NCBI GenBank assembly: GCA_026984675.1
Contig: JALSRQ010000044.1
Location: 1-64,000 of the forward strand
DNA: 64,000 bases
Direction of reading: 5' to 3'
DNA from: Thermaceae bacterium
Lineage (GTDB): Bacteria; Deinococcota; Deinococci; Deinococcales; Marinithermaceae
The notes below the pieces were generated by a model, which was not told the DNA's origin, did no database searches, and worked only from the letters and a program-made list of their open reading frames with translations. Shown piece after piece: positions 1 through 64,000 of the stretch; within the stretch, counting starts at the first letter, position 1, and the number at the start of each line of letters is the position of its first letter. The translations under genes and the position numbers were made by a program.

Positions 1-884
1 CCCAGGTTGCCGTCCAGCCACATGTGGTAGCCGCCCTCCTCGACGATCGCCCGCTGGGTGACCAGGTTGTACATGTTGGTCGGCCAGTTCTGGATGGTGG
101 TGTAGCGGGAGTGGGCGTTTTTGTGGACGTAGATCTCGATCACCCCGGTGTGGAGCGCCTCGGTGGTGTAGAGGGGGGCGGTGCAGCCCTCGATGTAGTG
201 CACCTTGGCCCCCTCGTCGACCACGATCAGGGTGCGCTCGAACTGGCCGAACCCGGCGGTGTTGACCCGGAAGTAGGCCTGCAGCGGCACCTCGACCTCG
301 ACCCCGGGGGGCACGTAGACGAAGGAGCCGCCGGACCAGACCGCCGAGTTCAGGGCGGCGAACTTGTTGTCGGTGGGGGGGACGATCTTGGCGAAGTAGC
401 GCCGAAAGATCTCCTCGTGCTTCCGGAGCCCCTCCTCGATCGAGACGAAGATCACGCCCTTTTTCTCGAGCTCCTCCTTGATCTTGTGGTAGACCACCTC
501 GGAGTCGTACTGGGCGCCGACCCCCGCCAGCACCTTGCGCTCGGCCTCGGGGATGCCGAGCCGCTCGTAGGTCTTCTTGATCTCCTCGGGGACCTCCTCC
601 CAGCTCTCGACCGGGCCCCTCGAGGGCGGCTTGACGTAGTAGTAGAAGTCGTCGAGCTTTCCCTCCAGCCCCGAGAGGTCGGGGCCCCACTTCGGCATCG
701 GCATCTTGAAGAAGGCCTCGAGGGCCCTGAGGCGGAACTCGGTCATCCAGGCCGGTTCCCCCTTGGCCTCGGAGATCCGCCGCACCGTCTCGGGGGTGAG
801 CCCTTTGAGGGCGAGCTCGGGCTCGACCTCGTCCTTGAACCCCCAGCGGTAGTCGTCGGCGATGTGTTTCAGGTCCTCAGGCAC
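1..884 (-). CDS. sufB: SufB, Fe-S cluster assembly scaffold (partial, C-terminus outside window)
   Basis: Scaffold subunit of the cytosolic SufBCD complex, which assembles Fe-S clusters. About 294 N-terminal residues are present of the roughly 465 usual. The frame reads through to the window edge with family features such as [11 protein letters not shown] and the SFVYVPPG / [12 protein letters not shown] stretch. The start is GTG at 884 behind a GGAGGAGG Shine-Dalgarno and overlaps the sufC stop by 8 bp, so the two are translationally coupled. sufD would be expected beyond the left edge. Confidence 0.95.
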
Positions 885-1629
885 CGGCCACCTCCTCCTT
901 GAGCCAGTCGTAGCCGCGCTTTTCGAGCTCCAGCGCGAGCTCGGCCCCGCCGGTCTTGACCACCCGACCGTCCATCATCACGTGGACCACGTCGGGAACG
1001 ATGTAGTTGAGGAGGCGCTGGTAGTGGGTGATGACCAGGGCGGAAAACTCCGGCCCCCGCATCGAGTTCACCCCCCGGGCCACCACCTTGAGGGCGTCGA
1101 TGTCGAGGCCGGAGTCGGTCTCGTCGAGGATCGCGTAGCGGGGCCTTAGCACCAGGAGCTGGAGGATCTCGTTCTTCTTCTTCTCCCCGCCGGAGAACCC
1201 CTCGTTCAGGTAGCGGGAAAGCACCCCCTCGTCCCAGTCGAGGAGCTCGATCGCCTCCTTGAGCCGGGCGTAGAACTCGGCGATCGGGGGCTCCTTGCCG
1301 AGCCGCTCTTTCAGCGCAAGGCGCAGGAAGTTCGCCACCTGCACCCCGGGCACCTCGACCGGGTACTGGAAGGCGAGGAAGAGCCCTTTGCGGGCGCGCT
1401 CGTCGGGGGCAAGCTCGGTGATCTCCTCGCCGTCGAGGAGAATCCTCCCCTTTTCCACCTGGTAGTTGGGGTCGCCGGCGATCACCTTGCCGAGGGTGCT
1501 CTTGCCGGCGCCGTTGGGGCCCATGAGGGCGTGGACCTCGCCGAGGGGCAGGGTGAGGTTCACGCCCTTCAAGATCGTCTTGCCGTCGTGCGAGACCCAG
1601 AGGTCTTGGATTTCCAGGCGCTTCGTCAT
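877..1629 (-). CDS. sufC: SufC, Fe-S assembly ATPase
   Basis: ABC-type ATPase that drives the SufBCD scaffold; cytosolic. It has 250 residues, the normal length. Walker [10 protein letters not shown] lies at about residues 37-45, the signature [10 protein letters not shown] near 145, and Walker [12 protein letters not shown] follows. The ATG at 1629 has GGAGGAG six bases upstream; an in-frame TTG five codons earlier has no such site. It is the first gene of the sufCB operon, with a promoter at 1666-1694. Confidence 0.96.
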
Positions 1630-1665
1630 CTTCGACTCCTCCAACGCGCTCCCGCGCTAAGGGCC

Positions 1666-1694
1666 AGTCTAGCCGGCGGGCCGCCTAATGTCTA
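1666..1694 (-). promoter_or_regulatory. Promoter of the suf operon
   Basis: On the minus strand TAGACA (1694-1689), a 17-bp spacer and TAGACT (1671-1666) form a good -35/-10 pair. The predicted 5' leader of about 30 nt carries the sufC Shine-Dalgarno. No regulator site was recognised. Confidence 0.6.
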
Positions 1695-1703
1695 GTGGTT
1701 TAG

Positions 1704-2798
1704 TCAGGATTCCTCGAGGCCCCGCTCCAGGTCGCGAAGCAGCGCCTCGGCCGGTTCCAGCCCTACCGAGAGCCGCACCAGCCCCTCCGGGAAGCGGTAG
1801 GCCCGGGCGACCCTGGGCTGGGCGAAGAGCGGCAGCACCAGCGACTCGAAGCCGCCCCAGGAGACCCCGACCCGGAAGTGCTCCAGGCGGTCGGCGAAGC
1901 GACGGGCGGCCTCGGCGTCGGCGAGCTCGACCGAGAGCAGCCCGGCGCCGCTCCTTAGGTAGCGGGCGAAGAGCGGGTCGTCCTCCACCCAATGGACCCG
2001 GCGGACCGCCGGGTGTCCTTTCAGGAAGGCGGCCACCCTCCGGGCGTTCTCGGCGTGGCGGGCCAGGCGGAGTTCGAGGGTCTGGAGCCCCCGCACCAGC
2101 AGCCAGGCCTCGAAGGGGGCGAGCTTGGCCCCGAGCAGCATGTAGGGTTCCTTGAGCCGATCGACGAGCTCCCGGCGGCCGGCCACCGCCCCGGCGATCA
2201 CGTCGGAGTGGCCCGAGAAGTACTTGCTGGCCGAGTGGACGACCAGGTCGATCCCGTGGGCCAGCGGCCGGGCCAGCACCCCGGCGGTGTAGGTGGCGTC
2301 GATCACGCTCACCGCCCCGGCCCGGCGGGCGGCGGCGGCCACCGGTTCCAGGTCCACCAGCTCGAAGGTGTAGGAGGCCGGCGACTCCAGGTAGACCAGC
2401 CGGGCCCCCGGGATCGCCCGCAGGATCCCCTCGGTGTCGGCGGCGGGGACGAAGGCGGTCTCGACCCCGAACTCGGCGAGGAGGCCGGTGAGCAGGGCGT
2501 GGGTGCCGGCGTAGACGGGGGCGGTGGCCACCACCCGGTCGCCGGGCCGCAAAAAGGCAAAGAGGGTGGCCGCCACCGCCGCCATGCCGCTGGCGAAGGC
2601 ACGGGCGGCCTCGGCCCCTTCCAACGCGGCCACCTGCGTTTCGAAGAGCCCCACGGTGGGGTTGGCGCCCCGGGTGTAGTAGGGGCGCCCCTGGCGCACC
2701 GCCTCCTCGAAGTCCCGGACGCTGTCGAAGGCGAAGAGCGAGGTCTGGAAGATGGCGGGGGCGGCCTCGCCCAGGAGGTTCGGCTCGGGAACGTCCAT
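1704..2798 (-). CDS. PLP-dependent Cys/Met metabolism enzyme (cystathionine gamma-synthase/beta-lyase family)
   Basis: Fold-type I PLP enzyme of the trans-sulfuration family, predicted cytosolic. The motif HSASKYFSGHSDVI holds the Schiff-base lysine, and YYTRGANPTVGLFE is the usual N-terminal substrate/PLP region. Length is 364 residues from the ATG at 2798. A TACCCT box ends 6 nt before it, which suits leaderless expression; an in-frame GTG at 2813 is the alternative. Whether it acts as gamma-synthase, gamma-lyase or beta-lyase cannot be read from sequence. It lies next to suf genes, which also handle cysteine sulfur. Confidence 0.85.
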   Translation of the reverse strand: MDVPEPNLLGEAAPAIFQTSLFAFDSVRDFEEAVRQGRPYYTRGANPTVGLFETQVAALEGAEAARAFASGMAAVAATLFAFLRPGDRVVATAPVYAGTHALLTGLLAEFGVETAFVPAADTEGILRAIPGARLVYLESPASYTFELVDLEPVAAAARRAGAVSVIDATYTAGVLARPLAHGIDLVVHSASKYFSGHSDVIAGAVAGRRELVDRLKEPYMLLGAKLAPFEAWLLVRGLQTLELRLARHAENARRVAAFLKGHPAVRRVHWVEDDPLFARYLRSGAGLLSVELADAEAARRFADRLEHFRVGVSWGGFESLVLPLFAQPRVARAYRFPEGLVRLSVGLEPAEALLRDLERGLEES

Positions 2799-2866
2799 GG
2801 CCCAAGGGTACACGCCATGGGAGATGTAACGCTTTGGCCACGCCGCCCCGCTAGGCTTGCGGCGTC

Positions 2867-5569
2867 ATGAGGAGGATCGCGAGTCTAGTTGGAATCCTTT
2901 TGCTTCTGGCCGCGTGCGGCGCCCCGCCCGCGAAGCGGCTTACGGTCGTTCCCGACGCGCTGGTGCTGGCGCCGGGGGGCGAGGCCCGGCTGGAGGCGCG
3001 CCTCTCCGGGGTCACCGGCGGGGTGCGCTGGCGGGCCGAGCGGGGCGCGATCGTAGGCGCCGGCACGGCGGTGACCTACCGCGCGCCCGGCCATCCCGCC
3101 GACGACCGGGTGGTGGTCGAGAGCCTGGCCGACCCCGGGCTTCGGGCCGAGGTCCGGGTCTCGGTGCGCTCCGGCGGGGTGGTCGGAAACCGGATCCGGG
3201 TCGTCAGCGACCGGGCCCTGATCTTCGGCCGGGTGGGCGAGCAGCGGGTCTTCGAGGTCGAGGTCCTCGACGACCTCGGTCGGCCGGTCCCCGACGCCCG
3301 GGTACGGTTTGAAAGCGCCGACCCTGCCCGCTTCCGGGTGACGCCCATCGGACCCCGTAAGGCCCGGGTCGAGGCGCTCGACGACGCCCTGGGCACGGTC
3401 CGCATCCTGGCCCGCTACCGCGACGCCGAGACCTGGGGCGAGGCGGTCTTCGCCGAGTTCCAGCCGGACGCCCTCCACCTCGCCGGCGACCTCGTCCTCG
3501 ACGCCGACTGGGACCCCGCCCGGCGGGCCTGGGTGCGGGTGGTCCTCAGGCGCACCCCCGAGACCGAGGGGCTCCGGGCCGGTCAGGTCTTCTTCACCGG
3601 CGACCGCACCGGGGTTTGGGGCCGGATCGCGTCGGTCCGCGTCGAGTCCGACCGGGTGGTGCTCGTCACCGGCAAGGCGGCGCTCCCCGATCTCTTTCGG
3701 CGGTTGCGCTACCGCGACGAGACCCCCGAGGTGGCGGTGCAGAGCGTGCTCCTGCCCGGTGGGCGGGCGGCGCTCCGGGTTCAGAGCGGGGGCGACGTCC
3801 GGTTGGTGCCGCTGGGCGCCTGCGAGACCGACCTCGAGGGCGTCGAGGTCACCGAGCCCTACCTCGGGGAGATCCGCCGCTTCTGGATCGAGGCCTACGT
3901 CGAGCTCGAGTTCGGCCTCGACCCCCTCGACCGCGCCGGCCTCATCTTTCACGGCGAGGCCGGGCTGGTCGCCGACGGGGGCCGGGTCCGGGTGGACACC
4001 CCCAGCGGCGAGGTCTACTGCCGCCTCTGGCAGGGGGAGGTCAGCCTCCCCGCCGTCTCGATCCTGGTGCTCTCGATCAACGTCGACCTCTACCCCCAGG
4101 TCTACGTCTACGCCGACGTCACCGCCAGCGGCGCCTCGCTCCTGTTGCAGGGCCCCCGGGCCCGGGCGGTGGCCCGCGCGGCGGTGGGCTTTCGCTACGA
4201 CGACGCCCACGGCTGGCAGTTCGTTGACGATTTCGGCTTCGACACCGGGCTCGACCGGCCCCGCCTTGCGATGACCCTGAGGAGCCACCTCGAGCTCGAG
4301 ACCGGCCCCGGCGCCGCCGTCGAGCTGGGCGCCTCGGTCCGGGCCTTCGGGGAGAACCTCCTCTCCGGGCGGCTCCTTGAGCTGGTCGGCGAGCTCCCCT
4401 TCTTCGTGCGGGTGCCGGTGTGGGCGGTCGAGCGGGCCGACTACGCGGGGGTGGACTGGGGGTTCGGCTACCGGCTTCTCGGCTACCTGAAGCTGGAGCT
4501 CGGGGGTCCGCTCGCCGACCTGGTGACCGAGATCTTCGGGGAGGGGGCCACCGACCTGGGCCGAACCAAGCTCTTCGAGGCCGAGGACCGCAAGGCCTTC
4601 CTGGCCGCCACCCGGACGCGCATCCGGCTCGCTCCCGCGGCGGTGGACCTCGGGCGGGGGGAGGCGGCGACCTTCGTGCTCAGCGACGACGACGGGCTCT
4701 CCGGCCGGGTCGAGGCCTGGCTGCGGGGCGGGGTCTGCCCGAGCAACCTCGCCTGCTTCGGGCCCGGCGTCCCCTTGAGGCGGGTCGCCTCCGGCCCCGA
4801 CGGCGGCGGTCCCGAGGTGCGCCTCACCTGGACGCCGGGCCCGGGGGACGTCGGCTACTACGAGGTGCAGGGGCGCCACTGGCTGGGCCTTTTCAAGGAG
4901 GTCGCCCCCTACGCCTCCCGCGCCGCCCGGGGGCTGATCGTGCGCGCCCCCGAGCTCGACGCCCTGCCCGCCGGCCTCTTGCTGAAGGGCAAGTACGACG
5001 CCGAGGCGATCGGGGTGCTCAGCTACCAGAACCGCACGGTGAGCGGGCTCGGCCCGGACGGCACCCCCCACGACTTCACCAGCCCGCTCTCGGTCACCCT
5101 CTCCCCGCCGGCCGGGGTGGCCGCCGACCCGGCCTCGGTCACCCTCGGCTCGGGGGACTGGGCCTTCCACCGCCTCAGCTACCCCTGCCCCGGTTCCCCC
5201 ACCGCCTTCGACGCCGCCCTTCGCCTGACCACCAACGACCCCGACGAGGGCCGCGTGGATCTCCCGGTCAGGGTCGAGTGCACCCCCAACAACCCGCCGA
5301 CCGCCCGGATCCTGAAGACCGCGGTGAGCGGGAACGAGCTCCGGGTGATCGGCCGGGGACGCGACCCCGACGGCGACCCCCTCGGCTGCTACTTCGACTT
5401 CGGCGACGGCAGCCCCCGCGAGGAGCGGCCGCTCGGCTCGCCGGACTGCGACGCCCTCGACGTGCGGCACACCTACGCCGAGGCCGGCACCTACCAGGTG
5501 ACCTTCGTGGTCTTCGACTCGGACGGCGACCGCGACGTCGACCGCAAGACCGAGACGGTGGGCCCCTAG
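2867..5569 (+). CDS. Large secreted lipoprotein with C-terminal PKD domain
   Basis: 900 residues. The N-terminus has a short charged region, a hydrophobic core and the lipobox LLAAC, so it is predicted to be lipidated and cell-envelope anchored. Residues about 25-110 look like a Big-type immunoglobulin fold. The middle is beta-rich without a recognised family. The last 90 residues form a PKD module: NNPPTARI opening, DPDGDPLGCYFDFGDGS and HTYAEAGTYQVTFVV. No catalytic motif was seen; a structural or adhesive role is inferred. The -10 TAGGCT at 2852-2857 lies 9 nt before the ATG. Confidence 0.8.
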   Translation: MRRIASLVGILLLLAACGAPPAKRLTVVPDALVLAPGGEARLEARLSGVTGGVRWRAERGAIVGAGTAVTYRAPGHPADDRVVVESLADPGLRAEVRVSVRSGGVVGNRIRVVSDRALIFGRVGEQRVFEVEVLDDLGRPVPDARVRFESADPARFRVTPIGPRKARVEALDDALGTVRILARYRDAETWGEAVFAEFQPDALHLAGDLVLDADWDPARRAWVRVVLRRTPETEGLRAGQVFFTGDRTGVWGRIASVRVESDRVVLVTGKAALPDLFRRLRYRDETPEVAVQSVLLPGGRAALRVQSGGDVRLVPLGACETDLEGVEVTEPYLGEIRRFWIEAYVELEFGLDPLDRAGLIFHGEAGLVADGGRVRVDTPSGEVYCRLWQGEVSLPAVSILVLSINVDLYPQVYVYADVTASGASLLLQGPRARAVARAAVGFRYDDAHGWQFVDDFGFDTGLDRPRLAMTLRSHLELETGPGAAVELGASVRAFGENLLSGRLLELVGELPFFVRVPVWAVERADYAGVDWGFGYRLLGYLKLELGGPLADLVTEIFGEGATDLGRTKLFEAEDRKAFLAATRTRIRLAPAAVDLGRGEAATFVLSDDDGLSGRVEAWLRGGVCPSNLACFGPGVPLRRVASGPDGGGPEVRLTWTPGPGDVGYYEVQGRHWLGLFKEVAPYASRAARGLIVRAPELDALPAGLLLKGKYDAEAIGVLSYQNRTVSGLGPDGTPHDFTSPLSVTLSPPAGVAADPASVTLGSGDWAFHRLSYPCPGSPTAFDAALRLTTNDPDEGRVDLPVRVECTPNNPPTARILKTAVSGNELRVIGRGRDPDGDPLGCYFDFGDGSPREERPLGSPDCDALDVRHTYAEAGTYQVTFVVFDSDGDRDVDRKTETVGP

Positions 5570-5576
5570 GCGGGCG

Positions 5577-6590
5577 CTAGACCCCGGCGGCGACCGCCAC
5601 CCGGTTGCCGCCGGCTCGCTTGGCCCGGTAGAGCAGGCCGTCGACCCGGGCCAGGAAGCGGGCCGGGGTCTCCCCGGGGAGCAGGCGGCCCAGCCCGACG
5701 CTCAGGGTGACCCCGGCGAGGGGCTCGCGGGCGGCGTCCACCGCCCGGCAGAGGCGGTCGGCGATCATCTGGCCCTCGGAGGCGGGGCAGTCGTAGAGGA
5801 GGATGGCGAACTCGTCGCCGCCGGTGCGGGCCAGCAGGTCGCCCTCCCGCAGGTGGGCGGCCAGCGTCGCCGCTATCCGGCGGAGCACCTCGTCGCCGCG
5901 GGCGTGGCCGTGGCGGTCGTTGACCTCCTTGAAGCGGTCCAGGTCGATGGCCAGCAACAGCGGCGGCAGGCGCTGGCGGGCGCTTTGCCGCATCTCGGCC
6001 TCGAGGGCCTCGAGGAACCCCCGCCGGTTGGCCGCTCCGGTGAGGGGGTCGGTGCGGGCCTCCTCCTCGGCGTGGGCGGCCCGGCGCCCCATCTCGAAGA
6101 TCCTCGAGGACAGCACCCAGAGCCCGGCCTGCGAGGCCAGCCACTGGAGGTAGGTGTTCCAGAGCCCGGCGTCGCCGAACTCGCCGGAGAGCCCGAAGGA
6201 GAGGAAGCTCACCCCCACCAGCAGGAGGAAGTAGCGCAGGAGGAAGACCCGGGCGGCCTCCGGGCTCAGGGCGACGTAGGCCCCGGGGTAGACCAGCGGG
6301 GTCCAAAGCAGCGAGGGCCAGAGCCCCTGGTTCAGGTGGCGCAGGGAGAGGAAGGCGGTGTAGAGGAGGAACGCCCCCAGCGTTCGCATGGCCAAGAGGG
6401 CCAGGCCCTCCTCCCGACCCCGGACCGCCCGCCCGAGGAGGTGGCCGAGCCAAAGCGCCAGGGCCAACAGGGCGTAGTCCTCCGGCGCCCCGCCGCCGGT
6501 GGCCCAAAACCCCACCCCGGCGGCCACCCCGCCAAGGGCGAAGAGGCCGATGAGGATGCGGCGCCGGGAGGTCCGCGCGGCCAGGGGCAT
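5577..6590 (-). CDS. Membrane-bound diguanylate cyclase (GGDEF)
   Basis: 337 residues from the ATG at 6590. The N-terminal half (about 10-175) is hydrophobic with roughly five or six membrane segments. The C-terminal half is a GGDEF domain: DPLTGAANRRGF, DLDRFKEVND, active site TGGDEF near residue 256, and an inhibitory I-site RxxD (REGD) exactly five residues before it. Both sites are intact, so active, product-inhibited c-di-GMP synthesis is expected. The MshEN-type ATPase at 61000-63654 is a possible receptor. An ATG at 6650 would add 20 residues, but it sits over the divergent crcB start. Confidence 0.92.
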   Translation of the reverse strand: MPLAARTSRRRILIGLFALGGVAAGVGFWATGGGAPEDYALLALALWLGHLLGRAVRGREEGLALLAMRTLGAFLLYTAFLSLRHLNQGLWPSLLWTPLVYPGAYVALSPEAARVFLLRYFLLLVGVSFLSFGLSGEFGDAGLWNTYLQWLASQAGLWVLSSRIFEMGRRAAHAEEEARTDPLTGAANRRGFLEALEAEMRQSARQRLPPLLLAIDLDRFKEVNDRHGHARGDEVLRRIAATLAAHLREGDLLARTGGDEFAILLYDCPASEGQMIADRLCRAVDAAREPLAGVTLSVGLGRLLPGETPARFLARVDGLLYRAKRAGGNRVAVAAGV

Positions 6591-6635
6591 GCCCCAGTCT
6601 ACGCGCAAAGATCCCCCCGCCGGCCCGCCATCGTC

Positions 6636-6641
6636 TAGGCT
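6636..6641 (+). promoter_or_regulatory. -10 box of crcB (leaderless type)
   Basis: TAGGCT is followed by 7 nt and then the crcB ATG. No Shine-Dalgarno and no room for a fluoride riboswitch are seen. Confidence 0.5.
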
Positions 6642-6648
6642 TGGGGGC

Positions 6649-7017
6649 ATGAAGGCGTACCTCTTCGTCGCCCTGGGGGGGTCGCTCGGGGCCGTGCTCC
6701 GTTACGCCGCCAGCGGCTGGGTCCAGCAGCTGGCCGGCGGCCTGTTTCCCTGGGGTACGCTTTTCGTGAACGTGGTGGGCAGCTTCCTCCTGGGCGCCCT
6801 CTACGAGGCCGCGATGCGGGCGGTTTTGCCCCCCGAGTGGCGGCTCTTCTGGGCGGTGGGGGTGCTGGGGGCGTTCACCACGTTCTCGACCCTGAGCTAC
6901 GAGACGCTCGGCATGCTGCGCGAAGGGGCCCTGGCCCCGGCCCTCGCCTACGCCCTCGGCTCGCTGGCGCTGGGGGTGGGGGCGGCGTTGGCTGGGGTCT
7001 GGGCGGTGGGGAGGTAG
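6649..7017 (+). CDS. crcB: Fluoride channel CrcB/Fluc
   Basis: 122 residues and four membrane segments, normal for a Fluc subunit that works as a dual-topology dimer exporting fluoride across the inner membrane. Family motifs are GGSLGAVLRY at the N-terminus, NVVGSFLLG in TM2, and FTTFSTLSYE with the pore phenylalanine/threonine track in TM3. The start is ATG at 6649, 7 nt after TAGGCT. It is followed after 3 bp by a DUF190 gene, a common partner. Confidence 0.93.
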   Translation: MKAYLFVALGGSLGAVLRYAASGWVQQLAGGLFPWGTLFVNVVGSFLLGALYEAAMRAVLPPEWRLFWAVGVLGAFTTFSTLSYETLGMLREGALAPALAYALGSLALGVGAALAGVWAVGR

Positions 7018-7020
7018 ACG

Positions 7021-7362
7021 GTGGGACTGCGAGGCGAGGCCAAGCTCCTCCGGATCTTCATCGGCGAGTCCGATCGCTACAAGGGTCGGCCGCTCTTCGA
7101 GGCGATCGTGGAGAAGGGCCGGGAGGCGGGGCTGGCGGGGGCCTCGGTCTTCCGGGGGATCATGGGCTACGGGGGCCACTCCCGCATCCACAGCGCCCGG
7201 GTGCTCCGGCTCTCCGAGGACCTCCCGGTGATGATCGAGTTCGTCGACACCGCCGAGAAGATCGAGGCCTTCCTGCCCACCCTCGACGGCATGATCGCCG
7301 AGGGGCTGGTGACCCTGGAGCGGGTCGAGGTGGTCTGGTACCGCCGGGGCGAAAACGCGTAG
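7021..7362 (+). CDS. DUF190 protein, CrcB partner
   Basis: 113 residues with the DUF190 pattern: LLRIFIGESDRYKGRPLFEAIV, GLAGASVFRGIMGYG, and the region DLPVMIEFVDTAEKIE. The fold is PII/ACT-like and such proteins are often encoded with crcB; a regulatory role for the channel is inferred. It starts with GTG 3 bp after crcB, so it is co-transcribed. Confidence 0.88.
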   Translation: MGLRGEAKLLRIFIGESDRYKGRPLFEAIVEKGREAGLAGASVFRGIMGYGGHSRIHSARVLRLSEDLPVMIEFVDTAEKIEAFLPTLDGMIAEGLVTLERVEVVWYRRGENA

Positions 7363-7374
7363 GATGAGGCTGCT

Positions 7375-8208
7375 ATGAAAAAGTTTGCATGGACGATCGG
7401 TACCGTGCTCGCCCTGGTCGCCCTGGCCTCCGGCGCGGCGGCAATCGCCGACGCCCTCTACGTTGCCTTCGTGGCCAAGGTGCCGGCGGTGGCCCCGGGG
7501 GTGCGCACCCTCGCCGAGGCCTACCGGGTGCAGGACGCCTTCGTCCGGCGCCTCTCGGTGCCCCTGGGGCCGGTGGTGGGCTACAAGGTGGGCCTCACCA
7601 GCAAAGCGGTGCAGAAGCGGTTCGGCGTCGACCACCCGCTCCGGGGTCAGCTCCTTGAGCGGATGCTCCTTAAGGACGGAGCCCGGGTGCCGGCCCGCTT
7701 CGGCGCCCGGCCGATCGCCGAGGCCGACCTCTTGGTGCGGGTCAAAGACGCCGGGATCAACCAGGCGAGAACGGTCGCCGAGGTCTGGGACCACCTCGAC
7801 GCGGTGATCCCCTTCATCGAGCTGCCGGACCTTCTGGTTAGGAAGGGCGACCCCCTCACCGCCCCGGTGATCACCGCCATCAACGTCGGCGCCCGGCTGG
7901 GGGTCATGGGGGCGGAGATCCCCACCGAGCGGCTCGCCGCCGGCGACCTGGCGGCGATGACCGTGCACGTCTACGCGGGGGGCAAGGAGGCGATGGCGGT
8001 GCCCGGGAAGGCGATCCTCGGCCACCCCCTGAACGCCCTGCTCTGGCTGGTGAGGGACCTAAAGGCCGACGGCAAGGCCCTGAGGGCGGGCGATCTGGTG
8101 AGCCTCGGGAGCTTCGGACGGCCGCTTTTGCCCCGGCCGGGGACCGAGCTAAGGGTCGTCTACGAGGGCCTTTTTGGCAACCAGTCGGTGGCGGTGCGGT
8201 TTAAGTGA
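7375..8208 (+). CDS. Fumarylacetoacetase/2-keto-4-pentenoate hydratase-fold protein with signal peptide
   Basis: 277 residues. After residue 25 it follows the MhpD-like hydratase family: GPVVGYKVGLTS, EVWDHLDAVIPFIELPD, NVGARLGVMG and HPLNALLWLV. Before that, MKKF plus a hydrophobic stretch ending SGAAAIAD looks like a Sec signal peptide, unusual because relatives are cytosolic catabolic enzymes. -10 TAGGAT lies 9 nt before the ATG. No aromatic degradation genes are nearby, so the substrate is unknown; a periplasmic role is inferred. Confidence 0.75.
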   Translation: MKKFAWTIGTVLALVALASGAAAIADALYVAFVAKVPAVAPGVRTLAEAYRVQDAFVRRLSVPLGPVVGYKVGLTSKAVQKRFGVDHPLRGQLLERMLLKDGARVPARFGARPIAEADLLVRVKDAGINQARTVAEVWDHLDAVIPFIELPDLLVRKGDPLTAPVITAINVGARLGVMGAEIPTERLAAGDLAAMTVHVYAGGKEAMAVPGKAILGHPLNALLWLVRDLKADGKALRAGDLVSLGSFGRPLLPRPGTELRVVYEGLFGNQSVAVRFK

Positions 8209-8660
8209 GCGAGGGCCCGCCCCCCCGGTTGCGGCCGGTTCGCCGGCTGGCCGACTTCGACTGGGAGGCGCTCCGCGCCGCCGCCCGGGCCGAGGGGTGC
8301 GGGGGCCTCGAGCGGCTCCTGGCCGAGCTCGGCGAGGAGGGTGCCCGGGACCGGCGGGCCGGGCTTTGGGCGATCGCCGCCGGCGGCCGGGCGGTGGCGG
8401 CGGCCGGCGTGGCCCCGGAGCCCTGCCCCGGCTGGCTCGGCGCCGCCCGGCTTTGGGCGATCTACGTCCACCCCGACCACCGCGGCCGGGGCTTCGGCCA
8501 CCGCCTGCTCGCCCGGATCCTCCGCCACCTCCGGGGCCGCTTTCGGCGGCTCACCGCCGGGGTCGAGGACCGCCCGACCGCAAGCTTTTTGGAGCACCAC
8601 GGCTTCGTGCCGCTTGACGACGCTTGCGTAAGCCACTTTCGTCTGGTGGGGAAGGGGTAG
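8205..8660 (+). CDS. GNAT N-acetyltransferase
   Basis: 151 residues; acetyl-CoA binding motif A is clear in LWAIYVHPDHRGRGFGHRLLARI, followed by DRPTASFLEHHGFVP, the usual C-terminal GNAT strand. The GTG start overlaps the upstream stop as GTGA, so it is translated with the hydratase-fold gene. The substrate cannot be inferred. Confidence 0.85.
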   Translation: MSEGPPPRLRPVRRLADFDWEALRAAARAEGCGGLERLLAELGEEGARDRRAGLWAIAAGGRAVAAAGVAPEPCPGWLGAARLWAIYVHPDHRGRGFGHRLLARILRHLRGRFRRLTAGVEDRPTASFLEHHGFVPLDDACVSHFRLVGKG

Positions 8661-8669
8661 GGTGGGGGC

Positions 8670-9218
8670 ATGGCGCTCCCTCCCGGTCAGCGGGCGGTCC
8701 CCAAGCTGCCGGTCTTCACGGTCGTGCCCCCGGCCGGTCTGCCCGAGCCCGGGAAGTACCGGGTCTGGGTGCGGGGCCGGGTGGAGCGGCCGCTCTCCCT
8801 TACCCTCGCGGAGCTTTTGCCCCGGGCCGAGGTGGTCCACGACTTCCACTGCGTCACCGGCTGGAGCCGGGAGCGGGTTCGATGGGAGGGGATCCCGCTT
8901 GCCGAGGTGCTCGAGGAGGCAGGCCCCCTTCCCGACGCCCGCTGGCTCCTCGCCTTCGCGTTCGGCGCGTATTCGGCGGCGATCCCCCTGGACGAAGCGC
9001 TCCGGCCGGGGGTGTTGCTCGCCACCCGGCTCGAAGGCCGGCCGATCCCCGCGCCCTACGGCGGCCCGGTGCGCCTGGTGGTGCCCCACCTCTACGGCTG
9101 GAAGAGCGTGAAGTGGCTGATGGGGATCAAGGTGCTCGAGCGCTACGAGCCCGGCTACTGGGAGGCCCGGGGCTACCACCCAAGGGGCGACCCCTGGAAG
9201 GAGGAGCGCTACGGTTAG
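8670..9218 (+). CDS. Molybdopterin-dependent oxidoreductase, sulfite-oxidase fold
   Basis: 182 residues, matching the compact single-domain sulfite-oxidase/YedY-type Moco domain. HDFHCVTGWS supplies the cysteine ligand of Mo (C61), and PYGGPVRLVVPHLYGWKSVKW is the conserved cofactor-binding C-terminal part. There is no twin-arginine signal, so a cytosolic enzyme is predicted. -10 TAGGGT lies 6 nt before the ATG, implying its own leaderless promoter although the upstream gene ends only 9 bp away. Confidence 0.88.
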   Translation: MALPPGQRAVPKLPVFTVVPPAGLPEPGKYRVWVRGRVERPLSLTLAELLPRAEVVHDFHCVTGWSRERVRWEGIPLAEVLEEAGPLPDARWLLAFAFGAYSAAIPLDEALRPGVLLATRLEGRPIPAPYGGPVRLVVPHLYGWKSVKWLMGIKVLERYEPGYWEARGYHPRGDPWKEERYG

Positions 9219-9220
9219 CC

Positions 9221-10102
9221 ATGCGGGTTTTGCTGATCGGCGGCAGCGGGTTCTTGGGCACCCACCTGGCCCGGGCGCTGCGGGCGGCGGGGCACGAGGT
9301 TTCGGCGCTCTCGCGGCGGGGGCGGGGGCCGCTTCCCGGGGTCCGCTACCTCGAGGGCGACGCCGCCCGGAACCTCGGGCTCGCGGAGGCGGTGGCGGGG
9401 GCGGACGCCGTCTTCTACCTCGCGGGCATCATCCGGGAGCGGGATCAGACCTTCGAGGCGGTGCACGTTCGGGGTGTGGAGCACGCGGTGCGGGCGATGC
9501 GGGCGGCGGGGGTGGGGCGCCTTTTGCACGTGAGCGCCCTCGGCGCCCGGCGGGGGACGAAAAGCCGCTACTTCGAGACCAAGGCCGGGGGCGAGGCGAT
9601 CGTGCGGGAAAGCGGCCTCGAATGGACGATCTTTCGCCCGAGTCTCGTCTTCGGCGAGGGCGACGAGTTCTTTTCCAAGATCCTCAAAGGGCTCGTGCGC
9701 ATGCCGCTTCCCTTCATCCCCCTCGTCGGCTCCGGCGAGTATCCTTTCCGGCCCGTCTGGGCCGGCGACGTGGCCGAGGCGATGCGCCAGAGCCTGGAAA
9801 AGCCCGAGACGATCGGCGAGGCCTACGACCTGGTGGGGCCCCGGGAATACCCCTACCGGGCGCTCGTCCTGCTCGTGCGCGACGCCCTGGGTTCGAAAAA
9901 ACCCCTGCTTTCGCTTCCCGCCTGGTTCTTCGCCCTGCTCGACCGGCTGCCCGCGGCCCCGATCACACGGGACCAGCTCTATATGCTGCTTTTGGGCAAT
10001 ACCGGCGATCCCGCCAAGATGCGGGCGACGTTTTCGCTCGCGTGGCGACCGCTGGAAGCGGAGTTGCCGCGGATCCTAGGGGTAAAAGGCGCGGAGCGTT
10101 AG
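9221..10102 (+). CDS. NAD(P)-binding epimerase-like protein (NDUFA9/complex I-like SDR)
   Basis: 293 residues. An N-terminal Rossmann motif GGSGFLGTHLARAL is followed by the NDUFA9-like pattern VFYLAGIIRERDQTFEAVHVRG, an atypical active-site YFETKAGGE (YxxxK) and FRPSLVFGEGDEF. Members of this group bind NADPH; a role in quinone or lipid metabolism is only inferred. It starts 2 bp after the Moco enzyme gene. Its last 27 bp overlap the vapC remnant on the other strand. Confidence 0.82.
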   Translation: MRVLLIGGSGFLGTHLARALRAAGHEVSALSRRGRGPLPGVRYLEGDAARNLGLAEAVAGADAVFYLAGIIRERDQTFEAVHVRGVEHAVRAMRAAGVGRLLHVSALGARRGTKSRYFETKAGGEAIVRESGLEWTIFRPSLVFGEGDEFFSKILKGLVRMPLPFIPLVGSGEYPFRPVWAGDVAEAMRQSLEKPETIGEAYDLVGPREYPYRALVLLVRDALGSKKPLLSLPAWFFALLDRLPAAPITRDQLYMLLLGNTGDPAKMRATFSLAWRPLEAELPRILGVKGAER

Positions 10103-10463
10103 CCTCGCCACCGCCGCGATCGCCTCGAAGTGCCGGTCGGCGGGCCAGCGCTCGAGGCCCCCGAGCTCGGCGCTGGCGGCGAGGGCCGGGTCGGTGAGGG
10201 GAACGGTTTGGCCCTTTCGCCGGAGCTTTTGCCCGAGCTCGCCGGCGCGAAGCCAAACATCGGTGCCGCGGGAAGGGCGAGGAGGTTCGCCTTTGGTAGC
10301 GCCGCCTCTCCATCCGAGCGTGCCCCCTGGATCGGTTCGGCGAGGAACGGGGACGAGCGGCGGACCCGCCCCTCGACGAGCGCCTGGGCCAGGCCCTTTT
10401 CGACGCTGGGGTCCCCTGGCTTTTAAGGAAGAGGATCCAGACCGGGGTGTCGGGCAGGAGCCT
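10076..10463 (-). pseudogene. Decayed VapC (PIN-domain) toxin
   Basis: Directly downstream of vapB on the same strand. PIN-like segments occur in order but in three reading frames: DTPVWILFLKSQG at the N-terminus, VEKGLAQALVEGRV in the middle, and VWLRAGELGQKLRRKGQ with DRHFEAIA at the C-terminus. The total length, about 129 codons, equals an intact VapC. There is no ATG/GTG/TTG for the first segment. At least two frameshifts are needed, so a dead toxin is the simplest reading; a sequencing error could account for one of them. Confidence 0.65.
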
Positions 10464-10685
10464 TTATGGCTTTTGGGCCTCGAGCTCGCGGTAAGCCGCC
10501 AGGTCCTCAAGGTCCCGGTCCACGATCCCCGAGCCCGCAAGCCGGACGAGGTTCTTGATGCGCTCTTCCCGCACGTAGGCCCGGAGCGCGGCCTCGATCG
10601 CCTCCCGCTTGGTGCGGGCCCCGGAAAGCTTTTGGACCTCCGTGAGAAACTCCTCGTCCAGGGCCACGCTAAGGCGCTTGGTCAT
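10464..10685 (-). CDS. VapB-type antitoxin
   Basis: 73 residues: an N-terminal ribbon-helix-helix-like segment MTKRLSVALDEEFL, then TKREAIEAALRAYVREERI, the usual VapB pattern, and an acidic C-terminal toxin-binding tail. The start is ATG at 10685 with AAAGG upstream. The paired toxin downstream is broken, so this may survive as an orphan antitoxin. Confidence 0.75.
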   Translation of the reverse strand: MTKRLSVALDEEFLTEVQKLSGARTKREAIEAALRAYVREERIKNLVRLAGSGIVDRDLEDLAAYRELEAQKP

Positions 10686-10721
10686 GGCACCAACCTTTCA
10701 TACCGGCTGTGTGCGCCGCCA

Positions 10722-11789
10722 TTAGATGTACCTTCGCGGCAGCCGGGGACTTAGCGCGGTGGCGAGCTCGTAGTTGATGGTACCGAGCGCCCGGGCCCGG
10801 CCGGTGAGGCTGGTCCTCGGGTCGAAATCGGCGGTGACCACCTCGAAGACCGCGTCCGGGGGCGGGGGGGTTTTCAGCAGCACGGTGGTTTGGTCCATGC
10901 TGACCCGGCCGACGACCGGGAGGTATTCTCGCCCCAGGCGCACGAAGCCGCGGTTGGAAAGCGCCCGGTGAAAGCCGTCGGCGTAGCCGAAGGGGAGGGT
11001 GGCCAGGGTCTCGCCGCCCCTTGCCTTCCAGGTCAGGCCGTAGCCCACGCCGTGGCCTGCGGGGAGGGTCTTTACCAGCGTGGCCTTGGCCTTCCAGCGG
11101 AGGATGGGGGAGAGCTCGCTAGTAAGGCTCTGGTCGGGGGGCAGGCCGTAAAGGGCGATGCCGGGGCGGACGAAGTCGAGGTCGGTGCCGATTCCGGCGA
11201 GGACGGCGGCCGAGTTCGCGGCGTGGAGGAGGTAGCGCTTTTTGAGGGGGCGGACGGCGGCCAGAAAGCGCGCGAGCTGGGCCCGGGTGAGGGCGGGGTC
11301 CTCGTCGGCCACCGCGAAGTGGGTGAGGATGCCCTCGACCTCGATCCCCATCGCCTCGACCTCGGCGAGGAAGTCGGCGAGGTCGTCGGGGGGGACCCCG
11401 ACCCGTCCCATCCCGGTGTCCACCTTGACGTGGACGGTTGCGCCCGGGCGAAGGGCGGAAAGCGCCCGGGCGGCCTCCAGGGTGGCGAGGGTGGGGACGA
11501 GATCCGCCTTCAGGGCGTCCTCGGCCTCGTCGGGGTGGAGGCTTCCAAGAAGGTGGATGGGGGCTTCGATCCCCGCACGCCGGAGCTCGGCCCCCTCGCC
11601 GGCGGTGGCGACCGCGAGGCGGGCGGCCCCGAGCTCGAGGAGCCTTTTCGCCACCGGCACCGCGCCGTGGCCGTAGGCGTTCGCCTTGACCACCCCGATC
11701 ACCCGCGTCTTCGGCCCCAGCTGCCCGGCGAGCCGCCGGTAGTTCGCGGCCAGGCGCCCGAGATCGATCTCCAGCCAGGTCGCCCGCAC
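10722..11789 (-). CDS. alr: Alanine racemase
   Basis: PLP enzyme making D-alanine for peptidoglycan; cytosolic. 355 residues, normal length. The PLP lysine is in VVKANAYGHG (K35); the second catalytic residue is the tyrosine of HGVGYGLTW; HVKVDTGMGRVG and RVSMDQ are also present. The GTG start lies 7 nt after a TAGACT box, so translation is probably leaderless. Confidence 0.96.
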   Translation of the reverse strand: MRATWLEIDLGRLAANYRRLAGQLGPKTRVIGVVKANAYGHGAVPVAKRLLELGAARLAVATAGEGAELRRAGIEAPIHLLGSLHPDEAEDALKADLVPTLATLEAARALSALRPGATVHVKVDTGMGRVGVPPDDLADFLAEVEAMGIEVEGILTHFAVADEDPALTRAQLARFLAAVRPLKKRYLLHAANSAAVLAGIGTDLDFVRPGIALYGLPPDQSLTSELSPILRWKAKATLVKTLPAGHGVGYGLTWKARGGETLATLPFGYADGFHRALSNRGFVRLGREYLPVVGRVSMDQTTVLLKTPPPPDAVFEVVTADFDPRTSLTGRARALGTINYELATALSPRLPRRYI

Positions 11790-11796
11790 GGTTTCG

Positions 11797-11802
11797 AGTC
11801 TA
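11797..11802 (-). promoter_or_regulatory. -10 box of alr
   Basis: TAGACT on the minus strand, 7 nt before the GTG of alr. Confidence 0.5.
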
Positions 11803-11895
11803 CGTCCCCGGCCGGGCGGGACACCTGTCCCCCGCCGCCCGCGCTACCTTGACCCTAGCCGCGCCCGGATGATCCATGAATCCCTCCCTCCTGGC

Positions 11896-11915
11896 CCCGC
11901 CCCGAAAGGGGCGGG
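11896..11915 (+). other. GC-rich hairpin with GAAA loop
   Basis: Perfect 8-bp stem CCCGCCCC/GGGGCGGG closed by a GAAA tetraloop, between the divergent alr and pduO promoters. There is no T-run, so it is not a classical terminator; it could be a protein-binding dyad. Confidence 0.4.
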
Positions 11916-11921
11916 TCGCCG

Positions 11922-11927
11922 TATCAT
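11922..11927 (+). promoter_or_regulatory. -10 box of pduO
   Basis: TATCAT, 7 nt before the ATG at 11935. This fixes 11935 rather than the in-frame ATGs at 11869 or 11926 as the likely start. Confidence 0.5.
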
Positions 11928-11934
11928 GGGGGCG

Positions 11935-12495
11935 ATGCCGATCTACACCCGCACCGGCGACGAGGGGCTCACCGCCCTGGTGGGGGGCGAGCGGGTCAAG
12001 AAGAGCACCCTCCGGGTCGCCGCCTACGGCACCGTGGACGAGGCCAACAGCGCCCTGGGGCTGGCCCGGAGCCTGCTCCCCTCCGAGCTGGCCGAGCTCG
12101 ATCCCCTCTTCGATCGCTTGCAGCGGGCCCTCTTCGAGCTCGGCAGCGACCTCGCCACCCTCAAAAACAGCCCCGCCGAGCGCCACATCGCCCGCATGAC
12201 GGCGGACGACGTGGCCGGCCTCGAGGCCGAGATCGACCGCTTGGAGGCCGACCTCCCGCCCCTAAAGCTCTTCATCCTCCCCGGCGGCCACCCGGCCGCG
12301 GCCGCGCTGCACCTGGCCCGCACCGTCGCCCGCCGGGCCGAGCGCGAGGCGGTGGCGCTGGCCGAGCACGAGTGGGTGAACCCCGAGGCGCTCCGCTACC
12401 TCAACCGCCTGTCCGACCTCCTCTTCGTCCTGGCCCGCTACGTCAACCACCGCCTGGGGATCGCCGAGCCGATCTGGAGGGCGCGGGGGTCGTGA
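11935..12495 (+). CDS. Cob(I)yrinic acid a,c-diamide adenosyltransferase, PduO type
   Basis: Makes adenosylcobalamin from ATP and cob(I)alamin. 186 residues with the ATP-binding N-terminus YTRTGDEGLTALVGGERV, GTVDEANSALG, and the helix motif ARRAEREAV. The start is ATG at 11935, 7 nt after TATCAT. It overlaps the next gene by GTGA. No other cobalamin gene lies nearby. Confidence 0.93.
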   Translation: MPIYTRTGDEGLTALVGGERVKKSTLRVAAYGTVDEANSALGLARSLLPSELAELDPLFDRLQRALFELGSDLATLKNSPAERHIARMTADDVAGLEAEIDRLEADLPPLKLFILPGGHPAAAALHLARTVARRAEREAVALAEHEWVNPEALRYLNRLSDLLFVLARYVNHRLGIAEPIWRARGS

Positions 12496-12794
12496 GGCTT
12501 TTGGTCCGCACCTACTGGCTCCGGCCGCGGCGGAGCCTCGGGGTGCTGCCCCCGGCCGGGCCCCGCATGCGGGCGGTGCTGGCGACCTTTTTGGAGGCGT
12601 TCCCCGAGTACCAGGGCTGCCTGGCCTACTCGCAGTCGCCCCGCCGGCCCCGCTACCTCTTCGTCTACGTCACCCAATGCGCCGGGCTTTTGCCCGAGGC
12701 CGCCGAGCACCTGGGCCGGCTCCTGGCGGCGGCCTTCCCCGGCAGCCGGGTGCTGCCCTACGGCCGGCCCTTCCCCGAGCCCTCCGAGGGCTGA
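12492..12794 (+). CDS. Small protein of unknown function
   Basis: 100 residues from the GTG at 12492, which overlaps the pduO stop. No recognised family. It begins RLLVRTYWLRPRRSLGVLPP and contains a helical part AEHLGRLLAAAFPG; no signal peptide or membrane span. Coupling with pduO suggests co-expression only. Confidence 0.6.
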   Translation: MRLLVRTYWLRPRRSLGVLPPAGPRMRAVLATFLEAFPEYQGCLAYSQSPRRPRYLFVYVTQCAGLLPEAAEHLGRLLAAAFPGSRVLPYGRPFPEPSEG

Positions 12795-12806
12795 CCCCCT
12801 TTTTGC

Positions 12807-12812
12807 TAAACT
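12807..12812 (+). promoter_or_regulatory. -10 box before the ABC leader ORF
   Basis: TAAACT, 7 nt before an ATG at 12820, the same spacing as other leaderless genes of this window. Confidence 0.45.
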
Positions 12813-12819
12813 GGGTTCC

Positions 12820-12846
12820 ATGATACTCCGGGTCGTCCGCCGCTAG
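12820..12846 (+). CDS. Possible 8-codon leader peptide upstream of the ABC exporter
   Basis: Short frame MILRVVRR followed by TAG, starting 7 nt after TAAACT. TCCGCC occurs both in its last codons (12836-12841) and at 12871-12876; each copy can pair with GGCGGA at 12892-12897, which runs into the start codon of the first permease. A ribosome paused on the leader would mask the first copy. A translational attenuator is inferred; a chance short frame is the alternative. Confidence 0.4.
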   Translation: MILRVVRR

Positions 12847-12896
12847 TCCGGTTCGGCTTTCAGGAAACTTTCCGCCAAAGATGGGAGGTCGGGCGG

Positions 12897-13670
12897 ATGA
12901 CCCGTAGATTCTTGCTTGGGAAGTTTTCGGTCCTGGTCGGGACCTTTCTGGCGCAAAACCTCGCCTACCGTGGCGAACTCTTCTTCTGGGTGCTGGCCCA
13001 GAGCCTGCCCTTGATCTTCCTAGGGCTCTGGGTCGAGGCCGGGCCTCGGCCCGGCCTCGACTACGCCCGCTACTTCTTCTTCGCCTGGCTGGCCGGGCTG
13101 TTCCGGCCCACCGGGGTGGCCGACTACCTCGGCTACGAGATCCGCACCGGCCGGCTCTCGCCCCTGTTGCTGCGGCCGTTTTCGCCGGTTCTTGACCACC
13201 TCGCCGACCAGCTTTCGCTCCTGCTCGTCTACCTCGTCCTCGGCCTGCCGGTGGCGGGGGTTTTGGGGGCCCTCTTTCCGGGGATCCTCGCCGGGCTCGA
13301 GCCGGCCCGCCTGATCGGCTACGCCGGTTTCCTGGCCCTGGGGTTCGCCTTCCACTTCGCCCTGGGCTGGCTCTTGGGCGCCCTGGCCTTCTTCCTCGAG
13401 CGGAGCGAGGGGTTCCTCGAGGCCTACTACGGGGCGCTGTTCTTCTTCGGCGGGCTCGCGATCCCCCTGGACGCCTTCTCCCCGGGGCTTCGCCGCTTCC
13501 TCGCGTGGACCCCGCTGCCCTACGCGGTCTACCACCCGGCGGCGCTGGCGGCGGGGTGGCCGGGGGCCCGGGGGCCGCTGCCGCTGGTGCTCTGGACCCT
13601 CGGGGTGGCGGCGCTGGCCGGCTGGGTTTGGCGCCGGGGGCTTTTGCGCTACCGCGCGGCGGGGGGCTAG
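12897..13670 (+). CDS. ABC-2 family exporter permease, first pair, subunit A
   Basis: 257 residues, about six membrane segments. It opens AQNLAYRGELFFWVLAQ and has an amphipathic loop LGYEIRTGRLSPLLLRPFSP, the pattern of the COG4587/DUF990-type permeases. A GGAGG Shine-Dalgarno lies 8 nt upstream of the ATG. The stop abuts the next start. It is homologous in layout to 15435-16217. Confidence 0.82.
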   Translation: MTRRFLLGKFSVLVGTFLAQNLAYRGELFFWVLAQSLPLIFLGLWVEAGPRPGLDYARYFFFAWLAGLFRPTGVADYLGYEIRTGRLSPLLLRPFSPVLDHLADQLSLLLVYLVLGLPVAGVLGALFPGILAGLEPARLIGYAGFLALGFAFHFALGWLLGALAFFLERSEGFLEAYYGALFFFGGLAIPLDAFSPGLRRFLAWTPLPYAVYHPAALAAGWPGARGPLPLVLWTLGVAALAGWVWRRGLLRYRAAGG

Positions 13671-14441
13671 ATGGGCGGCTACCTCCGCGTCCTCGCCCGC
13701 TCGGCGGCGGCCGCCGCGGCGGTCTGGACGGCCTACCGGGCCGACTTCCTCGCCGCCCTCCTCGGCGCCCTGGTGGAGACCGCCGGCCGGGTGGCGGCGC
13801 TCTTCGCCCTGGTGCGGGCGGGGGTGCTCGACCTCGCCCCCGACGAGGGGCTCGTCTACCTGGGGGTGGCCTCGATCGCGATCGGCTTCTTCCGGTGCGT
13901 GGTGGGGCCCAACCTGGTGGCGTTCTCGGAGCGGGTGTGGGAGGGGAGCCTCGAGTTCGTGCTGCTCAGGCCCAAGCACCCGGTCTTCCTGCTCCTGGTG
14001 CAGACCGCCTCGCCCTGGGGCCTGCCCGACCTGCTGGCCGGGGCGGCGCTCCTCGGCCTGGGGCACCGCGCGTTGGGGGCCCAAGCGGCGGTCCTCGGCT
14101 CGCTCGCGATCGGTCCGGCCCTCCTGGTCGCCTACCTCTTCGCCTTCCTCCTCGCCCTGGTGGGCTTCTTCTCGGTGCACGTCCACAACCTGGTCCACCT
14201 GGTGACCGGCCTGTTCGCGGCCGGGCAGTACCCGGTGCGGGCCTACGCGCTTCCGGTACGGGTCTTCCTCACCTTCGTAGTGCCGGTCTACGGGGCGGTC
14301 AACCTGCCCGCCGAGCTGGCCCTGGGGCGGGTGGGCCCGGCGGGGTTGCTCGGGCTTTGGGCGGGGGTGGCGGTTTTTTGGCTGTTGACAGATAGGCTCT
14401 TTCGCCTCGCGGTTCGGGCCTACGCCTCGGCCTCGGGGTAG
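13671..14441 (+). CDS. ABC-2 family exporter permease, first pair, subunit B
   Basis: 256 residues, about six membrane segments, with the COG3694-type pattern: TAYRADFLAALLGALVE near the N-terminus, FSERVWEGSLEFVLLRPKHP in the cytoplasmic loop and a C-terminal VRAYASASG. It starts immediately after subunit A, so A and B probably form one heterodimeric channel. Confidence 0.82.
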   Translation: MGGYLRVLARSAAAAAAVWTAYRADFLAALLGALVETAGRVAALFALVRAGVLDLAPDEGLVYLGVASIAIGFFRCVVGPNLVAFSERVWEGSLEFVLLRPKHPVFLLLVQTASPWGLPDLLAGAALLGLGHRALGAQAAVLGSLAIGPALLVAYLFAFLLALVGFFSVHVHNLVHLVTGLFAAGQYPVRAYALPVRVFLTFVVPVYGAVNLPAELALGRVGPAGLLGLWAGVAVFWLLTDRLFRLAVRAYASASG

Positions 14442-14455
14442 ATTGGAGGCACGCC

Positions 14456-15442
14456 GTGGAAGACGTGGTGGTGGCCGAAGACCTTTCCAAGACCTACCTG
14501 GTGGCCGAGAAGGACCCGGGGTTCCTGGGCACCCTGCGGCACTTCGTTCGCCGCCGCTACAAGCGGATCGAGGCGGTGAAGGGGGTGAGCTTCCGGCTCC
14601 GTCCCGGCGAGATCGTGGGCTTTCTGGGCCCGAACGGGGCGGGGAAGACCACCACCCTGAAGATGCTGGCCGGGCTGCTCTACCCTTCGAGGGGGCGGGT
14701 TCGGGTGCTGGGCTACGCGCCGTTCGAGCGGCGGCCCGGGTTCCTGAAACGGATCACCCTGGTGATGGGCAACAAGGCCCAGCTGCTTTGGGACCTGCCG
14801 GTCCTCGACACCCTCCGGATCAACGCCGCGGTTTACGACATCCCCGAGCCCGAGTACCGCCGGCGGGTGGAGCGGTTCGCCGCCATGCTGGAGATCGAGG
14901 CGATCCTCACCCAGCCGGTCCGCAAGCTCTCGCTCGGCGAGCGGATGAAGGCCGAGCTGATGGCGGCGCTCCTCCACCACCCCCGGGTGCTGTTCCTCGA
15001 CGAGCCCACCTTAGGGCTCGACGTCAACGCCCAGGCGGCGGTGCGCGACTTCGTCCGGCGCTACGCCCGGGAGGAGGGGGCCACCGTGCTGCTCACCAGC
15101 CACTACATGGCCGACATCGAGGCGCTGGCCGAGCGGGTGATCCTGATCCACCGGGGCCGGCTGCTCTTCGACGGGGGGCTCCGGGCGTTGGTGGCGCGGT
15201 TCGCCCCTTACAAGGAGGTCCGGCTCGACCTCGAGGCCCCCCTGGAACCGGCCGCCCTCGCCCCCTACGGCGAGGTGGTGGGGGTCGAGGGGCAGAGCGC
15301 CCGGCTCCTGGTGGAAAAGCCCCGCCTCACCGCGGCGGTGGCCCGGATGCTGGCCGCGCTCCCGGTCCGGGACCTGGCGGTCGAGGAGCCGCCTTTGGAA
15401 GAGGTGATCGGGCGGGTCTTCCGGGAGGGGCGCCTTGGTTAG
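14456..15442 (+). CDS. ABC transporter ATP-binding protein (COG4586 type)
   Basis: 328 residues. Walker A GPNGAGKTTTLK at 58-69, signature LSLGERMKAEL, Walker B VLFLDEPTLGLDV, H-loop TSHYMADIEALAERV. The long N-terminal arm LVAEKDPGFLGTLRHFVRRRY is typical of ATPases paired with DUF990 permeases. GGAGG sits 6 nt before the GTG start. It is the only ATPase for the two permease pairs around it. Confidence 0.92.
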   Translation: MEDVVVAEDLSKTYLVAEKDPGFLGTLRHFVRRRYKRIEAVKGVSFRLRPGEIVGFLGPNGAGKTTTLKMLAGLLYPSRGRVRVLGYAPFERRPGFLKRITLVMGNKAQLLWDLPVLDTLRINAAVYDIPEPEYRRRVERFAAMLEIEAILTQPVRKLSLGERMKAELMAALLHHPRVLFLDEPTLGLDVNAQAAVRDFVRRYAREEGATVLLTSHYMADIEALAERVILIHRGRLLFDGGLRALVARFAPYKEVRLDLEAPLEPAALAPYGEVVGVEGQSARLLVEKPRLTAAVARMLAALPVRDLAVEEPPLEEVIGRVFREGRLG

Positions 15443-16217
15443 GAAGCTCCTCGCCTTCCTCTCGGTCTACTACGCCCACATGACGGTCTACCGGGGCGAG
15501 ATCCTCTTCTGGCTGCTCTCCGGTCTCGCCCCCTTCTTCTTCATGGCGATCTGGGTGGCGGCGGCCCGGGAGGGGCTCACCGACCGCGATCCCCTCTCCT
15601 TCGCCCGCTACTTCTTCTTCGTCTTCGCGGCCCGCCAGCTCCAGGTGGTCTGGGTCACCTGGACCCTCTCCGAGGAGATCAAAAACGGCGCCCTCGCCTT
15701 CAAGCTCCTAAAGCCCCTCGACCCCCTCTGGCACTACCTGGCCCAGCACCTCGCCGAGCGCGGGGTGCGGCTGCCGATGATCCTGGTGCTGGTCGGGGTT
15801 TTCTGGCTCCTCTACCCCGGGGCGCTGGTCTGGACCGGCCCCGGGGCCCTTTTCCTCGGGCTCCTTGCCAGCCTCCTGGGGTTCCTGCTCAACTTCTTCG
15901 TGGCCTACGTCCTCGGCCTGCTGGCCCTTTGGCTGGAGGAGTCCACCGACCTCTACAACGCCTGGTACGTCCTCTTCATGCTGTTTTCCGGTTACCTCGC
16001 CCCCCTCGACCTCTACCCCGAGGCGGTGCGGGCGTTCCTCTTTTGGACCCCCTTCCCCTACCTCGCCTACCTGCCGGCGGCGCTCTGGGCCGGCGAGCCG
16101 GTGGCCGGGGCGGGGCGGGCGTTTGGGGTTCTGGCCGGCTGGACCCTCCTCGCCTGGCTCCTCGCGCGGGGGCTTTGGCGCGCCGGGCTTCGGCGGTTTT
16201 CCGCTATGGGGGCGTGA
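15435..16217 (+). CDS. ABC-2 family exporter permease, second pair, subunit A
   Basis: 260 residues, about six membrane segments; TVYRGEILFWLLSGLAPF and TLSEEIKNGALAFKLLKPLDP match the first-pair subunit A in layout. It overlaps the ATPase gene by 8 bp and the next permease by one base, so the five genes form one unit. Confidence 0.82.
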   Translation: MVRKLLAFLSVYYAHMTVYRGEILFWLLSGLAPFFFMAIWVAAAREGLTDRDPLSFARYFFFVFAARQLQVVWVTWTLSEEIKNGALAFKLLKPLDPLWHYLAQHLAERGVRLPMILVLVGVFWLLYPGALVWTGPGALFLGLLASLLGFLLNFFVAYVLGLLALWLEESTDLYNAWYVLFMLFSGYLAPLDLYPEAVRAFLFWTPFPYLAYLPAALWAGEPVAGAGRAFGVLAGWTLLAWLLARGLWRAGLRRFSAMGA

Positions 16218-16987
16218 TGCGCTACCTGAGGCTCTTTGGGGTCTTCCTGCTGACCGCGCTCTCGGCCCGGATGGAGTACCGGGCGAACTTCCTGGCGGCC
16301 CTGGTCATCGTCTTGCTGGAGTCGCTGGGGATGCTCTTTGGCCTTTTCCTCTTCTACCAAAACGGCTACGACCTCGGGGGCTGGCGGTGGCAGGAGGCGC
16401 TGGCGGTGATGGGGGTGGCGCGGTTCCTCGAGGGGGTCTTCGCGAGCTGGCTGAACCCGAACCTCCAGAAGATCTCCGAGCGGGTGCAGCAGGGGACCCT
16501 CGACTACGTGCTCCTGAAACCGGTGGACAGCCAGTTCTGGGTGAGCGTCGAGGGGTTCGCCGTCTGGGGCCTGCCCTCGTTCCTGGTGGCGGGGCTGCTC
16601 CTGGCGTACGCCGCCGGCACCGTGGGGATGAACCCCCTCTATCTGGTCCTCGCCCTCGCCCTTGCCACCCTGCTCTTTTACGCCCTGGCCTTCGTCCTGG
16701 CGACCACCACGATCTGGTTCGTCAAGCTCTACAACGTGGTCAACTTTCTGGGGGCGGTGCTCTGGAACGCCCAGTATCCGGTGAGCGCCTTCGACCGGCC
16801 CTTCCGCCTTTTCCTGACCTACGTCCTGCCGGTCTCCTTCATGACCACGGTGCCGGCCGAGGTGGCCCTGGGCCGGAAGGGGCCGGGGTTCCTGGTCCTT
16901 CTGGCCCTGCTTGCGGGGGCGTTCCTGCTTTTTTCGCGGGTCTTCTGGCGGTTTGCCCTAAGGGGCTACGGCTCGGCCTCGAGCTAG
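16217..16987 (+). CDS. ABC-2 family exporter permease, second pair, subunit B
   Basis: 256 residues; RMEYRANFLAALVIVLLES, ISERVQQGTLDYVLLKPVDS and a C-terminal LRGYGSASS parallel 13671-14441. The ATG at 16217 shares its A with the upstream TGA; a GTG one codon earlier is possible. Confidence 0.82.
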   Translation: MRYLRLFGVFLLTALSARMEYRANFLAALVIVLLESLGMLFGLFLFYQNGYDLGGWRWQEALAVMGVARFLEGVFASWLNPNLQKISERVQQGTLDYVLLKPVDSQFWVSVEGFAVWGLPSFLVAGLLLAYAAGTVGMNPLYLVLALALATLLFYALAFVLATTTIWFVKLYNVVNFLGAVLWNAQYPVSAFDRPFRLFLTYVLPVSFMTTVPAEVALGRKGPGFLVLLALLAGAFLLFSRVFWRFALRGYGSASS

Positions 16988-16990
16988 GGG

Positions 16991-16996
16991 TAGAAT
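16991..16996 (+). promoter_or_regulatory. -10 box of plsY
   Basis: TAGAAT, 9 nt before the plsY ATG. Confidence 0.45.
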
Positions 16997-17005
16997 CCCC
17001 TCGGC

Positions 17006-17617
17006 ATGCGGCTCGACTGGGTTTCCGCCGCCGTCCTTTTGCTCGCCTACCTCTTCGGCTCGATCCCCGGCGGGGTGCTGGTGGCCCGGCTCTACCGGGT
17101 CGACCTGCGCCAGGTGGGCTCGGGGAACATCGGGGCTACCAACGTGCAGCGGGCGCTGGGCTGGGGGCCGGCGATCGTGGTGGCGCTCTTCGACATCTTC
17201 AAGGGGGGGATCGCGGTCTGGATCGCCCGGCTGGCCGGGGTCGAGGGCTGGCTCCTCGGCGGGGTGGCGGTGGCCGCCGTGCTGGGGCATAACTTCCCGG
17301 TGACCCTCCGGTTCTCCGGCGGCAAGGGGGTGGCCACCAGCCTGGGCACCCTCTTCTTCCTGGACCCCGAGGTCGCCGCCTACGCCGCGGTGATCGGGTT
17401 GGTGGTGGTGGCGCTGACCCGGTTCGTCTCGGCCGGGAGCCTGACCGGGGCGGTGGCGGCGGTGGTGCTGGCCTACGCGCTGGGCCGCCCGGGGTGGGAG
17501 CTCGCCACCCTCGCCCTCATGGCCGCGATGATCTTCCTCACCCACCGCCACAACCTGGTGCGGCTTTGGCGGGGGGAGGAGCGGCGGCTGGGGCGGCCGC
17601 AGCGCCCCGAGGGCTAG
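17006..17617 (+). CDS. plsY: Glycerol-3-phosphate acyltransferase PlsY
   Basis: Transfers acyl from acyl-phosphate to glycerol-3-phosphate in phospholipid synthesis; inner membrane. 203 residues, with all three PlsY motifs: VGSGNIGATNVQRALG, GHNFPVTLRFSGGKGVATS, and FLTHRHNLVRL. TAGAAT lies 9 nt upstream of the start. It is convergent with the MFS gene and overlaps it by 4 bp. Confidence 0.95.
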   Translation: MRLDWVSAAVLLLAYLFGSIPGGVLVARLYRVDLRQVGSGNIGATNVQRALGWGPAIVVALFDIFKGGIAVWIARLAGVEGWLLGGVAVAAVLGHNFPVTLRFSGGKGVATSLGTLFFLDPEVAAYAAVIGLVVVALTRFVSAGSLTGAVAAVVLAYALGRPGWELATLALMAAMIFLTHRHNLVRLWRGEERRLGRPQRPEG

Positions 17618-19317
17618 TCGCCGGCCGGGGCCAGGTGGGCCTCGCCCTTAAGCTCGGCGTCGGGGATGAGCAGGGTGGCCAAAAACCCCAGCAGCACGAA
17701 GCCGGCCCCGTAGAGGTAGACCTTGCGGATGGCCTCGACGATGGCCAGGTCGAGGGCCTTTTGCATCTCGGCCTTGAGCGCCTCCATCCGGGCCTTGAGG
17801 GCGTCCTGGACCCGCTTCAGGATGGTCTCCCGCAGGGCGGGGGGCACCGGTCGGCCCAGCATCGCCTTGAAGTCCTCGGGGAGGAGGGGGTTCGCCTTGA
17901 GCTTGGCGACGGCCTCCCGGTCGCCGTTTAGGGCCCGCCGGAGTTCCTCCAGGGTCGCCCGCTCGCTCTCGGCGAAGCGCTTTTCGATCGCGGTGGGATC
18001 CCGCATCGAGATCGAGCCGCCCTTGAACCCGGCGGGCAGGTGGCTCTGGATCGCCCCCTGCAGGCTGGCGGCCAGGATCGCCCCCAGCAGGGCGGTGCCC
18101 AGGGTCGAGCCGATCTGCCGGAAGAACTGGGTCGCCGAGCTGGCGGTGCCCATCCGGGCCGGCTCCACCGAGTTCTGCACCGCCAGGGTGTAGAGCGGCA
18201 TCGAGGGGCCGAGCCCGAGCCCCATGCTCACCATCAGCGCCAGCACCAGCCAGAGGGGGGTGTCGAGGTCGATCAGGTAGTGCATCGCCAGGAAGTTGAG
18301 CAATAGCCAGAGGTTCCCGATGAGCATCCAGGGCTTGTAGCGGCCGGTGCGGCTGGCCAGCTGGCCGCCGGCCACGCTGCCGAAGACCGCCCCCAGGGTG
18401 AGCGGCATCAGGGTGAGGCCGGAGCTGGTGGCGCTGATCCCCTTGACCTGGATCAGATAGAGCGGCAGGAAGAACATCGCCGAGAGGAAGGCGGCCCCGA
18501 AGAAGAAGAGGGCCAGGCTGGCGTAGCGGAAGATCGGGTTTTGAAAGAGGGTGAGGTCGAAAAGCGGCTCGGGGACGTGGGTCTCGACCCAGACGAAGAG
18601 CCCGAGGCCCAGTGCGGCCAGGGCGAAGAGGCCGAGCTCGGTGGGGGAAGTCCAGGGGTAGGTGGTGCCGCCCCAGGAGAGGGCGAGCAAGAGCGGCACC
18701 GTCCACAGGATCAGGGTCGCCGCCCCCCAGTAGTCGAAGCGGTGGCGGGAGGGGGCCGCCGCCGCCGGCATGTAGCGGGCGATGAACCAAAGCGCCACCG
18801 CCCCCACCGGCATGTTGATGTAGAAGACCCAGCGCCAGGAGAGGTGGTCGGTGAGCAGCCCGCCGAGCCAGGGGCCGACGATGCTGGCGATCCCGAACAC
18901 CGCCCCGAACGCTCCCTGGATCCGCCCCCGCTCCCGGGGCGGGATCAGGAGGCCGATGGTGGTCACCGCCACCGCGAAGAGCGCCCCGCCGCCGATCCCT
19001 TGGAGGCCCCGGAACCCGATCAGGGCGTTCATGCTGGGGGAGAGGCCGGAGAGGGCGGAGCCGGCGAGGAAGATCAGCACCGCCCAAAAGAGCAGCACCT
19101 TGGCCCGCACCAGGTCGGCGAGCCGGCCGAAGATCGGCACCCCCACGGTGGAGGCCAGCAGGTAGCTGGTGGCCACCCAGGCGTACTTGTCGACCCCGCC
19201 GAGGTCCTGGACGATGCGGGGCAGGGCGGTGGCCACGATGGTCTGGTCGAGGGCGGCCAGGAAGATGCCGAGGAAGATCCCGACCAGGGTGAGCTGAACT
19301 TGACGGGCGGGGCTCAT
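17614..19317 (-). CDS. DHA2-family multidrug exporter (EmrB/QacA type)
   Basis: 567 residues. It has the MFS pattern expected for 14 membrane segments: LDQTIVATALPRIVQDLGG (motif D1), GRLADLVRAKVLLFW (motif A) and GIASIVGPWLGGLLTD (motif C). A long charged stretch before the last segment (about residues 440-540) is helical and may be extracytoplasmic. The start is ATG at 19317, overlapping the marR stop as ATGA. It is an inner-membrane proton-coupled exporter; substrate unknown. Confidence 0.9.
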   Translation of the reverse strand: MSPARQVQLTLVGIFLGIFLAALDQTIVATALPRIVQDLGGVDKYAWVATSYLLASTVGVPIFGRLADLVRAKVLLFWAVLIFLAGSALSGLSPSMNALIGFRGLQGIGGGALFAVAVTTIGLLIPPRERGRIQGAFGAVFGIASIVGPWLGGLLTDHLSWRWVFYINMPVGAVALWFIARYMPAAAAPSRHRFDYWGAATLILWTVPLLLALSWGGTTYPWTSPTELGLFALAALGLGLFVWVETHVPEPLFDLTLFQNPIFRYASLALFFFGAAFLSAMFFLPLYLIQVKGISATSSGLTLMPLTLGAVFGSVAGGQLASRTGRYKPWMLIGNLWLLLNFLAMHYLIDLDTPLWLVLALMVSMGLGLGPSMPLYTLAVQNSVEPARMGTASSATQFFRQIGSTLGTALLGAILAASLQGAIQSHLPAGFKGGSISMRDPTAIEKRFAESERATLEELRRALNGDREAVAKLKANPLLPEDFKAMLGRPVPPALRETILKRVQDALKARMEALKAEMQKALDLAIVEAIRKVYLYGAGFVLLGFLATLLIPDAELKGEAHLAPAGD

Positions 19318-19716
19318 GCTTCCTCCTCCAATCGTTCGAGCAACCGGATGAGCGCGTGTTTCTCGTCTTCGTCGAGGCGGGCCAGGGCGGCCTCGCCGGC
19401 GGCCTCGAGGCACCCCCGGGCGGCCCCGAGCCGCCGCCGGCCCGCCTCGGTGAGCTCTAGGAGGGTGCTCCGGCGGTCCTCGGGGTTGGGTCGGCGGACG
19501 ATCAGGCCGGCCTCCTCCAGGCCCGCCAGCAGGTGGCTGACGCTGGGCGGGGGCAGGTGGAGGGCCTGGGCGAGCGGGCCGCCCGCCCCGCTCGATCTGG
19601 GCCAGCAGGAAGTAGCGCTTAAAGTCGATCCCTTCCGCCTTGAGGCAGGGCTTGGCCCGTTCCAGGAGCCGCCGCTGCAGGCGCCAGAGCCGGGTGAGGA
19701 GGGTCGGGGCGCGCAC
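19314..19716 (-). pseudogene. MarR-family regulator with a frameshift
   Basis: Frame 1 gives RAPTLLTRLWRLQRRLLE to FKRYFLLAQIERG; after a G/C-rich run near 19570-19590 the sequence continues in another frame as PLAQALHLPPPSVSHLLAG, RRPNPEDRRSTLLELTEAG and ends ALIRLLERLEEEA. Together these make a normal-length MarR. The total of 403 nt is not a multiple of three. The GTG start lies 7 nt after TATCCT (19729-19724), and the gene overlaps the MFS start. A real mutation would remove repression of the exporter; a sequencing error in the run is the alternative. Confidence 0.7.
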
Positions 19717-19796
19717 GTACGTCAGGATAGTTCAAAACTTAAACATTTTCAAGCCTTAAGAAGCGCGGCATAAATATCGGGTTTAAACTTAGCTTC
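19717..19796. promoter_or_regulatory. Divergent marR/argF promoter region
   Basis: An AT-rich 80-bp gap in a GC-rich context. TAAACT (19784-19789) lies 7 nt before the argF ATG; TATCCT (minus strand, 19729-19724) lies 7 nt before the marR GTG. Between them CTTAA and TTAAG form a loose dyad around 19737-19760 that could be a MarR operator. Confidence 0.5.
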
Positions 19797-20678
19797 ATGC
19801 AGGTGCGCGACTTCCTCGACGTCGACGCCCTCGACCCCGAAACCCTGGCGGCCCTGCTCGACCGGGCCGCCCGGCTCAAGGCCGAGCGCTACCGCGGCCG
19901 CGAGCTGGCCGGTCGGACCTGGGCACTGATCTTCGAAAAGCCCTCGCTGCGAACCCGCTCGACCCTGGAGATCGCCGTCTACGAGCTCGGCGGCCACCCG
20001 CTCTACCTCGATCAGAACGGGATCGGCCTCGGGGAGCGCGAGCCCGTCCGCGACGTGGCCCGAAACCTCGAGCGCTGGGTGGCCGGGATCGCCGCCCGGG
20101 TCCACGACCACGCCACCCTCGAGGCCCTGGCCGCGCACGCCGGGGTGCCGGTGGTCAACGCCCTCTCCGACCGGGCCCACCCCCTGCAGGCGATCGCCGA
20201 CCTGCTGACCTTGAGGGAGGCGTTCTTGGGCCTTGCGGGCCTCACCGTCGCCTGGGTGGGGGACGGGAACAACGTCCTCGCCTCCTTCGCCAAGGCGGCG
20301 GCGATGGCCGGGATCCGGGTGGTGGCCGCGATCCCCGAGGGCTACGACCCCCCCGAGCCCCTCCCGATCGAGATCGTCCGCGATCCCGAGGCGGCGGTGC
20401 GGGGGGCCGACGCGGTCTACACCGACGTCTGGGTCTCGATGGGGCAGGAGGCCGAGGCCGAGCGGCGCCGTGCCGACTTCGCCGGGTTCGCGGTGACCCC
20501 GGCGCTCTTCGAGCGGGCCAAGCCGACCGCCGCCTTCCTCCACTGCCTGCCGGCCCACTACGGCGAGGAGACCACCGAGGCGATGGTCGACCACCCCCGG
20601 AGCCGGGTCTTCGACCAGGCGGAAAACCGGCTCCACGCCGCCAAGGCGGTGCTGCTCTGGCTTACGGAGGGGACATGA
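19797..20678 (+). CDS. argF: Ornithine carbamoyltransferase
   Basis: Converts ornithine and carbamoyl phosphate to citrulline; cytosolic. 293 residues, slightly short. Carbamoyl-phosphate motif EKPSLRTRSTLE, HPLQAIADLLTL (many relatives have HPCQ) and the ornithine motif FLHCLPAH are present. The start is ATG at 19797, 7 nt after TAAACT. First gene of argF-argC-argJ; it overlaps argC by ATGA. Confidence 0.92.
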   Translation: MQVRDFLDVDALDPETLAALLDRAARLKAERYRGRELAGRTWALIFEKPSLRTRSTLEIAVYELGGHPLYLDQNGIGLGEREPVRDVARNLERWVAGIAARVHDHATLEALAAHAGVPVVNALSDRAHPLQAIADLLTLREAFLGLAGLTVAWVGDGNNVLASFAKAAAMAGIRVVAAIPEGYDPPEPLPIEIVRDPEAAVRGADAVYTDVWVSMGQEAEAERRRADFAGFAVTPALFERAKPTAAFLHCLPAHYGEETTEAMVDHPRSRVFDQAENRLHAAKAVLLWLTEGT

Positions 20679-21721
20679 TCCGAGCCGCGGTCGTGGGGGC
20701 CAGCGGCTACGGCGGGGCCGAGCTGATCCGGCTTCTAAAGGCCCACCCCGAGGTCAAGCTGGTGGGGCTCGCGAGCCGGGCCTACGCCGGCCGGCCGGCG
20801 ACCGCCGCCTGGCCGCAGCTCCTTTCGGCCCCCGACTTTTCCCCGGTGGAGGACGCGGTGGCCGGGGCCGAGGTGGTCTTCCTGGCCACCCCAAACGGGG
20901 TGGCGATGGATCTGGCCCCCCGGCTCCTTAAGGACGGCAAGCGGGTGATCGATCTCTCGGCCGACTTCCGGCTCGACCCCGCGGTCTTCGAGGCCTGGTA
21001 CGGCTTTCCCCACCGGGCCCCCGACCTCCTCAAGGAGGCCCGCTACGGCCTGGTGGAGCTCCACCGAAGGGAGCTCGCCGGCGCTCGACTGGTCGCCAAC
21101 CCGGGTTGCTACGTCACCGCCGCCACCCTGGCCCTGGCCCCGCTCTTCGCCGAGGGCCTGGCCGGCGAGGTGCTGCTCTCGGCCGCCAGCGGGGTCTCGG
21201 GCGCGGGCCGCGACGCGGAGGGAACGGCCTTCGCCGAGACCAACGAGGACTTCCGCCCCTACCGTCCGGCCGGCCGCCACCGCCACACCCCCGAGATCGA
21301 GCAGAACCTCGGCCGGGCGCGGGCCCAGGGGCGCTGGCTCAGGACCTGGGGCCCCGAGGACCCGGTGCGGCTCACCTTCGTCCCCCACCTGGCCCCGATG
21401 ACCCGGGGGATCCTGGTCACCGCCTTCGTGCGGCCGGTCCGGGAGCTAAAGGAGGCCGGTCTCCTGGAGCTCTACCGCGGCTTCTACGCCGACGAGCCGT
21501 TCGTCGCGGTTGGCGAGGGGCTGCCCCGCACCAAGGCGGTCTGCGGCGCCAACGCGGTGCGGATCGCCCTCCGGGCCGACGCCCGCACCGGCTGGTGGGT
21601 GGTCTTTTCGGCGATCGACAACCTGGTCAAGGGGGCGGCCGGCCAGGCGGTGCAGAACCTGAACGCGGTCTACCGCCTGAACGAGACCCATGGGCTCGCC
21701 CTCGAGGGCCTCTGGCCGTAG
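20675..21721 (+). CDS. argC: N-acetyl-gamma-glutamyl-phosphate reductase
   Basis: Third step of arginine synthesis, NADPH-dependent. 348 residues. Rossmann motif [14 protein letters not shown] at the N-terminus, catalytic C145 in [15 protein letters not shown], and [11 protein letters not shown]. Overlaps argF. Confidence 0.96.
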
Positions 21722-21732
21722 ACTATAGGGCC

Positions 21733-22875
21733 ATGGAGCTGCCGCTGGGATTTCTGGCCGGGGCCACCCGGGCCGGCCTCAAGCCCTCGGGGAACCCCGA
21801 CCTCGCCCTGCTCTACGGCGAGGGCCCCCTCGCCTGGGCCTACGTCGCCACCACCAACCGGGCCGCCGCCCCCTGCGTCCTTCGGGGGCGGCAGCGCCAC
21901 GCCTCGGAGGCGCCCCTGCGGGCCCTGGTGGTGAACGCCGGGAACGCCAACGCCGCCACCGGCGAGGCCGGGGTCGCCGCCGACCTCGGCATGGCCGAGC
22001 TCGCCGCCGAACGCCTGGGGGTCCGGCCCGACGAGGTGCTCACCGCCTCCACCGGGGTGATCGGGGTGCCCCTGCCGGTGGACCGGATCGCCGCCGCGCT
22101 GCCGGGGATCCGGCTGGGTTCGAGCCTCGAGCCCTTCGCCGAGGCGATCCTCACCACCGACACCCGCCCCAAGCTGGCCGAGGTCCCCCTGCCGGGGGGC
22201 GCCCGGGTGGTGGGGGTGGCCAAAGGGAGCGGCATGATCCACCCCAACATGGCGACGATGTTCGGCTTCCTCCTCACCGACGCCGCCCTCGACCAGGCCG
22301 AGCTGCGGGCCCGCTGGCCGGAGGTGGTGAACGCCACCTTTAACCAGGTCACGGTCGACGGCGATACCTCGACCAACGACATGGCGGCGATCTTCGCCAG
22401 CGGCGCCAAGGGCCGGGTGGAGCCGGGCTTCTTCTGGGAGGCGGTGACGGCGGTGGCCCGCGACCTGGCCCGCCAGATCGCCGCCGACGGCGAGGGGGCC
22501 ACCAAGCTGATCGAGGTGCGGGTGGTGGGGGCGGCGAGCCTTACGGACGCCCGGCGGGCGGCCCGGGCGGTGGCCGGCAGCCTCCTATGGAAGGCGGCGG
22601 TCTACGGCAACGACCCCAACTGGGGGCGGGTGCTCGCGGCCCTGGGGTACTCCGGCGCCCTCCTCGACCCCGCCCGGGTCCGGATCGAGCTCGAGGGCAT
22701 CCCCCTCTACGACGGCGCCCCCCTGCCCTTCGACCGCGAGGAGGCGGCGCGGGCGATGCAGCGGGCGGAGGTGCGGGTGCGCGCCGACCTCCGCCAGGGC
22801 GGCTTCGAGGCCGAGGCCTGGGGCTCGGATCTCACCGAGGGGTACGTCAAGATCAACGCCGAATACACGACGTAA
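21733..22875 (+). CDS. argJ: Bifunctional glutamate N-acetyltransferase/ornithine acetyltransferase
   Basis: Recycles the acetyl group from N-acetylornithine to glutamate. 380 residues. The autocleavage site is in [16 protein letters not shown] with nucleophile T175; TTNRAAAPC and [18 protein letters not shown] are family blocks. A TAGACT box overlapping the argC stop lies 8 nt before the ATG, so it may have an extra promoter besides the operon one. argB is not in the window. Confidence 0.96.
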
Positions 22876-22945
22876 ACCCCTCCCGGTGGCAAACGTCCCC
22901 ATCCTCATGCTATTCTTAGGGGCGTAAGAAAGGGGCGTGATGGCT

Positions 22946-23410
22946 ATGAAGAAGGTTTTGGTGGCACTTTTTGCTTTCGCGGCGCTGGCTTTCGCCGGCC
23001 TAGGTTCGGCCCAGAAGTACGGCCTCTACAGCGGTTACCCCGGGGGCATCGGGGGGATGATCTTCTTTGATAACCTCCGCCTCAGCGTGGGCCTGCCCTT
23101 CTGGTACGGCTTCGGCATCGAGGGGGGCGTCGACATGATGCTGGGACAGGGCGCCCTCTCCAAGGAGCAACCCCTCAGCTATTACTACGGGGCCGGCGCC
23201 GACGCCGCCTTCTACGCCGGCTATCTGGGGTACAGCGCCTTCGGCTTCGACGTGCACGGCCTCGGCGGCATCGTCTACAAGTTCAGCGACAGCATGGGCT
23301 TCTTTGGCGAGGCCCTTTTGGGCGTGGGTTACGTGGGGGTGACCGGCTGCTCTGGCTGCAGCGGTTTCGGCCCCGCCTACGGGGCCAAGGTGGGCCTTTA
23401 CTTCTACTAA
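22946..23410 (+). CDS. Small exported beta-barrel-like protein
   Basis: 154 residues: signal peptide MKKVLVALFAFAALAFAG with cleavage after GSAQ, then alternating aromatic/glycine strands and a C-terminal tyrosine, as in small outer-membrane barrels. GCSGCSG near the C-terminus gives two cysteines that could bridge. AAGGGG lies about 10 nt before the ATG at 22946; starts at 22937 and 22940 are alternatives. A TATTCT -10 is at 22911-22916. No family recognised. Confidence 0.65.
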   Translation: MKKVLVALFAFAALAFAGLGSAQKYGLYSGYPGGIGGMIFFDNLRLSVGLPFWYGFGIEGGVDMMLGQGALSKEQPLSYYYGAGADAAFYAGYLGYSAFGFDVHGLGGIVYKFSDSMGFFGEALLGVGYVGVTGCSGCSGFGPAYGAKVGLYFY

Positions 23411-23421
23411 TCGGAACCTTT

Positions 23422-23427
23422 TAAGCT
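23422..23427 (+). promoter_or_regulatory. -10 box of the 23435 lipoprotein
   Basis: TAAGCT, 7 nt before the ATG at 23435. Confidence 0.45.
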
Positions 23428-23434
23428 GAAGGGG

Positions 23435-24031
23435 ATGCGCTGGCGTCCCCTTCTTCTTTTGCCCCTGCTTCTCACCGCCTGCGCCGCCCGCTCCGACGAG
23501 ACCCCGCCGTTTTTGGGCATCACCCAGCCCGCCGGGGGGGCGGTGGCCAAGGGCCAGGCGGTGATCGTCGAGGGCTACGCCTTCGACGACACCGGGGTGG
23601 TGAGCGTTACCGCCGGGGGCACCGAGGTCCTGGCCAAGCCGGCCCGGGGCAAGAAGCTGGTCCGCTTCCGCTTTAAGCTCGAGGCCCCCAAGGCCGGCCG
23701 GGTTCGGGTCGAGGTCGTGGCCAAGGACGCCGCCGGCCACGCCCGCAGCCGCGAGCTCTCGCTGATCCTCGACCGCGCCGCCCCCAAGGTGAGGATCGAG
23801 CGGGTGGAGGACGCCGACGGGCGGCTCCGGATCGTTGGGGTGGCCACCGACGACGTCGAGGTCGACCGGGTGGTGGTGCGGTACGGCCGGACCTACAGCC
23901 GGCTCAACCTCCCCAAGGGAAAGACCGTGCGGTTTTTCGTCGAGGTGCCGGCCAGGGCCGCCAAGGTCATCGCGGTGGACGCCGTGGGGCGGCGCACCGA
24001 GGCCGCCGCCAAGGCCTTGACCGAGCCCTAG
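23435..24031 (+). CDS. Lipoprotein with Ig-like domains
   Basis: 198 residues. Signal peptide with lipobox LLTAC (Cys at about residue 16), then two beta-sandwich-like segments: one with GYAFDDTGVVSVTAGG and one with GVATDDVEVDRVVVRYG, resembling bacterial Ig-like repeats. No catalytic motif. Its last codons hold the -35 box of the tRNA promoter. Confidence 0.7.
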   Translation: MRWRPLLLLPLLLTACAARSDETPPFLGITQPAGGAVAKGQAVIVEGYAFDDTGVVSVTAGGTEVLAKPARGKKLVRFRFKLEAPKAGRVRVEVVAKDAAGHARSRELSLILDRAAPKVRIERVEDADGRLRIVGVATDDVEVDRVVVRYGRTYSRLNLPKGKTVRFFVEVPARAAKVIAVDAVGRRTEAAAKALTEP

Positions 24032-24045
24032 CCGCCCGCTAAGCT
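24017..24045 (+). promoter_or_regulatory. Promoter of tRNA-Ile
   Basis: TTGACC, a 17-bp spacer and TAAGCT, ending 14 nt before the tRNA 5' end; near consensus. Confidence 0.7.
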
Positions 24046-24059
24046 GGGGGGTGCTGGGC

Positions 24060-24136
<77 letters not shown>

Positions 24137-24152
24137 GGAAGAGAACGAGGAA

Positions 24153-24178
24153 AACCCCCGGTCTTCCGACCGGGGGTT
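24153..24178. terminator. Bidirectional intrinsic terminator after tRNA-Ile / int
   Basis: Perfect 11-bp stem AACCCCCGGTC / GACCGGGGGTT with a TTCC loop; the A-run on the left and TT on the right allow use by both the tRNA and the leftward int operon. Confidence 0.75.
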
Positions 24179-24186
24179 CCTCGCTT

Positions 24187-24206
24187 TTGACCACCATTTG
24201 ACCACC
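24187..24206. repeat. Putative integrase arm sites, left doublet
   Basis: Two copies of TTGACCACC, starting at 24187 and 24198, exactly 11 bp apart, between the int stop codon and the core. The same doublet spacing recurs at 54208-54226. Confidence 0.6.
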
Positions 24207-25331
24207 CTACTGGCAGTTCGGCCCGTCGGCGAGGCCCAAAATGTTTTGCACCGCCCGCTTCATCCGCTCGCGCTCGAGGTGGGTGTAGATGTCGAGGGTC
24301 AGGGCCACGGTGGTGTGCCCCAGCAGGCCGGAGACGGTCTTGGGGTCCACCCCCCGGGCAAGCGCCCGGGTGGCGAAGGTGTGGCGCAGGTCGTGGAAGC
24401 GGTACTCCGGCAGGCCCGCCTTCTTGAGCAGGTTCTTGTAGCCCCGCTCGAGGTTCCGGGGGTTAATCGGCGTCTCGGCGCCGGTCTCGGCGGGGAAGAC
24501 CCAGCCGCCGTAGAGACCGAGCCGTTCCAGCTCCACGCCCCAATCGAGGAGCACGTCGCGTAGGTCGGGCGGCAACGGCAGCACCCGCCGGCTCCCCGTG
24601 GTCTTGGGGTCGCCGACCACGACCTTGCCGTCGACCAGGGTGACGATGCGCTGGATGGCGAGCTCATCATGGTCAAAGTCCACGTCCTCCCAGCGCAGGC
24701 CGAGGACCTCGCCACGCCGGAGGCCCAGGGCCAGGGTGGCGTAGAGGATGGGATAGTAGCGGGTGCCCCTGGCCGCCTCGAGGAGCCGCTCCACCTCGTC
24801 CTGGCTGAGCGCCCTGGCCCGCCGGGTCTCCGGCCGTGTCTTGGGAAGCTCGGCAATTTCGGCGGGGGAGTGCTCCAGGTAGCCGTATCTCACCGCCTTG
24901 CGCAGCGCCGCCCGGAGGAAGGTGCGGACGTGGGCCAGGTGGCTGCGGCCGATCCGGGTGGAGAGGTCCTTGTAGAGAGCCTCGAGCTGGGCCACCTTGA
25001 TCTCGGCCAGGGGGTAGCGGCTCAGGGGCTCCAGGTGCTTGGCGTAGGTGCGGTAGCGGGCCAGGGTGTTGGGCCTGACCTCCCCCTCGCGGCTCTGCAG
25101 GTACCCCTGGATCCACTCGCCGAGCGTGATGGACCGACCGGCGTCCTCGGGGGCCTCCCGGCCGGCCTTGATCAGGAGCTCGGCGCGCTTTCTGAGTGCG
25201 TCTTCCCAGGTGCGCGCGTAGGCCACCAGGCGCCGGCGCCTGCCATCAGGGCCGCGAGGAGCCTCGACGCGGATCTCCCACCGCCCGTCCTGGCGGAGCC
25301 GGATTAGGCCTTCTCCCTTGCGGCGGGGCAT
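24207..25331 (-). CDS. int: Tyrosine-recombinase integrase
   Basis: 374 residues, full length. AP2-like N-terminal arm-binding part (1-60), SAM-like core-binding part (about 68-165) and catalytic domain with R205 (ALGLRRGEV), K243, H313/R316 (HDLRHTFA), H339 (LLGHTT) and nucleophile Y349 (DIYTHL), all present. Last gene of the leftward lysogeny operon and next to attL, as is usual. Confidence 0.97.
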   Translation of the reverse strand: MPRRKGEGLIRLRQDGRWEIRVEAPRGPDGRRRRLVAYARTWEDALRKRAELLIKAGREAPEDAGRSITLGEWIQGYLQSREGEVRPNTLARYRTYAKHLEPLSRYPLAEIKVAQLEALYKDLSTRIGRSHLAHVRTFLRAALRKAVRYGYLEHSPAEIAELPKTRPETRRARALSQDEVERLLEAARGTRYYPILYATLALGLRRGEVLGLRWEDVDFDHDELAIQRIVTLVDGKVVVGDPKTTGSRRVLPLPPDLRDVLLDWGVELERLGLYGGWVFPAETGAETPINPRNLERGYKNLLKKAGLPEYRFHDLRHTFATRALARGVDPKTVSGLLGHTTVALTLDIYTHLERERMKRAVQNILGLADGPNCQ

Positions 25332-25342
25332 GGGTTAAGTAC

Positions 25343-25981
25343 TCAAGGCTTTGGGAAGGTTCTCGAAGCCTCCCAGTGCACTTGGAAATACTCTTTTTGT
25401 CCGCCGACATTTAACGCCAACAGCAAGGTTATTCCTTGCCCATTGTGAAGGGACCTGAACATCGGCATGACTACCCACTCAGTTCGCGAGTCGCTCCAAT
25501 AAATCAGATCACTCGGGGCCGCTAGGTCAGAAAGGATAGCGCCGGGAGGAATGATTGACGGAGGCGCAGGGCGATCCTTCTCAAGGAACTTTTGCCCCTT
25601 ATGCATTACCCTCGAGGCGCTCCCATCTGGCAGGACGATCGAACTGCTAGCCCAGATGATTTCGATGGGCTCTTTGGTCTTGTTTTTTAAGTCAAACTCT
25701 ATTTGCTTGGGGCCACCTTCGGCTATGCCACCTTTTTCGTCGGTGTAAATGACAACGTAATCGGGGACCAAGCTCGCGGCGAACGCAAAATCGCTGGTTT
25801 CAACAACCCAAGATGAGTATTTAGGTTTAACCTTGTAGGTTTCGCCTTTATATTTGGCAGTTGCCATCAGGTAGTCGTAAACATATTCTTTTGCCTTCGG
25901 ACGCGTCATCGTAGGCGCGCAGGCAGAGATAAGCAACAAGACCACAGCGCCGGCTGTCAGAACTCTTGTTTTAAGCTCCAT
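25343..25981 (-). CDS. Prophage lipoprotein between repressor and integrase (Ltp-like position)
   Basis: 212 residues. Signal peptide with lipobox ISAC (Cys at about residue 21), then a soluble domain including DYVVIYTDEKGG, KEPIEIIWASSSIVLPDG and SLHNGQGITLLLALNVGG, beta-rich and of no recognised family. Base composition is clearly richer in AT than flanking genes, suggesting recent acquisition. GGAGG precedes the ATG. It starts 3 bp after the repressor gene and ends 11 bp before int, so it should be expressed in the lysogen. A superinfection-exclusion role is inferred from position and surface location only. Confidence 0.75.
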   Translation of the reverse strand: MELKTRVLTAGAVVLLLISACAPTMTRPKAKEYVYDYLMATAKYKGETYKVKPKYSSWVVETSDFAFAASLVPDYVVIYTDEKGGIAEGGPKQIEFDLKNKTKEPIEIIWASSSIVLPDGSASRVMHKGQKFLEKDRPAPPSIIPPGAILSDLAAPSDLIYWSDSRTEWVVMPMFRSLHNGQGITLLLALNVGGQKEYFQVHWEASRTFPKP

Positions 25982-25984
25982 CTC

Positions 25985-26701
25985 CTACCTCCTCACCTTC
26001 CTCGGGTCAAACCCCACGTGCACCACCACGCCCTGGACCTCCACCTGGTCCTCTGGGCTTACCACGATCGGGGGCACCTCGGGGTTCCAGGACTTGAGCA
26101 CCTGGTGGCCTCGACGCCGCTCGAGCTCCTTCAGGTACCCCACCCCCTTGCCCTTGAGCCAGGCGATCACCAGGTCGCCCGGGCGGGGCTCCAGATCGCG
26201 AGCGACCACCACAAAGGAGCCGGGCGGGATGGAGTAGGGGAGGTCCTCGCAGAACATGGAGTCGCCGTCCACCTCGAGGGCGTAGAGCCCGTAAGATCCG
26301 TAGCGCTCGACCACCTCGGAGGACACCTCGATCTCGCCCATCGGCTCGGCGTGGCTCGTGCCGCGACCCGCGGACACCACGCCGAGGAGGGGGACGGTGG
26401 TCATGGTGACTGGGCGAGCGCCCATGCGCTCGAGAGAGGCGCCGGGGAGCTCGATGCCGGTGGCGCGGGTGAACTCTTCGGGGGTCCAGCGAAGGGCGTT
26501 CAGTAGCGCATCCAAAGCTTCTTTGTCGCGTGCCCAGAGATACTTCACGGTCTTCTCCGTATCGCGCAAGAGCTCTTGCGATACCCAACCCTGCGAGCGC
26601 CCGACTCTCATACCAAGCTCCTTTTGGCTTAACCCTAGCTCATGCATCCGCCGACGGATGGCTATTCCAGGCTCTACCGACGCTTCTGCGGCCATCATCA
26701 T
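25985..26701 (-). CDS. CI-type repressor, XRE HTH plus S24 (LexA-like) peptidase
   Basis: 238 residues. N-terminal HTH at about 13-45 (LGLSQKELGMRVGRSQGWVS); autocleavage site A111-G112 in VVSAGRG; catalytic S148 in DGDSMF and K191 in GYLKEL. So it should be inactivated by RecA-stimulated self-cleavage and maintain lysogeny. Three consecutive ATGs (26701, 26698, 26695) follow AAGGGGGG; the middle one has the best spacing. First gene of the leftward operon. Confidence 0.93.
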   Translation of the reverse strand: MMMAAEASVEPGIAIRRRMHELGLSQKELGMRVGRSQGWVSQELLRDTEKTVKYLWARDKEALDALLNALRWTPEEFTRATGIELPGASLERMGARPVTMTTVPLLGVVSAGRGTSHAEPMGEIEVSSEVVERYGSYGLYALEVDGDSMFCEDLPYSIPPGSFVVVARDLEPRPGDLVIAWLKGKGVGYLKELERRRGHQVLKSWNPEVPPIVVSPEDQVEVQGVVVHVGFDPRKVRR

Positions 26702-26709
26702 TAGCCCCC

Positions 26710-26771
26710 CTTATGCGTGAGTATAAGTGAAACTATTGACAAGGGTGGTTTATCAGTCGTACTATTGAAGC
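26710..26771. promoter_or_regulatory. Lysogeny switch: divergent promoters and operator dyad
   Basis: Rightward promoter TTGACA (26736-26741), 18-bp spacer, TACTAT (26760-26765). Leftward -10 TATACT (minus strand, 26725-26720). A dyad CTTAT-N8-ATAAG (26710-26727) covers the leftward -10. ACTATTGA occurs twice, at 26732 and 26761, overlapping the -35 and -10 of the rightward promoter. These are candidate CI/Cro operators. Confidence 0.65.
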
Positions 26772-27002
26772 GTGATGCATGAAACTCCCGACGTGATCGG
26801 TGAGAAAATACGCCAGGCAAGGGAAAAGCTCGGCCTTAGCCAGGCGGAGCTGGCGAGCAAAGTGGGCGTCAGCCAAGCCGCAATCAGTCAGTTCGAGAAG
26901 GGCTCCGCGCGCCCGTCGTTGCTCGTGTTCATCCGGCTTTCTCGTGTGCTTGGGCTATCAATGGAGCAACTGATAACCGAGGAGGCCCCTCATGCCCAGT
27001 AG
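26772..27002 (+). CDS. Cro-like XRE-family repressor
   Basis: 76 residues; single HTH with REKLGLSQAELASKVGVSQA and AISQFEKGSARPS. It starts at GTG 26772, 6 nt after the TACTAT -10, or ATG 26775. Both fit a leaderless transcript. Divergent from CI, the classical immunity arrangement. The stop overlaps the next gene. Confidence 0.88.
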   Translation: MMHETPDVIGEKIRQAREKLGLSQAELASKVGVSQAAISQFEKGSARPSLLVFIRLSRVLGLSMEQLITEEAPHAQ

Positions 27003-27363
27003 CTACCTCGAGGCCCGCGAGCGCTACCGCGAGCTCCTGCGGAGGAAGGCCCGGCTCCAGCGGGAGCTCACCGAGCTCGAGGCCGACATCGCCGAGGCGC
27101 TAATCGAGATGCAGCGCCTGGCCGAGCAGAGCTACATCAACGCCGAGCAGGAAACGCTCACCCTGGCCGACGCCGCGAAACTGCTCAACGTCAGCTACCA
27201 CACCGTCTACCAGATGGCCAGGGAGGGTCGGATCCAAACGATCCGCTTCGGCCGCACCTACCGCGTGCCGAGGCGGGCCCTGCGCGATCTGATCGGCCGC
27301 AACGGGGGAAACCCCGAGACCAAAGCGGCGGCCGGGGTGAGGGCCCCGGCCAGAAAGGAGTGA
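26992..27363 (+). CDS. Excisionase-like DNA-binding protein
   Basis: 123 residues. The first 50 residues are a charged coiled coil (RERYRELLRRKARLQRELTE). Residues about 55-105 form an excisionase/HTH_17 domain: LTLADAAKLLNVSYHTVYQM, then GRIQTIRFGRTYRVPRRALRD. Xis or an early regulator; the position right after cro favours either. Confidence 0.75.
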   Translation: MPSSYLEARERYRELLRRKARLQRELTELEADIAEALIEMQRLAEQSYINAEQETLTLADAAKLLNVSYHTVYQMAREGRIQTIRFGRTYRVPRRALRDLIGRNGGNPETKAAAGVRAPARKE

Positions 27364-27367
27364 TAGC

Positions 27368-27571
27368 GTGCCAGCTACCACTAACAGGATACAGCGGACA
27401 GAGGAGTTCCTGCGCGAGGAAATCGCCCGCCTAGCTGATGAGTTAGTCCGCATCGGCTGGGGCGGCATCCGTCCAGAGAGAAGCGAGGAGTACCGCCGCG
27501 TGGCTCGGCGGAAGTGGGAGCTTGAGCAGAAGCTCCTGCGGATCCGGGCAATGAGGGAGGTGGCGCGGTGA
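27368..27571 (+). CDS. Small charged phage protein, unknown
   Basis: 67 residues, almost wholly alpha-helical and charged (RTEEFLREEIARLADELV, RRKWELEQKLLRIRAMRE). GTG start; overlaps the next start. No family recognised. Confidence 0.55.
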   Translation: MPATTNRIQRTEEFLREEIARLADELVRIGWGGIRPERSEEYRRVARRKWELEQKLLRIRAMREVAR

Positions 27572-27813
27572 TCCGCGACCTACCCCCCCTTGCCAAGTGG
27601 CGCCACGTCGTCACCTGCCCCGTCTGCGGCGGTGACGGCACGGTGGAGCTCCCCCTCTCCGAGGACCCGGCCGACACCCGGGATCACCGGTGCCCGATCT
27701 GCGAGGGCATCGGCCGGGTGTGGGTCCTGGTCTACGAGATCGAGGGCCTTCCGGGCCGGCGCCTGACCTGGGAGGTCGAGGACCCGGCCTACGAGGAGGT
27801 GGAGGATGCCTAA
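27568..27813 (+). CDS. Small zinc-ribbon-like protein
   Basis: 81 residues with two CxxC knuckles, CPVCGGDG and CPICEGIG, 20 residues apart, the pattern of a DnaJ-type/rubredoxin-like zinc ribbon. Acidic C-terminus. Part of the overlapping early operon; possibly a nucleic-acid or host-protein binder. Confidence 0.65.
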   Translation: MIRDLPPLAKWRHVVTCPVCGGDGTVELPLSEDPADTRDHRCPICEGIGRVWVLVYEIEGLPGRRLTWEVEDPAYEEVEDA

Positions 27814-27997
27814 CGCCCTCGGCTGGACCATCCGCGAGAAGTTTGTCGGCTACGAGGTCCTGATCTGGTCCGGGGCCGACGTGCTCTACCGGGGGCACGC
27901 GCGGACCCGGGCCCAGGCCGCCAGGCTCGCCGAGCACTGGCGAAAAAAGCTCCTGCCGGAGGCCTTCCGGCGGGAGGAGAAGGAGGTGGATGCATGA
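27806..27997 (+). CDS. Small phage protein, unknown
   Basis: 63 residues: an N-terminal beta-hairpin-like part (WTIREKFVGYEVLIWSGADV) and a helical basic tail. Overlaps both neighbours by 4-8 bp, which supports translation. Confidence 0.55.
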   Translation: MPNALGWTIREKFVGYEVLIWSGADVLYRGHARTRAQAARLAEHWRKKLLPEAFRREEKEVDA

Positions 27998-28299
27998 TCG
28001 CCCGCGGCCTCGCCCTCATCGCCGGGATCAAGGCCCGGCGCCCAGACCGCATAGTCCGAACCGACCGCAAGCACCTAGCCCGGGCCCTCGAGGCCCGGCG
28101 CCAGGCCCCATCCGAGGCCGACCGGATCGCCGAGCGGCTTAGGGGCCTCGGCTACGAGGTGGCCTACGGCTGGGATCCCGACCTCGGGGACTACGCCGAG
28201 GTGCGTATCGAGGGTCGCCTGGTGGCCCTGGCCAACCGGTGCGGCTCGGTGGAGGCGTGTTTGCGGCAGGTTGCGGGGGAGCTGGGGGTGGGGGTGTGA
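27994..28299 (+). CDS. Small phage protein, unknown
   Basis: 101 residues: basic N-terminal helix, then RLRGLGYEVAYGWDPDLGDY and YAEVRIEGRLVALANRCGSV, a small alpha/beta pattern. Overlaps neighbours by ATGA/GTGA. Confidence 0.55.
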   Translation: MIARGLALIAGIKARRPDRIVRTDRKHLARALEARRQAPSEADRIAERLRGLGYEVAYGWDPDLGDYAEVRIEGRLVALANRCGSVEACLRQVAGELGVGV

Positions 28300-28805
28300 A
28301 AACCGGGGAAATCCTCATTGAAGCGGCTCGCCGCATGAGTGCGGCTGGTGATCACCTCTTGGCCACGCTGCTGGTAGCTGTGTGGGCAGCCCATACAGCC
28401 CGTGAAGAAGGTGACGAGCGGGGGCGCCAAATGGCCCTCGTAAGCGCTCTTCAGTCGCTTGCCACCGAACGCGGCTACGAGTTCAGCCGGCACTTGACCC
28501 CAGCCCAACCCCAGGACCGGAGGCCAAGCAACATCGCTGCCGTTTTTCTCACTAAGAACGGGGAGATCTTCTTCGCCCCGCCCGGATCGGTAATTGAAAA
28601 GGGGTACTCCCCAGGGTTGGGAAACGTTGTTGAGCTGGGAACTCCAGACCAACGCTACGTCACCCTCGCCTATAACGTGGACGAACCGCATTGTCTCATT
28701 TCTGCAATGCTTGCCGATCTGTCCCGGCAGGCAAAAAGCGGAGTCGCATTCGCGGTACTCGACGTAGCAAAGCTCGCGCAGACCGGCCAGGGGGTTGAAG
28801 GGTGA
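28296..28805 (+). CDS. Phage protein of unknown function
   Basis: 169 residues from the GTG at 28296, which overlaps the upstream stop. A helical N-terminal half (AARRMSAAGDHLLATLLVAV) is followed by a beta-rich part (SNIAAVFLTKNGEIFFAPPG). Codon use is more AT-rich than the adjoining genes, a sign of separate origin. No family recognised. Confidence 0.55.
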   Translation: MKTGEILIEAARRMSAAGDHLLATLLVAVWAAHTAREEGDERGRQMALVSALQSLATERGYEFSRHLTPAQPQDRRPSNIAAVFLTKNGEIFFAPPGSVIEKGYSPGLGNVVELGTPDQRYVTLAYNVDEPHCLISAMLADLSRQAKSGVAFAVLDVAKLAQTGQGVEG

Positions 28806-28993
28806 TCTCCCTCTGGCTCGCCGCCTTCATTGGCTTTGCATCCGGTTTTATCGGCCTCTTCGTTGCCGCCCTGCTCTGCGCCGCGGGGCGGAGCGAGGAC
28901 GCCCTCGAGGCCCGGGAGCGGGCGGGCCTCGAGCTGGAGCTGGACCCGCTCATGGAAAGCGAGGAGGCGGGCCGAAAGCCCGCCGGGAGGTGA
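28802..28993 (+). CDS. Small single-span membrane protein
   Basis: 63 residues; one N-terminal membrane helix (ISLWLAAFIGFASGFIGLFV) and an acidic cytoplasmic tail. Overlaps the upstream stop by GTGA. Confidence 0.55.
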   Translation: MISLWLAAFIGFASGFIGLFVAALLCAAGRSEDALEARERAGLELELDPLMESEEAGRKPAGR

Positions 28994-28996
28994 CTC

Positions 28997-29974
28997 ATGA
29001 GTGAGTTGGCCCAGAAGCAGAATACCACCACCGGACTGGTGCCGTCTCCCAGCGAGGCGGCGGAACTGGCCCGCACCAAGATCTTCGCGGGCATACCGGA
29101 CGACGAGGTCAAGCTGGCCCTGGCCATCGCCGGGCGGTACGGGCTCGACCCGCTGCTCCGGCACCTGGTGCTCATCCCCGGAGGCCAGAACCGGCGCTAC
29201 AACGTCTACATCACCCGGGACGGCTTGCTGCACATTGCCCACACCAGCGGCAAGCCGTGGAGCATCGAGATCGACGAGCCGCAGAAGCGGGAGAACCCCT
29301 ACACCGGCCGCGAGGACATCTACCTCAAGGGCCGGGTGAAGGTGCTCGACCCCGCCACCGGTCAGACCCAGGTCTTTGAGGGCGGCGTCTGGTTCAGCGA
29401 GTACAACGCCGGGCGCGGCTCCTGGAAGACCCACCCGGCGGCGATGCACCAGAAGGTGCTCGAGGTCTACCTCCTACGCAGGGCCTTCGACGTGGCCCTG
29501 ACCCCGATCGAGGAGATGGACCGGGTGCAGGCGGTGCAGACCCAGGTGCCACAGCCCGAGCCGGTCCCGGTCGGGGCGCATGTGGAGCCGATCCCAACCG
29601 GCCCCGAGCGCATCAACAAGGCCCAGCTCAGCAAGATCGGGGCCACCCTGAACGAGCTCGGGCTGGTGAACGGGCGGTACCGCGATGTGAAGCTCCGCCT
29701 GGCGGAGATGGTCGTGGGGCGGCAGGTGACCACCTCCAAGGAGCTCACCAAGGAAGAGGCCTCCCGGTTCATCGACTACCTGGAAAAGCTTCGCGAGGGC
29801 CTCCAGGCGGCCGGGGTGAAGGACGCCGCCGAGGCCGCCAGCTACATCACCCGGATGGTCGAGTCGGGGGCGGTCCCGCCCACCGACGTCGAGGCGCTGA
29901 AGGCGGACCTCGAGGCCTTCCGCGCGGTGGGCGGCGACGCCCGCGAGGAGCTCTTCGAGAACGAGGACGCGTAG
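28997..29974 (+). CDS. bet: Bet/RecT-family single-strand annealing protein
   Basis: 325 residues. The N-terminal 165 match the Beta/RecT core: AIAGRYGLDPLLRHLVLIPGG, YITRDGLLHIAHTSGKPWS, GGVWFSEYNAGRGSWKTHP and KVLEVYLLRRAFDV. The rest is helical. It anneals complementary single strands in phage recombination and replication. No Exo/RecE or SSB gene was recognised next to it. Confidence 0.85.
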   Translation: MSELAQKQNTTTGLVPSPSEAAELARTKIFAGIPDDEVKLALAIAGRYGLDPLLRHLVLIPGGQNRRYNVYITRDGLLHIAHTSGKPWSIEIDEPQKRENPYTGREDIYLKGRVKVLDPATGQTQVFEGGVWFSEYNAGRGSWKTHPAAMHQKVLEVYLLRRAFDVALTPIEEMDRVQAVQTQVPQPEPVPVGAHVEPIPTGPERINKAQLSKIGATLNELGLVNGRYRDVKLRLAEMVVGRQVTTSKELTKEEASRFIDYLEKLREGLQAAGVKDAAEAASYITRMVESGAVPPTDVEALKADLEAFRAVGGDAREELFENEDA

Positions 29975-29976
29975 AC

Positions 29977-30000
29977 GTGGGGGCCCGCTCGGGCCCCCAC
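29977..30000 (+). other. Strong hairpin after bet
   Basis: Perfect 11-bp stem GTGGGGGCCCG / CGGGCCCCCAC with a two-base gap as loop, 3 bp after the bet stop. No T-run follows and the next gene is 20 bp away, so it more likely attenuates or stabilises mRNA than ends it. Confidence 0.45.
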
Positions 30001-30020
30001 CCCTCTGGAGGTGGACGGGT

Positions 30021-30365
30021 TTGCGAGGCGAGATTACCGAAGCGGAACTCACCAGGGCGATCCGGCTCCTCGAGGAGCGCCGCGCTTGGGGGATCGCGCG
30101 CGAAGAGTTCGAGGACCTATTTGGTTCAGACCGACGGGGCCGGCAGGTCATGGCCGAGCTCAGGAAGCGGGGTCGGGCGGCGGTGGTGGTGGCCGCCGGC
30201 CCGGAGGGCAAGGAGGTCTACCGGCTCCCCGAGAACGAGGCGGAGTACCGCCAGTTCCGGACGAAGCTGATCAGCCGGATCAAGGAGCTCGAGGCCGCGC
30301 TCGCCGGGATGGAGCGGGCCTGGGAAGCGGGCGGTGTGCGCGTCGCCCAGGAGCAGCTGTTTTAG
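30021..30365 (+). CDS. Small phage protein, wHTH-like
   Basis: 114 residues from TTG at 30021, with GGAGGTGG 6 nt upstream. Pattern: RAIRLLEERRAWGIAREEFE, DRRGRQVMAELRKRGRAAVV and a C-terminal coiled coil, like a winged helix plus zipper. Function unknown. Confidence 0.55.
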   Translation: MRGEITEAELTRAIRLLEERRAWGIAREEFEDLFGSDRRGRQVMAELRKRGRAAVVVAAGPEGKEVYRLPENEAEYRQFRTKLISRIKELEAALAGMERAWEAGGVRVAQEQLF

Positions 30366-30374
30366 GGGGTTGCG

Positions 30375-31250
30375 ATGGCAAGACCAAGAAGCAAGAGCGG
30401 AACGTGGACCAAGGTGCCGAACTGGGTCTTCGCTGTACTGCCAACGCTGAAGCCGCGAGCCCAGGCGGCCCTTTTTGTCCTCGCGGCGGAAGCGAACTTC
30501 GGTCGCGGGCTTGGTCATCTTTCGGTGGCCGAACGCACCGGCGTTGACCCCCGCACGGCTAAGCGAGCGCTCGAAGAACTTATGAGCGCAGGCTACGCAA
30601 CCAAGGAAGGGGGCATCTACCAGCTGGTCGCAGAACCGGAGCACGCTTTGGGCAAGACAGGCGCAAAACGTGCGCAAGGTTTGCAGCAAAACGTGCAAGC
30701 GGACATGCAAGAAACGCCGTCCAGGACGGGGCTCGCGAACGCCGAAGGAAGAAAGGAAGTAAAGGAAGAAGGAAGTATATATAACTCCCCCCCTTACCCC
30801 CCCTCTTCCAGCACCGGACCCTCTGGCCGGTTAGGCGAGGAAGAGGCCGCTAAAGACGCGGGGGTTCAGAGCACCGGACCAACGGCGCTTGAAGCGTCCC
30901 TCGGGCCGGCCGGTCAGGCGATCGTCTTCGTGGCGCCCGGGGCGCTCCACCGCCGGGTGCCCGGGCGGGATTACACCGTCCTCGACCGGCTCCGAGCCTG
31001 GGACGAGATGTGGTCCCCCGAGGAGGTCCGGGCAGCCTGGGCCCAGGCCAAGCGGGACGCCCACACCCACCCGTTGAAGGTCTTCTGGCTGATCCTCGAG
31101 GGCGAGATCCCGCTCGACGCCTCACTGGTCGAGCGCCCGCCGGAACTGCGAAGGCCCAAAAAGCCCTACCGCGAGTACCGCTACATCGGCATCGACGACG
31201 TGCCCGACCCGCTCGAGGTGCTTTATGGCCGCAAACCTGCCTCGGCGTGA
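30375..31250 (+). CDS. Replication initiator-like protein (wHTH plus C-terminal domain)
   Basis: 291 residues. The N-terminus (1-95) is a winged helix: TWTKVPNWVFAVLPTLKPRA, LSVAERTGVDPRTAKRALEE, then GYATKEGGIYQL. A low-complexity hinge (about 96-165) follows, encoded by the candidate origin. The C-terminal part (PEEVRAAWAQAKRDAHTHPL) resembles the DnaD/DnaT-type end of O-like proteins. It lies just before the helicase gene, as O lies before P or a DnaB gene. Confidence 0.7.
   Translation: MARPRSKSGTWTKVPNWVFAVLPTLKPRAQAALFVLAAEANFGRGLGHLSVAERTGVDPRTAKRALEELMSAGYATKEGGIYQLVAEPEHALGKTGAKRAQGLQQNVQADMQETPSRTGLANAEGRKEVKEEGSIYNSPPYPPSSSTGPSGRLGEEEAAKDAGVQSTGPTALEASLGPAGQAIVFVAPGALHRRVPGRDYTVLDRLRAWDEMWSPEEVRAAWAQAKRDAHTHPLKVFWLILEGEIPLDASLVERPPELRRPKKPYREYRYIGIDDVPDPLEVLYGRKPASA
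30663..30790. other. Candidate phage replication origin inside the initiator gene
   Basis: GCAAAACGTGC occurs at 30663-30673 and 30686-30696 (23-bp period); related GTGCAAG/ATGCAAG words follow to about 30712. Then comes a purine-rich tract and an AT-rich TATATATAA element near 30775-30785. Iterons plus an adjacent melting region inside the initiator gene repeats the lambda ori plan. Confidence 0.5.
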
Positions 31251-32397
31251 CCTCGAGCGCATCACGCTCTCCTACGCCCTGGCCGGGCTGATCCGGCCCG
31301 AGCCCGAGCTCTACGCCATCCCGGAACACCGCACCCTGGCCGAGGCTCTGGCCGAGCACGGCCCCGAGGGGGTGGCGCTCGCCGAGGTCGAGCCCTCGCT
31401 GATCGCCAGCGTCACCGACCTGTACCTGGACTACGGCTCGGTGGCCGCCGAGGAGATGCAGCGCCGCCTGCGGGAAGCGGTGCGGCGCCAGCGAGTCACG
31501 GAGGCCGCCCTCCGGGTGGCCCAGGCGGCCAAGCGCGGCGAGGACTACCTGGCGGCCGTAGAGGCGCTCACCGAGGCGGCGGAAGGGCGCGAGGAGCGGG
31601 GCGCCGTGCCCGCGAGGGAGGCGGCGCGGCTCGCGCTCGAGCGCTGGCGGGCCGAGCGCGAGGGGCGCAGGAAGCCCCCGATCGCGGTGGCCCGCGACCC
31701 CGCCTTTCCCAGCTTCGACGGCGGCGGCCACTACATCCTGGCCGCCCGCACCGCGGTGGGGAAGACCGCGCTCGCCCTGCAGTTCGCCCTCATCGCCGCC
31801 CGGGCGGGGCGGAAGGTGGTCTTCTACAGCCTCGAGATGCCCGCCTGGACCCTCGGCGCCCGACTGATCTCGCAGGTGCTAGGGATCCCGCTGCACGAGC
31901 TCCGGGACGCGGAGGGCCTGGAGCGCGCCCTGGCGCTTCTCGACGTGCCGCTTTTCGTGCGCGACGACGTGGACCACGCCGAGGCGCTCTACGCCGACAT
32001 GCGCAGGGCGGGGGCCGACTTCTACGTGGTCGACTACCTTGGCCTGGTGCACCCCAGCGCCCGTGAGGAGCGCCGGGAGCTCGAGGTCGCCCGGATCAGC
32101 CGGGCCCTGAAGCGCCTGGCGGTGAAGCTCGACGTGCCCGTGCTCACCCTGGCCCAGATCAACCGGCAGGCCGAGCAGAAGCGCGACAAGCGCCCCGAGC
32201 TTTCGCACCTCCGCGACTCGGGGGCCATCGAGCAGGACGCCGACGTGGTGATGCTGCTCTGGCGCAAGCCCGAGCCCGGCGGAACCCTCTCCGACGAGGG
32301 CGAGCTGGTGGTGGCCAAGAACCGCCACGGCCCCACCGGGGTCTGGCCGGTGCACTTCCAGGGCGCGGCGCTCCGGTTTGCCTGGGAGGGGGCATGA
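31225..32397 (+). CDS. DnaB-like replicative helicase
   Basis: 390 residues. RecA-fold SF4 helicase: Walker A ARTAVGKT at about 174-181, H1a-like VVFYSLEMP, Walker B DFYVVDYLGLV, LAQINRQAEQKRDKRPELSH, and the arginine-finger region KNRHGPTG. The N-terminal domain is short. The gene overlaps the initiator gene by 26 bp. Confidence 0.9.
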   Translation: MAANLPRRDLERITLSYALAGLIRPEPELYAIPEHRTLAEALAEHGPEGVALAEVEPSLIASVTDLYLDYGSVAAEEMQRRLREAVRRQRVTEAALRVAQAAKRGEDYLAAVEALTEAAEGREERGAVPAREAARLALERWRAEREGRRKPPIAVARDPAFPSFDGGGHYILAARTAVGKTALALQFALIAARAGRKVVFYSLEMPAWTLGARLISQVLGIPLHELRDAEGLERALALLDVPLFVRDDVDHAEALYADMRRAGADFYVVDYLGLVHPSAREERRELEVARISRALKRLAVKLDVPVLTLAQINRQAEQKRDKRPELSHLRDSGAIEQDADVVMLLWRKPEPGGTLSDEGELVVAKNRHGPTGVWPVHFQGAALRFAWEGA

Positions 32398-32783
32398 AGC
32401 TGATCGAGCGGCTGGCCCGCGACCTGAACGCGAAGGGGACCCGGGCCTTCGCGGCCCCCGGCGGCCTGGTGGTAAACGGCGAGCGGTTCGGTCTCAAGGA
32501 GGCCGCCCGGATCGCGGTCGCGGTCTACGGGACCCCGCGCGTCGAGGTGGCCCCCAGGCGCCGGGAGCGCGGCCTGGCCTGGGAGCCGGACGAGCTGCTC
32601 GGTCCGCTCCTCGACTGGGCCGAGGATCACACCCTCACCCCTGGCGAGGAACGGCTGCTCGCTGCCCTGGTGGCTGGAAAGATCGACCCCGTCGAGGCGG
32701 CCGGCTGGGCGGCGATCAACGGATGGACCGCGTTCGCGCTCGCGCTCGGTGAAGTCGCCGAGCGCTGGCTGGAGGAGCGATGA
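32394..32783 (+). CDS. Phage protein of unknown function
   Basis: 129 residues, soluble. N-terminal part NGERFGLKEAARIAVAVYG, C-terminal helical part GEERLLAALVAGKIDPVEAA. It overlaps the helicase stop and the next start by 4 bp each. No family recognised. Confidence 0.55.
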   Translation: MKLIERLARDLNAKGTRAFAAPGGLVVNGERFGLKEAARIAVAVYGTPRVEVAPRRRERGLAWEPDELLGPLLDWAEDHTLTPGEERLLAALVAGKIDPVEAAGWAAINGWTAFALALGEVAERWLEER

Positions 32784-33613
32784 AGGGCAAGTACCTGAAG
32801 AAGGTCGACTGGGAGCACTCGAGGGGATACCTGTCCCTGAAGGAGGCCGCCCGCTTGGCCGGGGTCTACCCCGACTCCATCCGCACCTGGCTGATGCGGC
32901 ACGGCCTGTACCGCTACCCCTACGCGGTCTTCTGGCGGGGCCAGGCGATGCTGAACCGGAACGCCCTGGAGGCCTACCTCTACCGGGGGAACCTGGTCCG
33001 CCTGCCGAAGCTCTACCCCGGGTGGCGGAAGCTCGCCGACATCGCCCGCGAGTACCCGCTCTCCTACAGCATGGTGCAGCGGGCGGCCTACCGCGGGGAG
33101 TTTCGGGCCGGTCGCTGGCGGCGGGCGATCTACGTCGAGCCCTACAGCTTCCGCCGCTGGGCGGAGGCGGCGCTTGCCCCGATCCGTCACCCCTGGATCC
33201 GGGCCTCCGACCTGGCCCGGCGGCTTGGCATGCACCCGGGGAGCGTGCGGCAAACGGCGCACCAGCACGGGATCACCGTGGTCCACCGCTACGACCCCAA
33301 GAGCCGCGCCCGGGTGGCGGTGATCCACCTGATCGAGTGGGAGGACACCTTTGGGCCGGTGGACCGGATCCGGGCACGGCGGTTGCCGGAACTGCCCGAA
33401 GGGTACGTCCTGGTCACCGACGTGGCCCGCCGGGAGGGGGTCAGCCGGCAATCGGTCCTCATCTGGGCCCGTTCACGACGGGCCCGGGTGGTCTACGTGG
33501 ATGCCCCGGGTGTGCCCAGGAAGGCGGCGATCCCGGAGACCACCGCCCGGCTCTACGCGCGCATGCGGGCCCGCCGCCGGCGGCACCGGGAGGAGGCCGG
33601 CCGTGCCGCTTGA
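32780..33613 (+). CDS. Multi-HTH DNA-binding protein (four tandem helix-turn-helix units)
   Basis: 277 residues carrying four HTH/wing-like units: LSLKEAARLAGVYPDSIRTW (about 18-60), WRKLADIAREYPLSYSMVQR (82-125), IRASDLARRLGMHPGSVRQT (140-185) and LVTDVARREGVSRQSVLIWA (205-245). Each is followed by a short basic wing. The basic tail ends RRRRHREE. A DNA-binding or gene-regulatory role is inferred; the repeated layout is unusual. Confidence 0.7.
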   Translation: MKGKYLKKVDWEHSRGYLSLKEAARLAGVYPDSIRTWLMRHGLYRYPYAVFWRGQAMLNRNALEAYLYRGNLVRLPKLYPGWRKLADIAREYPLSYSMVQRAAYRGEFRAGRWRRAIYVEPYSFRRWAEAALAPIRHPWIRASDLARRLGMHPGSVRQTAHQHGITVVHRYDPKSRARVAVIHLIEWEDTFGPVDRIRARRLPELPEGYVLVTDVARREGVSRQSVLIWARSRRARVVYVDAPGVPRKAAIPETTARLYARMRARRRRHREEAGRAA

Positions 33614-33782
33614 GCTCGCCCTGGCCGCCGTCCTGGCCTGGCTGGCGGCGTTCGTGCTCGGGTTTTTCCTGCTCTTTGAGGGGGTGCCGCCGCGAAGCCC
33701 AAGGGCGCTCTTGATCCAGCTTCTGGCGGCTGCGGTGCTGGCCACCGGCTGGGTGGTGCTGGTAGTGGAGGTGGCGCGGTGA
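33603..33782 (+). CDS. Small two-span membrane protein
   Basis: 59 residues from the GTG at 33603. Two membrane helices: ALAAVLAWLAAFVLGFFLLF and LIQLLAAAVLATGWVVLVVE. Overlaps both neighbours. It lies far from the lysis cassette, so a holin role is not assumed. Confidence 0.55.
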   Translation: MPLELALAAVLAWLAAFVLGFFLLFEGVPPRSPRALLIQLLAAAVLATGWVVLVVEVAR

Positions 33783-34273
33783 AGCGGGTCGTCGCGCGCC
33801 CCTGGACCCCCCGCGATGACGCCATCATCGTCGAGCTCACCCGCCGCGGCTGGCCGCCGCACGCGATCGCGCTGGTGGTGCCTCGTAGCTTTGGCTCGAT
33901 CCGCGCTCGCCTGGCCCGCTTGCGGCGCCGTGGCACGGATCTGCCCCGCTTCCGGCCCGGAGGACAGCACCAGCGCCCGGTCGCCTTGGCCGAGCTCAGA
34001 GCCGACTACGAGGAGATCACTGCGGGGCTTGACCGGCAGAGCGTGGCCTACGAGGAGGCCCGGGCCTATGCGCGGCGGCTCCGCGCGGCCGGTCCCGAGC
34101 TTGCGTTGCCAGAACCGATGAGCGACGAGGAGGTTGCTGCCGTGATCGAGCGGGCGGCCCGACTCGCCGGCCCAGCGATGGCGATGGCGATTGCCGAGGC
34201 CCACCGGGCCTGGCGAGCGCAAAACCGGCTGCGGCCGGTGGAGGGGGTTTGCGCCTCGACGAGGAGGAGGTAG
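33779..34273 (+). CDS. Myb/SANT-like HTH protein
   Basis: 164 residues. The N-terminal 50 residues look like a SANT/GcrA-type unit: RPWTPRDDAIIVELTRRGWP and SFGSIRARLARLRRRG. The rest is helical. Possible late-gene regulator, given its place near the end of the early operon; inference only. Confidence 0.55.
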   Translation: MKRVVARPWTPRDDAIIVELTRRGWPPHAIALVVPRSFGSIRARLARLRRRGTDLPRFRPGGQHQRPVALAELRADYEEITAGLDRQSVAYEEARAYARRLRAAGPELALPEPMSDEEVAAVIERAARLAGPAMAMAIAEAHRAWRAQNRLRPVEGVCASTRRR

Positions 34274-34276
34274 GAC

Positions 34277-34861
34277 GTGGCTGTTAGTGAGCTTAGGTTC
34301 CCTGGATTACGAGGTGGCTACCGCAGCTACCGCATTGCCCTTGAGCTCTACCGGTTGGGGGAGATCGCTAGGCTGGAATCGGGGCTCTGGGCCCGTGGTC
34401 AGCTCACCAGCCGAAAGGTGAGCGACCTCCTCTTTGACGAGGACCGCTCCCTGCTGGAGAGACTCGCCGAGCTCGACGAACACATCGAGCTCATGATGCG
34501 GTTGGGGCACGAGCCGGCCACGCTCCGCCAGCAGCGCGAGGAGCTGGTGGAGAAGATTCGGCGCGTCTACCGCCACGCCTACTCCACCGGCGACCTTCCT
34601 GGCAGTGAGCCCATCGTCCCCTGGGGGGAGCGGTGGCCGGAGGGTGCGGAGAGCGACCAAGACTTCGCGAAGTGGCCGGTGTGGGAGCTCGACACCACCG
34701 GCCTCAGGGTGCACGAGACCGACAGCGGGGTCGACTGGGCGGAGTTGCGGGGGAAGTTCGACCTGGTGTTCGACACCGCCAAGAGGCAGTATTTCCTCCT
34801 CCATCCGGTCGAGGACTACGCGTGGAACATGATCGCCGGGAAGGGGGCGCACCTGCTTTGA
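34277..34861 (+). CDS. Phage protein of unknown function
   Basis: 194 residues from GTG at 34277, preceded by a GGAGGAGG run. N-terminal coiled-coil region to about residue 100, C-terminal alpha/beta part (WPVWELDTTGLRVHETDSG, YFLLHPVEDYAWNMI). No family recognised. Confidence 0.5.
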   Translation: MAVSELRFPGLRGGYRSYRIALELYRLGEIARLESGLWARGQLTSRKVSDLLFDEDRSLLERLAELDEHIELMMRLGHEPATLRQQREELVEKIRRVYRHAYSTGDLPGSEPIVPWGERWPEGAESDQDFAKWPVWELDTTGLRVHETDSGVDWAELRGKFDLVFDTAKRQYFLLHPVEDYAWNMIAGKGAHLL

Positions 34862-35001
34862 GGGTGATCCAAATCGAGTGGGGGGCGACCGGTCTCGAGG
34901 TCTGGTTCCCCGAGCGGCTGGCGGTGGCGCTCGTGATCATCGCGGTGATCCTGGCCGTGCTCGGCCTGGGCACCGCGTGGCGTGGGGGGTGGATCGGGTG
35001 A
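34858..35001 (+). CDS. Small membrane protein
   Basis: 47 residues from TTG at 34858 (overlapping the upstream stop) or 45 from GTG at 34864. One membrane helix, LAVALVIIAVILAVLGLGTA. Overlaps the next start by GTGA. Confidence 0.5.
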   Translation: MRVIQIEWGATGLEVWFPERLAVALVIIAVILAVLGLGTAWRGGWIG

Positions 35002-35249
35002 CGACGCGGGAGTGGTTGCGCCCGATTGTCGAGCGTGTGGTGCGCGAGGTCGTTGAGCAGGTGGGAACCGACGATCGCGAGCGGTTGCGCCGAGAGCTGC
35101 GCCGGGCGTTGCGCGATGCGTACCCGGGCAGGGCGCGGCGCGGTGCTTTTTACCAGGTTTGGCGCGATGAGTGCCGTCGCGCGATGTGGAAGCTCGGCCT
35201 CGAGCTCCCGCGTGTTGAGGCGCCGCTGTTCGAGGAGGGGCGCTCATGA
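34998..35249 (+). CDS. Small basic helical protein
   Basis: 83 residues from the GTG at 34998; very basic and helical (VERVVREVVEQVGTDDRERL, RRELRRALRDAY). Overlaps rusA by ATGA. Function unknown. Confidence 0.5.
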   Translation: MTTREWLRPIVERVVREVVEQVGTDDRERLRRELRRALRDAYPGRARRGAFYQVWRDECRRAMWKLGLELPRVEAPLFEEGRS

Positions 35250-35596
35250 GGCTCGTACTGCCCTGGCCCCCCTCCGTAAACCGCTACTGGCGTCACGACC
35301 GCGGCCGCACCCACATCAGCGCCGAGGGGCGCCGGTACCGCGCGGACGTGTGGGCGATCGTGGCCGAACGCGGGACGGGTGGTCTGCCCTTTCGCGGCCC
35401 GGTGCGGGTGGTGATCCGCGCCTATCCGCCGGACCGGCGGCGGCGGGACGTGGACAACCTCGCCAAGGCGATCCTGGATGCCCTGGAGTTCGCACGGGTC
35501 CTCGAAAACGACCACCAGGTGGCGGACCTGCGGATTGTGCGGGAGGAGCCGGTGCGCGGCGGCCGCATCGAGGTGGAGGTGGAGGAGGCCCTATGA
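35246..35596 (+). CDS. rusA: RusA-family Holliday junction resolvase
   Basis: 116 residues. RusA pattern: PPSVNRYWRHDRG near the start, RRRRDVDNLAKAILDALEFA with the catalytic aspartates, and ENDHQVADLRIVRE. Resolves four-way junctions before packaging and works alongside Bet. Confidence 0.9.
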   Translation: MRLVLPWPPSVNRYWRHDRGRTHISAEGRRYRADVWAIVAERGTGGLPFRGPVRVVIRAYPPDRRRRDVDNLAKAILDALEFARVLENDHQVADLRIVREEPVRGGRIEVEVEEAL

Positions 35597-36174
35597 CCGC
35601 CGAGGAGCGCAAACTCGCCGAGGCCTGGTACCAGGCCCTCCGCGCCTGGAAGACCAGGACCCTCACCGACACCGTCCCCCGCGGCCCCCGGCGCACTCCC
35701 GGCGGCCCCCCGGCCCGGGTGGTCTGGGGGTGCCCGGTTTGCCGCTCGACCCGGGTGGCGGAGTGGGACGAGCGGATCCTCGAGGCCCGCGCCCGCGGTG
35801 AGGACCTCACCCCGGTGGTGCGCGAGATCGCCCGCGTCCTCCGTGTGCGGGAGGCGGTGGTGTGGTCGCACGCCCGCGACCACCTCGACCCCGAGCCGCC
35901 CCGCCCGCTGATCGGTGTCTGGGTGTACGACCGGCGCGTCCGCCTCGGCGAGCACCTCCTGACCCCGGCCGGGTGGATCCCGGTCGAGCGCGTACTGGCG
36001 GCGGTCCGGGAGGCGCCTGAGGCCGTGCGTGTGCGGCTCGACGAGATCAGGATAGCCAGGCGCCTCCCTCGCTCGCTCCTCGACGGCGACGGCCAGTTCA
36101 AGGACAAAAAGCGCCGCCTCCTGGCCGAGGCGGCGCTGTGGCTCGCCGATGTGCTCAGTCCTCGGCGAGCCTGA
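35593..36174 (+). CDS. Phage protein of unknown function
   Basis: 193 residues from ATG at 35593, overlapping rusA. A single CxxC (WGCPVCRSTRV), an HTH-like part VREIARVLRVREAVVWSHAR, and a C-terminal region GVWVYDRRVRLGEHLLTPAG. Last gene of the early operon, so it could govern early/late transcription; inference. Confidence 0.5.
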   Translation: MTAEERKLAEAWYQALRAWKTRTLTDTVPRGPRRTPGGPPARVVWGCPVCRSTRVAEWDERILEARARGEDLTPVVREIARVLRVREAVVWSHARDHLDPEPPRPLIGVWVYDRRVRLGEHLLTPAGWIPVERVLAAVREAPEAVRVRLDEIRIARRLPRSLLDGDGQFKDKKRRLLAEAALWLADVLSPRRA

Positions 36175-36396
36175 ACCAGATCGCGAGGGCGGTGGTGCGC
36201 CCTTGCTCGGCGAGTTCGTCGAGGAGGCCCAAGCTACCACCGGTTCGGTGAGGTCGTAGACCTCGGCCGCCTCGACCACGGCCGGTAGCAGGACCGGCCG
36301 GTCGCGGCGGTGGCCAGGGAGGCGGAGTTCGAGCTCATGCCGCCGGAGCGCTGCGCCATCCCCCGCTTTTTGGTAAGATTTCTCTAGGATGAGCAA
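36155..36396 (-). pseudogene. Possible broken small gene opposing the phage operons
   Basis: On the minus strand two segments with host-like codon use follow each other in different frames: PGHRRDRPVLLPAVVEAAEV to YDLTEPVV, then GLLDELAEQGRTTALAIWFR ending AED-stop at 36155. One frameshift near 36230 would join them. The start codon is unclear (TTG at 36396). It fills most of the gap between the early and late operons; weak evidence. Confidence 0.25.
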
Positions 36397-36427
36397 ACCC
36401 CTGCCCGACGGCGGGGGTTTTGCTTTG
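36395..36427 (+). terminator. Intrinsic terminator before the terminase operon
   Basis: 11-bp stem AAACCCCTGCC / GGCGGGGGTTT with a CGAC loop (36395-36420), followed by TTGCTTTG. A TAAGAT -10-like box at 36374-36379 lies just upstream, so transcripts from there would meet the terminator within about 30 nt. Confidence 0.65.
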
Positions 36428-36443
36428 TCACAAGGTCACAACT

Positions 36444-36770
36444 ATGCCGCTCAGGAAGAAAGAGGTCGCCAAGGCCTTGCGCGAAACGCACGGGGTCATC
36501 ACCCGGGCCGCCCGAAAGCTCGGCGTGGCCCGTGAGACTTTGAGTCGTTACGTCTCGAAGCACCCCGATCTCCAGCGGGTGCGCGACGAGGCTAAAGAGG
36601 CTCTCGTCGACCTGGCCGAGGAAGGCCTGGTGGAGGCGCTTGAGAAGCGCCGCCCGTGGGCGGTGCAGTTTACGCTGGCTCGCCTTGGCAAAGATCGCGG
36701 CTACACCGAGCGCACCGAGCAGGAGCAGGTCGGCGAGATCCGGGTGAAGGTGATCCGTGAAGACGCTTGA
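36444..36770 (+). CDS. terS: Terminase small subunit
   Basis: 108 residues from the ATG at 36444. The N-terminal HTH RKKEVAKALRETHGVITRAA and ARKLGVARETLSRYVSKHPD recognises phage DNA; the C-terminal helix LVEALEKRRPWAVQFTLARL and tail bind the large subunit. Overlaps terL. Confidence 0.8.
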   Translation: MPLRKKEVAKALRETHGVITRAARKLGVARETLSRYVSKHPDLQRVRDEAKEALVDLAEEGLVEALEKRRPWAVQFTLARLGKDRGYTERTEQEQVGEIRVKVIREDA

Positions 36771-37965
36771 GGTCGAAGTCCGCCTGCCCCGGTTGCATCC
36801 GGGTCAGGAACAGGTGCTCGCCGAGACCCGCCGGTACAACGTCCTGGCCTGCGGGCGCCGCTGGGGGAAGACCACGCTGCTCGTGGACCTGGCGGTGAAC
36901 GCGGCCCTGGATGGCAAGCGGGTGGGCTGGTTCGCGCCCACCTACGCCCTCCTCGAGGAGGCCTACGGCCGCATGCGGCGGACCCTCGAGGGGGTGATCA
37001 CCCAGGCGGCCCAGTCGCCCCATCCCCGCCTCGAGCTCTACACCGGCGGGGCTATCGAGTTCTGGACCCTCGACGATCCCTACAAGGCCGGTCGCGGCCG
37101 GGCCTACCACCTGGCGATCGTGGACGAGGCTGCCTTCGCTAAGCGCCTCGACGTGGCCTGGGAGGAAAGCGTGGGGCCCACCCTGACCGACTACCGGGGC
37201 TCGGCGTGGTTTGCTTCAACCCCGAAGGGGAAGAACTACTTCTTCGAGCTCTGGAGCCGGGGCCAGGGCGATGATCCCGACTGGAAGAGCTGGCGGATGC
37301 CCACCAGCACCAATCCCCACATCAGCGCTGAGGAACTCGCCGCCCGCCGCCGCTCGATGCCCGAGCTGGCCTGGCGGCAGGAGTACGAGGCCGAGTTCGT
37401 GGACGCCGAGGGCGCGGTGATTCGCCGCGAGTGGATCCGCGTCGCTGACCCCCCGGAGCGGAAGGCCCTCGAGGTCTACCAGGGGGTGGACCTGGCCATC
37501 AGCACCCGCGAGGACGCCGACTACACCGCCGTGGTGACGGTCGGAAAGGACAAGGAGGGGCGCATCTGGGTGCTCGACGCGGTGCGCACGCGCGAGACCT
37601 TCCACCGGGTGCTCGAGCTCATCAAGTCCCAGGCGGCAAGGTGGCAGCCACGGGTGATCGCGATCGAGCAGGTGCAGTACCAGGCGGCGGTGGTGCAGGA
37701 GCTTTTGCGCACCACCGCACTGCCGGTGCGCGGCGTGCGTCCCGACCGCGACAAGCTGGCCCGGGCCATGCCGCTTATCGCCCGCTACGAGCAGGGGCTG
37801 GTCTACCACGCGCCCGCCCTCCCCAAGGCCTTTGAAGAGGAGCTTACCGCCTTCCCCCTCGCCGAGCACGATGACCAGGTGGACGCCCTGGTCTACGCCT
37901 ACCAGGCTTCGGCCGGCGGGTGGGGGCTCAAGCCCGAGACCCAACGGAGGTACGCCGTACGGTGA
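36757..37965 (+). CDS. terL: Terminase large subunit
   Basis: 402 residues. Packaging ATPase with Walker A ACGRRWGKTT (31-40) and Walker B YHLAIVDEAAF; the RNase H-like nuclease has QGVDLAIS, IAIEQVQYQ and HDDQVDALVYA. All acidic catalytic residues are present. GTG start inside terS. Confidence 0.95.
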   Translation: MKTLEVEVRLPRLHPGQEQVLAETRRYNVLACGRRWGKTTLLVDLAVNAALDGKRVGWFAPTYALLEEAYGRMRRTLEGVITQAAQSPHPRLELYTGGAIEFWTLDDPYKAGRGRAYHLAIVDEAAFAKRLDVAWEESVGPTLTDYRGSAWFASTPKGKNYFFELWSRGQGDDPDWKSWRMPTSTNPHISAEELAARRRSMPELAWRQEYEAEFVDAEGAVIRREWIRVADPPERKALEVYQGVDLAISTREDADYTAVVTVGKDKEGRIWVLDAVRTRETFHRVLELIKSQAARWQPRVIAIEQVQYQAAVVQELLRTTALPVRGVRPDRDKLARAMPLIARYEQGLVYHAPALPKAFEEELTAFPLAEHDDQVDALVYAYQASAGGWGLKPETQRRYAVR

Positions 37966-39239
37966 TCGACGTTCGTGAACTCGCGGCCCGGCTCCAGCTC
38001 CATGCCGTGGCCACCCGCATCGCTGAGCACGAGGAGGCCTGGGAGATGGCCCAGGGGCTCTTCGAGCCTGCTCCTGGCTTCCTCACCCCGCCGCTCGGGC
38101 CAAGCCCCGAGAGCCGGGAGGCGTGGGCTCGGGCTCTTCGCCGCGTCCGCGCCTACGGTCCGCGAGTGGTCTCCACCCTGGTCAACGCTGCCGTCGGTGA
38201 CGTGAACTGGGGCGGCCAGTCGAAACGGCTCGACGAGGCGATCGGCGAGCAGGGGCTCATCCGTCTGGTCCGCAACCTCGCCCGCGACTACTACGTGGCG
38301 GGAGTGGCGGCCGGCTACGCCTACCAACCCGAGACCGGCCCGCCCCGGATCGGCCGGCTCACCGGCTACATCGAGCCCTACACCCACCCGATGGACGCCG
38401 ACGTGGTGACCGGGCTCTACCAGGCCAAGACGGTCACCACCCGCCGGGGGATCCGCTACTGGGTGAGGGTCTGGGACATTGAGGACGGCCAGGTCCGCGA
38501 GTGGCGCGAGCTCCAGACGCCGACCGACCTCGGCTACCCGCCGGATCGGGTTCTCGAGGGGCTCACGCCCCGCTTCGCCTTCTATGACCTGACCCCGGAG
38601 GGGCTTCCCTGGAGCCCGTTCTTCTGGGCGGTGCCGATGCTGCGCGACCTGATGGCCTCGGAGCTCTTCCTGGCCCGGGTCGAGGAATACGCGGCCTACC
38701 CGGTCCCCCGTTTCGGCCCCGAGACCGAGGTGCAGCAGATCGCCCCTGGCCTGCCGGTTCAGGGCGAGTTCGAGTGGAGCGCCCCCGGCTCCCTCGCCGA
38801 GCTCAGGGAGCAGCGGGCGGTGAAGCTCGAGCGCCTCCGGGACGCGATGGCCCTGCCCGGCGGTTTCCTCGGTAACGACAGCCCGTCGGGGGAGGCGCTC
38901 AAGGAGGCCAACCGCCGCTTCTACCAGGAGGCCAAGAGTACCGCCCGGGTACTCTCCGAGCTGCTCACCGACCTGGTGGCCGACCTGGCCGCGCTGGTCG
39001 GGGCCGAGCCGGTCGAGGTGGTGGTCCTGCCCAACCGCGACTACATCCGGGACCAGGTGATTCAGGGGGTGCTCGTGCTCTACGAGAAGGGCGTGATCCC
39101 CCTGGCGGTGGCTGCCCGCGAGGTGCAGCCCTACCTGCCCACCTGGAGCGACGAGGAACTCAACCGGTGGCTTGAGGCCAACAAGGACGTGGTCACGCCG
39201 GACGTGCTGGCCCGGGTTCTCGGGGGAGGTAACGCGTGA
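37962..39239 (+). CDS. Portal protein
   Basis: 425 residues from GTG at 37962, GGAGG upstream. Position after terL, size and the pattern GDVNWGGQSKRLDEAI, LRDLMASELFLARVEEYAAY, LPGGFLGNDSPSGEALKEAN match SPP1/DUF935-like portals that form the dodecameric DNA port. Confidence 0.8.
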   Translation: MIDVRELAARLQLHAVATRIAEHEEAWEMAQGLFEPAPGFLTPPLGPSPESREAWARALRRVRAYGPRVVSTLVNAAVGDVNWGGQSKRLDEAIGEQGLIRLVRNLARDYYVAGVAAGYAYQPETGPPRIGRLTGYIEPYTHPMDADVVTGLYQAKTVTTRRGIRYWVRVWDIEDGQVREWRELQTPTDLGYPPDRVLEGLTPRFAFYDLTPEGLPWSPFFWAVPMLRDLMASELFLARVEEYAAYPVPRFGPETEVQQIAPGLPVQGEFEWSAPGSLAELREQRAVKLERLRDAMALPGGFLGNDSPSGEALKEANRRFYQEAKSTARVLSELLTDLVADLAALVGAEPVEVVVLPNRDYIRDQVIQGVLVLYEKGVIPLAVAAREVQPYLPTWSDEELNRWLEANKDVVTPDVLARVLGGGNA

Positions 39240-39883
39240 CGCTTGAAAAGCTCGGTGAGATCATCCGCCGCCTCGAAGAGCGCTTCGAGCGCGAGGGGCG
39301 TCGCGACCTCCTCGAGCGCATGTACCGGCTCATCGACCGCGGCGACATCTGGGTCCTCTGGAACTGGGCGGCCAACATGCGACTGGTTTCCGCGCAGGCG
39401 GCCTGGACCGCCCACGCGATGTGGCTCAAGGGTCTGAAGGCCCACCCCCCACCCGCGCGGCTGGAGTGCATGATCCAGCGGGCCTACGACTGGGGCGGGG
39501 TGGTGGCCGCCCGGTTCCAGGCGGTCATGGTGCGGGAGCGGCCCGGCATCCACCCCCGCTTGTGGCTCAAGCTCGCGGTCCGTGCCGGGGTGCGCGGCGG
39601 CTGGGCCGAGGGGGCTCGCGAGGCCGCCGAGGAGGCCGGCGCCGGGTTCAAGACCTGGATCCGCACCTGGCCGGCGAAGGAGCCCCGCGACTGGCACGAC
39701 GCCCTCGAGGGCAAGACCATCCCCGCCAATGCCCTCTTCACCCTTCCCGGCGGCCCAAACATCGGCGCGAAGGTCGAGGCGCCCCACGACTGGCAGCGCC
39801 TGCCCGACCCCGCCGAGTGGATCAACTGCGGGCACGCGGTGGTCTACACCCCGCACGCCCGTCTGCGCGACCTGGCGAGGTGA
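39236..39883 (+). CDS. Minor head protein (Mu gpF/SPP1 gp7-like)
   Basis: 215 residues. The C-terminal half has the family signature: KTWIRTWPAKEPRDWHDALEG, IPANALFTLPGG, and AEWINCGHAVVYT, as in head morphogenesis proteins. The N-terminus is helical. Overlaps the portal gene by ATGA. Confidence 0.75.
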   Translation: MTLEKLGEIIRRLEERFEREGRRDLLERMYRLIDRGDIWVLWNWAANMRLVSAQAAWTAHAMWLKGLKAHPPPARLECMIQRAYDWGGVVAARFQAVMVRERPGIHPRLWLKLAVRAGVRGGWAEGAREAAEEAGAGFKTWIRTWPAKEPRDWHDALEGKTIPANALFTLPGGPNIGAKVEAPHDWQRLPDPAEWINCGHAVVYTPHARLRDLAR

Positions 39884-39886
39884 ACG

Positions 39887-40135
39887 ATGAAAGGACCCAA
39901 GGTCAAGACCCCAGCCCTCACGAGCTCGAAGAGGGAGCGGGCCCAGGTTCCGGCGCACGTCTTCCTGCTCCCCTCGGAGCGTAAGTTCCCCTACAAGCGC
40001 TGGCGGAACGGAGAGTGGGTGATCTCCTGCGCCGACCTGCGCGACGCCATCCGGCTCGCGGCGGCGCACGGTTACCGCAAGGTGCTGGCGCGGGCGCAGA
40101 AGATCTACGCGGAGAAGTGCGGAGGCAAGCGGTGA
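39887..40135 (+). CDS. Small head-region protein
   Basis: 82 residues, beginning KTPALTSSKRERAQVPAHVF and LLPSERKFPYKRW. Such small basic proteins occur in front of phage capsid genes; function unknown. Confidence 0.6.
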   Translation: MKGPKVKTPALTSSKRERAQVPAHVFLLPSERKFPYKRWRNGEWVISCADLRDAIRLAAAHGYRKVLARAQKIYAEKCGGKR

Positions 40136-40365
40136 CCCGTGCCACCGACATGTGGCTCGAACCTGCCGACGACGATGAGAGCGGCTGTGAGGAGAAGGTC
40201 GAGCTGGTGGTCGTTCGGGTGCGCTTGAGCAACGGCCGCGAGTTCTACCTCGATGCGAAGGGCATCGTGGATGAGGAGGGGAACGTGGTGGTGCTTTGGG
40301 ACCGGATCCTCGAGGACCTCGAGGAGACCGGCGTGCACCGAAGCGAGCTGCCGATAGACGCGTAG
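40132..40365 (+). CDS. Small phage protein, unknown
   Basis: 77 residues from GTG at 40132 (overlap GTGA). Acidic, beta-rich (VELVVVRVRLSNGREFYLDA). No family recognised. Confidence 0.5.
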   Translation: MTRATDMWLEPADDDESGCEEKVELVVVRVRLSNGREFYLDAKGIVDEEGNVVVLWDRILEDLEETGVHRSELPIDA

Positions 40366-40368
40366 CCA

Positions 40369-40409
40369 ACGGGGCATCGCCCCGTGGTGAGCCCGCCCTG
40401 GAGGCGGGC
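40369..40409 (+). other. Two consecutive hairpins before the scaffold gene
   Basis: ACGGGGC/GCCCCGT (40369-40385, 3-nt loop) and GCCCGCC/GGCGGGC (40391-40409, 5-nt loop), then ATTCGTT. They sit 24 bp before the scaffold ATG; possible processing site or partial terminator that sets capsid mRNA level. Confidence 0.45.
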
Positions 40410-40432
40410 CATTCGTTGCCCAGGAGGCAAGC

Positions 40433-41020
40433 ATGAGCGAGGACGTGAAGAACCAGGAAGCCCAAACCGAACCGGCCGCCCAGGAGGCGGCCCCCGAGAC
40501 CGACGTGCCCCAGGCGGGCGCGGAAGCAGCCGAGCAGGCCCCCGAGGGCCCCGACCCCAAGGCGGCGCTGGAACGGCTCCAGGCGCTGGAGCAGGAGGTC
40601 AAGCGCCTGCGGGCCGAGGCCGCCAAGTACCGGGTCAAGGCCAAGCAGACTGCCCAGGAGGCGGAGAAGGCCAAGACCCTCGAGGAACGGGTCGCCGAGA
40701 TGGAGCAGGCCTACCAGGAGATGCAGCGGCGGGCCTTCCTCGCCGAGGTCAAAGCGGAGATCATGCCCGCCCTTGGCGGCGACCTGAAGCGGGTCGAGGC
40801 CGCCCTGGCCCTGGCCGAGCGCGACGGCCTGCTCACCGAGGAGGGGGTGGACGTCGAGAAGCTCCTCGAGCGCTACCCCTTTCTGAAGCCCCAAACGGCC
40901 CCCAGGGACGCGGGGGCCAACCCGCCCTCCGGCGGGAAGATCAACCCCGCCGCTCTCAGCGACGAAGAGTTCGAAAAACTCGTCGCCCGGGTGAAGGCGG
41001 GGGAGAGCGTCCAGTTCTGA
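40433..41020 (+). CDS. Capsid scaffolding protein
   Basis: 195 residues, acidic and glutamine/alanine-rich with a long central coiled coil (LERLQALEQEVKRLRAEAAK) and a C-terminal helix EEFEKLVARVKAGESVQF for capsid binding. It lies directly before the capsid gene. GGAGG before the ATG. Confidence 0.8.
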   Translation: MSEDVKNQEAQTEPAAQEAAPETDVPQAGAEAAEQAPEGPDPKAALERLQALEQEVKRLRAEAAKYRVKAKQTAQEAEKAKTLEERVAEMEQAYQEMQRRAFLAEVKAEIMPALGGDLKRVEAALALAERDGLLTEEGVDVEKLLERYPFLKPQTAPRDAGANPPSGGKINPAALSDEEFEKLVARVKAGESVQF

Positions 41021-41031
41021 GGAGGTAGGAA

Positions 41032-41958
41032 ATGGCCCTGAACACCACCGGTTCCCTTCCGGCAGAGATCAAGACCTTCTACGATCGGACCCTTCTGGCC
41101 CGGGCGGTGCCCCGGTTCGTGCACGCCCAGTTCGGCCAGCAGCGGTCCATCCGGCGCGCCAGCGGCAAGACCATTGAGTTCCGGCGGTTCGACTCGCTGC
41201 CGGCGGCCACCACCCCGCTTACCGAGGGCACCCCGCCCGCCGGTCAGAGCCTCTCGGTGACCGCCCTGACCGCCGCCCTCGCCCAGTACGGCGACGTGGT
41301 CTTCGGCACCGACCAGGTTCTGGAGACCGCGATCGACCCGATCCTCACCGAGACCGCCGAGCTTCTGGGCGAGCAGGCCGGCAACTCCCTGGATCAGATC
41401 GTCCGGGACGTGCTGGTCACCGGCACCAACGTGCAGTACGCCAATGGACGGGCTTCGCGGAGCGCCATCGTGGCCGGCGACGTGCTCAGCGTGGCCGAGA
41501 TCAAGAAGGCGGTCCGCACCCTCAAACGGGTCAACGCGCGGCCCGCGGTGGATGGCGACTTCATCGCCATCGTGCACCCCGACGCGGTGTACGACCTGAT
41601 GAACGACCCCGATTGGAAAACCCCCAACCAGTACGCCGGGGCCCAGCGGATCTTCGCCGGCGAGATCGGTCGGCTCTACGGCGTCCGCTTCATCGAGACC
41701 ACCAACGCCAAGGTGTGGGCCGGCGCCGGTGGCGGCACCCCTCCGGCGGACGTCTACGCCACCCTGGTGATTGGCGCCGATGCCTACGGCGTGGTGACCC
41801 TCGAGGGCAACAACCTGCAGACTATCTACAAGCCGGTGGGCTCGGGCGGGACCGCCGACCCCCTGGACCAGAAATGGTCGATGGGGTGGAAGGCTTACCT
41901 GGCGGTGAAGATCCTGAACGACAACTTCATGGTCCGCATCGAGCACACCGTGAGCTAA
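41032..41958 (+). CDS. Major capsid protein, N4-gp56 family
   Basis: 308 residues, HK97-like fold. Family pattern: LLARAVPRFVHAQFGQQRSI, GKTIEFRRFDSLPAATTPLT, EGTPPAGQSLSVTALTAALA, QYGDVVFGTDQVLETAIDPI. Shine-Dalgarno GGAGG. Confidence 0.85.
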   Translation: MALNTTGSLPAEIKTFYDRTLLARAVPRFVHAQFGQQRSIRRASGKTIEFRRFDSLPAATTPLTEGTPPAGQSLSVTALTAALAQYGDVVFGTDQVLETAIDPILTETAELLGEQAGNSLDQIVRDVLVTGTNVQYANGRASRSAIVAGDVLSVAEIKKAVRTLKRVNARPAVDGDFIAIVHPDAVYDLMNDPDWKTPNQYAGAQRIFAGEIGRLYGVRFIETTNAKVWAGAGGGTPPADVYATLVIGADAYGVVTLEGNNLQTIYKPVGSGGTADPLDQKWSMGWKAYLAVKILNDNFMVRIEHTVS

Positions 41959-41969
41959 GGAGGTGAGTG

Positions 41970-42149
41970 ATGGCTAAGGCAGAACAAGCAAAGGAAACCA
42001 GGGTCAAGATCAAGCTCCCGGTCCTCCCTGGCGAGCCCGAGACGGTCGACGTGACCGTCAATGGGAAGATGTACCGCATCAAGCGGGGGGAGACCGTCGA
42101 GGTACCATCGGTGGTCAAGGAGGTCCTCGAGCAGGCCGGGAAGCTCTGA
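41970..42149 (+). CDS. Small capsid-adjacent protein
   Basis: 59 residues with a compact beta segment TVDVTVNGKMYRIKRGETVE; placed like head-fibre or decoration proteins after the capsid gene. ATG at 41970 follows AAGGAGGTG. Confidence 0.6.
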   Translation: MAKAEQAKETRVKIKLPVLPGEPETVDVTVNGKMYRIKRGETVEVPSVVKEVLEQAGKL

Positions 42150-42160
42150 GGTAGACCGCC

Positions 42161-42562
42161 GTGGCCCGGACCTACAACCCCGCCGACCTCGCCCTCGCCG
42201 ACCCCAAGAGCGCCGCCTGGGCCCTGGCCTGGGCCCGGCGTCTCGCCGCCGATGTCCCGGCGGGGTCGGGGGCCTGGCCGGACCACTCCCTCGAGGACGC
42301 CGAGTGGCAGGCCTGGCTCGACGCCACGGCGGTCACCGACGCGGACGGCAACGTCTGGTACCGGCCCCACGAGGCGGCGGCGAGGGCCCTCGAGGCTAAC
42401 CCCGTCTGGCTTGAGCGGATCAGCGTCGGCGGGGTCTTCCAGCAGTTCCGCACCGCCCGCGAGGCCGCCGCCGCCATCCGCCGGGCCGGCGCTTGGGTGG
42501 ACGAGCTGATCGTGGCGAAAGGCGGCCCAGCGGCCGGCAAGGGAATCGCGCCGAGGTGGTGA
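42161..42562 (+). CDS. Putative head-tail connector protein
   Basis: 133 residues, helical with a short alpha/beta part; sits in the first connector slot after the capsid. GTG start. The family is not certain. Confidence 0.5.
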   Translation: MARTYNPADLALADPKSAAWALAWARRLAADVPAGSGAWPDHSLEDAEWQAWLDATAVTDADGNVWYRPHEAAARALEANPVWLERISVGGVFQQFRTAREAAAAIRRAGAWVDELIVAKGGPAAGKGIAPRW

Positions 42563-42798
42563 GGGAGCTCCTGACCAACCAGCGCACCGGCCAGGCAGTC
42601 TCCGCCTGGTTCGGGGAGCCCAGGCCAGGCCTCGAGGCCGCCGTGTTCGCCGACTACGTCCCCTCGATGCGCCTGGTCACCCGCGACGACGTGCAAGAGG
42701 GCGACACGCTGGTGGCCGCGAGCGGCGAGCGCTACCGGGTGGCCCGGGTGCGCCTGGTGGGCGGCCGGATCGTGGCCGAGCTGGCCAAGGTGACCTGA
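42559..42798 (+). CDS. Putative head-closure protein
   Basis: 79 residues from GTG at 42559 (overlap). Beta-rich: MRLVTRDDVQEGDTLVAASG, YRVARVRLVGGRIVAELAKV, like small head-closure/stopper proteins. Inference from position and fold pattern. Confidence 0.5.
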   Translation: MRELLTNQRTGQAVSAWFGEPRPGLEAAVFADYVPSMRLVTRDDVQEGDTLVAASGERYRVARVRLVGGRIVAELAKVT

Positions 42799-43289
42799 TG
42801 GAGGTCGAGTTCAAGATCCCCCGCCAACTGCTGGCGATCGAGGCCAACGTCATTGCGGTGGCCAACGCCGCCTTCCGGCGGACCACCGCCGACGCCCGGG
42901 CCCGGGCCAGGGAAAACGTCACCCGTGGTCGGCCCGGCCTCATCGCCAGGAGCGGCGCCCTCTACCGGGGCATCAGCCTCGGTCCTTACGTCCAGCGGGC
43001 GCCCGGCGCGATCGCCGAGCAGAGGATCTACGTCAAGGGCCCGGCAGCCCGTTATGCCCACGTCCACGAGTACGGGGCGGTGATCCGGGCAAAACGGAAG
43101 CCCTGGCTGGTGTTCCGGCTCTACCAGCCCTGGGACACCGACCGCCCCACCGGCCCCTGGCGCCGGGCCAAGCAAGTGCGGATCCCGAAGCGGCCGTTCC
43201 TCTGGCCAGCGGCCAGGGCCGCCGCAGACGACTTCCCCCGCCACTTCGCCGAGGCGGCGACCCGCATCTTGGGGAGGTTCCACACGTGA
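42798..43289 (+). CDS. HK97 gp10-like tail-completion protein
   Basis: 163 residues. HK97gp10 pattern: ARARARENVTRGRPGLIARS, QRIYVKGPAARYAHVHEYGA and IPKRPFLWPAARAAADDF. Joins head and tail. Confidence 0.75.
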   Translation: MEVEFKIPRQLLAIEANVIAVANAAFRRTTADARARARENVTRGRPGLIARSGALYRGISLGPYVQRAPGAIAEQRIYVKGPAARYAHVHEYGAVIRAKRKPWLVFRLYQPWDTDRPTGPWRRAKQVRIPKRPFLWPAARAAADDFPRHFAEAATRILGRFHT

Positions 43290-43705
43290 AGGCTAGCGAC
43301 GTCATCGCCGTCATCGCCCCCGCCCTCGAGGCCGCCCTGCCCGGCTGGACGGTGGTGCGCGGCAGCGCCCACGACCTGGCCGACCGCCAGGCGGACATCG
43401 CCGTGGCCGAGGCCACCCTGGGCGGTTCCAGCGGCCTGGGACGCTACGCGGTCATGGAGCGGTGGGTGGTGCGGCTCGCGGTGGCCACTGGGGCCGACCT
43501 CGAGGCCAGCTACCAGACTTTGCTGGACGCTCGTGACGCAGCCCTAAAGGCCATTGCCGAGGCCGGCAACCCATTCGGCAGCGAAACTTTCATCGAGTGG
43601 CAGCCCGAGCCAACGGTTGAACCGATCACCGCCCAGGAGGCTGCTTGGGGCGGCCTCTTTTTTGAGGCCACGATCGGCTTCTGGATCAGGAGGGCCATCG
43701 AGTGA
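43286..43705 (+). CDS. Putative tail terminator protein
   Basis: 139 residues, alpha/beta, in the slot before the tail tube: DVIAVIAPALEAALPGWTVV, RWVVRLAVATGADLEASYQT. Length and place fit tail-terminator proteins. Confidence 0.6.
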   Translation: MKASDVIAVIAPALEAALPGWTVVRGSAHDLADRQADIAVAEATLGGSSGLGRYAVMERWVVRLAVATGADLEASYQTLLDARDAALKAIAEAGNPFGSETFIEWQPEPTVEPITAQEAAWGGLFFEATIGFWIRRAIE

Positions 43706-43872
43706 AGCTTAGATACGTACCGAACAAGAACGCCAAGGCCTTCGCCCCGGGCCTCCGCCCGGGGCAGGTCGTTGAGGTGAGCAAGGAAGAGGGCGAGCGT
43801 CTCCTCGCCACCGGGGCCTTCGAGGCCCTCGAGGAGCCGAAGCCCAAGAGGAAGAGCAAAGGAGGTAAGTGA
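43702..43872 (+). CDS. Small tail-region protein
   Basis: 56 residues from GTG at 43702, overlapping upstream GTGA and downstream TGATG. It starts KLRYVPNKNAKAFAPGLRPG and ends with a lysine-rich tail PKPKRKSKGGK. Double overlap and GGAGG inside its end (for the next gene) support it. Confidence 0.55.
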   Translation: MKLRYVPNKNAKAFAPGLRPGQVVEVSKEEGERLLATGAFEALEEPKPKRKSKGGK

Positions 43873-44804
43873 TGGGTGTCGCGCAACTAGCTCACATCGG
43901 CCTGGGCAAGGAGGCCGCCTGGGGCACCGGCGTGCCCCCCACGGTCTTCTTTCCCGGTACCAAGGACATCAACATCGAGATCGGCCGGCTCCGCATTGAG
44001 GGGCCTCACGCCACGATCGCTCAGCTGCGTTCGGGCGCCGGCCGGAAGAGCGTACGGGGCGGCATGAGCGGGATCCCCGCCTACACTGACGCGATGGGGC
44101 ATCTGCTTGTGGCCCTGCTGGGCGCTCCGACCACCACCGGCACCGGTCCCTACACCCACACCTTCAAGGCTGACACGCTACCCGTGGCGAACGACCACCC
44201 CCGCCCGCCTTACTCGCTTCAGTGGACCGCTGACGGGGTCACCCGGCGCTACACCGGCGGCCAGCTGGGACAGATCGGCTTCAAGCAACCCGCCAACGAC
44301 TACCTCAAGATGGACCTCAACTGGGTCTTCCGGGATCACCAGAACGGGGTCGCCGAGGCCACGCCGACCTTCCCCACCGACGCCGTCTTCGACTTCCGCG
44401 ACCTGGCGGTCAGCCGGGGCGGTTCGCCGCTCGGGCTCCGGGTGGAAAGTCTTGACATCACCATCAACAACAACTTCGAGCCGGTCGAAGCGACGGGGTC
44501 GGACGTCATCGCGGCGATGGACATCGGGACGGTGACCGCCGAGGCTCAGCTCACCCTCGAGTTCAACGACGCGGCCATCTACGGCGACTTTGTGAACGAC
44601 ACCGCCAACCGCTACGACTTCGTCTGGACTCGGGGCGCGAAGAGCCTGACGATCACCTTCCACAGGGCGGTGGTCGCCGCCCACTCGCAGCCGATCCCCG
44701 CAAGCGGCCGCCTCACCGCCGCCGTCACCCTGGCCGCCGAGCTCGATCCGACCACCGGCGAGTTCATTGACGTGGTTCTGGTGAACGACACCGCCAGCTA
44801 CTAG
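43872..44804 (+). CDS. Major tail tube protein
   Basis: 310 residues, mostly beta. Pattern GLGKEAAWGTGVPPTVFFPG at the start, RYTGGQLGQIGFKQPANDYL, LDITINNNFEPVEATGSDVI. Typical of tail tube subunits with an Ig-like or doubled tube fold. ATG at 43872 with GGAGG upstream. Confidence 0.78.
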   Translation: MGVAQLAHIGLGKEAAWGTGVPPTVFFPGTKDINIEIGRLRIEGPHATIAQLRSGAGRKSVRGGMSGIPAYTDAMGHLLVALLGAPTTTGTGPYTHTFKADTLPVANDHPRPPYSLQWTADGVTRRYTGGQLGQIGFKQPANDYLKMDLNWVFRDHQNGVAEATPTFPTDAVFDFRDLAVSRGGSPLGLRVESLDITINNNFEPVEATGSDVIAAMDIGTVTAEAQLTLEFNDAAIYGDFVNDTANRYDFVWTRGAKSLTITFHRAVVAAHSQPIPASGRLTAAVTLAAELDPTTGEFIDVVLVNDTASY

Positions 44805-44812
44805 GAGGGCGC

Positions 44813-45349
44813 ATGGGAATCGCCGAGAGGCTCAAGGAGTACCAGGCCCAGCGGTTCGTCTTCCGCTTCCCCGACGGCGAAGAGCTCATCCTGCGCCCGG
44901 TCCGGGCGATCGAGATCATCCCCCGCCTGGGGGTGGCGCCGGACGCGGTGGGGCGGTTCCTCACCGCCGGAGAGGCCAGCGCCGAGACCCTGGACCCCGC
45001 CGACGTGCCCCAGGCGGCCCTCCTCGCCGGGCGGCTGGAGGAGGCCTACTACGTCTACGGCGTCGTGAGTGTCGCGATCTGTTTCGACCACGAGGCCCTC
45101 GAGGGCAAGTGCCCGGATGGGTCGGTGCCGGTGAGCGTGTTCCGGGCCTGGGTCCGGGATCAGTACGGGGAGGAGATCCTCGCCGCCCTCGAGCGCCGCT
45201 TGCGTGAGGTCTCCGGCGAGATCCGGCCCGATGAGGTGGCCCAGGACCGGGAATCCTTTCGTGAAGTGGCTCCGGGCCCTGCATTACATGGGGAAGACGT
45301 ACGGGACGAGCCCGATCGAGTTCCTCCACATGCCAATCGGCAGGCTTGA
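44813..45349 (+). CDS. Tail assembly chaperone, upstream frame
   Basis: 178 residues. Real-looking sequence runs to about RPDEVAQDRESF; the last 30 residues read like out-of-frame sequence. It lies between the tail tube and tape measure, the gpG slot. The downstream partner is in the +1 frame and starts inside this gene, which suggests ribosomal frameshifting near 45250-45265. Confidence 0.7.
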   Translation: MGIAERLKEYQAQRFVFRFPDGEELILRPVRAIEIIPRLGVAPDAVGRFLTAGEASAETLDPADVPQAALLAGRLEEAYYVYGVVSVAICFDHEALEGKCPDGSVPVSVFRAWVRDQYGEEILAALERRLREVSGEIRPDEVAQDRESFREVAPGPALHGEDVRDEPDRVPPHANRQA

Positions 45350-45452
45350 GCTGCTCCTCCGCATCTTCGAGGAGGGCAGTGCCCACGAGCAGCTGATGGC
45401 CGAGAAGGAGCGCCAGAAGGCCGAACTGGAGGCCCGCCGTGCCGCGCAATGA
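45261..45452 (+). CDS. Tail assembly chaperone, downstream frame (gpT-like)
   Basis: 63 residues if started at GTG 45261 (KWLRALHYMGKTYGTSPIEF, LHMPIGRLELLLRIFEEGSA), without a clear Shine-Dalgarno. The in-frame sequence TGNPF just before it also fits, so it is probably made mainly as a fusion with the upstream frame. Confidence 0.65.
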   Translation: MKWLRALHYMGKTYGTSPIEFLHMPIGRLELLLRIFEEGSAHEQLMAEKERQKAELEARRAAQ

Positions 45453-48400
45453 ACTGGAGATCGTCCTCCGCCTCAGGGACGAGGCCACCCGGGCCCTGAA
45501 GCGGGCCCAGGGGGCCCTGAAGGGCCTCGAGGGGGAGCTGAAGCGGGCGAAGGCGGCGGCGGCCAGACTGAACGCCGAACTCGAGGCCGCCGCCCCGCAC
45601 AGCCTGAAGCTGGCGGCGGCGGTCTCCGCCGCCGGGGCGAGCCTCGCCGGGCTCGGCGTGAAGGCGATCGCCACCGCCGGCCAGTTCGAGCAGATGCGGA
45701 TCGCCTTCACCACCATGCTGGGCTCAGCGGAGAAGGCCGACCGCTTCCTCCGCGAGCTCTACGACTTCGCCGCCAAGACGCCCTTCGAGATCGAGGGGCT
45801 ACAGCAGCAGGTCCAGCTCCTCCTCGCCCTCGGGTTCAAGGCTGAGGAGGTGATCCCCACCCTGCGGGCGGTTGGCGACGCGGTGGCCGCCCTCGGCGGT
45901 TCGAGCGCCCTCCTGGATCGGGTAGTGCTCGCCCTCGGCCAGATCCGGGCCAAGGGCAAGGTGTCGGCCGAGGAGATGCGCCAGCTCGCCGAGGCCGGGA
46001 TCCCCGCCTGGGAGATGCTCGCCAAGAAGATCGGCGTCGACATCCCCACCGCCATGAAGCTCGCCCAGCAGGGAGCCATCGACGCCGCCACTGGGGTCTC
46101 GGCGATCCTCGAGGGCATGCAGGAGCGCTTCGCAGGCATGATGGAGCTTCAGAGCCGAACGCTCCTCGGCATTTGGTCCAACATCAAGGACAACCTGACC
46201 CGCACGCTCGCCGCCCTGGGCGAGGACCTCGACCGCACTTTCCACGTTCGGGAGGGCATGCAGGCGTTCCTCGCCTGGCTCGACCGGGTGCGGGCGTGGT
46301 TCGAGGGTGGGGGGATCCGGCGGTTTTTGAGGGAGCACGCCCGGAGCATCTTCGAGCTCGCCGGAGCCATCACCGGCGCCTTGCTGCCTGCCCTGGTCCA
46401 GGCCATCCGCGGCCTCGCGCTTTTTGCCGCCCGCCTCGCCCCCTGGGCCGCGGCAGGGTACGCGGCGGTAAAGGCGCTCGAGGCCCTCGGCGTATCCCTC
46501 GCCGATCTCAAGCGCTGGGCCGCGCTCGGGGCCCAGGCGATCAGCGGGCTCGGGAAGATCTTCCAGGCCGTGGTTGCCGACGCGGCCGGGGTGATCGCGT
46601 TCTGGCGGCGAGCGCTGAGCGGCATGATGGATGCTTTTCGCCGAGCGCTCTTCTTCCTGGATCGGGCATGGAAAGCGATCCAGGAGCGAAACATAGCGGG
46701 CGCCCGTTTCGCCCTGCAAACCGCCGCTACCGCGCTGTCGGGAAGCCTCGCACAGGCATTCGACGCAGCGACGCAGCAGAGCGCCGTCTTCTTCGACCGC
46801 GCCAACAAACTCGCCGAGGACGGGCTGACCAGGCTCTTTATGACGATGGACGGCACGCTCGGCGAAACCGCCCGGGCGACCCAGAAGGCCTTCAGCGAGA
46901 TCGTTGCCGGAGCCCGCCAGCTGAGCAAGAGCCTGACTGCGCTGGCGGGCGGCGGGAGCGCGCCCATCCCACAGCTAAATGCTGGCCTCGAGCAGACCGG
47001 CGATAAGGCGGACCAGGCGAAGGACAAGATCCTCTCCCTCAACGAGGCCATCCGGCGCCAGCTGGATCTCCTCGGCCAGACCGCGCCGCGGGTGGCCGAG
47101 TACGCGCAGGCCTTCCTGGGCGTGGTGTCGCCGCGAGAGGAGGCGCCGACCGCCAGCGGCGGCCAGACCCCAACCTGGCTCTTCCGCATGCCAGGCTACC
47201 GCCGCCGCCACGGGGGGCTCAGGGCCGAGATGCGAGCCCAGGCCGAGGCCGAACGGGAGGCCCTCGAGGCCGCTTCCAAGCTCACCGACGCGGAGCGGGA
47301 CCGCCGCCAGGCCCTCGCCGAGATCCGCGCCGAGCAAAAGCGGCTAAACGAGCTTGAGAAGGAGCACCTCGAGCTCCAGCAAAGCCTGCTCCGGGCGCGG
47401 CAGATGGAGATCGCCCGCATGCGCCGGCTCCTTGCTGAAGCCTCCAAGCTCACCGCTGCCGAGGCGGACCGGCGGCGGGCGGCGAGGGAACTTGGCAAGG
47501 TCTGGACGTACCAGGGCCAGCTCTACCGCGAGCACCTGCAGTATCAACGAAGCCTGCTCCGGGCGCGGGAGATGGAGATCAAAAAGGCCGAGGAGCTGAC
47601 TCGTAAGGAAAGGGAGCGCCTCCGGCTCGCCGAGCGGTACGTCAGCACCATCCAGACCGTCTACTCCGGCCTCAACCGCGTGCTCTCCTCGTTTAGCAAG
47701 GTGGGCAAGGACACCGGCGCGGCCATCCGGGATCTCTGGGGCGGCTTTGCCGACCTGGCCAAGGCCATCCCGGTGGTGGGCGGGCTCCTGAGCAAGGTCT
47801 TCAGCTTCTTCGGCTCCATCGCCGAGGGCCTCTACAAGCTCACCTGGCAGGCTACCGTCGAGAGCCTGAACCGGGCCAGGGCCGCCTACGAGAAGCTCGG
47901 CGAGCAGATGGTGCTGATCCACCAGCGCGCCTACGCTCGCATCAAGAAGTACCAGGAACGCTACTTCTTCGGCTTGATCAGCGTCGACCGGTACAAGGTC
48001 GAGGTGGACAAGTTCGCGCTGAAGATCGCCCAGACCCTGGAGCAAGGGGTCCTCGGCGGGCTCAGGAACGCGATGCGGGCGTTCCTCGAGGGCGCCCAGG
48101 ACTGGCAGGAGCAGCTCAAGGAGGGCCTCCGTTCCGCGATCGAGAACGCCGTCATCGAGGCGGTGATCCAGGGGGCGATCTTCAAGGGCGTGCTCGGTGA
48201 GGCGCTGACCAAGCTGACCGAGGCCCTGGCCAAGGGCAACTACGAAGCCGCCCGGACGTACGTCCGGGACATTGCGGCCCAGGTGCCCGAGCTGACCAAG
48301 AAGATCGCCGGGGTGCTCGAGCCCTTCCGTCGAGAAATGGCCGGCCTCAGGGGCGGGAAGAGCGGGGGAGAGGGCGGCTTGACCACCCCCGGCACCCAGA

Positions 48401-48576
48401 CCATCCGCTACGAGCTACCCACGGCCCCGGTGCTCGCCGCTCCTGCCTGGGTGGACGAGATGGGCCGGCACGTGGCGAAGTTCGGGGAGGCGGTGGATCG
48501 GTTTGCGAAAGCTCGGATTAGCGTGGACGTTCGCCTTTCTGGCGATCTGGCTTACAGCGTGCGGGGGCTTGCGTGA
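45439..48576 (+). CDS. Tape measure protein
   Basis: 1045 residues, the longest phage gene; sets tail length. N-terminal coiled coil, then the conserved tape-measure domain (GQFEQMRIAFTTMLGSAEKA, FLRELYDFAAKTPFEIEGLQ, EMRQLAEAGIPAWEMLAKKI). Hydrophobic helices near 300-345 and 780-810. A tandem 56-residue repeat lies near 610-720. At about 3.1 kb it predicts a tail of roughly 150 nm using the usual 1.5 Å per residue; inference. Confidence 0.93.
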   Translation: MPRNELEIVLRLRDEATRALKRAQGALKGLEGELKRAKAAAARLNAELEAAAPHSLKLAAAVSAAGASLAGLGVKAIATAGQFEQMRIAFTTMLGSAEKADRFLRELYDFAAKTPFEIEGLQQQVQLLLALGFKAEEVIPTLRAVGDAVAALGGSSALLDRVVLALGQIRAKGKVSAEEMRQLAEAGIPAWEMLAKKIGVDIPTAMKLAQQGAIDAATGVSAILEGMQERFAGMMELQSRTLLGIWSNIKDNLTRTLAALGEDLDRTFHVREGMQAFLAWLDRVRAWFEGGGIRRFLREHARSIFELAGAITGALLPALVQAIRGLALFAARLAPWAAAGYAAVKALEALGVSLADLKRWAALGAQAISGLGKIFQAVVADAAGVIAFWRRALSGMMDAFRRALFFLDRAWKAIQERNIAGARFALQTAATALSGSLAQAFDAATQQSAVFFDRANKLAEDGLTRLFMTMDGTLGETARATQKAFSEIVAGARQLSKSLTALAGGGSAPIPQLNAGLEQTGDKADQAKDKILSLNEAIRRQLDLLGQTAPRVAEYAQAFLGVVSPREEAPTASGGQTPTWLFRMPGYRRRHGGLRAEMRAQAEAEREALEAASKLTDAERDRRQALAEIRAEQKRLNELEKEHLELQQSLLRARQMEIARMRRLLAEASKLTAAEADRRRAARELGKVWTYQGQLYREHLQYQRSLLRAREMEIKKAEELTRKERERLRLAERYVSTIQTVYSGLNRVLSSFSKVGKDTGAAIRDLWGGFADLAKAIPVVGGLLSKVFSFFGSIAEGLYKLTWQATVESLNRARAAYEKLGEQMVLIHQRAYARIKKYQERYFFGLISVDRYKVEVDKFALKIAQTLEQGVLGGLRNAMRAFLEGAQDWQEQLKEGLRSAIENAVIEAVIQGAIFKGVLGEALTKLTEALAKGNYEAARTYVRDIAAQVPELTKKIAGVLEPFRREMAGLRGGKSGGEGGLTTPGTQTIRYELPTAPVLAAPAWVDEMGRHVAKFGEAVDRFAKARISVDVRLSGDLAYSVRGLA
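47269..47604 (+). repeat. Tandem 168-bp (56-codon) duplication in the tape measure gene
   Basis: TCCAAG at 47275 and 47443, and AGCCTGCTCCGGGCGCGG at 47383 and 47551, recur 168 bp apart, both in frame and in the same order, so the unit is a true tandem copy with diverged interior. Confidence 0.8.
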
Positions 48577-48628
48577 GCCTCAGCAGGACATCCGCTACTA
48601 CTCGACACACGCTAAGGGGAGGCCGGCG

Positions 48629-50140
48629 TTGAGCTGGGAATTGCGCGTCTGGACGCCCAACAAGGCCACGCTCAAGGCCACCTACACCGACGCCAGTCCG
48701 GGTGGCATCGCCGAGGGGTTCCGGTGGTCGGTCCGGGGCGACGGCAACTGCGAGCAGATGCGGTTCCAGGCGGCGCCCTCTAAGGTCGACATCGCCGCCC
48801 GCGATGTGGTGCAGCTCCTGGTGGATGGGCAGCCGGCGTTCTACGGCTACATCGAGACCTCCTGGCCAGCGAATGACGGCCGGGTGCGGGGGTACGTGGC
48901 GGTGGGGGCGGATCGGCTCCTGCAACAACGGCTCATGGACTCGACAACCTACGCCGAGCAAGATGTGGGCGCGATCGTGCGGGACATCGCCTCAAGGCTC
49001 CTGCATCCGGCGATCACCTATGACCCGGCGCGGGTGCCGGACACGGGCCGGAAGATCGTAATGGGTCCTAGCATTTTGGTTCCGCTTGCCCAGGTGCTCT
49101 CTGATTTAGCGCGTAGCGTTCCAGGTATTACGTGGGGTGTAGATGCCACCGGGGCATTCTGGTTCGCGCCAGAGTCTTCGTCCATTTCGGTCGGCTATGC
49201 CGAGCACGGCCTAAACTGGCTTCCTGTTGAAGGGGAGGAGGTCGTGACTCAGGTAGCGCTCCTGATGGCTTTACCGCCCGCGCCAGGAAATGCCGAGGTA
49301 TGGGAGTCGTTTTCCGGTGCTGGATACGGGTATGAGCAACGTGATCTACCAAATCGGTACTATGTTCACTACTACGAAGACCCGAGTAATGCTACGTATG
49401 GGGCGGAAAAGGCATATGTGTACCGCGATGCCATTGTGCCGTGGGCGGAGCGCGGAAGCAATGTCAGCGGTACGGTCAGCAATCCTACCAACGCAAGTGA
49501 CGGAAATGCGGCCACATACGCATCCGGCCCAGGTGATCTGACAGCAACACCGGGCCCTGGGACCCAGCGTTATGCCCCGCGCGCCACGATCATCTATGAG
49601 TCCACCGAAGCGGGTGGCACAGCGACTCTGAGGCACTCCTGCACAAACGCTGGGGCGATTACCGGTGACTGGTTGCGTATAGACCTCCCAAATACTGGCG
49701 GCAAACCGCGTTTAATCGAGCTCGTTTTGCCCGTCCTGGGGCCCAGCGGATTTTGTGAAACGGCTGGTACCTGGCTAGACATGGGTGGCATCCCGGCGTC
49801 GGGAAAGGTCTACGAAGTGGAGTTCTACGAATACGACACCGTCAGACTTGATAACTACGCTCGCTCCCTCATCCGCTTACCATCCCAAACCCCCGCCGAG
49901 GTCGAGTGGCCGGGCTACCACCCGCCTGCCCGCTACCTCACCGTCACCGGCGCCCCCGGCGGCGACCTCACCGGCGAGGTGGAGACCTGGGAGTACGAGT
50001 GGACCCCCCGCCGCATGCGGAGCGTGGCCAGGATGGGCTCGCGCGGCGCCGATCCGGCCGCCCGGGCCATCCGCATCCTCGCTGACCGGCGCCGCAAGGA
50101 GGCAGAGGGCACCGCCCTGGCCCTGACCAGGAGGAGGTGA
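48629..50140 (+). CDS. Tail tip/baseplate protein with an AT-richer central module
   Basis: 503 residues from TTG at 48629, which has AAGGGGAGG 7 nt upstream. The frame stays open back to 48503, where it would seem to encode a signal peptide, but that part overlaps the tape measure end. Outer parts (LRVWTPNKATLKATYTDASP; EWPGYHPPARYLTVTGAPGG) have host-like codons. The part encoded at about 49060-49870 is AT-richer and beta-rich (GSNVSGTVSNPTNASDGNAA, DWLRIDLPNTGGKPRLIE), like a carbohydrate-binding F5/8-type module. Confidence 0.65.
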   Translation: MSWELRVWTPNKATLKATYTDASPGGIAEGFRWSVRGDGNCEQMRFQAAPSKVDIAARDVVQLLVDGQPAFYGYIETSWPANDGRVRGYVAVGADRLLQQRLMDSTTYAEQDVGAIVRDIASRLLHPAITYDPARVPDTGRKIVMGPSILVPLAQVLSDLARSVPGITWGVDATGAFWFAPESSSISVGYAEHGLNWLPVEGEEVVTQVALLMALPPAPGNAEVWESFSGAGYGYEQRDLPNRYYVHYYEDPSNATYGAEKAYVYRDAIVPWAERGSNVSGTVSNPTNASDGNAATYASGPGDLTATPGPGTQRYAPRATIIYESTEAGGTATLRHSCTNAGAITGDWLRIDLPNTGGKPRLIELVLPVLGPSGFCETAGTWLDMGGIPASGKVYEVEFYEYDTVRLDNYARSLIRLPSQTPAEVEWPGYHPPARYLTVTGAPGGDLTGEVETWEYEWTPRRMRSVARMGSRGADPAARAIRILADRRRKEAEGTALALTRRR

Positions 50141-50143
50141 CCC

Positions 50144-50560
50144 GTGCCCTGGACGATCACCGACGGCACCAACACGGAGACGCTGACCGTCCTCAACACC
50201 CCCAGCCTCGACCACGCGATCGCCGTCGAGGCCTACGACTCCTCGGCGGGAATCAAGGTGCGGGGCGACCGGCTTCCCGAGGCCAAGCCGCTCGTCGTCG
50301 AGGTCGGCATTCACGAGGCGGACTATGGAGCGGCTCTCGCTAAGCTCTCGCGCATCCTGGCCATCGCCAAAGCAGGCGGGACGCTTCGCTACACCGAGGG
50401 CTCGGAGACGATCTCGCGGGCGTTTTTTGGCCTGAAGGGTTACGAAACCACCCGGCTGCTGCCCGCCCAGGGGCTGATCGAGGTGCGCCTCGAGCTGCTC
50501 CCGACCGCCCCCTACTGGTCGAGCACCAGCATGGGTGGCCGGGTGGTCTGGGTCTGGTAG
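50144..50560 (+). CDS. Tail protein, unknown
   Basis: 138 residues, beta-rich with one helical part (AALAKLSRILAIAKAGGTLR). GTG start 3 bp after the upstream gene. In the tail-tip cluster; specific role unknown. Confidence 0.5.
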   Translation: MPWTITDGTNTETLTVLNTPSLDHAIAVEAYDSSAGIKVRGDRLPEAKPLVVEVGIHEADYGAALAKLSRILAIAKAGGTLRYTEGSETISRAFFGLKGYETTRLLPAQGLIEVRLELLPTAPYWSSTSMGGRVVWVW

Positions 50561-50569
50561 GAGGCGAGC

Positions 50570-51043
50570 ATGCAGGTCTACCTGGACGACGGCGCCGGAG
50601 GCGAGACCAGGATCGTGGCCGTCTCCGGCATCGAGAGCCTGCTTCAGCACGCGTGGGCCCTCGACGTGGTGCGCCCGCCCCAGTCCGAGCAGTACGTCGA
50701 GGTCGGACTGGGCAATGACCTGCCCCGCGAGGTGGCCATCACCGCGTACGCCGGGGCCACCGGCGGCGCAAGCGGCGCCCAGGCGGTGGAGGCGCTCACG
50801 AACGCCGCCGAGGCCGCTCGCTGGCTCTACGTCGAGCACGGCGGCGACGCGGTGGTCGCGCACCTCGCCGCTTTCCAGGGCGCGGGCGGCGTGCAGCCGC
50901 GCGGGGCATTCAGCTACACCCTCGAGCTCCGCTGGATCGCGGACGCGGTGAGCCGTGCCGGACCTCTGACCAGCGACGACGGCGCCGACATGCTCACCGA
51001 CGACGGCGGGTCCTACCTGATCCTTTGGGAGGAGGGAATATAG
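50570..51043 (+). CDS. Tail protein, unknown
   Basis: 157 residues: starts MQVYLDDGAGGETRIVAVSG and ends acidic SDDGADMLTDDGGSYLILWE. Not recognised; position suggests the tail tip. Confidence 0.5.
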   Translation: MQVYLDDGAGGETRIVAVSGIESLLQHAWALDVVRPPQSEQYVEVGLGNDLPREVAITAYAGATGGASGAQAVEALTNAAEAARWLYVEHGGDAVVAHLAAFQGAGGVQPRGAFSYTLELRWIADAVSRAGPLTSDDGADMLTDDGGSYLILWEEGI

Positions 51044-51550
51044 GTGGCGAACAAGACGTTCTCGAACTGGCTAGCATCCCTGGCGCAAGCCACGGTAGCC
51101 CCAGGTGACCTGATCCCGGTGGTGCAGGGTGGAGTCAGCAAGCGGGCCGCCGCCGGGCAGGCGGGCGGCCTAGCCACCCTCGATGCCAACGGCATGCCTC
51201 TCGACGCCAGCGGAACCCCAATCGTGGCCTACGGCTCCAACGCAAACGGCGAGTACGTGCGGTTCGCGGACGGGACGCAGATTTGCTGGGGGATGGTTGA
51301 CTTGGGCAACTTCACCGCAGACGGCTCGAAGCAGGCAGCAACAATAACCCTTCCTGCGGCATTCGTCAATCCCCCCAAACCGGCTGGGAGCGTGATTGAG
51401 GGCACGAACATCAATGGGGCCGCATTCTACGAGCAAGGAGGTATGGATGCACCTGATGGCACAACCGTACGTGTGGCATGGAGGAGCAGTTATGGCGGGG
51501 CGTCGATAAACGCAACATGCCGCTACGTTGCCATCGGGAGGTGGAAATGA
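51044..51550 (+). CDS. Tail fibre protein
   Basis: 168 residues. N-terminal part DLIPVVQGGVSKRAAAGQAG (attachment), then SNANGEYVRFADGTQICWG, a motif common at fibre tips, and a C-terminal beta domain rich in small residues. Predicted receptor binding. The C-terminal half is AT-richer than the N-terminal half. Confidence 0.7.
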   Translation: MANKTFSNWLASLAQATVAPGDLIPVVQGGVSKRAAAGQAGGLATLDANGMPLDASGTPIVAYGSNANGEYVRFADGTQICWGMVDLGNFTADGSKQAATITLPAAFVNPPKPAGSVIEGTNINGAAFYEQGGMDAPDGTTVRVAWRSSYGGASINATCRYVAIGRWK

Positions 51551-51840
51551 TTAGAATCAGCTATAACTCTCAGTTCGGGCTCCCGGGCAAGCGCATCGCC
51601 TACTCCTGGTCCGGCCGGGTACTCACGGCAACGCTAGAGCCAGACGGCCTCAGCGAGGCGTTCGATTTTTCGGCCCTCCAGCCCGGCGACCGCGTGATGG
51701 AGATCGTGCCCGATGTATTGCCGTTCTCGCCCGTCGTGAGGGCCGAGGTGAACGACGCGGGCGATCTACACGTAGTGCTCCTCTACTGGCACCAGCCTGG
51801 GGAGCCAGATAGCAAGCCCGAGGAGGTCCTAAATGGCTAA
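51547..51840 (+). CDS. Small tail-fibre-associated protein
   Basis: 97 residues from ATG at 51547 (overlap with the fibre stop). Beta-rich: IRISYNSQFGLPGKRIAYSW, GDRVMEIVPDVLPFSPVVRA. Function unknown; follows the fibre gene like a chaperone or accessory. Confidence 0.55.
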   Translation: MIRISYNSQFGLPGKRIAYSWSGRVLTATLEPDGLSEAFDFSALQPGDRVMEIVPDVLPFSPVVRAEVNDAGDLHVVLLYWHQPGEPDSKPEEVLNG

Positions 51841-52489
51841 GCTCCAGGTCGAGACACTCGCCGACCGCCAGCATGCGGCAATGGAGGCCATCCGAGCCCA
51901 GCGCGCCCAGCGCCTGGCGCAAAGCGACTGGGTGGAGGCGCCCGACGCCTCCATATCGGCCGCCGCACGCGCCGGGTGGCGGGTTTACCGCCAACTGCTC
52001 CGCGACTGGCCTGCGCGGGTGGCGGACCCGCTCAACCCCCCGCCCTGGCCGGATGACCCGGCAATGGTGGGTACCACCGATACCTACCTCATCATCGCTC
52101 ACGGTGGATACCCCGACGGTGGGCTGGTCTATGGGGACCCAACCTTAGTCACCGACTGGGTGGCGCGGGTGCGGGCTGCGGCCCAGCGCAGGCTCCAGCT
52201 CAACGCCGCTGCCGCCCTGCATGTGATCCGCGCCGAGCTCGCTGAGGCCCAGGAGGCGGAAGCGCTGGGGGTTCCGCCCCCTGGTGGGCGCTCGAGCACC
52301 CAGCTCCAAACCCTGATCCAGCAGGGGCAGACGGCGTTTAAGAGCGTTTACCAGGCTGTTCAGTCGGCGACCACCATCGCCGGCATCAACGCCGCGCTGG
52401 AGGCCGCCCGCCAGCAAGGCCTCGACTGGCTTGTCGGTCCTGACTGGGATCCCTACCCCGAGACCTGTCCCTGGACGGTGGCAACCTGA
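51833..52489 (+). CDS. Tail-fibre assembly-like protein
   Basis: 218 residues, mostly helical with a proline-rich centre (DPLNPPPWPDDPAMVGTTDT). The N-terminus DRQHAAMEAIRAQRAQRLAQ and DWVEAPDASIS recall fibre-assembly proteins with phrases such as QRLAxSDW. Overlaps the preceding gene. Confidence 0.55.
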   Translation: MAKLQVETLADRQHAAMEAIRAQRAQRLAQSDWVEAPDASISAAARAGWRVYRQLLRDWPARVADPLNPPPWPDDPAMVGTTDTYLIIAHGGYPDGGLVYGDPTLVTDWVARVRAAAQRRLQLNAAAALHVIRAELAEAQEAEALGVPPPGGRSSTQLQTLIQQGQTAFKSVYQAVQSATTIAGINAALEAARQQGLDWLVGPDWDPYPETCPWTVAT

Positions 52490-52509
52490 ACCAAGAAGGA
52501 GGTGAGCAC

Positions 52510-52536
52510 GGCCCCGCGCGAAGCGGGGCCTTTTTT
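52510..52536 (+). terminator. Intrinsic terminator immediately before the endolysin start
   Basis: 8-bp perfect stem GGCCCCGC/GCGGGGCC, loop GCGAA, then six T, ending at the base before the endolysin ATG. AAGGAGG at 52496 lies before the hairpin; folding would bring it nearer the ATG. Confidence 0.8.
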
Positions 52537-53118
52537 ATGAGCACCTTCGAACTCGCCCTGGCCGAGGTCCTCCGCTGGGAGGGGGGCTACGTCAACGATG
52601 CCAACGACCCCGGCGGAGCCACCAACCGGGGCATCACCCAGGCCACCTACAATGCCTGGAGGCGGGATCGCGGCGAGCCGCCCCGGCCGGTGGCCGAGAT
52701 CGGCGAGGACGAGGTCCGGGCGATCTACCGCGAGCGCTACTGGGTCCCGGCGGCCGCCTACTGGGACGCCGCCGGCCACCCCGGCATCGCCCTCTACCTC
52801 TTCGACGCCGCCGTGCAGCACGGGGTGAGCACCGCGCGGGCGTTTGAGCGCCGTCTGGCCGACGTCCTCCGCCTGCACCCGCTACTCGGGCTGGCTTACC
52901 TGCACCGCGACCGGACGCTCTACTACGCCCGGCTTCGCCATTTCGCCCACTTCGGCCGCGGCTGGATGCGCCGGATCGCGAGCATTTACGCCAGAGCAAT
53001 GGAGCTCGAGCACCCCGGCGGTCTGATCCGGGTCCACCGGTTCTTCCTCGACGGGCACGAGCACCCCCTGGCAGCGGCCCGCTGGGTGGGGGAGAAGCTC
53101 TACGTGCGGAGGGCGTGA
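52537..53118 (+). CDS. Endolysin, GH108-type muramidase
   Basis: 193 residues. The motif EGGYVNDANDPGGATNRGIT (14-33) has catalytic E15 and the GH108 signature; RYWVPAAAYWD and FDAAVQHGVSTA follow. It cuts peptidoglycan glycan strands. There is no signal peptide, so release depends on holins. Confidence 0.92.
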   Translation: MSTFELALAEVLRWEGGYVNDANDPGGATNRGITQATYNAWRRDRGEPPRPVAEIGEDEVRAIYRERYWVPAAAYWDAAGHPGIALYLFDAAVQHGVSTARAFERRLADVLRLHPLLGLAYLHRDRTLYYARLRHFAHFGRGWMRRIASIYARAMELEHPGGLIRVHRFFLDGHEHPLAAARWVGEKLYVRRA

Positions 53119-53396
53119 TGAGGGCGTTCTTCCGATCCTGGCACGCGGTGGCCCTGCTCTGGGCCCTGCTGGTGGTGGTGGCGGTGGGCCTTGGGTTTTA
53201 CTCCCTGGCCGTCGGCTACGCGATCCTCGGCGCCGCGCTCCTTATCGCTGAGCGCATCGAGATCGCACGAACCGGGCGGACGATCAGCGAGAACACCGGA
53301 ATCGAGCTGAACCACCGCCCCTGGAAAGTCTGGCTCCTGGCGGCGAGTTTGCTCGCCGCAATGGGCATGCTGGTGGCCCACTTCTGGGCCTATTAG
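53118..53396 (+). CDS. Membrane protein of the lysis cassette
   Basis: 92 residues from ATG at 53118 (A shared with the endolysin stop). Two N-terminal hydrophobic segments (AVALLWALLVVVAVGLGFYS, VGYAILGAALLIAER) and one C-terminal (WLLAASLLAAMGMLVAHFWA). Possible class I holin. Confidence 0.6.
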   Translation: MRAFFRSWHAVALLWALLVVVAVGLGFYSLAVGYAILGAALLIAERIEIARTGRTISENTGIELNHRPWKVWLLAASLLAAMGMLVAHFWAY

Positions 53397-53406
53397 GAGG
53401 GAAACC

Positions 53407-53634
53407 ATGAAAGAGAAAAAGGCGTTTTGGAAAAGCAAGACCTTCTGGGGCATGGTGGTCACCGCCATCGTGCTCTTCTACCAGGCGCTGGAGCAGGCTC
53501 TTGGCCTGCCTCCGATCCCCGACGAGGTACTGAAGCTCCTGGGGGCCGCCGGGCTCCTGCTGGTGGGGTACGGCCGTGCGGTGGCGAACAAGCCTCTGGG
53601 TCTTAGCGACTACGGCCGCGCTCGCACCCGCTAG
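53407..53634 (+). CDS. Holin-like protein
   Basis: 75 residues: FWKSKTFWGMVVTAIVLFYQ and LKLLGAAGLLLVGYGRAVAN, two short membrane helices around a polar loop, as in small phage holins. The AGGAGGG Shine-Dalgarno is clear. Its 3' end overlaps the next gene by 59 bp. Confidence 0.65.
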   Translation: MKEKKAFWKSKTFWGMVVTAIVLFYQALEQALGLPPIPDEVLKLLGAAGLLLVGYGRAVANKPLGLSDYGRARTR

Positions 53635-53905
53635 CCTGGTCCTGGCCGGCCGGGCAGGGTTCCGCGCCGAGTACGGACCGACGGGCTTCAGCTTGCGCGG
53701 CTACCTCGAGGAGACCCTGGCCCGCCTGGGGCCCATCGAGGTCACCGCCGGCCTCGACCTCCGCCTGCCCGAGGTCGAGGCCACCCCCTACACGGCGGCG
53801 ATCTACGAGGGGGCGTGGTACTGGCTCGCGGTGGAGGTTGCGAAGCCGGTGCCGGGGGATCCCGGAGCGTTCCGCTTCGCGGTGATGGGCGGATGGGAGT
53901 GGTGA
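53576..53905 (+). CDS. Small secreted phage protein, start embedded in the holin gene
   Basis: 109 residues. N-terminus MRWRTSLWVLATTAALAPAS is a good Sec signal peptide, cleavage near LVLAG. The mature part is short and beta-rich (IEVTAGLDLRLPEVEA, GAFRFAVMGGWEW). Overlap in another frame recalls spanin pairs (Rz1 within Rz), but no lipobox is seen. Confidence 0.5.
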   Translation: MRWRTSLWVLATTAALAPASLVLAGRAGFRAEYGPTGFSLRGYLEETLARLGPIEVTAGLDLRLPEVEATPYTAAIYEGAWYWLAVEVAKPVPGDPGAFRFAVMGGWEW

Positions 53906-54210
53906 CGTTGGGGGAATTCGACGACGACAAGCTCAGACGCGTGCACGAGCGGCTCGACGTGCTCGATCGCCAGGTGGCGGTGCTGGAGGCCCACGTCGCC
54001 GACCTTAGAGCCGACATGAAACGGGTGGATACCGAGCACAACGCCACCCGCCGGCTCCTGGTTGAACTCAGAGCCGACGTGAAGTACATCCGCGAGCGCC
54101 TCGACGCCAGGTCCGGCGCCCCCGATTGGCCGAAGATCGCGGCGACCCTGATCGCCATCATCTCCACCGGGGTGCTCATCATCATGGAGCTGGTGCGCCG
54201 GTTGCCGTGA
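53902..54210 (+). CDS. XhlA-like coiled-coil/TM protein
   Basis: 102 residues from GTG at 53902 (GTGA overlap); ATG 53893 is possible. Long coiled coil (LRRVHERLDVLDRQVAVLEA, DLRADMKRVDTE), then one C-terminal helix AATLIAIISTGVLIIMELVR. This is the layout of hemolysin XhlA-type lysis helpers. Its stop codon lies within the right arm doublet. Confidence 0.65.
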   Translation: MTLGEFDDDKLRRVHERLDVLDRQVAVLEAHVADLRADMKRVDTEHNATRRLLVELRADVKYIRERLDARSGAPDWPKIAATLIAIISTGVLIIMELVRRLP

Positions 54211-54226
54211 CCACCCGTTGACCACC
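54208..54226. repeat. Putative integrase arm sites, right doublet
   Basis: TGACCACC at 54208 and 54219, 11 bp apart as in the left doublet. The second copy and the first left copy share TTGACCACCATT. Confidence 0.6.
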
Positions 54227-54259
54227 ATTCGCCCCTCAAACGAGCTGAAAGGAGGAAAA

Positions 54260-54274
54260 ATGAAGCGCTGGTAA
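54260..54274 (+). CDS. Possible minigene MKRW
   Basis: AAAGGAGG followed by AAAA and ATG AAG CGC TGG TAA. It is the best Shine-Dalgarno in the vicinity yet drives only four codons. It lies between the right arm sites and attR. A functional minigene or the stub of a lost gene. Confidence 0.3.
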   Translation: MKRW

Positions 54275-54333
54275 CACCGATAACGGTCGGTCCCACCGAA
54301 GGGCTCACAAAGAGGATGGAAAAACTTTTTAGT

Positions 54334-54379
54334 CCTGATAAGCGTGAGGTCGGTGGTTCAAGTCCACCGTCGCCCACCA
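54334..54379. repeat. attR core (46-bp direct repeat)
   Basis: Identical to 24091-24136; it holds only the 3' part of tRNA-Ile, left from the original gene. Between 54211 and the next host gene at 54431 nothing else but the minigene was seen. Confidence 0.95.
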
Positions 54380-54430
54380 CCAGGACGGGGCCAAGCGCCC
54401 CGTCCCTTCCGTTTCACCCGGGCGGTGGGG

Positions 54431-55237
54431 CTAGCGAGGGGCCTTTTCCAGCTGGTAATAGACCCGCGGGCCCCGGCGGGCCAGCTCCACCGCCCGGTAG
54501 CCCTGGGCGAAGGCGGTCTTGAAGGCCTCGCGGGTGTGGAGCCGCCAGGCCCGGGCGAGCGCGAGGTCGTGCCGCTTCATCGCCTCGATGTCGCGGGGGA
54601 CCTCGAGGTAGACCCGCTCGGCTTTGGGCTCCAGCAGCCGTTCCGGCCGGAGGTCGGGCCCCTCGCCGGCGGTGACGTTGAGGGGCTCGCCCTCGGGCTC
54701 GGGGGGCGGCGGCACCGCCCCGGTCGCCCGCGCGACCACCCGGGGGTGGTCGAGCTCCCACTTGACGTACAGCCGGTCTGCGGGGAGCCCGGCGTAGAGG
54801 CCGGTGCGGACGCCGTAGAAGTCCTGGTAGTAGGTGTCGGCGTAGGCCCCGAGCTTGCCGAAGTTGAGCCGGGCGTTCTTGGTGAGCAGGGGGTCGAAGG
54901 TCCAGGTCACCAGGCCGACGCCGCGCTTTCGCGCCCAGTCGCGCTGGAACCACTTGAGGGCGGGGGCGACGCCGGTGCCCTGGAAGTCGGGGTGGACCGC
55001 CAGCATGTGGGAGTGCTGCCAGCGGCGGTCGCCCTCGCAGGCGGCGAGCCCGTAGACGAACCCCGCCGGACGGTCGCCCACCCAGGCCAGCGCCACCAGG
55101 CCGCCGGTGTGCCGGGCGACGATCATCGAGGAGTGGGGGACGACCTCGCGGTCCGAGAAGTTCCAGGCGGCGATCTGGAGCTCCTCGGTGGCCAGGGCGT
55201 CCTCCAGCGTCGCGGCCTCGCGGATGGTGAACTCCAT
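54431..55237 (-). CDS. GNAT acetyltransferase, COG3375 type
   Basis: 268 residues. Acetyl-CoA motif LAVHPDFQGTGVAPALKWFQ; N-terminal MIVARHTGGLVALAWVGDRP and WTFDPLLTKNARLNFGKLGA are typical of this larger GNAT subgroup. The C-terminal half is a second, helical and beta part. Substrate unknown. First host gene right of the prophage. Confidence 0.85.
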   Translation of the reverse strand: MEFTIREAATLEDALATEELQIAAWNFSDREVVPHSSMIVARHTGGLVALAWVGDRPAGFVYGLAACEGDRRWQHSHMLAVHPDFQGTGVAPALKWFQRDWARKRGVGLVTWTFDPLLTKNARLNFGKLGAYADTYYQDFYGVRTGLYAGLPADRLYVKWELDHPRVVARATGAVPPPPEPEGEPLNVTAGEGPDLRPERLLEPKAERVYLEVPRDIEAMKRHDLALARAWRLHTREAFKTAFAQGYRAVELARRGPRVYYQLEKAPR

Positions 55238-55300
55238 GCCCCTAGCCTAACCATCCCGGCGGCTTGCCGGCGCCCCCGGGATGGGGTAGAAAGGCAGCCG

Positions 55301-55543
55301 ATGGAGCTCGGTCGCTGGCTCTTGGTGGTGGGGATCGTGCTGGCCCTCCTGGGGGCGCTCCTGCTTTACGCCCCCCGGCTCTTTGCCTGGTTCGGCCACC
55401 TCCCCGGCGACATCCGCATCGAGCGGGACGGGGTGCGGGTCTACATCCCGCTGGCCTCGATGCTGCTCCTCTCGGTCCTCCTGAGCCTGCTTTTGAACCT
55501 CCTCGGCTACCTGGCGAGCCTCCTGGGCCGGGGGCGGCCGTGA
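55301..55543 (+). CDS. DUF2905 membrane protein
   Basis: 80 residues: two membrane helices around FGHLPGDIRIERDGVRVYIP, the DUF2905 signature. TAGAAA lies 8 nt before the ATG. Overlaps the next GTG. Confidence 0.85.
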   Translation: MELGRWLLVVGIVLALLGALLLYAPRLFAWFGHLPGDIRIERDGVRVYIPLASMLLLSVLLSLLLNLLGYLASLLGRGRP

Positions 55544-56358
55544 GCCCCCGGCTCGCCGGCGCGCTGGTCCTGGTGCTCCTCACCCTGATCTGGGGCTCCT
55601 CCTTCGCGGTGATCCGGGGGGCGGTGGCGAGCTTTCCCCCCAGCCTGCTGGTCTTCCTGCGGTTTTTGGTGGCCGCCCTCCTCTTCGTGCCCTGGCTGGT
55701 GCGCCGCCGGGGCTGGGGGCTCGCCGGGCTGGAGCTGGGGTTTTGGCTGGTCCTCGGCTACGGCACCCAGGCGGTGGGGCTGGCCACCACCACCGCCGGG
55801 CGGAGCGCCTTCATCACCGCCCTCAGCGTGGTGCTGGTGCCGGTCTTCGCCGGCGCGCTGGGGCGGGCGGTGCCCCGGCGGGTCTGGCTGGGGGCCGCCC
55901 TCGCCTTCGCCGGGGTGGGGCTTTTGACCTACGACGGCGCCCCCCCCAACCGGGGCGACCTCTGGACGCTGGGGACGGCGGTCACCTACGCGATCCTGAT
56001 CCTCCGGCTGGAGGACTACGCCCGCCGCCTCTCGGTGGGCCGCCTGACGCTGGCCCAGATCTTCGGGGTGCTGGCCTGGTCGGCCCTGTGGGTGGCGATC
56101 GACCGGCCGGCCCCGGCGGCGGTGCCCTGGCCGGCGGTGGTCTACCTCGGGGTGGTGGCCACCGCCCTCGCCACCTGGCTGATCTCGCTGGGGCAGAGCC
56201 GGGTCTCGGCCGCCGAGGCGGCGGTGATCTACGCCCTGGAGCCGGTGTGGGCGGCGATCTTCGCCTACCTGTTGCTGGGCGAGGCGCTGGGCCCCCGGGG
56301 GCTTTTGGGCGGGGGGCTGGTGCTCGCCGCCACCCTCTACAGCCAGCTCGGGAAGTAG
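55540..56358 (+). CDS. EamA/DMT-family transporter
   Basis: 272 residues, ten membrane segments in two EamA halves: TLIWGSSFAVIRGAV in the first, SAAEAAVIYALEPVWAAIFAYLLL (seen as consecutive parts) in the second. Inner-membrane metabolite or drug exporter; substrate unknown. Confidence 0.88.
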   Translation: MSPRLAGALVLVLLTLIWGSSFAVIRGAVASFPPSLLVFLRFLVAALLFVPWLVRRRGWGLAGLELGFWLVLGYGTQAVGLATTTAGRSAFITALSVVLVPVFAGALGRAVPRRVWLGAALAFAGVGLLTYDGAPPNRGDLWTLGTAVTYAILILRLEDYARRLSVGRLTLAQIFGVLAWSALWVAIDRPAPAAVPWPAVVYLGVVATALATWLISLGQSRVSAAEAAVIYALEPVWAAIFAYLLLGEALGPRGLLGGGLVLAATLYSQLGK

Positions 56359-56368
56359 GCTGGAGCCG

Positions 56369-57151
56369 GTGCGCCTGATCCTGGTCCCGACCCCGATCGG
56401 GAACCTCGAGGACATCACCCTCCGCGCCCTGCGGGTGCTCAAGGAGGCCGACGCGGTGGCCGCCGAGGACACCCGCCGGAGCCGGGTCCTGCTGGAACAC
56501 TACGGCATCCGGACCCGGCTGGTGCGGCTCGACCAGCACACCCTGGGGCGCCTCCCTGCCCTCTTTTCCCGCTACCCCACCCTGGCCTACGTCACCGACG
56601 CCGGCACCCCCGGGATCAGCGACCCCGGCGCCGAGCTGGTGGCCTGGGTGCTGGCCCGGGGCGGTCGGGTCGAGGCCCTGCCCGGGCCCACCGCCTTCGT
56701 GCCGGCGCTGGTCGCCTCCGGGTTCGACGTGCGCCGGTTCGCCTTCGAGGGGTTCCTGCCCCGGAAGGGCCGGGAGCGGCGGGAGCGGCTGGCCCGGATC
56801 CGGGCCGACGACCGGCCCACCGTGCTCTACGAGTCCCCCCACCGGCTTCCGGCCACCCTGGCCGAGCTCGCCGAGCTCTTTGGCCCCGACCACCCGGTTG
56901 CGGTGGCCCGGGAGCTCACCAAGCGCCACGAGGAGGTGTACCGGGGGCCGCTTTTGGGGGCCCTCCAGCGCTTCGAAAAGCCCCGGGGCGAGTTCGTCCT
57001 GGTGGTGCCCCCGGCCGCCCCCGAGCCCCCCGACGAGGCCGCCCTGGTCGAGGCGCTCCGCGCCCGCGGGCTTTCCGGCCGGGACCTGGCCGAGGCCCTG
57101 ACCCGGGCCGGGGTCCCCCGCAACCGGGCCTACCGTCTGGCCCTAAAATAG
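56369..57151 (+). CDS. rsmI: 16S rRNA (cytidine1402-2'-O)-methyltransferase
   Basis: 260 residues. SAM-dependent tetrapyrrole-methylase fold: LVPTPIGNLEDITLRALRVL, AEDTRRSRVLLEHYGI, VTDAGTPGISDPGAELV, YESPHRLPATLAEL. Modifies the ribosomal decoding site. TAGGCT is 7 nt before the GTG start. Confidence 0.96.
   Translation: MRLILVPTPIGNLEDITLRALRVLKEADAVAAEDTRRSRVLLEHYGIRTRLVRLDQHTLGRLPALFSRYPTLAYVTDAGTPGISDPGAELVAWVLARGGRVEALPGPTAFVPALVASGFDVRRFAFEGFLPRKGRERRERLARIRADDRPTVLYESPHRLPATLAELAELFGPDHPVAVARELTKRHEEVYRGPLLGALQRFEKPRGEFVLVVPPAAPEPPDEAALVEALRARGLSGRDLAEALTRAGVPRNRAYRLALK
57144..57149 (+). promoter_or_regulatory. -10 box of pfkA
   Basis: TAAAAT, 7 nt before the pfkA ATG and overlapping the rsmI stop. 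Confidence 0.5.
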
Positions 57152-57156
57152 GGGCC

Positions 57157-58125
57157 ATGAAGCGCATCGGGGTCTTCACCAGCGGCGGCGACGCACCGGG
57201 GATGAACGCCGGCATCCGGGCGGTGGTGCGGACCGCCGCCGGCCTCGGGGTCGAGGTGGTGGGGATCCGCCGCGGCTACGCCGGGATGATCGAGGGCGAG
57301 CTCGTGCCCCTGGGGGCCCGGGACGTGGCCAACATCATCCAGCGGGGGGGCACGATCCTTCTCACCGCCCGCTCCAAGGCCTTCCTGAGCGAGGAGGGGC
57401 GGGCCAAGGCGGCCGAAAAGCTGGCCGAGGCCGGGATCCAGGGGCTGGTCGCGATCGGCGGCGACGGCACCTTCCGGGGGGCCGAGCGCCTGATCGAGGA
57501 GCACCGGATTCCGGTGGTCGGTATCCCCGGAACCATCGACAACGACCTCTTCGGAACCGACTTCACCATCGGCTTCGACACCGCGGTCAACACCGCCCTG
57601 GACGCGATCGACCGCATCCGCGACACCGCCGCCAGCCACGAGCGGGTCTTCTTCATCGAGGTGATGGGGCGGTTCGCGGGGTTCATCGCCCTGGAGGTGG
57701 GGATCGCCGGCGGCGCCGAGGTGATCGCCCTCCCCGAGGTACCGGTGAGCCCTCAGGAGATCGCCGAGACCATCACCGCCTCCTTCAAGAAGGGCAAGCG
57801 CTCCTCGATCATCGTGGTCGCCGAGGGCGCCTACCCCGGCGGGGCCCAGGCCCTCTTCAAGGCGGTGCACGGCCTCACCGGCTTCGAGGCCCGGGTCACC
57901 GTGCTCGGCCACATCCAGCGGGGGGGCAGCCCCACCGCCAAGGACCGGGTGCTGGCCAGCCGGTTGGGGGCGGCGGCCGCCCGTACCCTGGTCGAGGGGA
58001 CCAGCGGGGTGATGATCGGCGAGGTCGAGGGCGAGATCACCCTCACCCCCCTCCACGAGGCGGTGAGCAAGAAGAAGCCGATCAGCCTCGAGCGGGTCGA
58101 GCTCGCCCGCTCACTGGCCGGCTGA
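57157..58125 (+). CDS. pfkA: ATP-dependent 6-phosphofructokinase
   Basis: Committed step of glycolysis. 322 residues. GGDAPGMNAGIRAVVR (ATP site), GGDGTFRGAERLIEE, GIPGTIDNDLFGTDFTIGFD with the catalytic aspartate, and GHIQRGGSPTAKDRV. The glycine in GGDGT marks the ATP-using type. Its end overlaps the convergent gene by 15 bp. Confidence 0.96.
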   Translation: MKRIGVFTSGGDAPGMNAGIRAVVRTAAGLGVEVVGIRRGYAGMIEGELVPLGARDVANIIQRGGTILLTARSKAFLSEEGRAKAAEKLAEAGIQGLVAIGGDGTFRGAERLIEEHRIPVVGIPGTIDNDLFGTDFTIGFDTAVNTALDAIDRIRDTAASHERVFFIEVMGRFAGFIALEVGIAGGAEVIALPEVPVSPQEIAETITASFKKGKRSSIIVVAEGAYPGGAQALFKAVHGLTGFEARVTVLGHIQRGGSPTAKDRVLASRLGAAAARTLVEGTSGVMIGEVEGEITLTPLHEAVSKKKPISLERVELARSLAG

Positions 58126-58617
58126 CGCTTCCTTCGGGGCGGTCGGCCCGGGCGGCTGGTTGGCGTTGATCAAAAGCTTTTTGAGCACCGGCTCGCGTTG
58201 GATGAGGTCGAAGAGGGGCAGGGCGAAGGGGCTCTTGGCCACCGCCTCCTGCACCACCAGGGGGAGCTTCGGCGAGGGGTAGCGGTAGGCCCCGGTGGCC
58301 ACCGAGAACTCGGCGGGGAGGCCGGTCCAGAGGCTCACCGCCAGCAGCCCCCCCCAGGCCAGGCCGGCCAGGCCCCCAAGCAGGCTCTCCCAGAGCGCGC
58401 TGGTGTAGAAGTAGAGCCGCCCGACCGTCTGGGCCGCCAGGAAGCCGGCGACCAGGGCGGCGATCGGCCAGGCCAGGGGCGGCAGCCAGGGCAGCCCGGC
58501 GAGGTAGAGGGCCAGGGCCAGGGGGAAGACCAGCAGGAAGGCGAGCCCCTTGCGGGCGCCGACCGCGGTGGCGGCGGCGGCGGTCAGGAGCGCCAGCACG
58601 TCGAGCCAGGTGAGCAC
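58111..58617 (-). CDS. CvpA-like membrane protein
   Basis: 168 residues, four or five membrane segments (WLDVLALLTAAAATAVGARK; LAWPIAALVAGFLAAQTVGR), then a polar tail. The CvpA-like assignment rests on the layout. GTG start 7 nt after TATACT. Confidence 0.65.
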   Translation of the reverse strand: MLTWLDVLALLTAAAATAVGARKGLAFLLVFPLALALYLAGLPWLPPLAWPIAALVAGFLAAQTVGRLYFYTSALWESLLGGLAGLAWGGLLAVSLWTGLPAEFSVATGAYRYPSPKLPLVVQEAVAKSPFALPLFDLIQREPVLKKLLINANQPPGPTAPKEASAGQ

Positions 58618-58624
58618 GGTTACA

Positions 58625-58630
58625 AGTATA
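58625..58630 (-). promoter_or_regulatory. -10 box of the CvpA-like gene
   Basis: TATACT on the minus strand, 7 nt before the GTG at 58617. Confidence 0.5.
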
Positions 58631-58668
58631 GGCGCTCCCGGCCGGCCCGGGACCCCCGGTTTGGGGGG

Positions 58669-59868
58669 CTACACCCAGCTCACGCCGCCGAAGGTGTCCT
58701 CCCGCCGGGGGCTGGTGGAGAACATCACCACCGGGACCCCCACCAGCTCCTCGACCCGGGCGACGAAGGCCAGCAGGTTTTCCGGCAGGTCCTCGCGGCG
58801 ACGGACGCCGGCGAGGTCGCCCCAGCCCGGCAGCTCCTCGTAGACCGGGGCGCCGTCCTCGTGGGCCACCGCGATCCTCACCCGCTCGAACCCCGAGAGG
58901 ACGTCGAGCTTGGTGAGGACCAGCCCGTCCATGCCGTTGACCTGGGCGGCGTAGCGGAGCAGGGCGGCGTCGAGCCAGCCCACCCGCCGGGGACGGCCGG
59001 TGGTCACCCCGTACTCGCCGCCCTTCTCCCGCAGCGCGTCGGCCAGCGGGCCGGTGATCTCGGTGGGGAAGGGGCCGTGGCCCACCCGGGTGGCGTAGGC
59101 CTTGGCCACCCCGTAGACCTTCTGGATCGCCTTGTGGGAGAGCCCGGTCCCCACCAGGATGCCGCCCACGGTGGGGTGGGAGCTGGTGACGTAGGGGTAG
59201 CTGCCGTAGTTGAGGTCGAGCATCGTGCCCTGGGCCCCCTCGAAGAGGATTCGCTTGCCCCGGGCGTGGGCCTTTCGGAGCAGGGCCCCGGTGTCGGCGA
59301 CGTAGGGGGCGAGGACCTCGCGCATCGGTTCCAGGTCGCGGAGGGCGGCCCCGACGTCGGTCCAGCCCACCGCCCGGGTGGAGTTGGGCTTGGCCTCGAG
59401 CAGCACGCCGACCCGCTCCTTAAGCACCGCCCGATCCATGAGGTCGCCGACCCGGATGCCGATCCGCCGCGCCCGGTCGGCGTAGGCGGGGCCGATGCCG
59501 CGGCCGGTGGTGCCGACGAAGTTCTTCCGCGACTCGACGTGCTTGTGGTGGGGAAGCACCAGGTGGGCCCGCTCGGAGACCCGGATCTGGGGATCGAAGC
59601 CGCGGGCCTTAAGGGCCCGGAGCTCCTCGTCGAAGGCCAGCGCGTCGATCACCATGCCGTCGGCCAGCACGCTCACCGCGTGGGGGTGGATCGCCCCGGT
59701 GGGGAGAAGGTGGAGCTTGAAGACCTCCTCGCCCACCACCACCGTGTGGCCGGCGTTGGCCCCGCCCTGGTAGCGGACCACGTAGTCGGCGCTCTCGACC
59801 AGGGCGTCGGTGACCTTACCCTTTCCCTCGTCGCCCCACTGGGCCCCAATGATCGCGATCCCCGGCAT
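58669..59868 (-). CDS. purA: Adenylosuccinate synthetase
   Basis: Makes adenylosuccinate from IMP, aspartate and GTP. 399 residues. P-loop-like IIGAQWGDEGKGKVTD at the N-terminus, QGGANAGHTVVV, GTTGRGIGPAYADRARR, FEGAQGTMLDLNYGSYPYVT. TATGAT lies 8 nt before the ATG. Confidence 0.97.
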   Translation of the reverse strand: MPGIAIIGAQWGDEGKGKVTDALVESADYVVRYQGGANAGHTVVVGEEVFKLHLLPTGAIHPHAVSVLADGMVIDALAFDEELRALKARGFDPQIRVSERAHLVLPHHKHVESRKNFVGTTGRGIGPAYADRARRIGIRVGDLMDRAVLKERVGVLLEAKPNSTRAVGWTDVGAALRDLEPMREVLAPYVADTGALLRKAHARGKRILFEGAQGTMLDLNYGSYPYVTSSHPTVGGILVGTGLSHKAIQKVYGVAKAYATRVGHGPFPTEITGPLADALREKGGEYGVTTGRPRRVGWLDAALLRYAAQVNGMDGLVLTKLDVLSGFERVRIAVAHEDGAPVYEELPGWGDLAGVRRREDLPENLLAFVARVEELVGVPVVMFSTSPRREDTFGGVSWV

Positions 59869-59876
59869 ACGGGCCC

Positions 59877-59882
59877 ATCATA
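59877..59882 (-). promoter_or_regulatory. -10 box of purA
   Basis: TATGAT on the minus strand, 8 nt before the ATG of purA. Confidence 0.45.
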
Positions 59883-59900
59883 CGCCGGGAAACGCCCGGC

Positions 59901-60989
59901 TCAGCGGCGGGCGGCGCCGGCGGGGGCGGCCCCGGCCAGCCGGGTGAACTCCTTGGAGTCGACCGCCCGGGCCAGGCCCACCTCGTAGCTGATGATCCGC
60001 TTCTTGTAGAGGTCGGCCAGGTGGGCGTCCATGGTGATCATCCCATGCTGACCGCCGGTCTGGATCACGCTGGTCAGCTGGTGGCTCTTGCCCTCGCGGA
60101 TCAGCGCCCGCACCGCCGGGGTCGCCACCATCAACTCGTAGGCCAGCACCCGGCCGTTGCCGTCGATCCGGGGGAGGAGCTGTTGGGTGAGCACCCCGAC
60201 CAGGTTGTTGGAGAGCTGCACCCGCACCTGGGCCTGCTGGGCGTGGGGGAAGGCGTCGACGATGCGGTCCACGGTCTCGGGGGCGGAGTTGGTGTGGAGG
60301 GTGGCGAGCACCAGGTGGCCGGTCTCGGCGGCGGTGATCGCCATGCTGATCGTCTCCAGGTCGCGCATCTCGCCGACCATGATGACGTCGGGGGCCTGGC
60401 GGAGCACGCTCCTCAGCGCCTTGGCGAAGTTCGGGGTGTCGGCCCCGACCTCCCGCTGGTTGACGATTGCCAGCTTGTGGGCGTGGAAGAACTCGATCGG
60501 GTCCTCGATGGTGACGATGTGGCAGCGGCGGTTTTGGTTGATGTAGTCGATCATCGCCGCCAGCGTGGTCGACTTCCCCGATCCGGTGGGCCCGGTGACC
60601 AAGAAGAGGCCCCGGGGCTTGAGCGCCAGCTCGGCGATGATCTTGGGGAGACCGAGCTCCTCGAAGGTCTTGTCGAGGTCGGGGACCACCCGCATCACCC
60701 CCCCGACCGAACCGCGCTGGTGGAAGACGTTGATGCGGAACCGCCCCTCGCCGGGGAGGCTGAAGGAGAAGTCGAGCTCGCGCTGTTCCTCGAAGACCCG
60801 CTGCTGTTTCTCGTCCATCACCGCGTACATCAGCCGTCGGGTCTCCTGGGGGGTGAGCTTTTTATGCTCGGTGGGGACGAACTCCCCGTCGATCTTGAGC
60901 ATGGGGGGCACGCCCACGGTGATCACCAGGTCGGATGCCCCCCTTCGCTTGGCCAGCTTCAAAAGGTCAACGATGTCCAGTTCCGCCAT
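59901..60989 (-). CDS. pilT: Type IV pilus retraction ATPase PilT
   Basis: 362 residues. N-terminal PAS-like N1E part, Walker A VTGPTGSGKST at about 131, ASP box VTIEDPIEF, Walker B RQAPDVIMVGEMRD, His box TAAETGHLVLATLHTN, and the AIRNLIRE-like motif as VRALIREGKSHQ. Hexameric motor at the pilus base, also used in DNA uptake in Thermus. Follows pilF by 10 bp. Confidence 0.96.
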   Translation of the reverse strand: MAELDIVDLLKLAKRRGASDLVITVGVPPMLKIDGEFVPTEHKKLTPQETRRLMYAVMDEKQQRVFEEQRELDFSFSLPGEGRFRINVFHQRGSVGGVMRVVPDLDKTFEELGLPKIIAELALKPRGLFLVTGPTGSGKSTTLAAMIDYINQNRRCHIVTIEDPIEFFHAHKLAIVNQREVGADTPNFAKALRSVLRQAPDVIMVGEMRDLETISMAITAAETGHLVLATLHTNSAPETVDRIVDAFPHAQQAQVRVQLSNNLVGVLTQQLLPRIDGNGRVLAYELMVATPAVRALIREGKSHQLTSVIQTGGQHGMITMDAHLADLYKKRIISYEVGLARAVDSKEFTRLAGAAPAGAARR

Positions 60990-60999
60990 AGGGTCCTCC

Positions 61000-63654
61000 T
61001 TACTCGATGGTCCGGGCCATGACCTCCTCCAGGGTGGTGATGCCCTGGAGGGCCTTTCGGATGCCGTCCTCGCGCAGGGTCTTCATGCCCCGCCGACGGG
61101 CGAGCTCCTTGATCTCGGTGGCCGACTTGCCCTCGACGATGGCCTTTCGGATCTCGTCGTCGATGACCAGCAGCTCGTGGATCGCGTAGCGACCCTTGTA
61201 GCCGGTGCCGTTGCAGCGCTCGCAGCCGGCCCCGCGGTAGAGGGTGGCGCCTTTGAGGTCCTCGGGCTTGAGGTCGAGCCGGGCCATTACCTCGGGGTCG
61301 GGCTCGACCTCGACCTTGCAGTGGTCGCAGACCTTGCGCACGAGCCGCTGGGCCAAGACCGCGATCAGCGAGGCCGAGATGTTGAAGAGCTCGACCCCCA
61401 TCTCGTCGAGGCGGGTGACCGCCCCGGCGGCGTCGTTGGTGTGCAGGGTGGCGATCACCAGGTGGCCGGTGAGGGCGGCCTCGACCGCGATCTTGGCGGT
61501 CTCGGTGTCGCGGATCTCGCCGACCATGATGATGTCCGGGTCCTGCCGCAGGAAGGACCGGAGGGCCTTGGCGAAGTCGAGCCCGGCCTGGGGGTTCACC
61601 TGGACCTGGTTGATCCCCGGGATCTCGTACTCCACCGGGTCCTCGACCGTCATCGTGTTCTTGTCGGGGGTGGAGATCCGCTTCAGGATCGAGAAGGTGG
61701 TGAACGACTTACCGGACCCGGTGGGGCCGGTGATCAGGAAGATCCCGTAGGGCTTGGAGATGACCTCCTTGAACTTCTCCAGGGTGTCGGGGGCGAAGCC
61801 GAGCTGCTCGATCTCGGGGATCTCGGCAGCCTTGCGCAGGAGGCGCATCACCGCCTTTTCGCCGTAGACGGTGGGGATCGTCGAGAGGCGGAGGTCGACG
61901 TCGATCGAGCGGTCCTTGAACCGGACCCTGCCGTCCTGGGGCAGGCGCTTTTCGGCGATGTTGAGCCGGCCCATGATCTTGATGCGGGCGATCACCGCGT
62001 TGGCCGCGCTCTTGGGGAGTTTGGTGTACTCGCGGAGGGCGCCGTCGACCCGGATGCGAACCAGGACGTGGTCCTCGCGGGGCTCGACGTGGATGTCGGA
62101 GGCCTCCTGGAGGTAGGCCTCGCGGATGATCTGGTTGACCAGCCGGACCACCGCGTTGTCGTCGAGGGCGCTCTCCTCGGTTTCCTCCTCGGTCGGTCCC
62201 CCGGCCGCGAGCTCCTTGGCCAGCTCGGAGAGGTCGCCGGTCGCTCCGTAGTAGCGTTCGATCAGCTTGGTGATCTTCTCCTCGGTGGCCACCGCCGGCT
62301 GGATCTCCTTGCCGGTGAGGATGCGGAGGTCATCGATCGCGAAGATGTTGCGGGGGTCCTTCATCAGGACCACCAGGCGGCCGTCCTCCAGGTGGTGGGG
62401 GAAGACCGTGTACCGGCGGGCGGCGGCCTCGGGGATCGCTTCGGCCGCGAGGGGGTCCGGCGGTTGCTCGTCGGGGTCGATGTAGGGGTAGCCGAGCTGG
62501 ATGGCCAGCGACTTGGCCAGCATCTCGGGGCTGATCTTGCCGGTCTGGATCAGGGTGTCCTCGAGCTTGCCGCCCCCCGCCCGCTGGCGCTTGAGCGCCT
62601 CCTCGACGTCCTCGGCGGAGACGAAGCCGAGCTCGACCAGGATCTCGCCGAGGGGCCGGGTCTTGCCGAGCCGGGACTGCACCAAGAGGGCCTCGGCGAG
62701 CTCCTCCCGGCCGAGCTTTCCCGACTCGACCAGGGTTTCCCCAAGCCGCGGGCGCTCGGGGTAGACCCGCTTAAAGAGCCGGTCCCAGGCCTCGGGGGGG
62801 GTGAGCAGGAAGCGGAGCCTTCGCTTGAGCAGGTCCTCGACCTCCCGCCGGAAACGGGGGTCGCCGAGGACCACCGTGACCTTGCCGCGTTTCTCCTCCA
62901 CCGGGATCGCCCGGTAGCGCAGGGCGTCGGAGCGAAGGAGGAGCGAGGCCACCGCGGGGTCGGGGTCGAGGTCGTCGGTTTCCTCCAGGAAGCGGAGGCC
63001 CTCCTTCTCGGCGATCGCCCGGTAGAGGGTCGGCTCGTCCACCCAGCCGCGGCGGGCGAGGATCCGGCCCAGAAGCTCGCCGGTCTTCTCCTGCTCGGCC
63101 AGGGCCTGCTCCAGCTGCTGGGAGCTGATGAGGCCCTTCTCCACCAGGTAGCGGCCGAGGCGGAGCTGATCCTCGGGGATCGGCTTGGGCTTTTCCGGCA
63201 CCTCCAGCCCCAGCTCGGGGTAGTTCTTGGCCAGGGCGTAGCGGAAGGCCGAGCGCAGCGCCTGGTAGGGTTCGACCTCGAGGCCGGTGAGCTCCTCGAC
63301 CTCCTCGATCTTGAGGTTGTCGAGGGGGTCGGTGAAGGCCACCCGAAGCTTCTCGCCCTCGCGGGCGAAGGGGATGGCCTCGAGCTCCTTGGCCCGTTCG
63401 GCGGGAAGGAGGGCCCGCACCTCGGGGGGGATCTCGAGCTCGTGGAGGTCGACCAGGGGGATTCCGAACTTCTCCTCGATCGCCTGGGCGATCCTCCGCT
63501 CGGAGAGGAAGCCCATCTCGACCAGGGTGTCGGCCAGCCGTCCTCCCACGGTGGCCTGCCGTTCCAGCGCCCGCTGCAGGTCCTCGTCGGAGACGAAGCC
63601 CCCCTCGATCAGGGCGGCTCCCAGGCGCTTGTCGGTTAGGGTCAGCGTGCTCAT
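61000..63654 (-). CDS. pilF: Type IV pilus assembly/DNA-uptake ATPase PilF with three MshEN domains
   Basis: 884 residues, far longer than usual PilB (about 560) and like Thermus PilF. Three MshEN/GspIIB units begin RLGAALIEGGFVSDEDLQRA (about 10), RLGRYLVEKGLISSQQLEQA (about 168) and RLGETLVESGKLGREELAEA (about 327). The motor has Walker A ITGPTGSGKS (about 640), Walker B RQDPDIIMVGEIRD, and four zinc cysteines (CDHCK, CERCNGTGYKG). MshEN domains bind c-di-GMP. ATG at 63654 overlaps the upstream stop. Confidence 0.96.
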   Translation of the reverse strand: MSTLTLTDKRLGAALIEGGFVSDEDLQRALERQATVGGRLADTLVEMGFLSERRIAQAIEEKFGIPLVDLHELEIPPEVRALLPAERAKELEAIPFAREGEKLRVAFTDPLDNLKIEEVEELTGLEVEPYQALRSAFRYALAKNYPELGLEVPEKPKPIPEDQLRLGRYLVEKGLISSQQLEQALAEQEKTGELLGRILARRGWVDEPTLYRAIAEKEGLRFLEETDDLDPDPAVASLLLRSDALRYRAIPVEEKRGKVTVVLGDPRFRREVEDLLKRRLRFLLTPPEAWDRLFKRVYPERPRLGETLVESGKLGREELAEALLVQSRLGKTRPLGEILVELGFVSAEDVEEALKRQRAGGGKLEDTLIQTGKISPEMLAKSLAIQLGYPYIDPDEQPPDPLAAEAIPEAAARRYTVFPHHLEDGRLVVLMKDPRNIFAIDDLRILTGKEIQPAVATEEKITKLIERYYGATGDLSELAKELAAGGPTEEETEESALDDNAVVRLVNQIIREAYLQEASDIHVEPREDHVLVRIRVDGALREYTKLPKSAANAVIARIKIMGRLNIAEKRLPQDGRVRFKDRSIDVDLRLSTIPTVYGEKAVMRLLRKAAEIPEIEQLGFAPDTLEKFKEVISKPYGIFLITGPTGSGKSFTTFSILKRISTPDKNTMTVEDPVEYEIPGINQVQVNPQAGLDFAKALRSFLRQDPDIIMVGEIRDTETAKIAVEAALTGHLVIATLHTNDAAGAVTRLDEMGVELFNISASLIAVLAQRLVRKVCDHCKVEVEPDPEVMARLDLKPEDLKGATLYRGAGCERCNGTGYKGRYAIHELLVIDDEIRKAIVEGKSATEIKELARRRGMKTLREDGIRKALQGITTLEEVMARTIE

Positions 63655-64000
63655 CTCTTCTCCTCGGTCCTCCCGATCGCGGAACCGCTCCCATTGTAGC
63701 GGTCGCGGCAGCGGCGCTCGAGGCGCCGTAACCACCCGGTGTGGGGGAGCTCCCGGGGGCTGAGCGGCTCGACCAGGGCGGTGCGGACGCCGGCCAGCCG
63801 GCCGCCCAGGAGGTCGGTGAAGACCTGGTCGCCGACCAGCAGGAGCCCCGGCCGCGGCACCCCCAGTCGCCGGGCCGCCCAGTGGATCGCGAAGGGGAGC
63901 GGCTTGGCCGCGAAGGGCAGGGCCGGCAGCCCGAGCTTGGCCCCCCAGCGGAGGGATCGGCGGGGGTGGGCGTTGGTGACCAGGGCGGCGGCGATCCCCG
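63651..64000 (-). CDS. YqeG-type HAD phosphatase (partial, N-terminus outside window)
   Basis: About 115 C-terminal residues. HAD motif II-like LVTNAHPRRSLRW, then AKPLPFAIHWAARRLGV with the motif III lysine, and the motif IV LLLVGDQVFTDLLGGRLAGV. These match YqeG-family HAD-IIIA phosphatases. The stop overlaps the pilF start (ATGA). Confidence 0.8.
   Translation of the reverse strand, partial: GIAAALVTNAHPRRSLRWGAKLGLPALPFAAKPLPFAIHWAARRLGVPRPGLLLVGDQVFTDLLGGRLAGVRTALVEPLSPRELPHTGWLRRLERRCRDRYNGSGSAIGRTEEKR

Follow-up and report, generated by a model that had tools for sequence, protein, structure and literature searches.

What is a small lipoprotein gene doing between the repressor and integrase genes of a temperate phage? 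The window analysed here, a stretch of 64,000 nucleotides from a Thermaceae bacterium, has such a gene in the lysogeny module of a prophage. The initial annotation had read its product as a candidate new superinfection-exclusion factor, a lipoprotein made in the lysogen that keeps out a second phage.

The lysogeny module and its lipoprotein gene

The region contains the following features:

24137..54379, complete prophage, 30.2 kb (att repeats, with phage ORFs inside)
24091..24136 (+), attL, 46-bp repeat at the 3' end of tRNA-Ile(GAT) (24060-24136)
54334..54379 (+), attR, 46-bp repeat identical to attL (repeat comparison)
24207..25331 (-), tyrosine integrase, 374 aa (PF00589, E 1.1e-26; phrog_1, E 5.7e-74)
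25343..25981 (-), lipoprotein gene (cargo), 212 aa, lipobox ISAC with Cys21, member of an unnamed family of secreted, probably beta-sandwich proteins
25919..25981 (-), lipoprotein signal peptide through the lipobox Cys21, next residue Ala (read from the sequence)
25988..25993 (-), Shine-Dalgarno AGGAGG of the lipoprotein gene, inside the 3' end of the repressor gene (read from the sequence)
25985..26701 (-), S24/LexA-like phage repressor, 238 aa (Pfam PF00717, E 9.8e-19; phrog_4, E 3.8e-27)
26772..27002 (+), divergent Cro-like HTH regulator, 76 aa (PF01381, E 6e-19)

The prophage is complete. Terminase-, portal-, capsid-, tape- and endolysin-like ORFs (roles read by eye) lie between attL and attR, and the same tRNA is used by phiMa-like phages and IN93 (PMC11437467). 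IMG/VR contig 3300026534_000119 (29,190 bp) is identical to the window over the 6,775 bases compared; it holds the sole near-identical copy of the lipoprotein gene and is probably the same genome. Elsewhere in the prophage, ARAGORN reported a tRNA-Pro (agg) at 39575-39667 (+), inside ORF 39236-39883, which is probably a false positive in a coding gene. The longest reading of a tail-region ORF (48503-50140, plus strand, start uncertain) begins with a lipobox-like leader, LRKLGLAWTFAFLAIWLTACG.

The repressor, lipoprotein and integrase genes follow one another on the minus strand with gaps of 3 and 11 bp, as the initial annotation had described, and a promoter-like TTGACA-18-TACTAT (26736-26765, plus strand) lies ahead of the Cro-like gene. 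The lipoprotein gene is the single occupant of the repressor–integrase slot, with no effector gene beside it. Its ATG is preceded at a distance of 6 nt by AGGAGG (25993-25988). The N-terminus, MELKTRVLTAGAVVLLLISAC-AP, has a basic n-region, a hydrophobic stretch and the lipobox ISAC; by this sequence rule the mature lipoprotein would comprise 192 residues, counted from Cys21. A crude lipobox filter retained two of the 214 window ORFs of at least 100 aa, the lipoprotein ORF and one host ORF. An Ala after the lipobox Cys favours the outer membrane in enterobacteria; the sorting rule of Thermales may differ. In a diderm host a lipid-anchored protein may sit on the periplasmic side, and the surface is therefore a candidate location only. 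The coding sequence is AT-richer than both neighbours, again as first described, with a GC content of 0.504 versus 0.653 (repressor) and 0.704 (integrase) and a GC3 of 0.573 versus 0.828 and 0.92. Because a homologous family with full-length members exists (see below), the ORF is, judged by sequence comparison, a real gene.

Empty sites and cargo at the repressor–integrase junction

The region was searched by BLAST against 50,697 phage records. The Thermus phages phiMa and Cumys have homologues of both the integrase and the LexA-like gene, at 73% DNA identity; the match spans 2,044 bases in the query versus 1,408 bases in the records. Neither phage has a gene between repressor and integrase, whose coding sequences share 4 bp. 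IMG/VR 3300020567_000394, whose integrase is 80% identical, likewise has no gene between the two, which here also appear to overlap by 4 bp. When the junction is aligned with these relatives, the window has one extra gene, exactly there. As the phiMa, Cumys and IMG/VR junctions are without it, the alignments identify the lipoprotein gene as an extra, accessory insert relative to the closest phages.

Such a gene could be a recently arrived passenger that does little or nothing for the phage. An AT-rich composition unlike that of the phage, absence from close relatives and the rarity of the family in phages (1 of the 50,697 records) are consistent with this account. However, the reading frame, lipobox and Shine-Dalgarno sequence are intact, the insertion fits tightly into the operon and family members recur beside repressors in other phages; we consider a mere passenger improbable.

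More distant Thermales prophages were located via an integrase search. Their S24–integrase slot is empty in two cases (L065, L070), holds an Mrr_cat nuclease-domain protein with a membrane segment (the segment recognized by eye) in four (L071, L075, L077, L078), and in one (L090) holds a TM/periplasmic protein that shares 96% identity with the Riverbug 'periplasmic domain protein'. The gene order in IN93 is LexA-like, lipoprotein, restriction endonuclease, integrase, with the lipoprotein ORF37 directly after the repressor. Inserts in other Thermales phages are mostly secreted, membrane-anchored or nuclease proteins. The four Mrr_cat proteins also carry a C-terminal domain, and the one in L077 is related to IN93 ORF38.

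A variable region between the integrase and LexA-like genes has been described in IN93, Tsatsa, Riverbug and Thermus proviruses, with lipoproteins, membrane proteins, restriction enzymes and HEPN proteins among its contents (PMC11437467). The arrangement in the window has the same characteristics, a same-strand gene between an S24/LexA-like repressor and an integrase and a content that varies or is absent among relatives. The IN93 slot genes form an operon that is thought to be transcribed in the prophage, on evidence cited in that study, and defence and superinfection exclusion have both been proposed as roles of this region in Thermus phages, exclusion for its lipoproteins and membrane proteins (PMC11437467). 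The exclusion idea of the initial annotation thus fits a published hypothesis, and neither the slot nor the idea is new.

In IN93, Riverbug and Tsatsa the slot holds a nuclease or HEPN gene as well as the gene for a secreted or membrane protein, and one relative of the window protein (in genome G305) lies near an XhoI system. These observations would suit a defence accessory, in which the lipoprotein is the envelope sensor or partner of an intracellular nuclease effector, as the IN93 lipoprotein might be with the adjacent Mrr-type endonuclease. The window gene, however, is alone in its slot, and we give this account little credence.

An unnamed family and its recurrence beside S24 repressors

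The window protein had no match in Pfam (E up to 1), PHROGs, NCBIfam or PADLOC, and a PDB search by sequence returned nothing credible. The earlier statement that the domain fits no family thus holds for named families; a homologous unnamed family with full-length members was nevertheless found. Homology searches returned a lipoprotein of ∼ 29% identity in a genome of the same order (G041), as well as weaker homologues in Bacteroides phage BS-TP2 and on plasmids of Stanieria and Marinitoga, and the family proved very rare in phage records. Single-sequence matches had E values of 1.6e-11 and 4e-6, the latter to BS-TP2 gp14. Searching the phage records by tblastn with other family members yielded BS-TP2 again and nothing further. 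The first family profile was too diverse for collection scans, and narrower alignments added only a few members. The window protein matches the family profile with an E value of 1.3e-51, its own sequence having been part of that profile. Members are present in 5 of 111 Deinococcota and 15 of 296 Bacteroidota genomes (a frequency of ∼ 5% in the sampled genomes of these groups), in 3 of 244 genomes of one further class and in 1 of 98 of another. A lipobox is present in almost every member, and the alignments show a conserved core of N-x-[ST], W-[DN]-E, G, V-[IM]-H-x-G-V-K, P-P, D and P. The window protein shares this domain pattern after its export signal (N-x-[ST], W, G, V-x-H-x-G, P-P, D, P).

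Most members are chromosomal and have neither a phage context nor common neighbours, and because of this the ancestral job of the domain is not phage exclusion. The distribution suits a general lysogenic-conversion lipoprotein that would not act on phages directly but would change the host's envelope or the lysogen's fitness (through stability, or by binding a ligand or envelope partner); the relatives are for the most part lipoproteins encoded on chromosomes of Deinococcota and Bacteroidota. Since the family is mostly chromosomal, we regard a general envelope or fitness role as the main rival to exclusion, possible although rather doubtful. It sits poorly with the repeated placement of members directly after S24 repressors in unrelated phages, and with the nuclease or restriction genes that occur as neighbours or slot-mates.

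Four members with known context lie near S24 repressors, namely the window protein, BS-TP2 gp14 and members in two genomes (G311 and G305). BS-TP2 gp14 (XPO95281.1) follows the S24 repressor gp15 directly, after 20 bp and on the same strand, and has a homologous domain (38% identity over 76 aa). It differs from the window protein in its length (401 aa), in a long N-terminal extension and in that no lipobox Cys was seen; the BS-TP2 integrase, moreover, is on the other strand, beyond a transposase. In G311, a Rhodothermia genome, the member starts 28 bp after the S24 gene, and replication-type genes in divergent orientation lie in the same region. The G305 genome has a divergent member without a lipobox; it and the S24 gene are 1.5 kb apart on opposite strands, and the region also contains an integrase and the XhoI restriction gene. 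Among the 18 other genomes, two had a member within 2 kb of an S24 gene versus 0.04 expected (P about 9e-4); this value was derived from S24 counts and genome lengths, assumes random S24 placement and uses a cut-off set after seeing the data, and serves as a rough guide.

The phage members do not form one clade in the family tree, which has long branches and many weak forks. On this tree, four label changes are required to account for the four phage members, at least two of them forced by the starred branches alone. The S24-adjacent members would then have arisen via several independent captures.

Two observations concern the surroundings of other members. In G311 the family lipoprotein is followed, in the same repressor-side cluster, by a SocA/Panacea-domain antitoxin-like gene (L040, 7928-8539). 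In IMG/VR 3300014043_000317 the surroundings of a family lipoprotein (L013, 4136-4786) include, as read by eye, a PP2C-like ORF and a HerA/DptH-like ATPase ORF of 1500 aa, and they resemble a mobile defence island more than a phage.

AlphaFold models, each based on only four sequences, were obtained for the window protein (pLDDT 64.7, pTM 0.63) and for a relative from Alistipes (pLDDT 70.5, pTM 0.70). Both are mainly beta, with a sandwich-like order of strands. The family domain is probably a beta-sandwich, as far as models of modest confidence allow. Comparison of the models with Foldseek and VIA-align gave no functional match. Kinship with the GM2 activator, TRAP, adaptin ears or ApaG was rejected, as the resemblance is a common sandwich arrangement (Z of 7.5 or less); this judgement covers the families on the match list.

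Proposed role and comparison with known systems

We propose that a temperate phage of Thermales acquired a cargo (moron) gene horizontally, at the exact junction of its repressor and integrase genes. Co-transcription with the repressor is probable, and the lysogen would then make the lipoprotein at a time when lytic genes are off. After export and cleavage at Cys21 the product would receive its lipid and stay anchored in the membrane, its putative beta-sandwich domain facing either the periplasm or the outside of the cell. In this place it would most likely interfere with an incoming related phage, either by covering or binding the receptor or by blocking DNA entry. We infer expression with the repressor from the position in an operon-like layout, location from the signal sequence (export and lipid anchoring), and the envelope block of a second phage, with its target, from analogy with Ltp and the Thermus-slot proposals. 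Taken as a whole, a lysogeny-expressed cargo lipoprotein that most likely excludes phages at the envelope strikes us as an evenly balanced proposition.

The observations underneath are the gene with its lipobox, its operon-like surroundings, its absence from the junction of close relatives, a slot of variable content and the repeated association of the family with S24 genes. The exclusion reading is favoured by the operon-like packing, the strong Shine-Dalgarno sequence, the empty sites, the foreign composition, the slot-mates and the S24 recurrence. Against it stand a mostly chromosomal family without phage context, the rarity in phage records, the lack of a PADLOC match and structure models of modest confidence that point to no function. 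Of the original proposal, the operon position, the accessory nature of the gene (absent from phiMa, Cumys and 3300020567_000394) and, in addition, the recurrence of the family beside S24 repressors are in its favour. We speculate further that the family might be a separate class of superinfection exclusion, captured repeatedly from chromosomes by temperate phages of different phyla and placed beside S24 genes for expression in the lysogen, although we think this unlikely.

Competition between phages by means of lipoprotein and membrane-protein exclusion genes is under-described, above all in thermophiles. The window offers one testable gene in a known cargo slot, together with closely related phages without the gene for comparison. 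A lipoprotein family with no model in Pfam, PHROGs or NCBIfam is now linked to temperate phages in more than one phylum, and exclusion, if true, would be its first function.

Among known proteins, the DUF4352-type secreted Ig-like proteins YjhA (3cfu) and YcdA (4r4g) of B. subtilis show a weak fold resemblance as beta-sandwich lipoproteins (Z about 6, among many unrelated sandwiches). Neither the window protein (E up to 1) nor other members match this family in Pfam, however, and, the sandwich being a common fold class, we make no claim of kinship.

The soluble domain of Ltp, the lipoprotein of Streptococcus phage TP-J34, has a helical repeat fold. The window protein, by contrast, is predicted to be beta-rich, at a modest pLDDT (65 and 70 for the two models), and PF07553 (Lipoprotein_Ltp) had no match in it at E up to 1, nor anywhere in the genome, while controls were found. 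Homology to Ltp was rejected. The likeness is that of a prophage lipoprotein in the lysogeny module, in the integrase–repressor interval (for TP-J34, PMC3952083), with an export signal and lipid anchor, recognized by sequence rule in the window protein. The initial annotation had placed the two genes in the same position. This is correct for the interval between repressor and integrase; TP-J34, however, has the order int-ltp-orf3-crh, with one further gene (orf3) between ltp and the repressor (PMC3952083). Ltp also acts in a monoderm host. Although outside the Ltp family, the window lipoprotein may, by analogy, work like Ltp.

The closest parallel in layout is the LexA–integrase slot of the Thermus phages IN93, Tsatsa and Riverbug, which agrees with the window in position, strand and the presence of lipoproteins or membrane proteins with periplasmic domains. 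The window differs in holding a single gene without a nuclease partner, and the proteins are unrelated in sequence; no relation to IN93 ORF37, Tsatsa_36 or Riverbug_56 was found, their profile scores being below zero. Going by the libraries searched (Pfam, PHROG, NCBIfam), which have no model of the family, the window protein can be called a new type of lipoprotein in a known slot.
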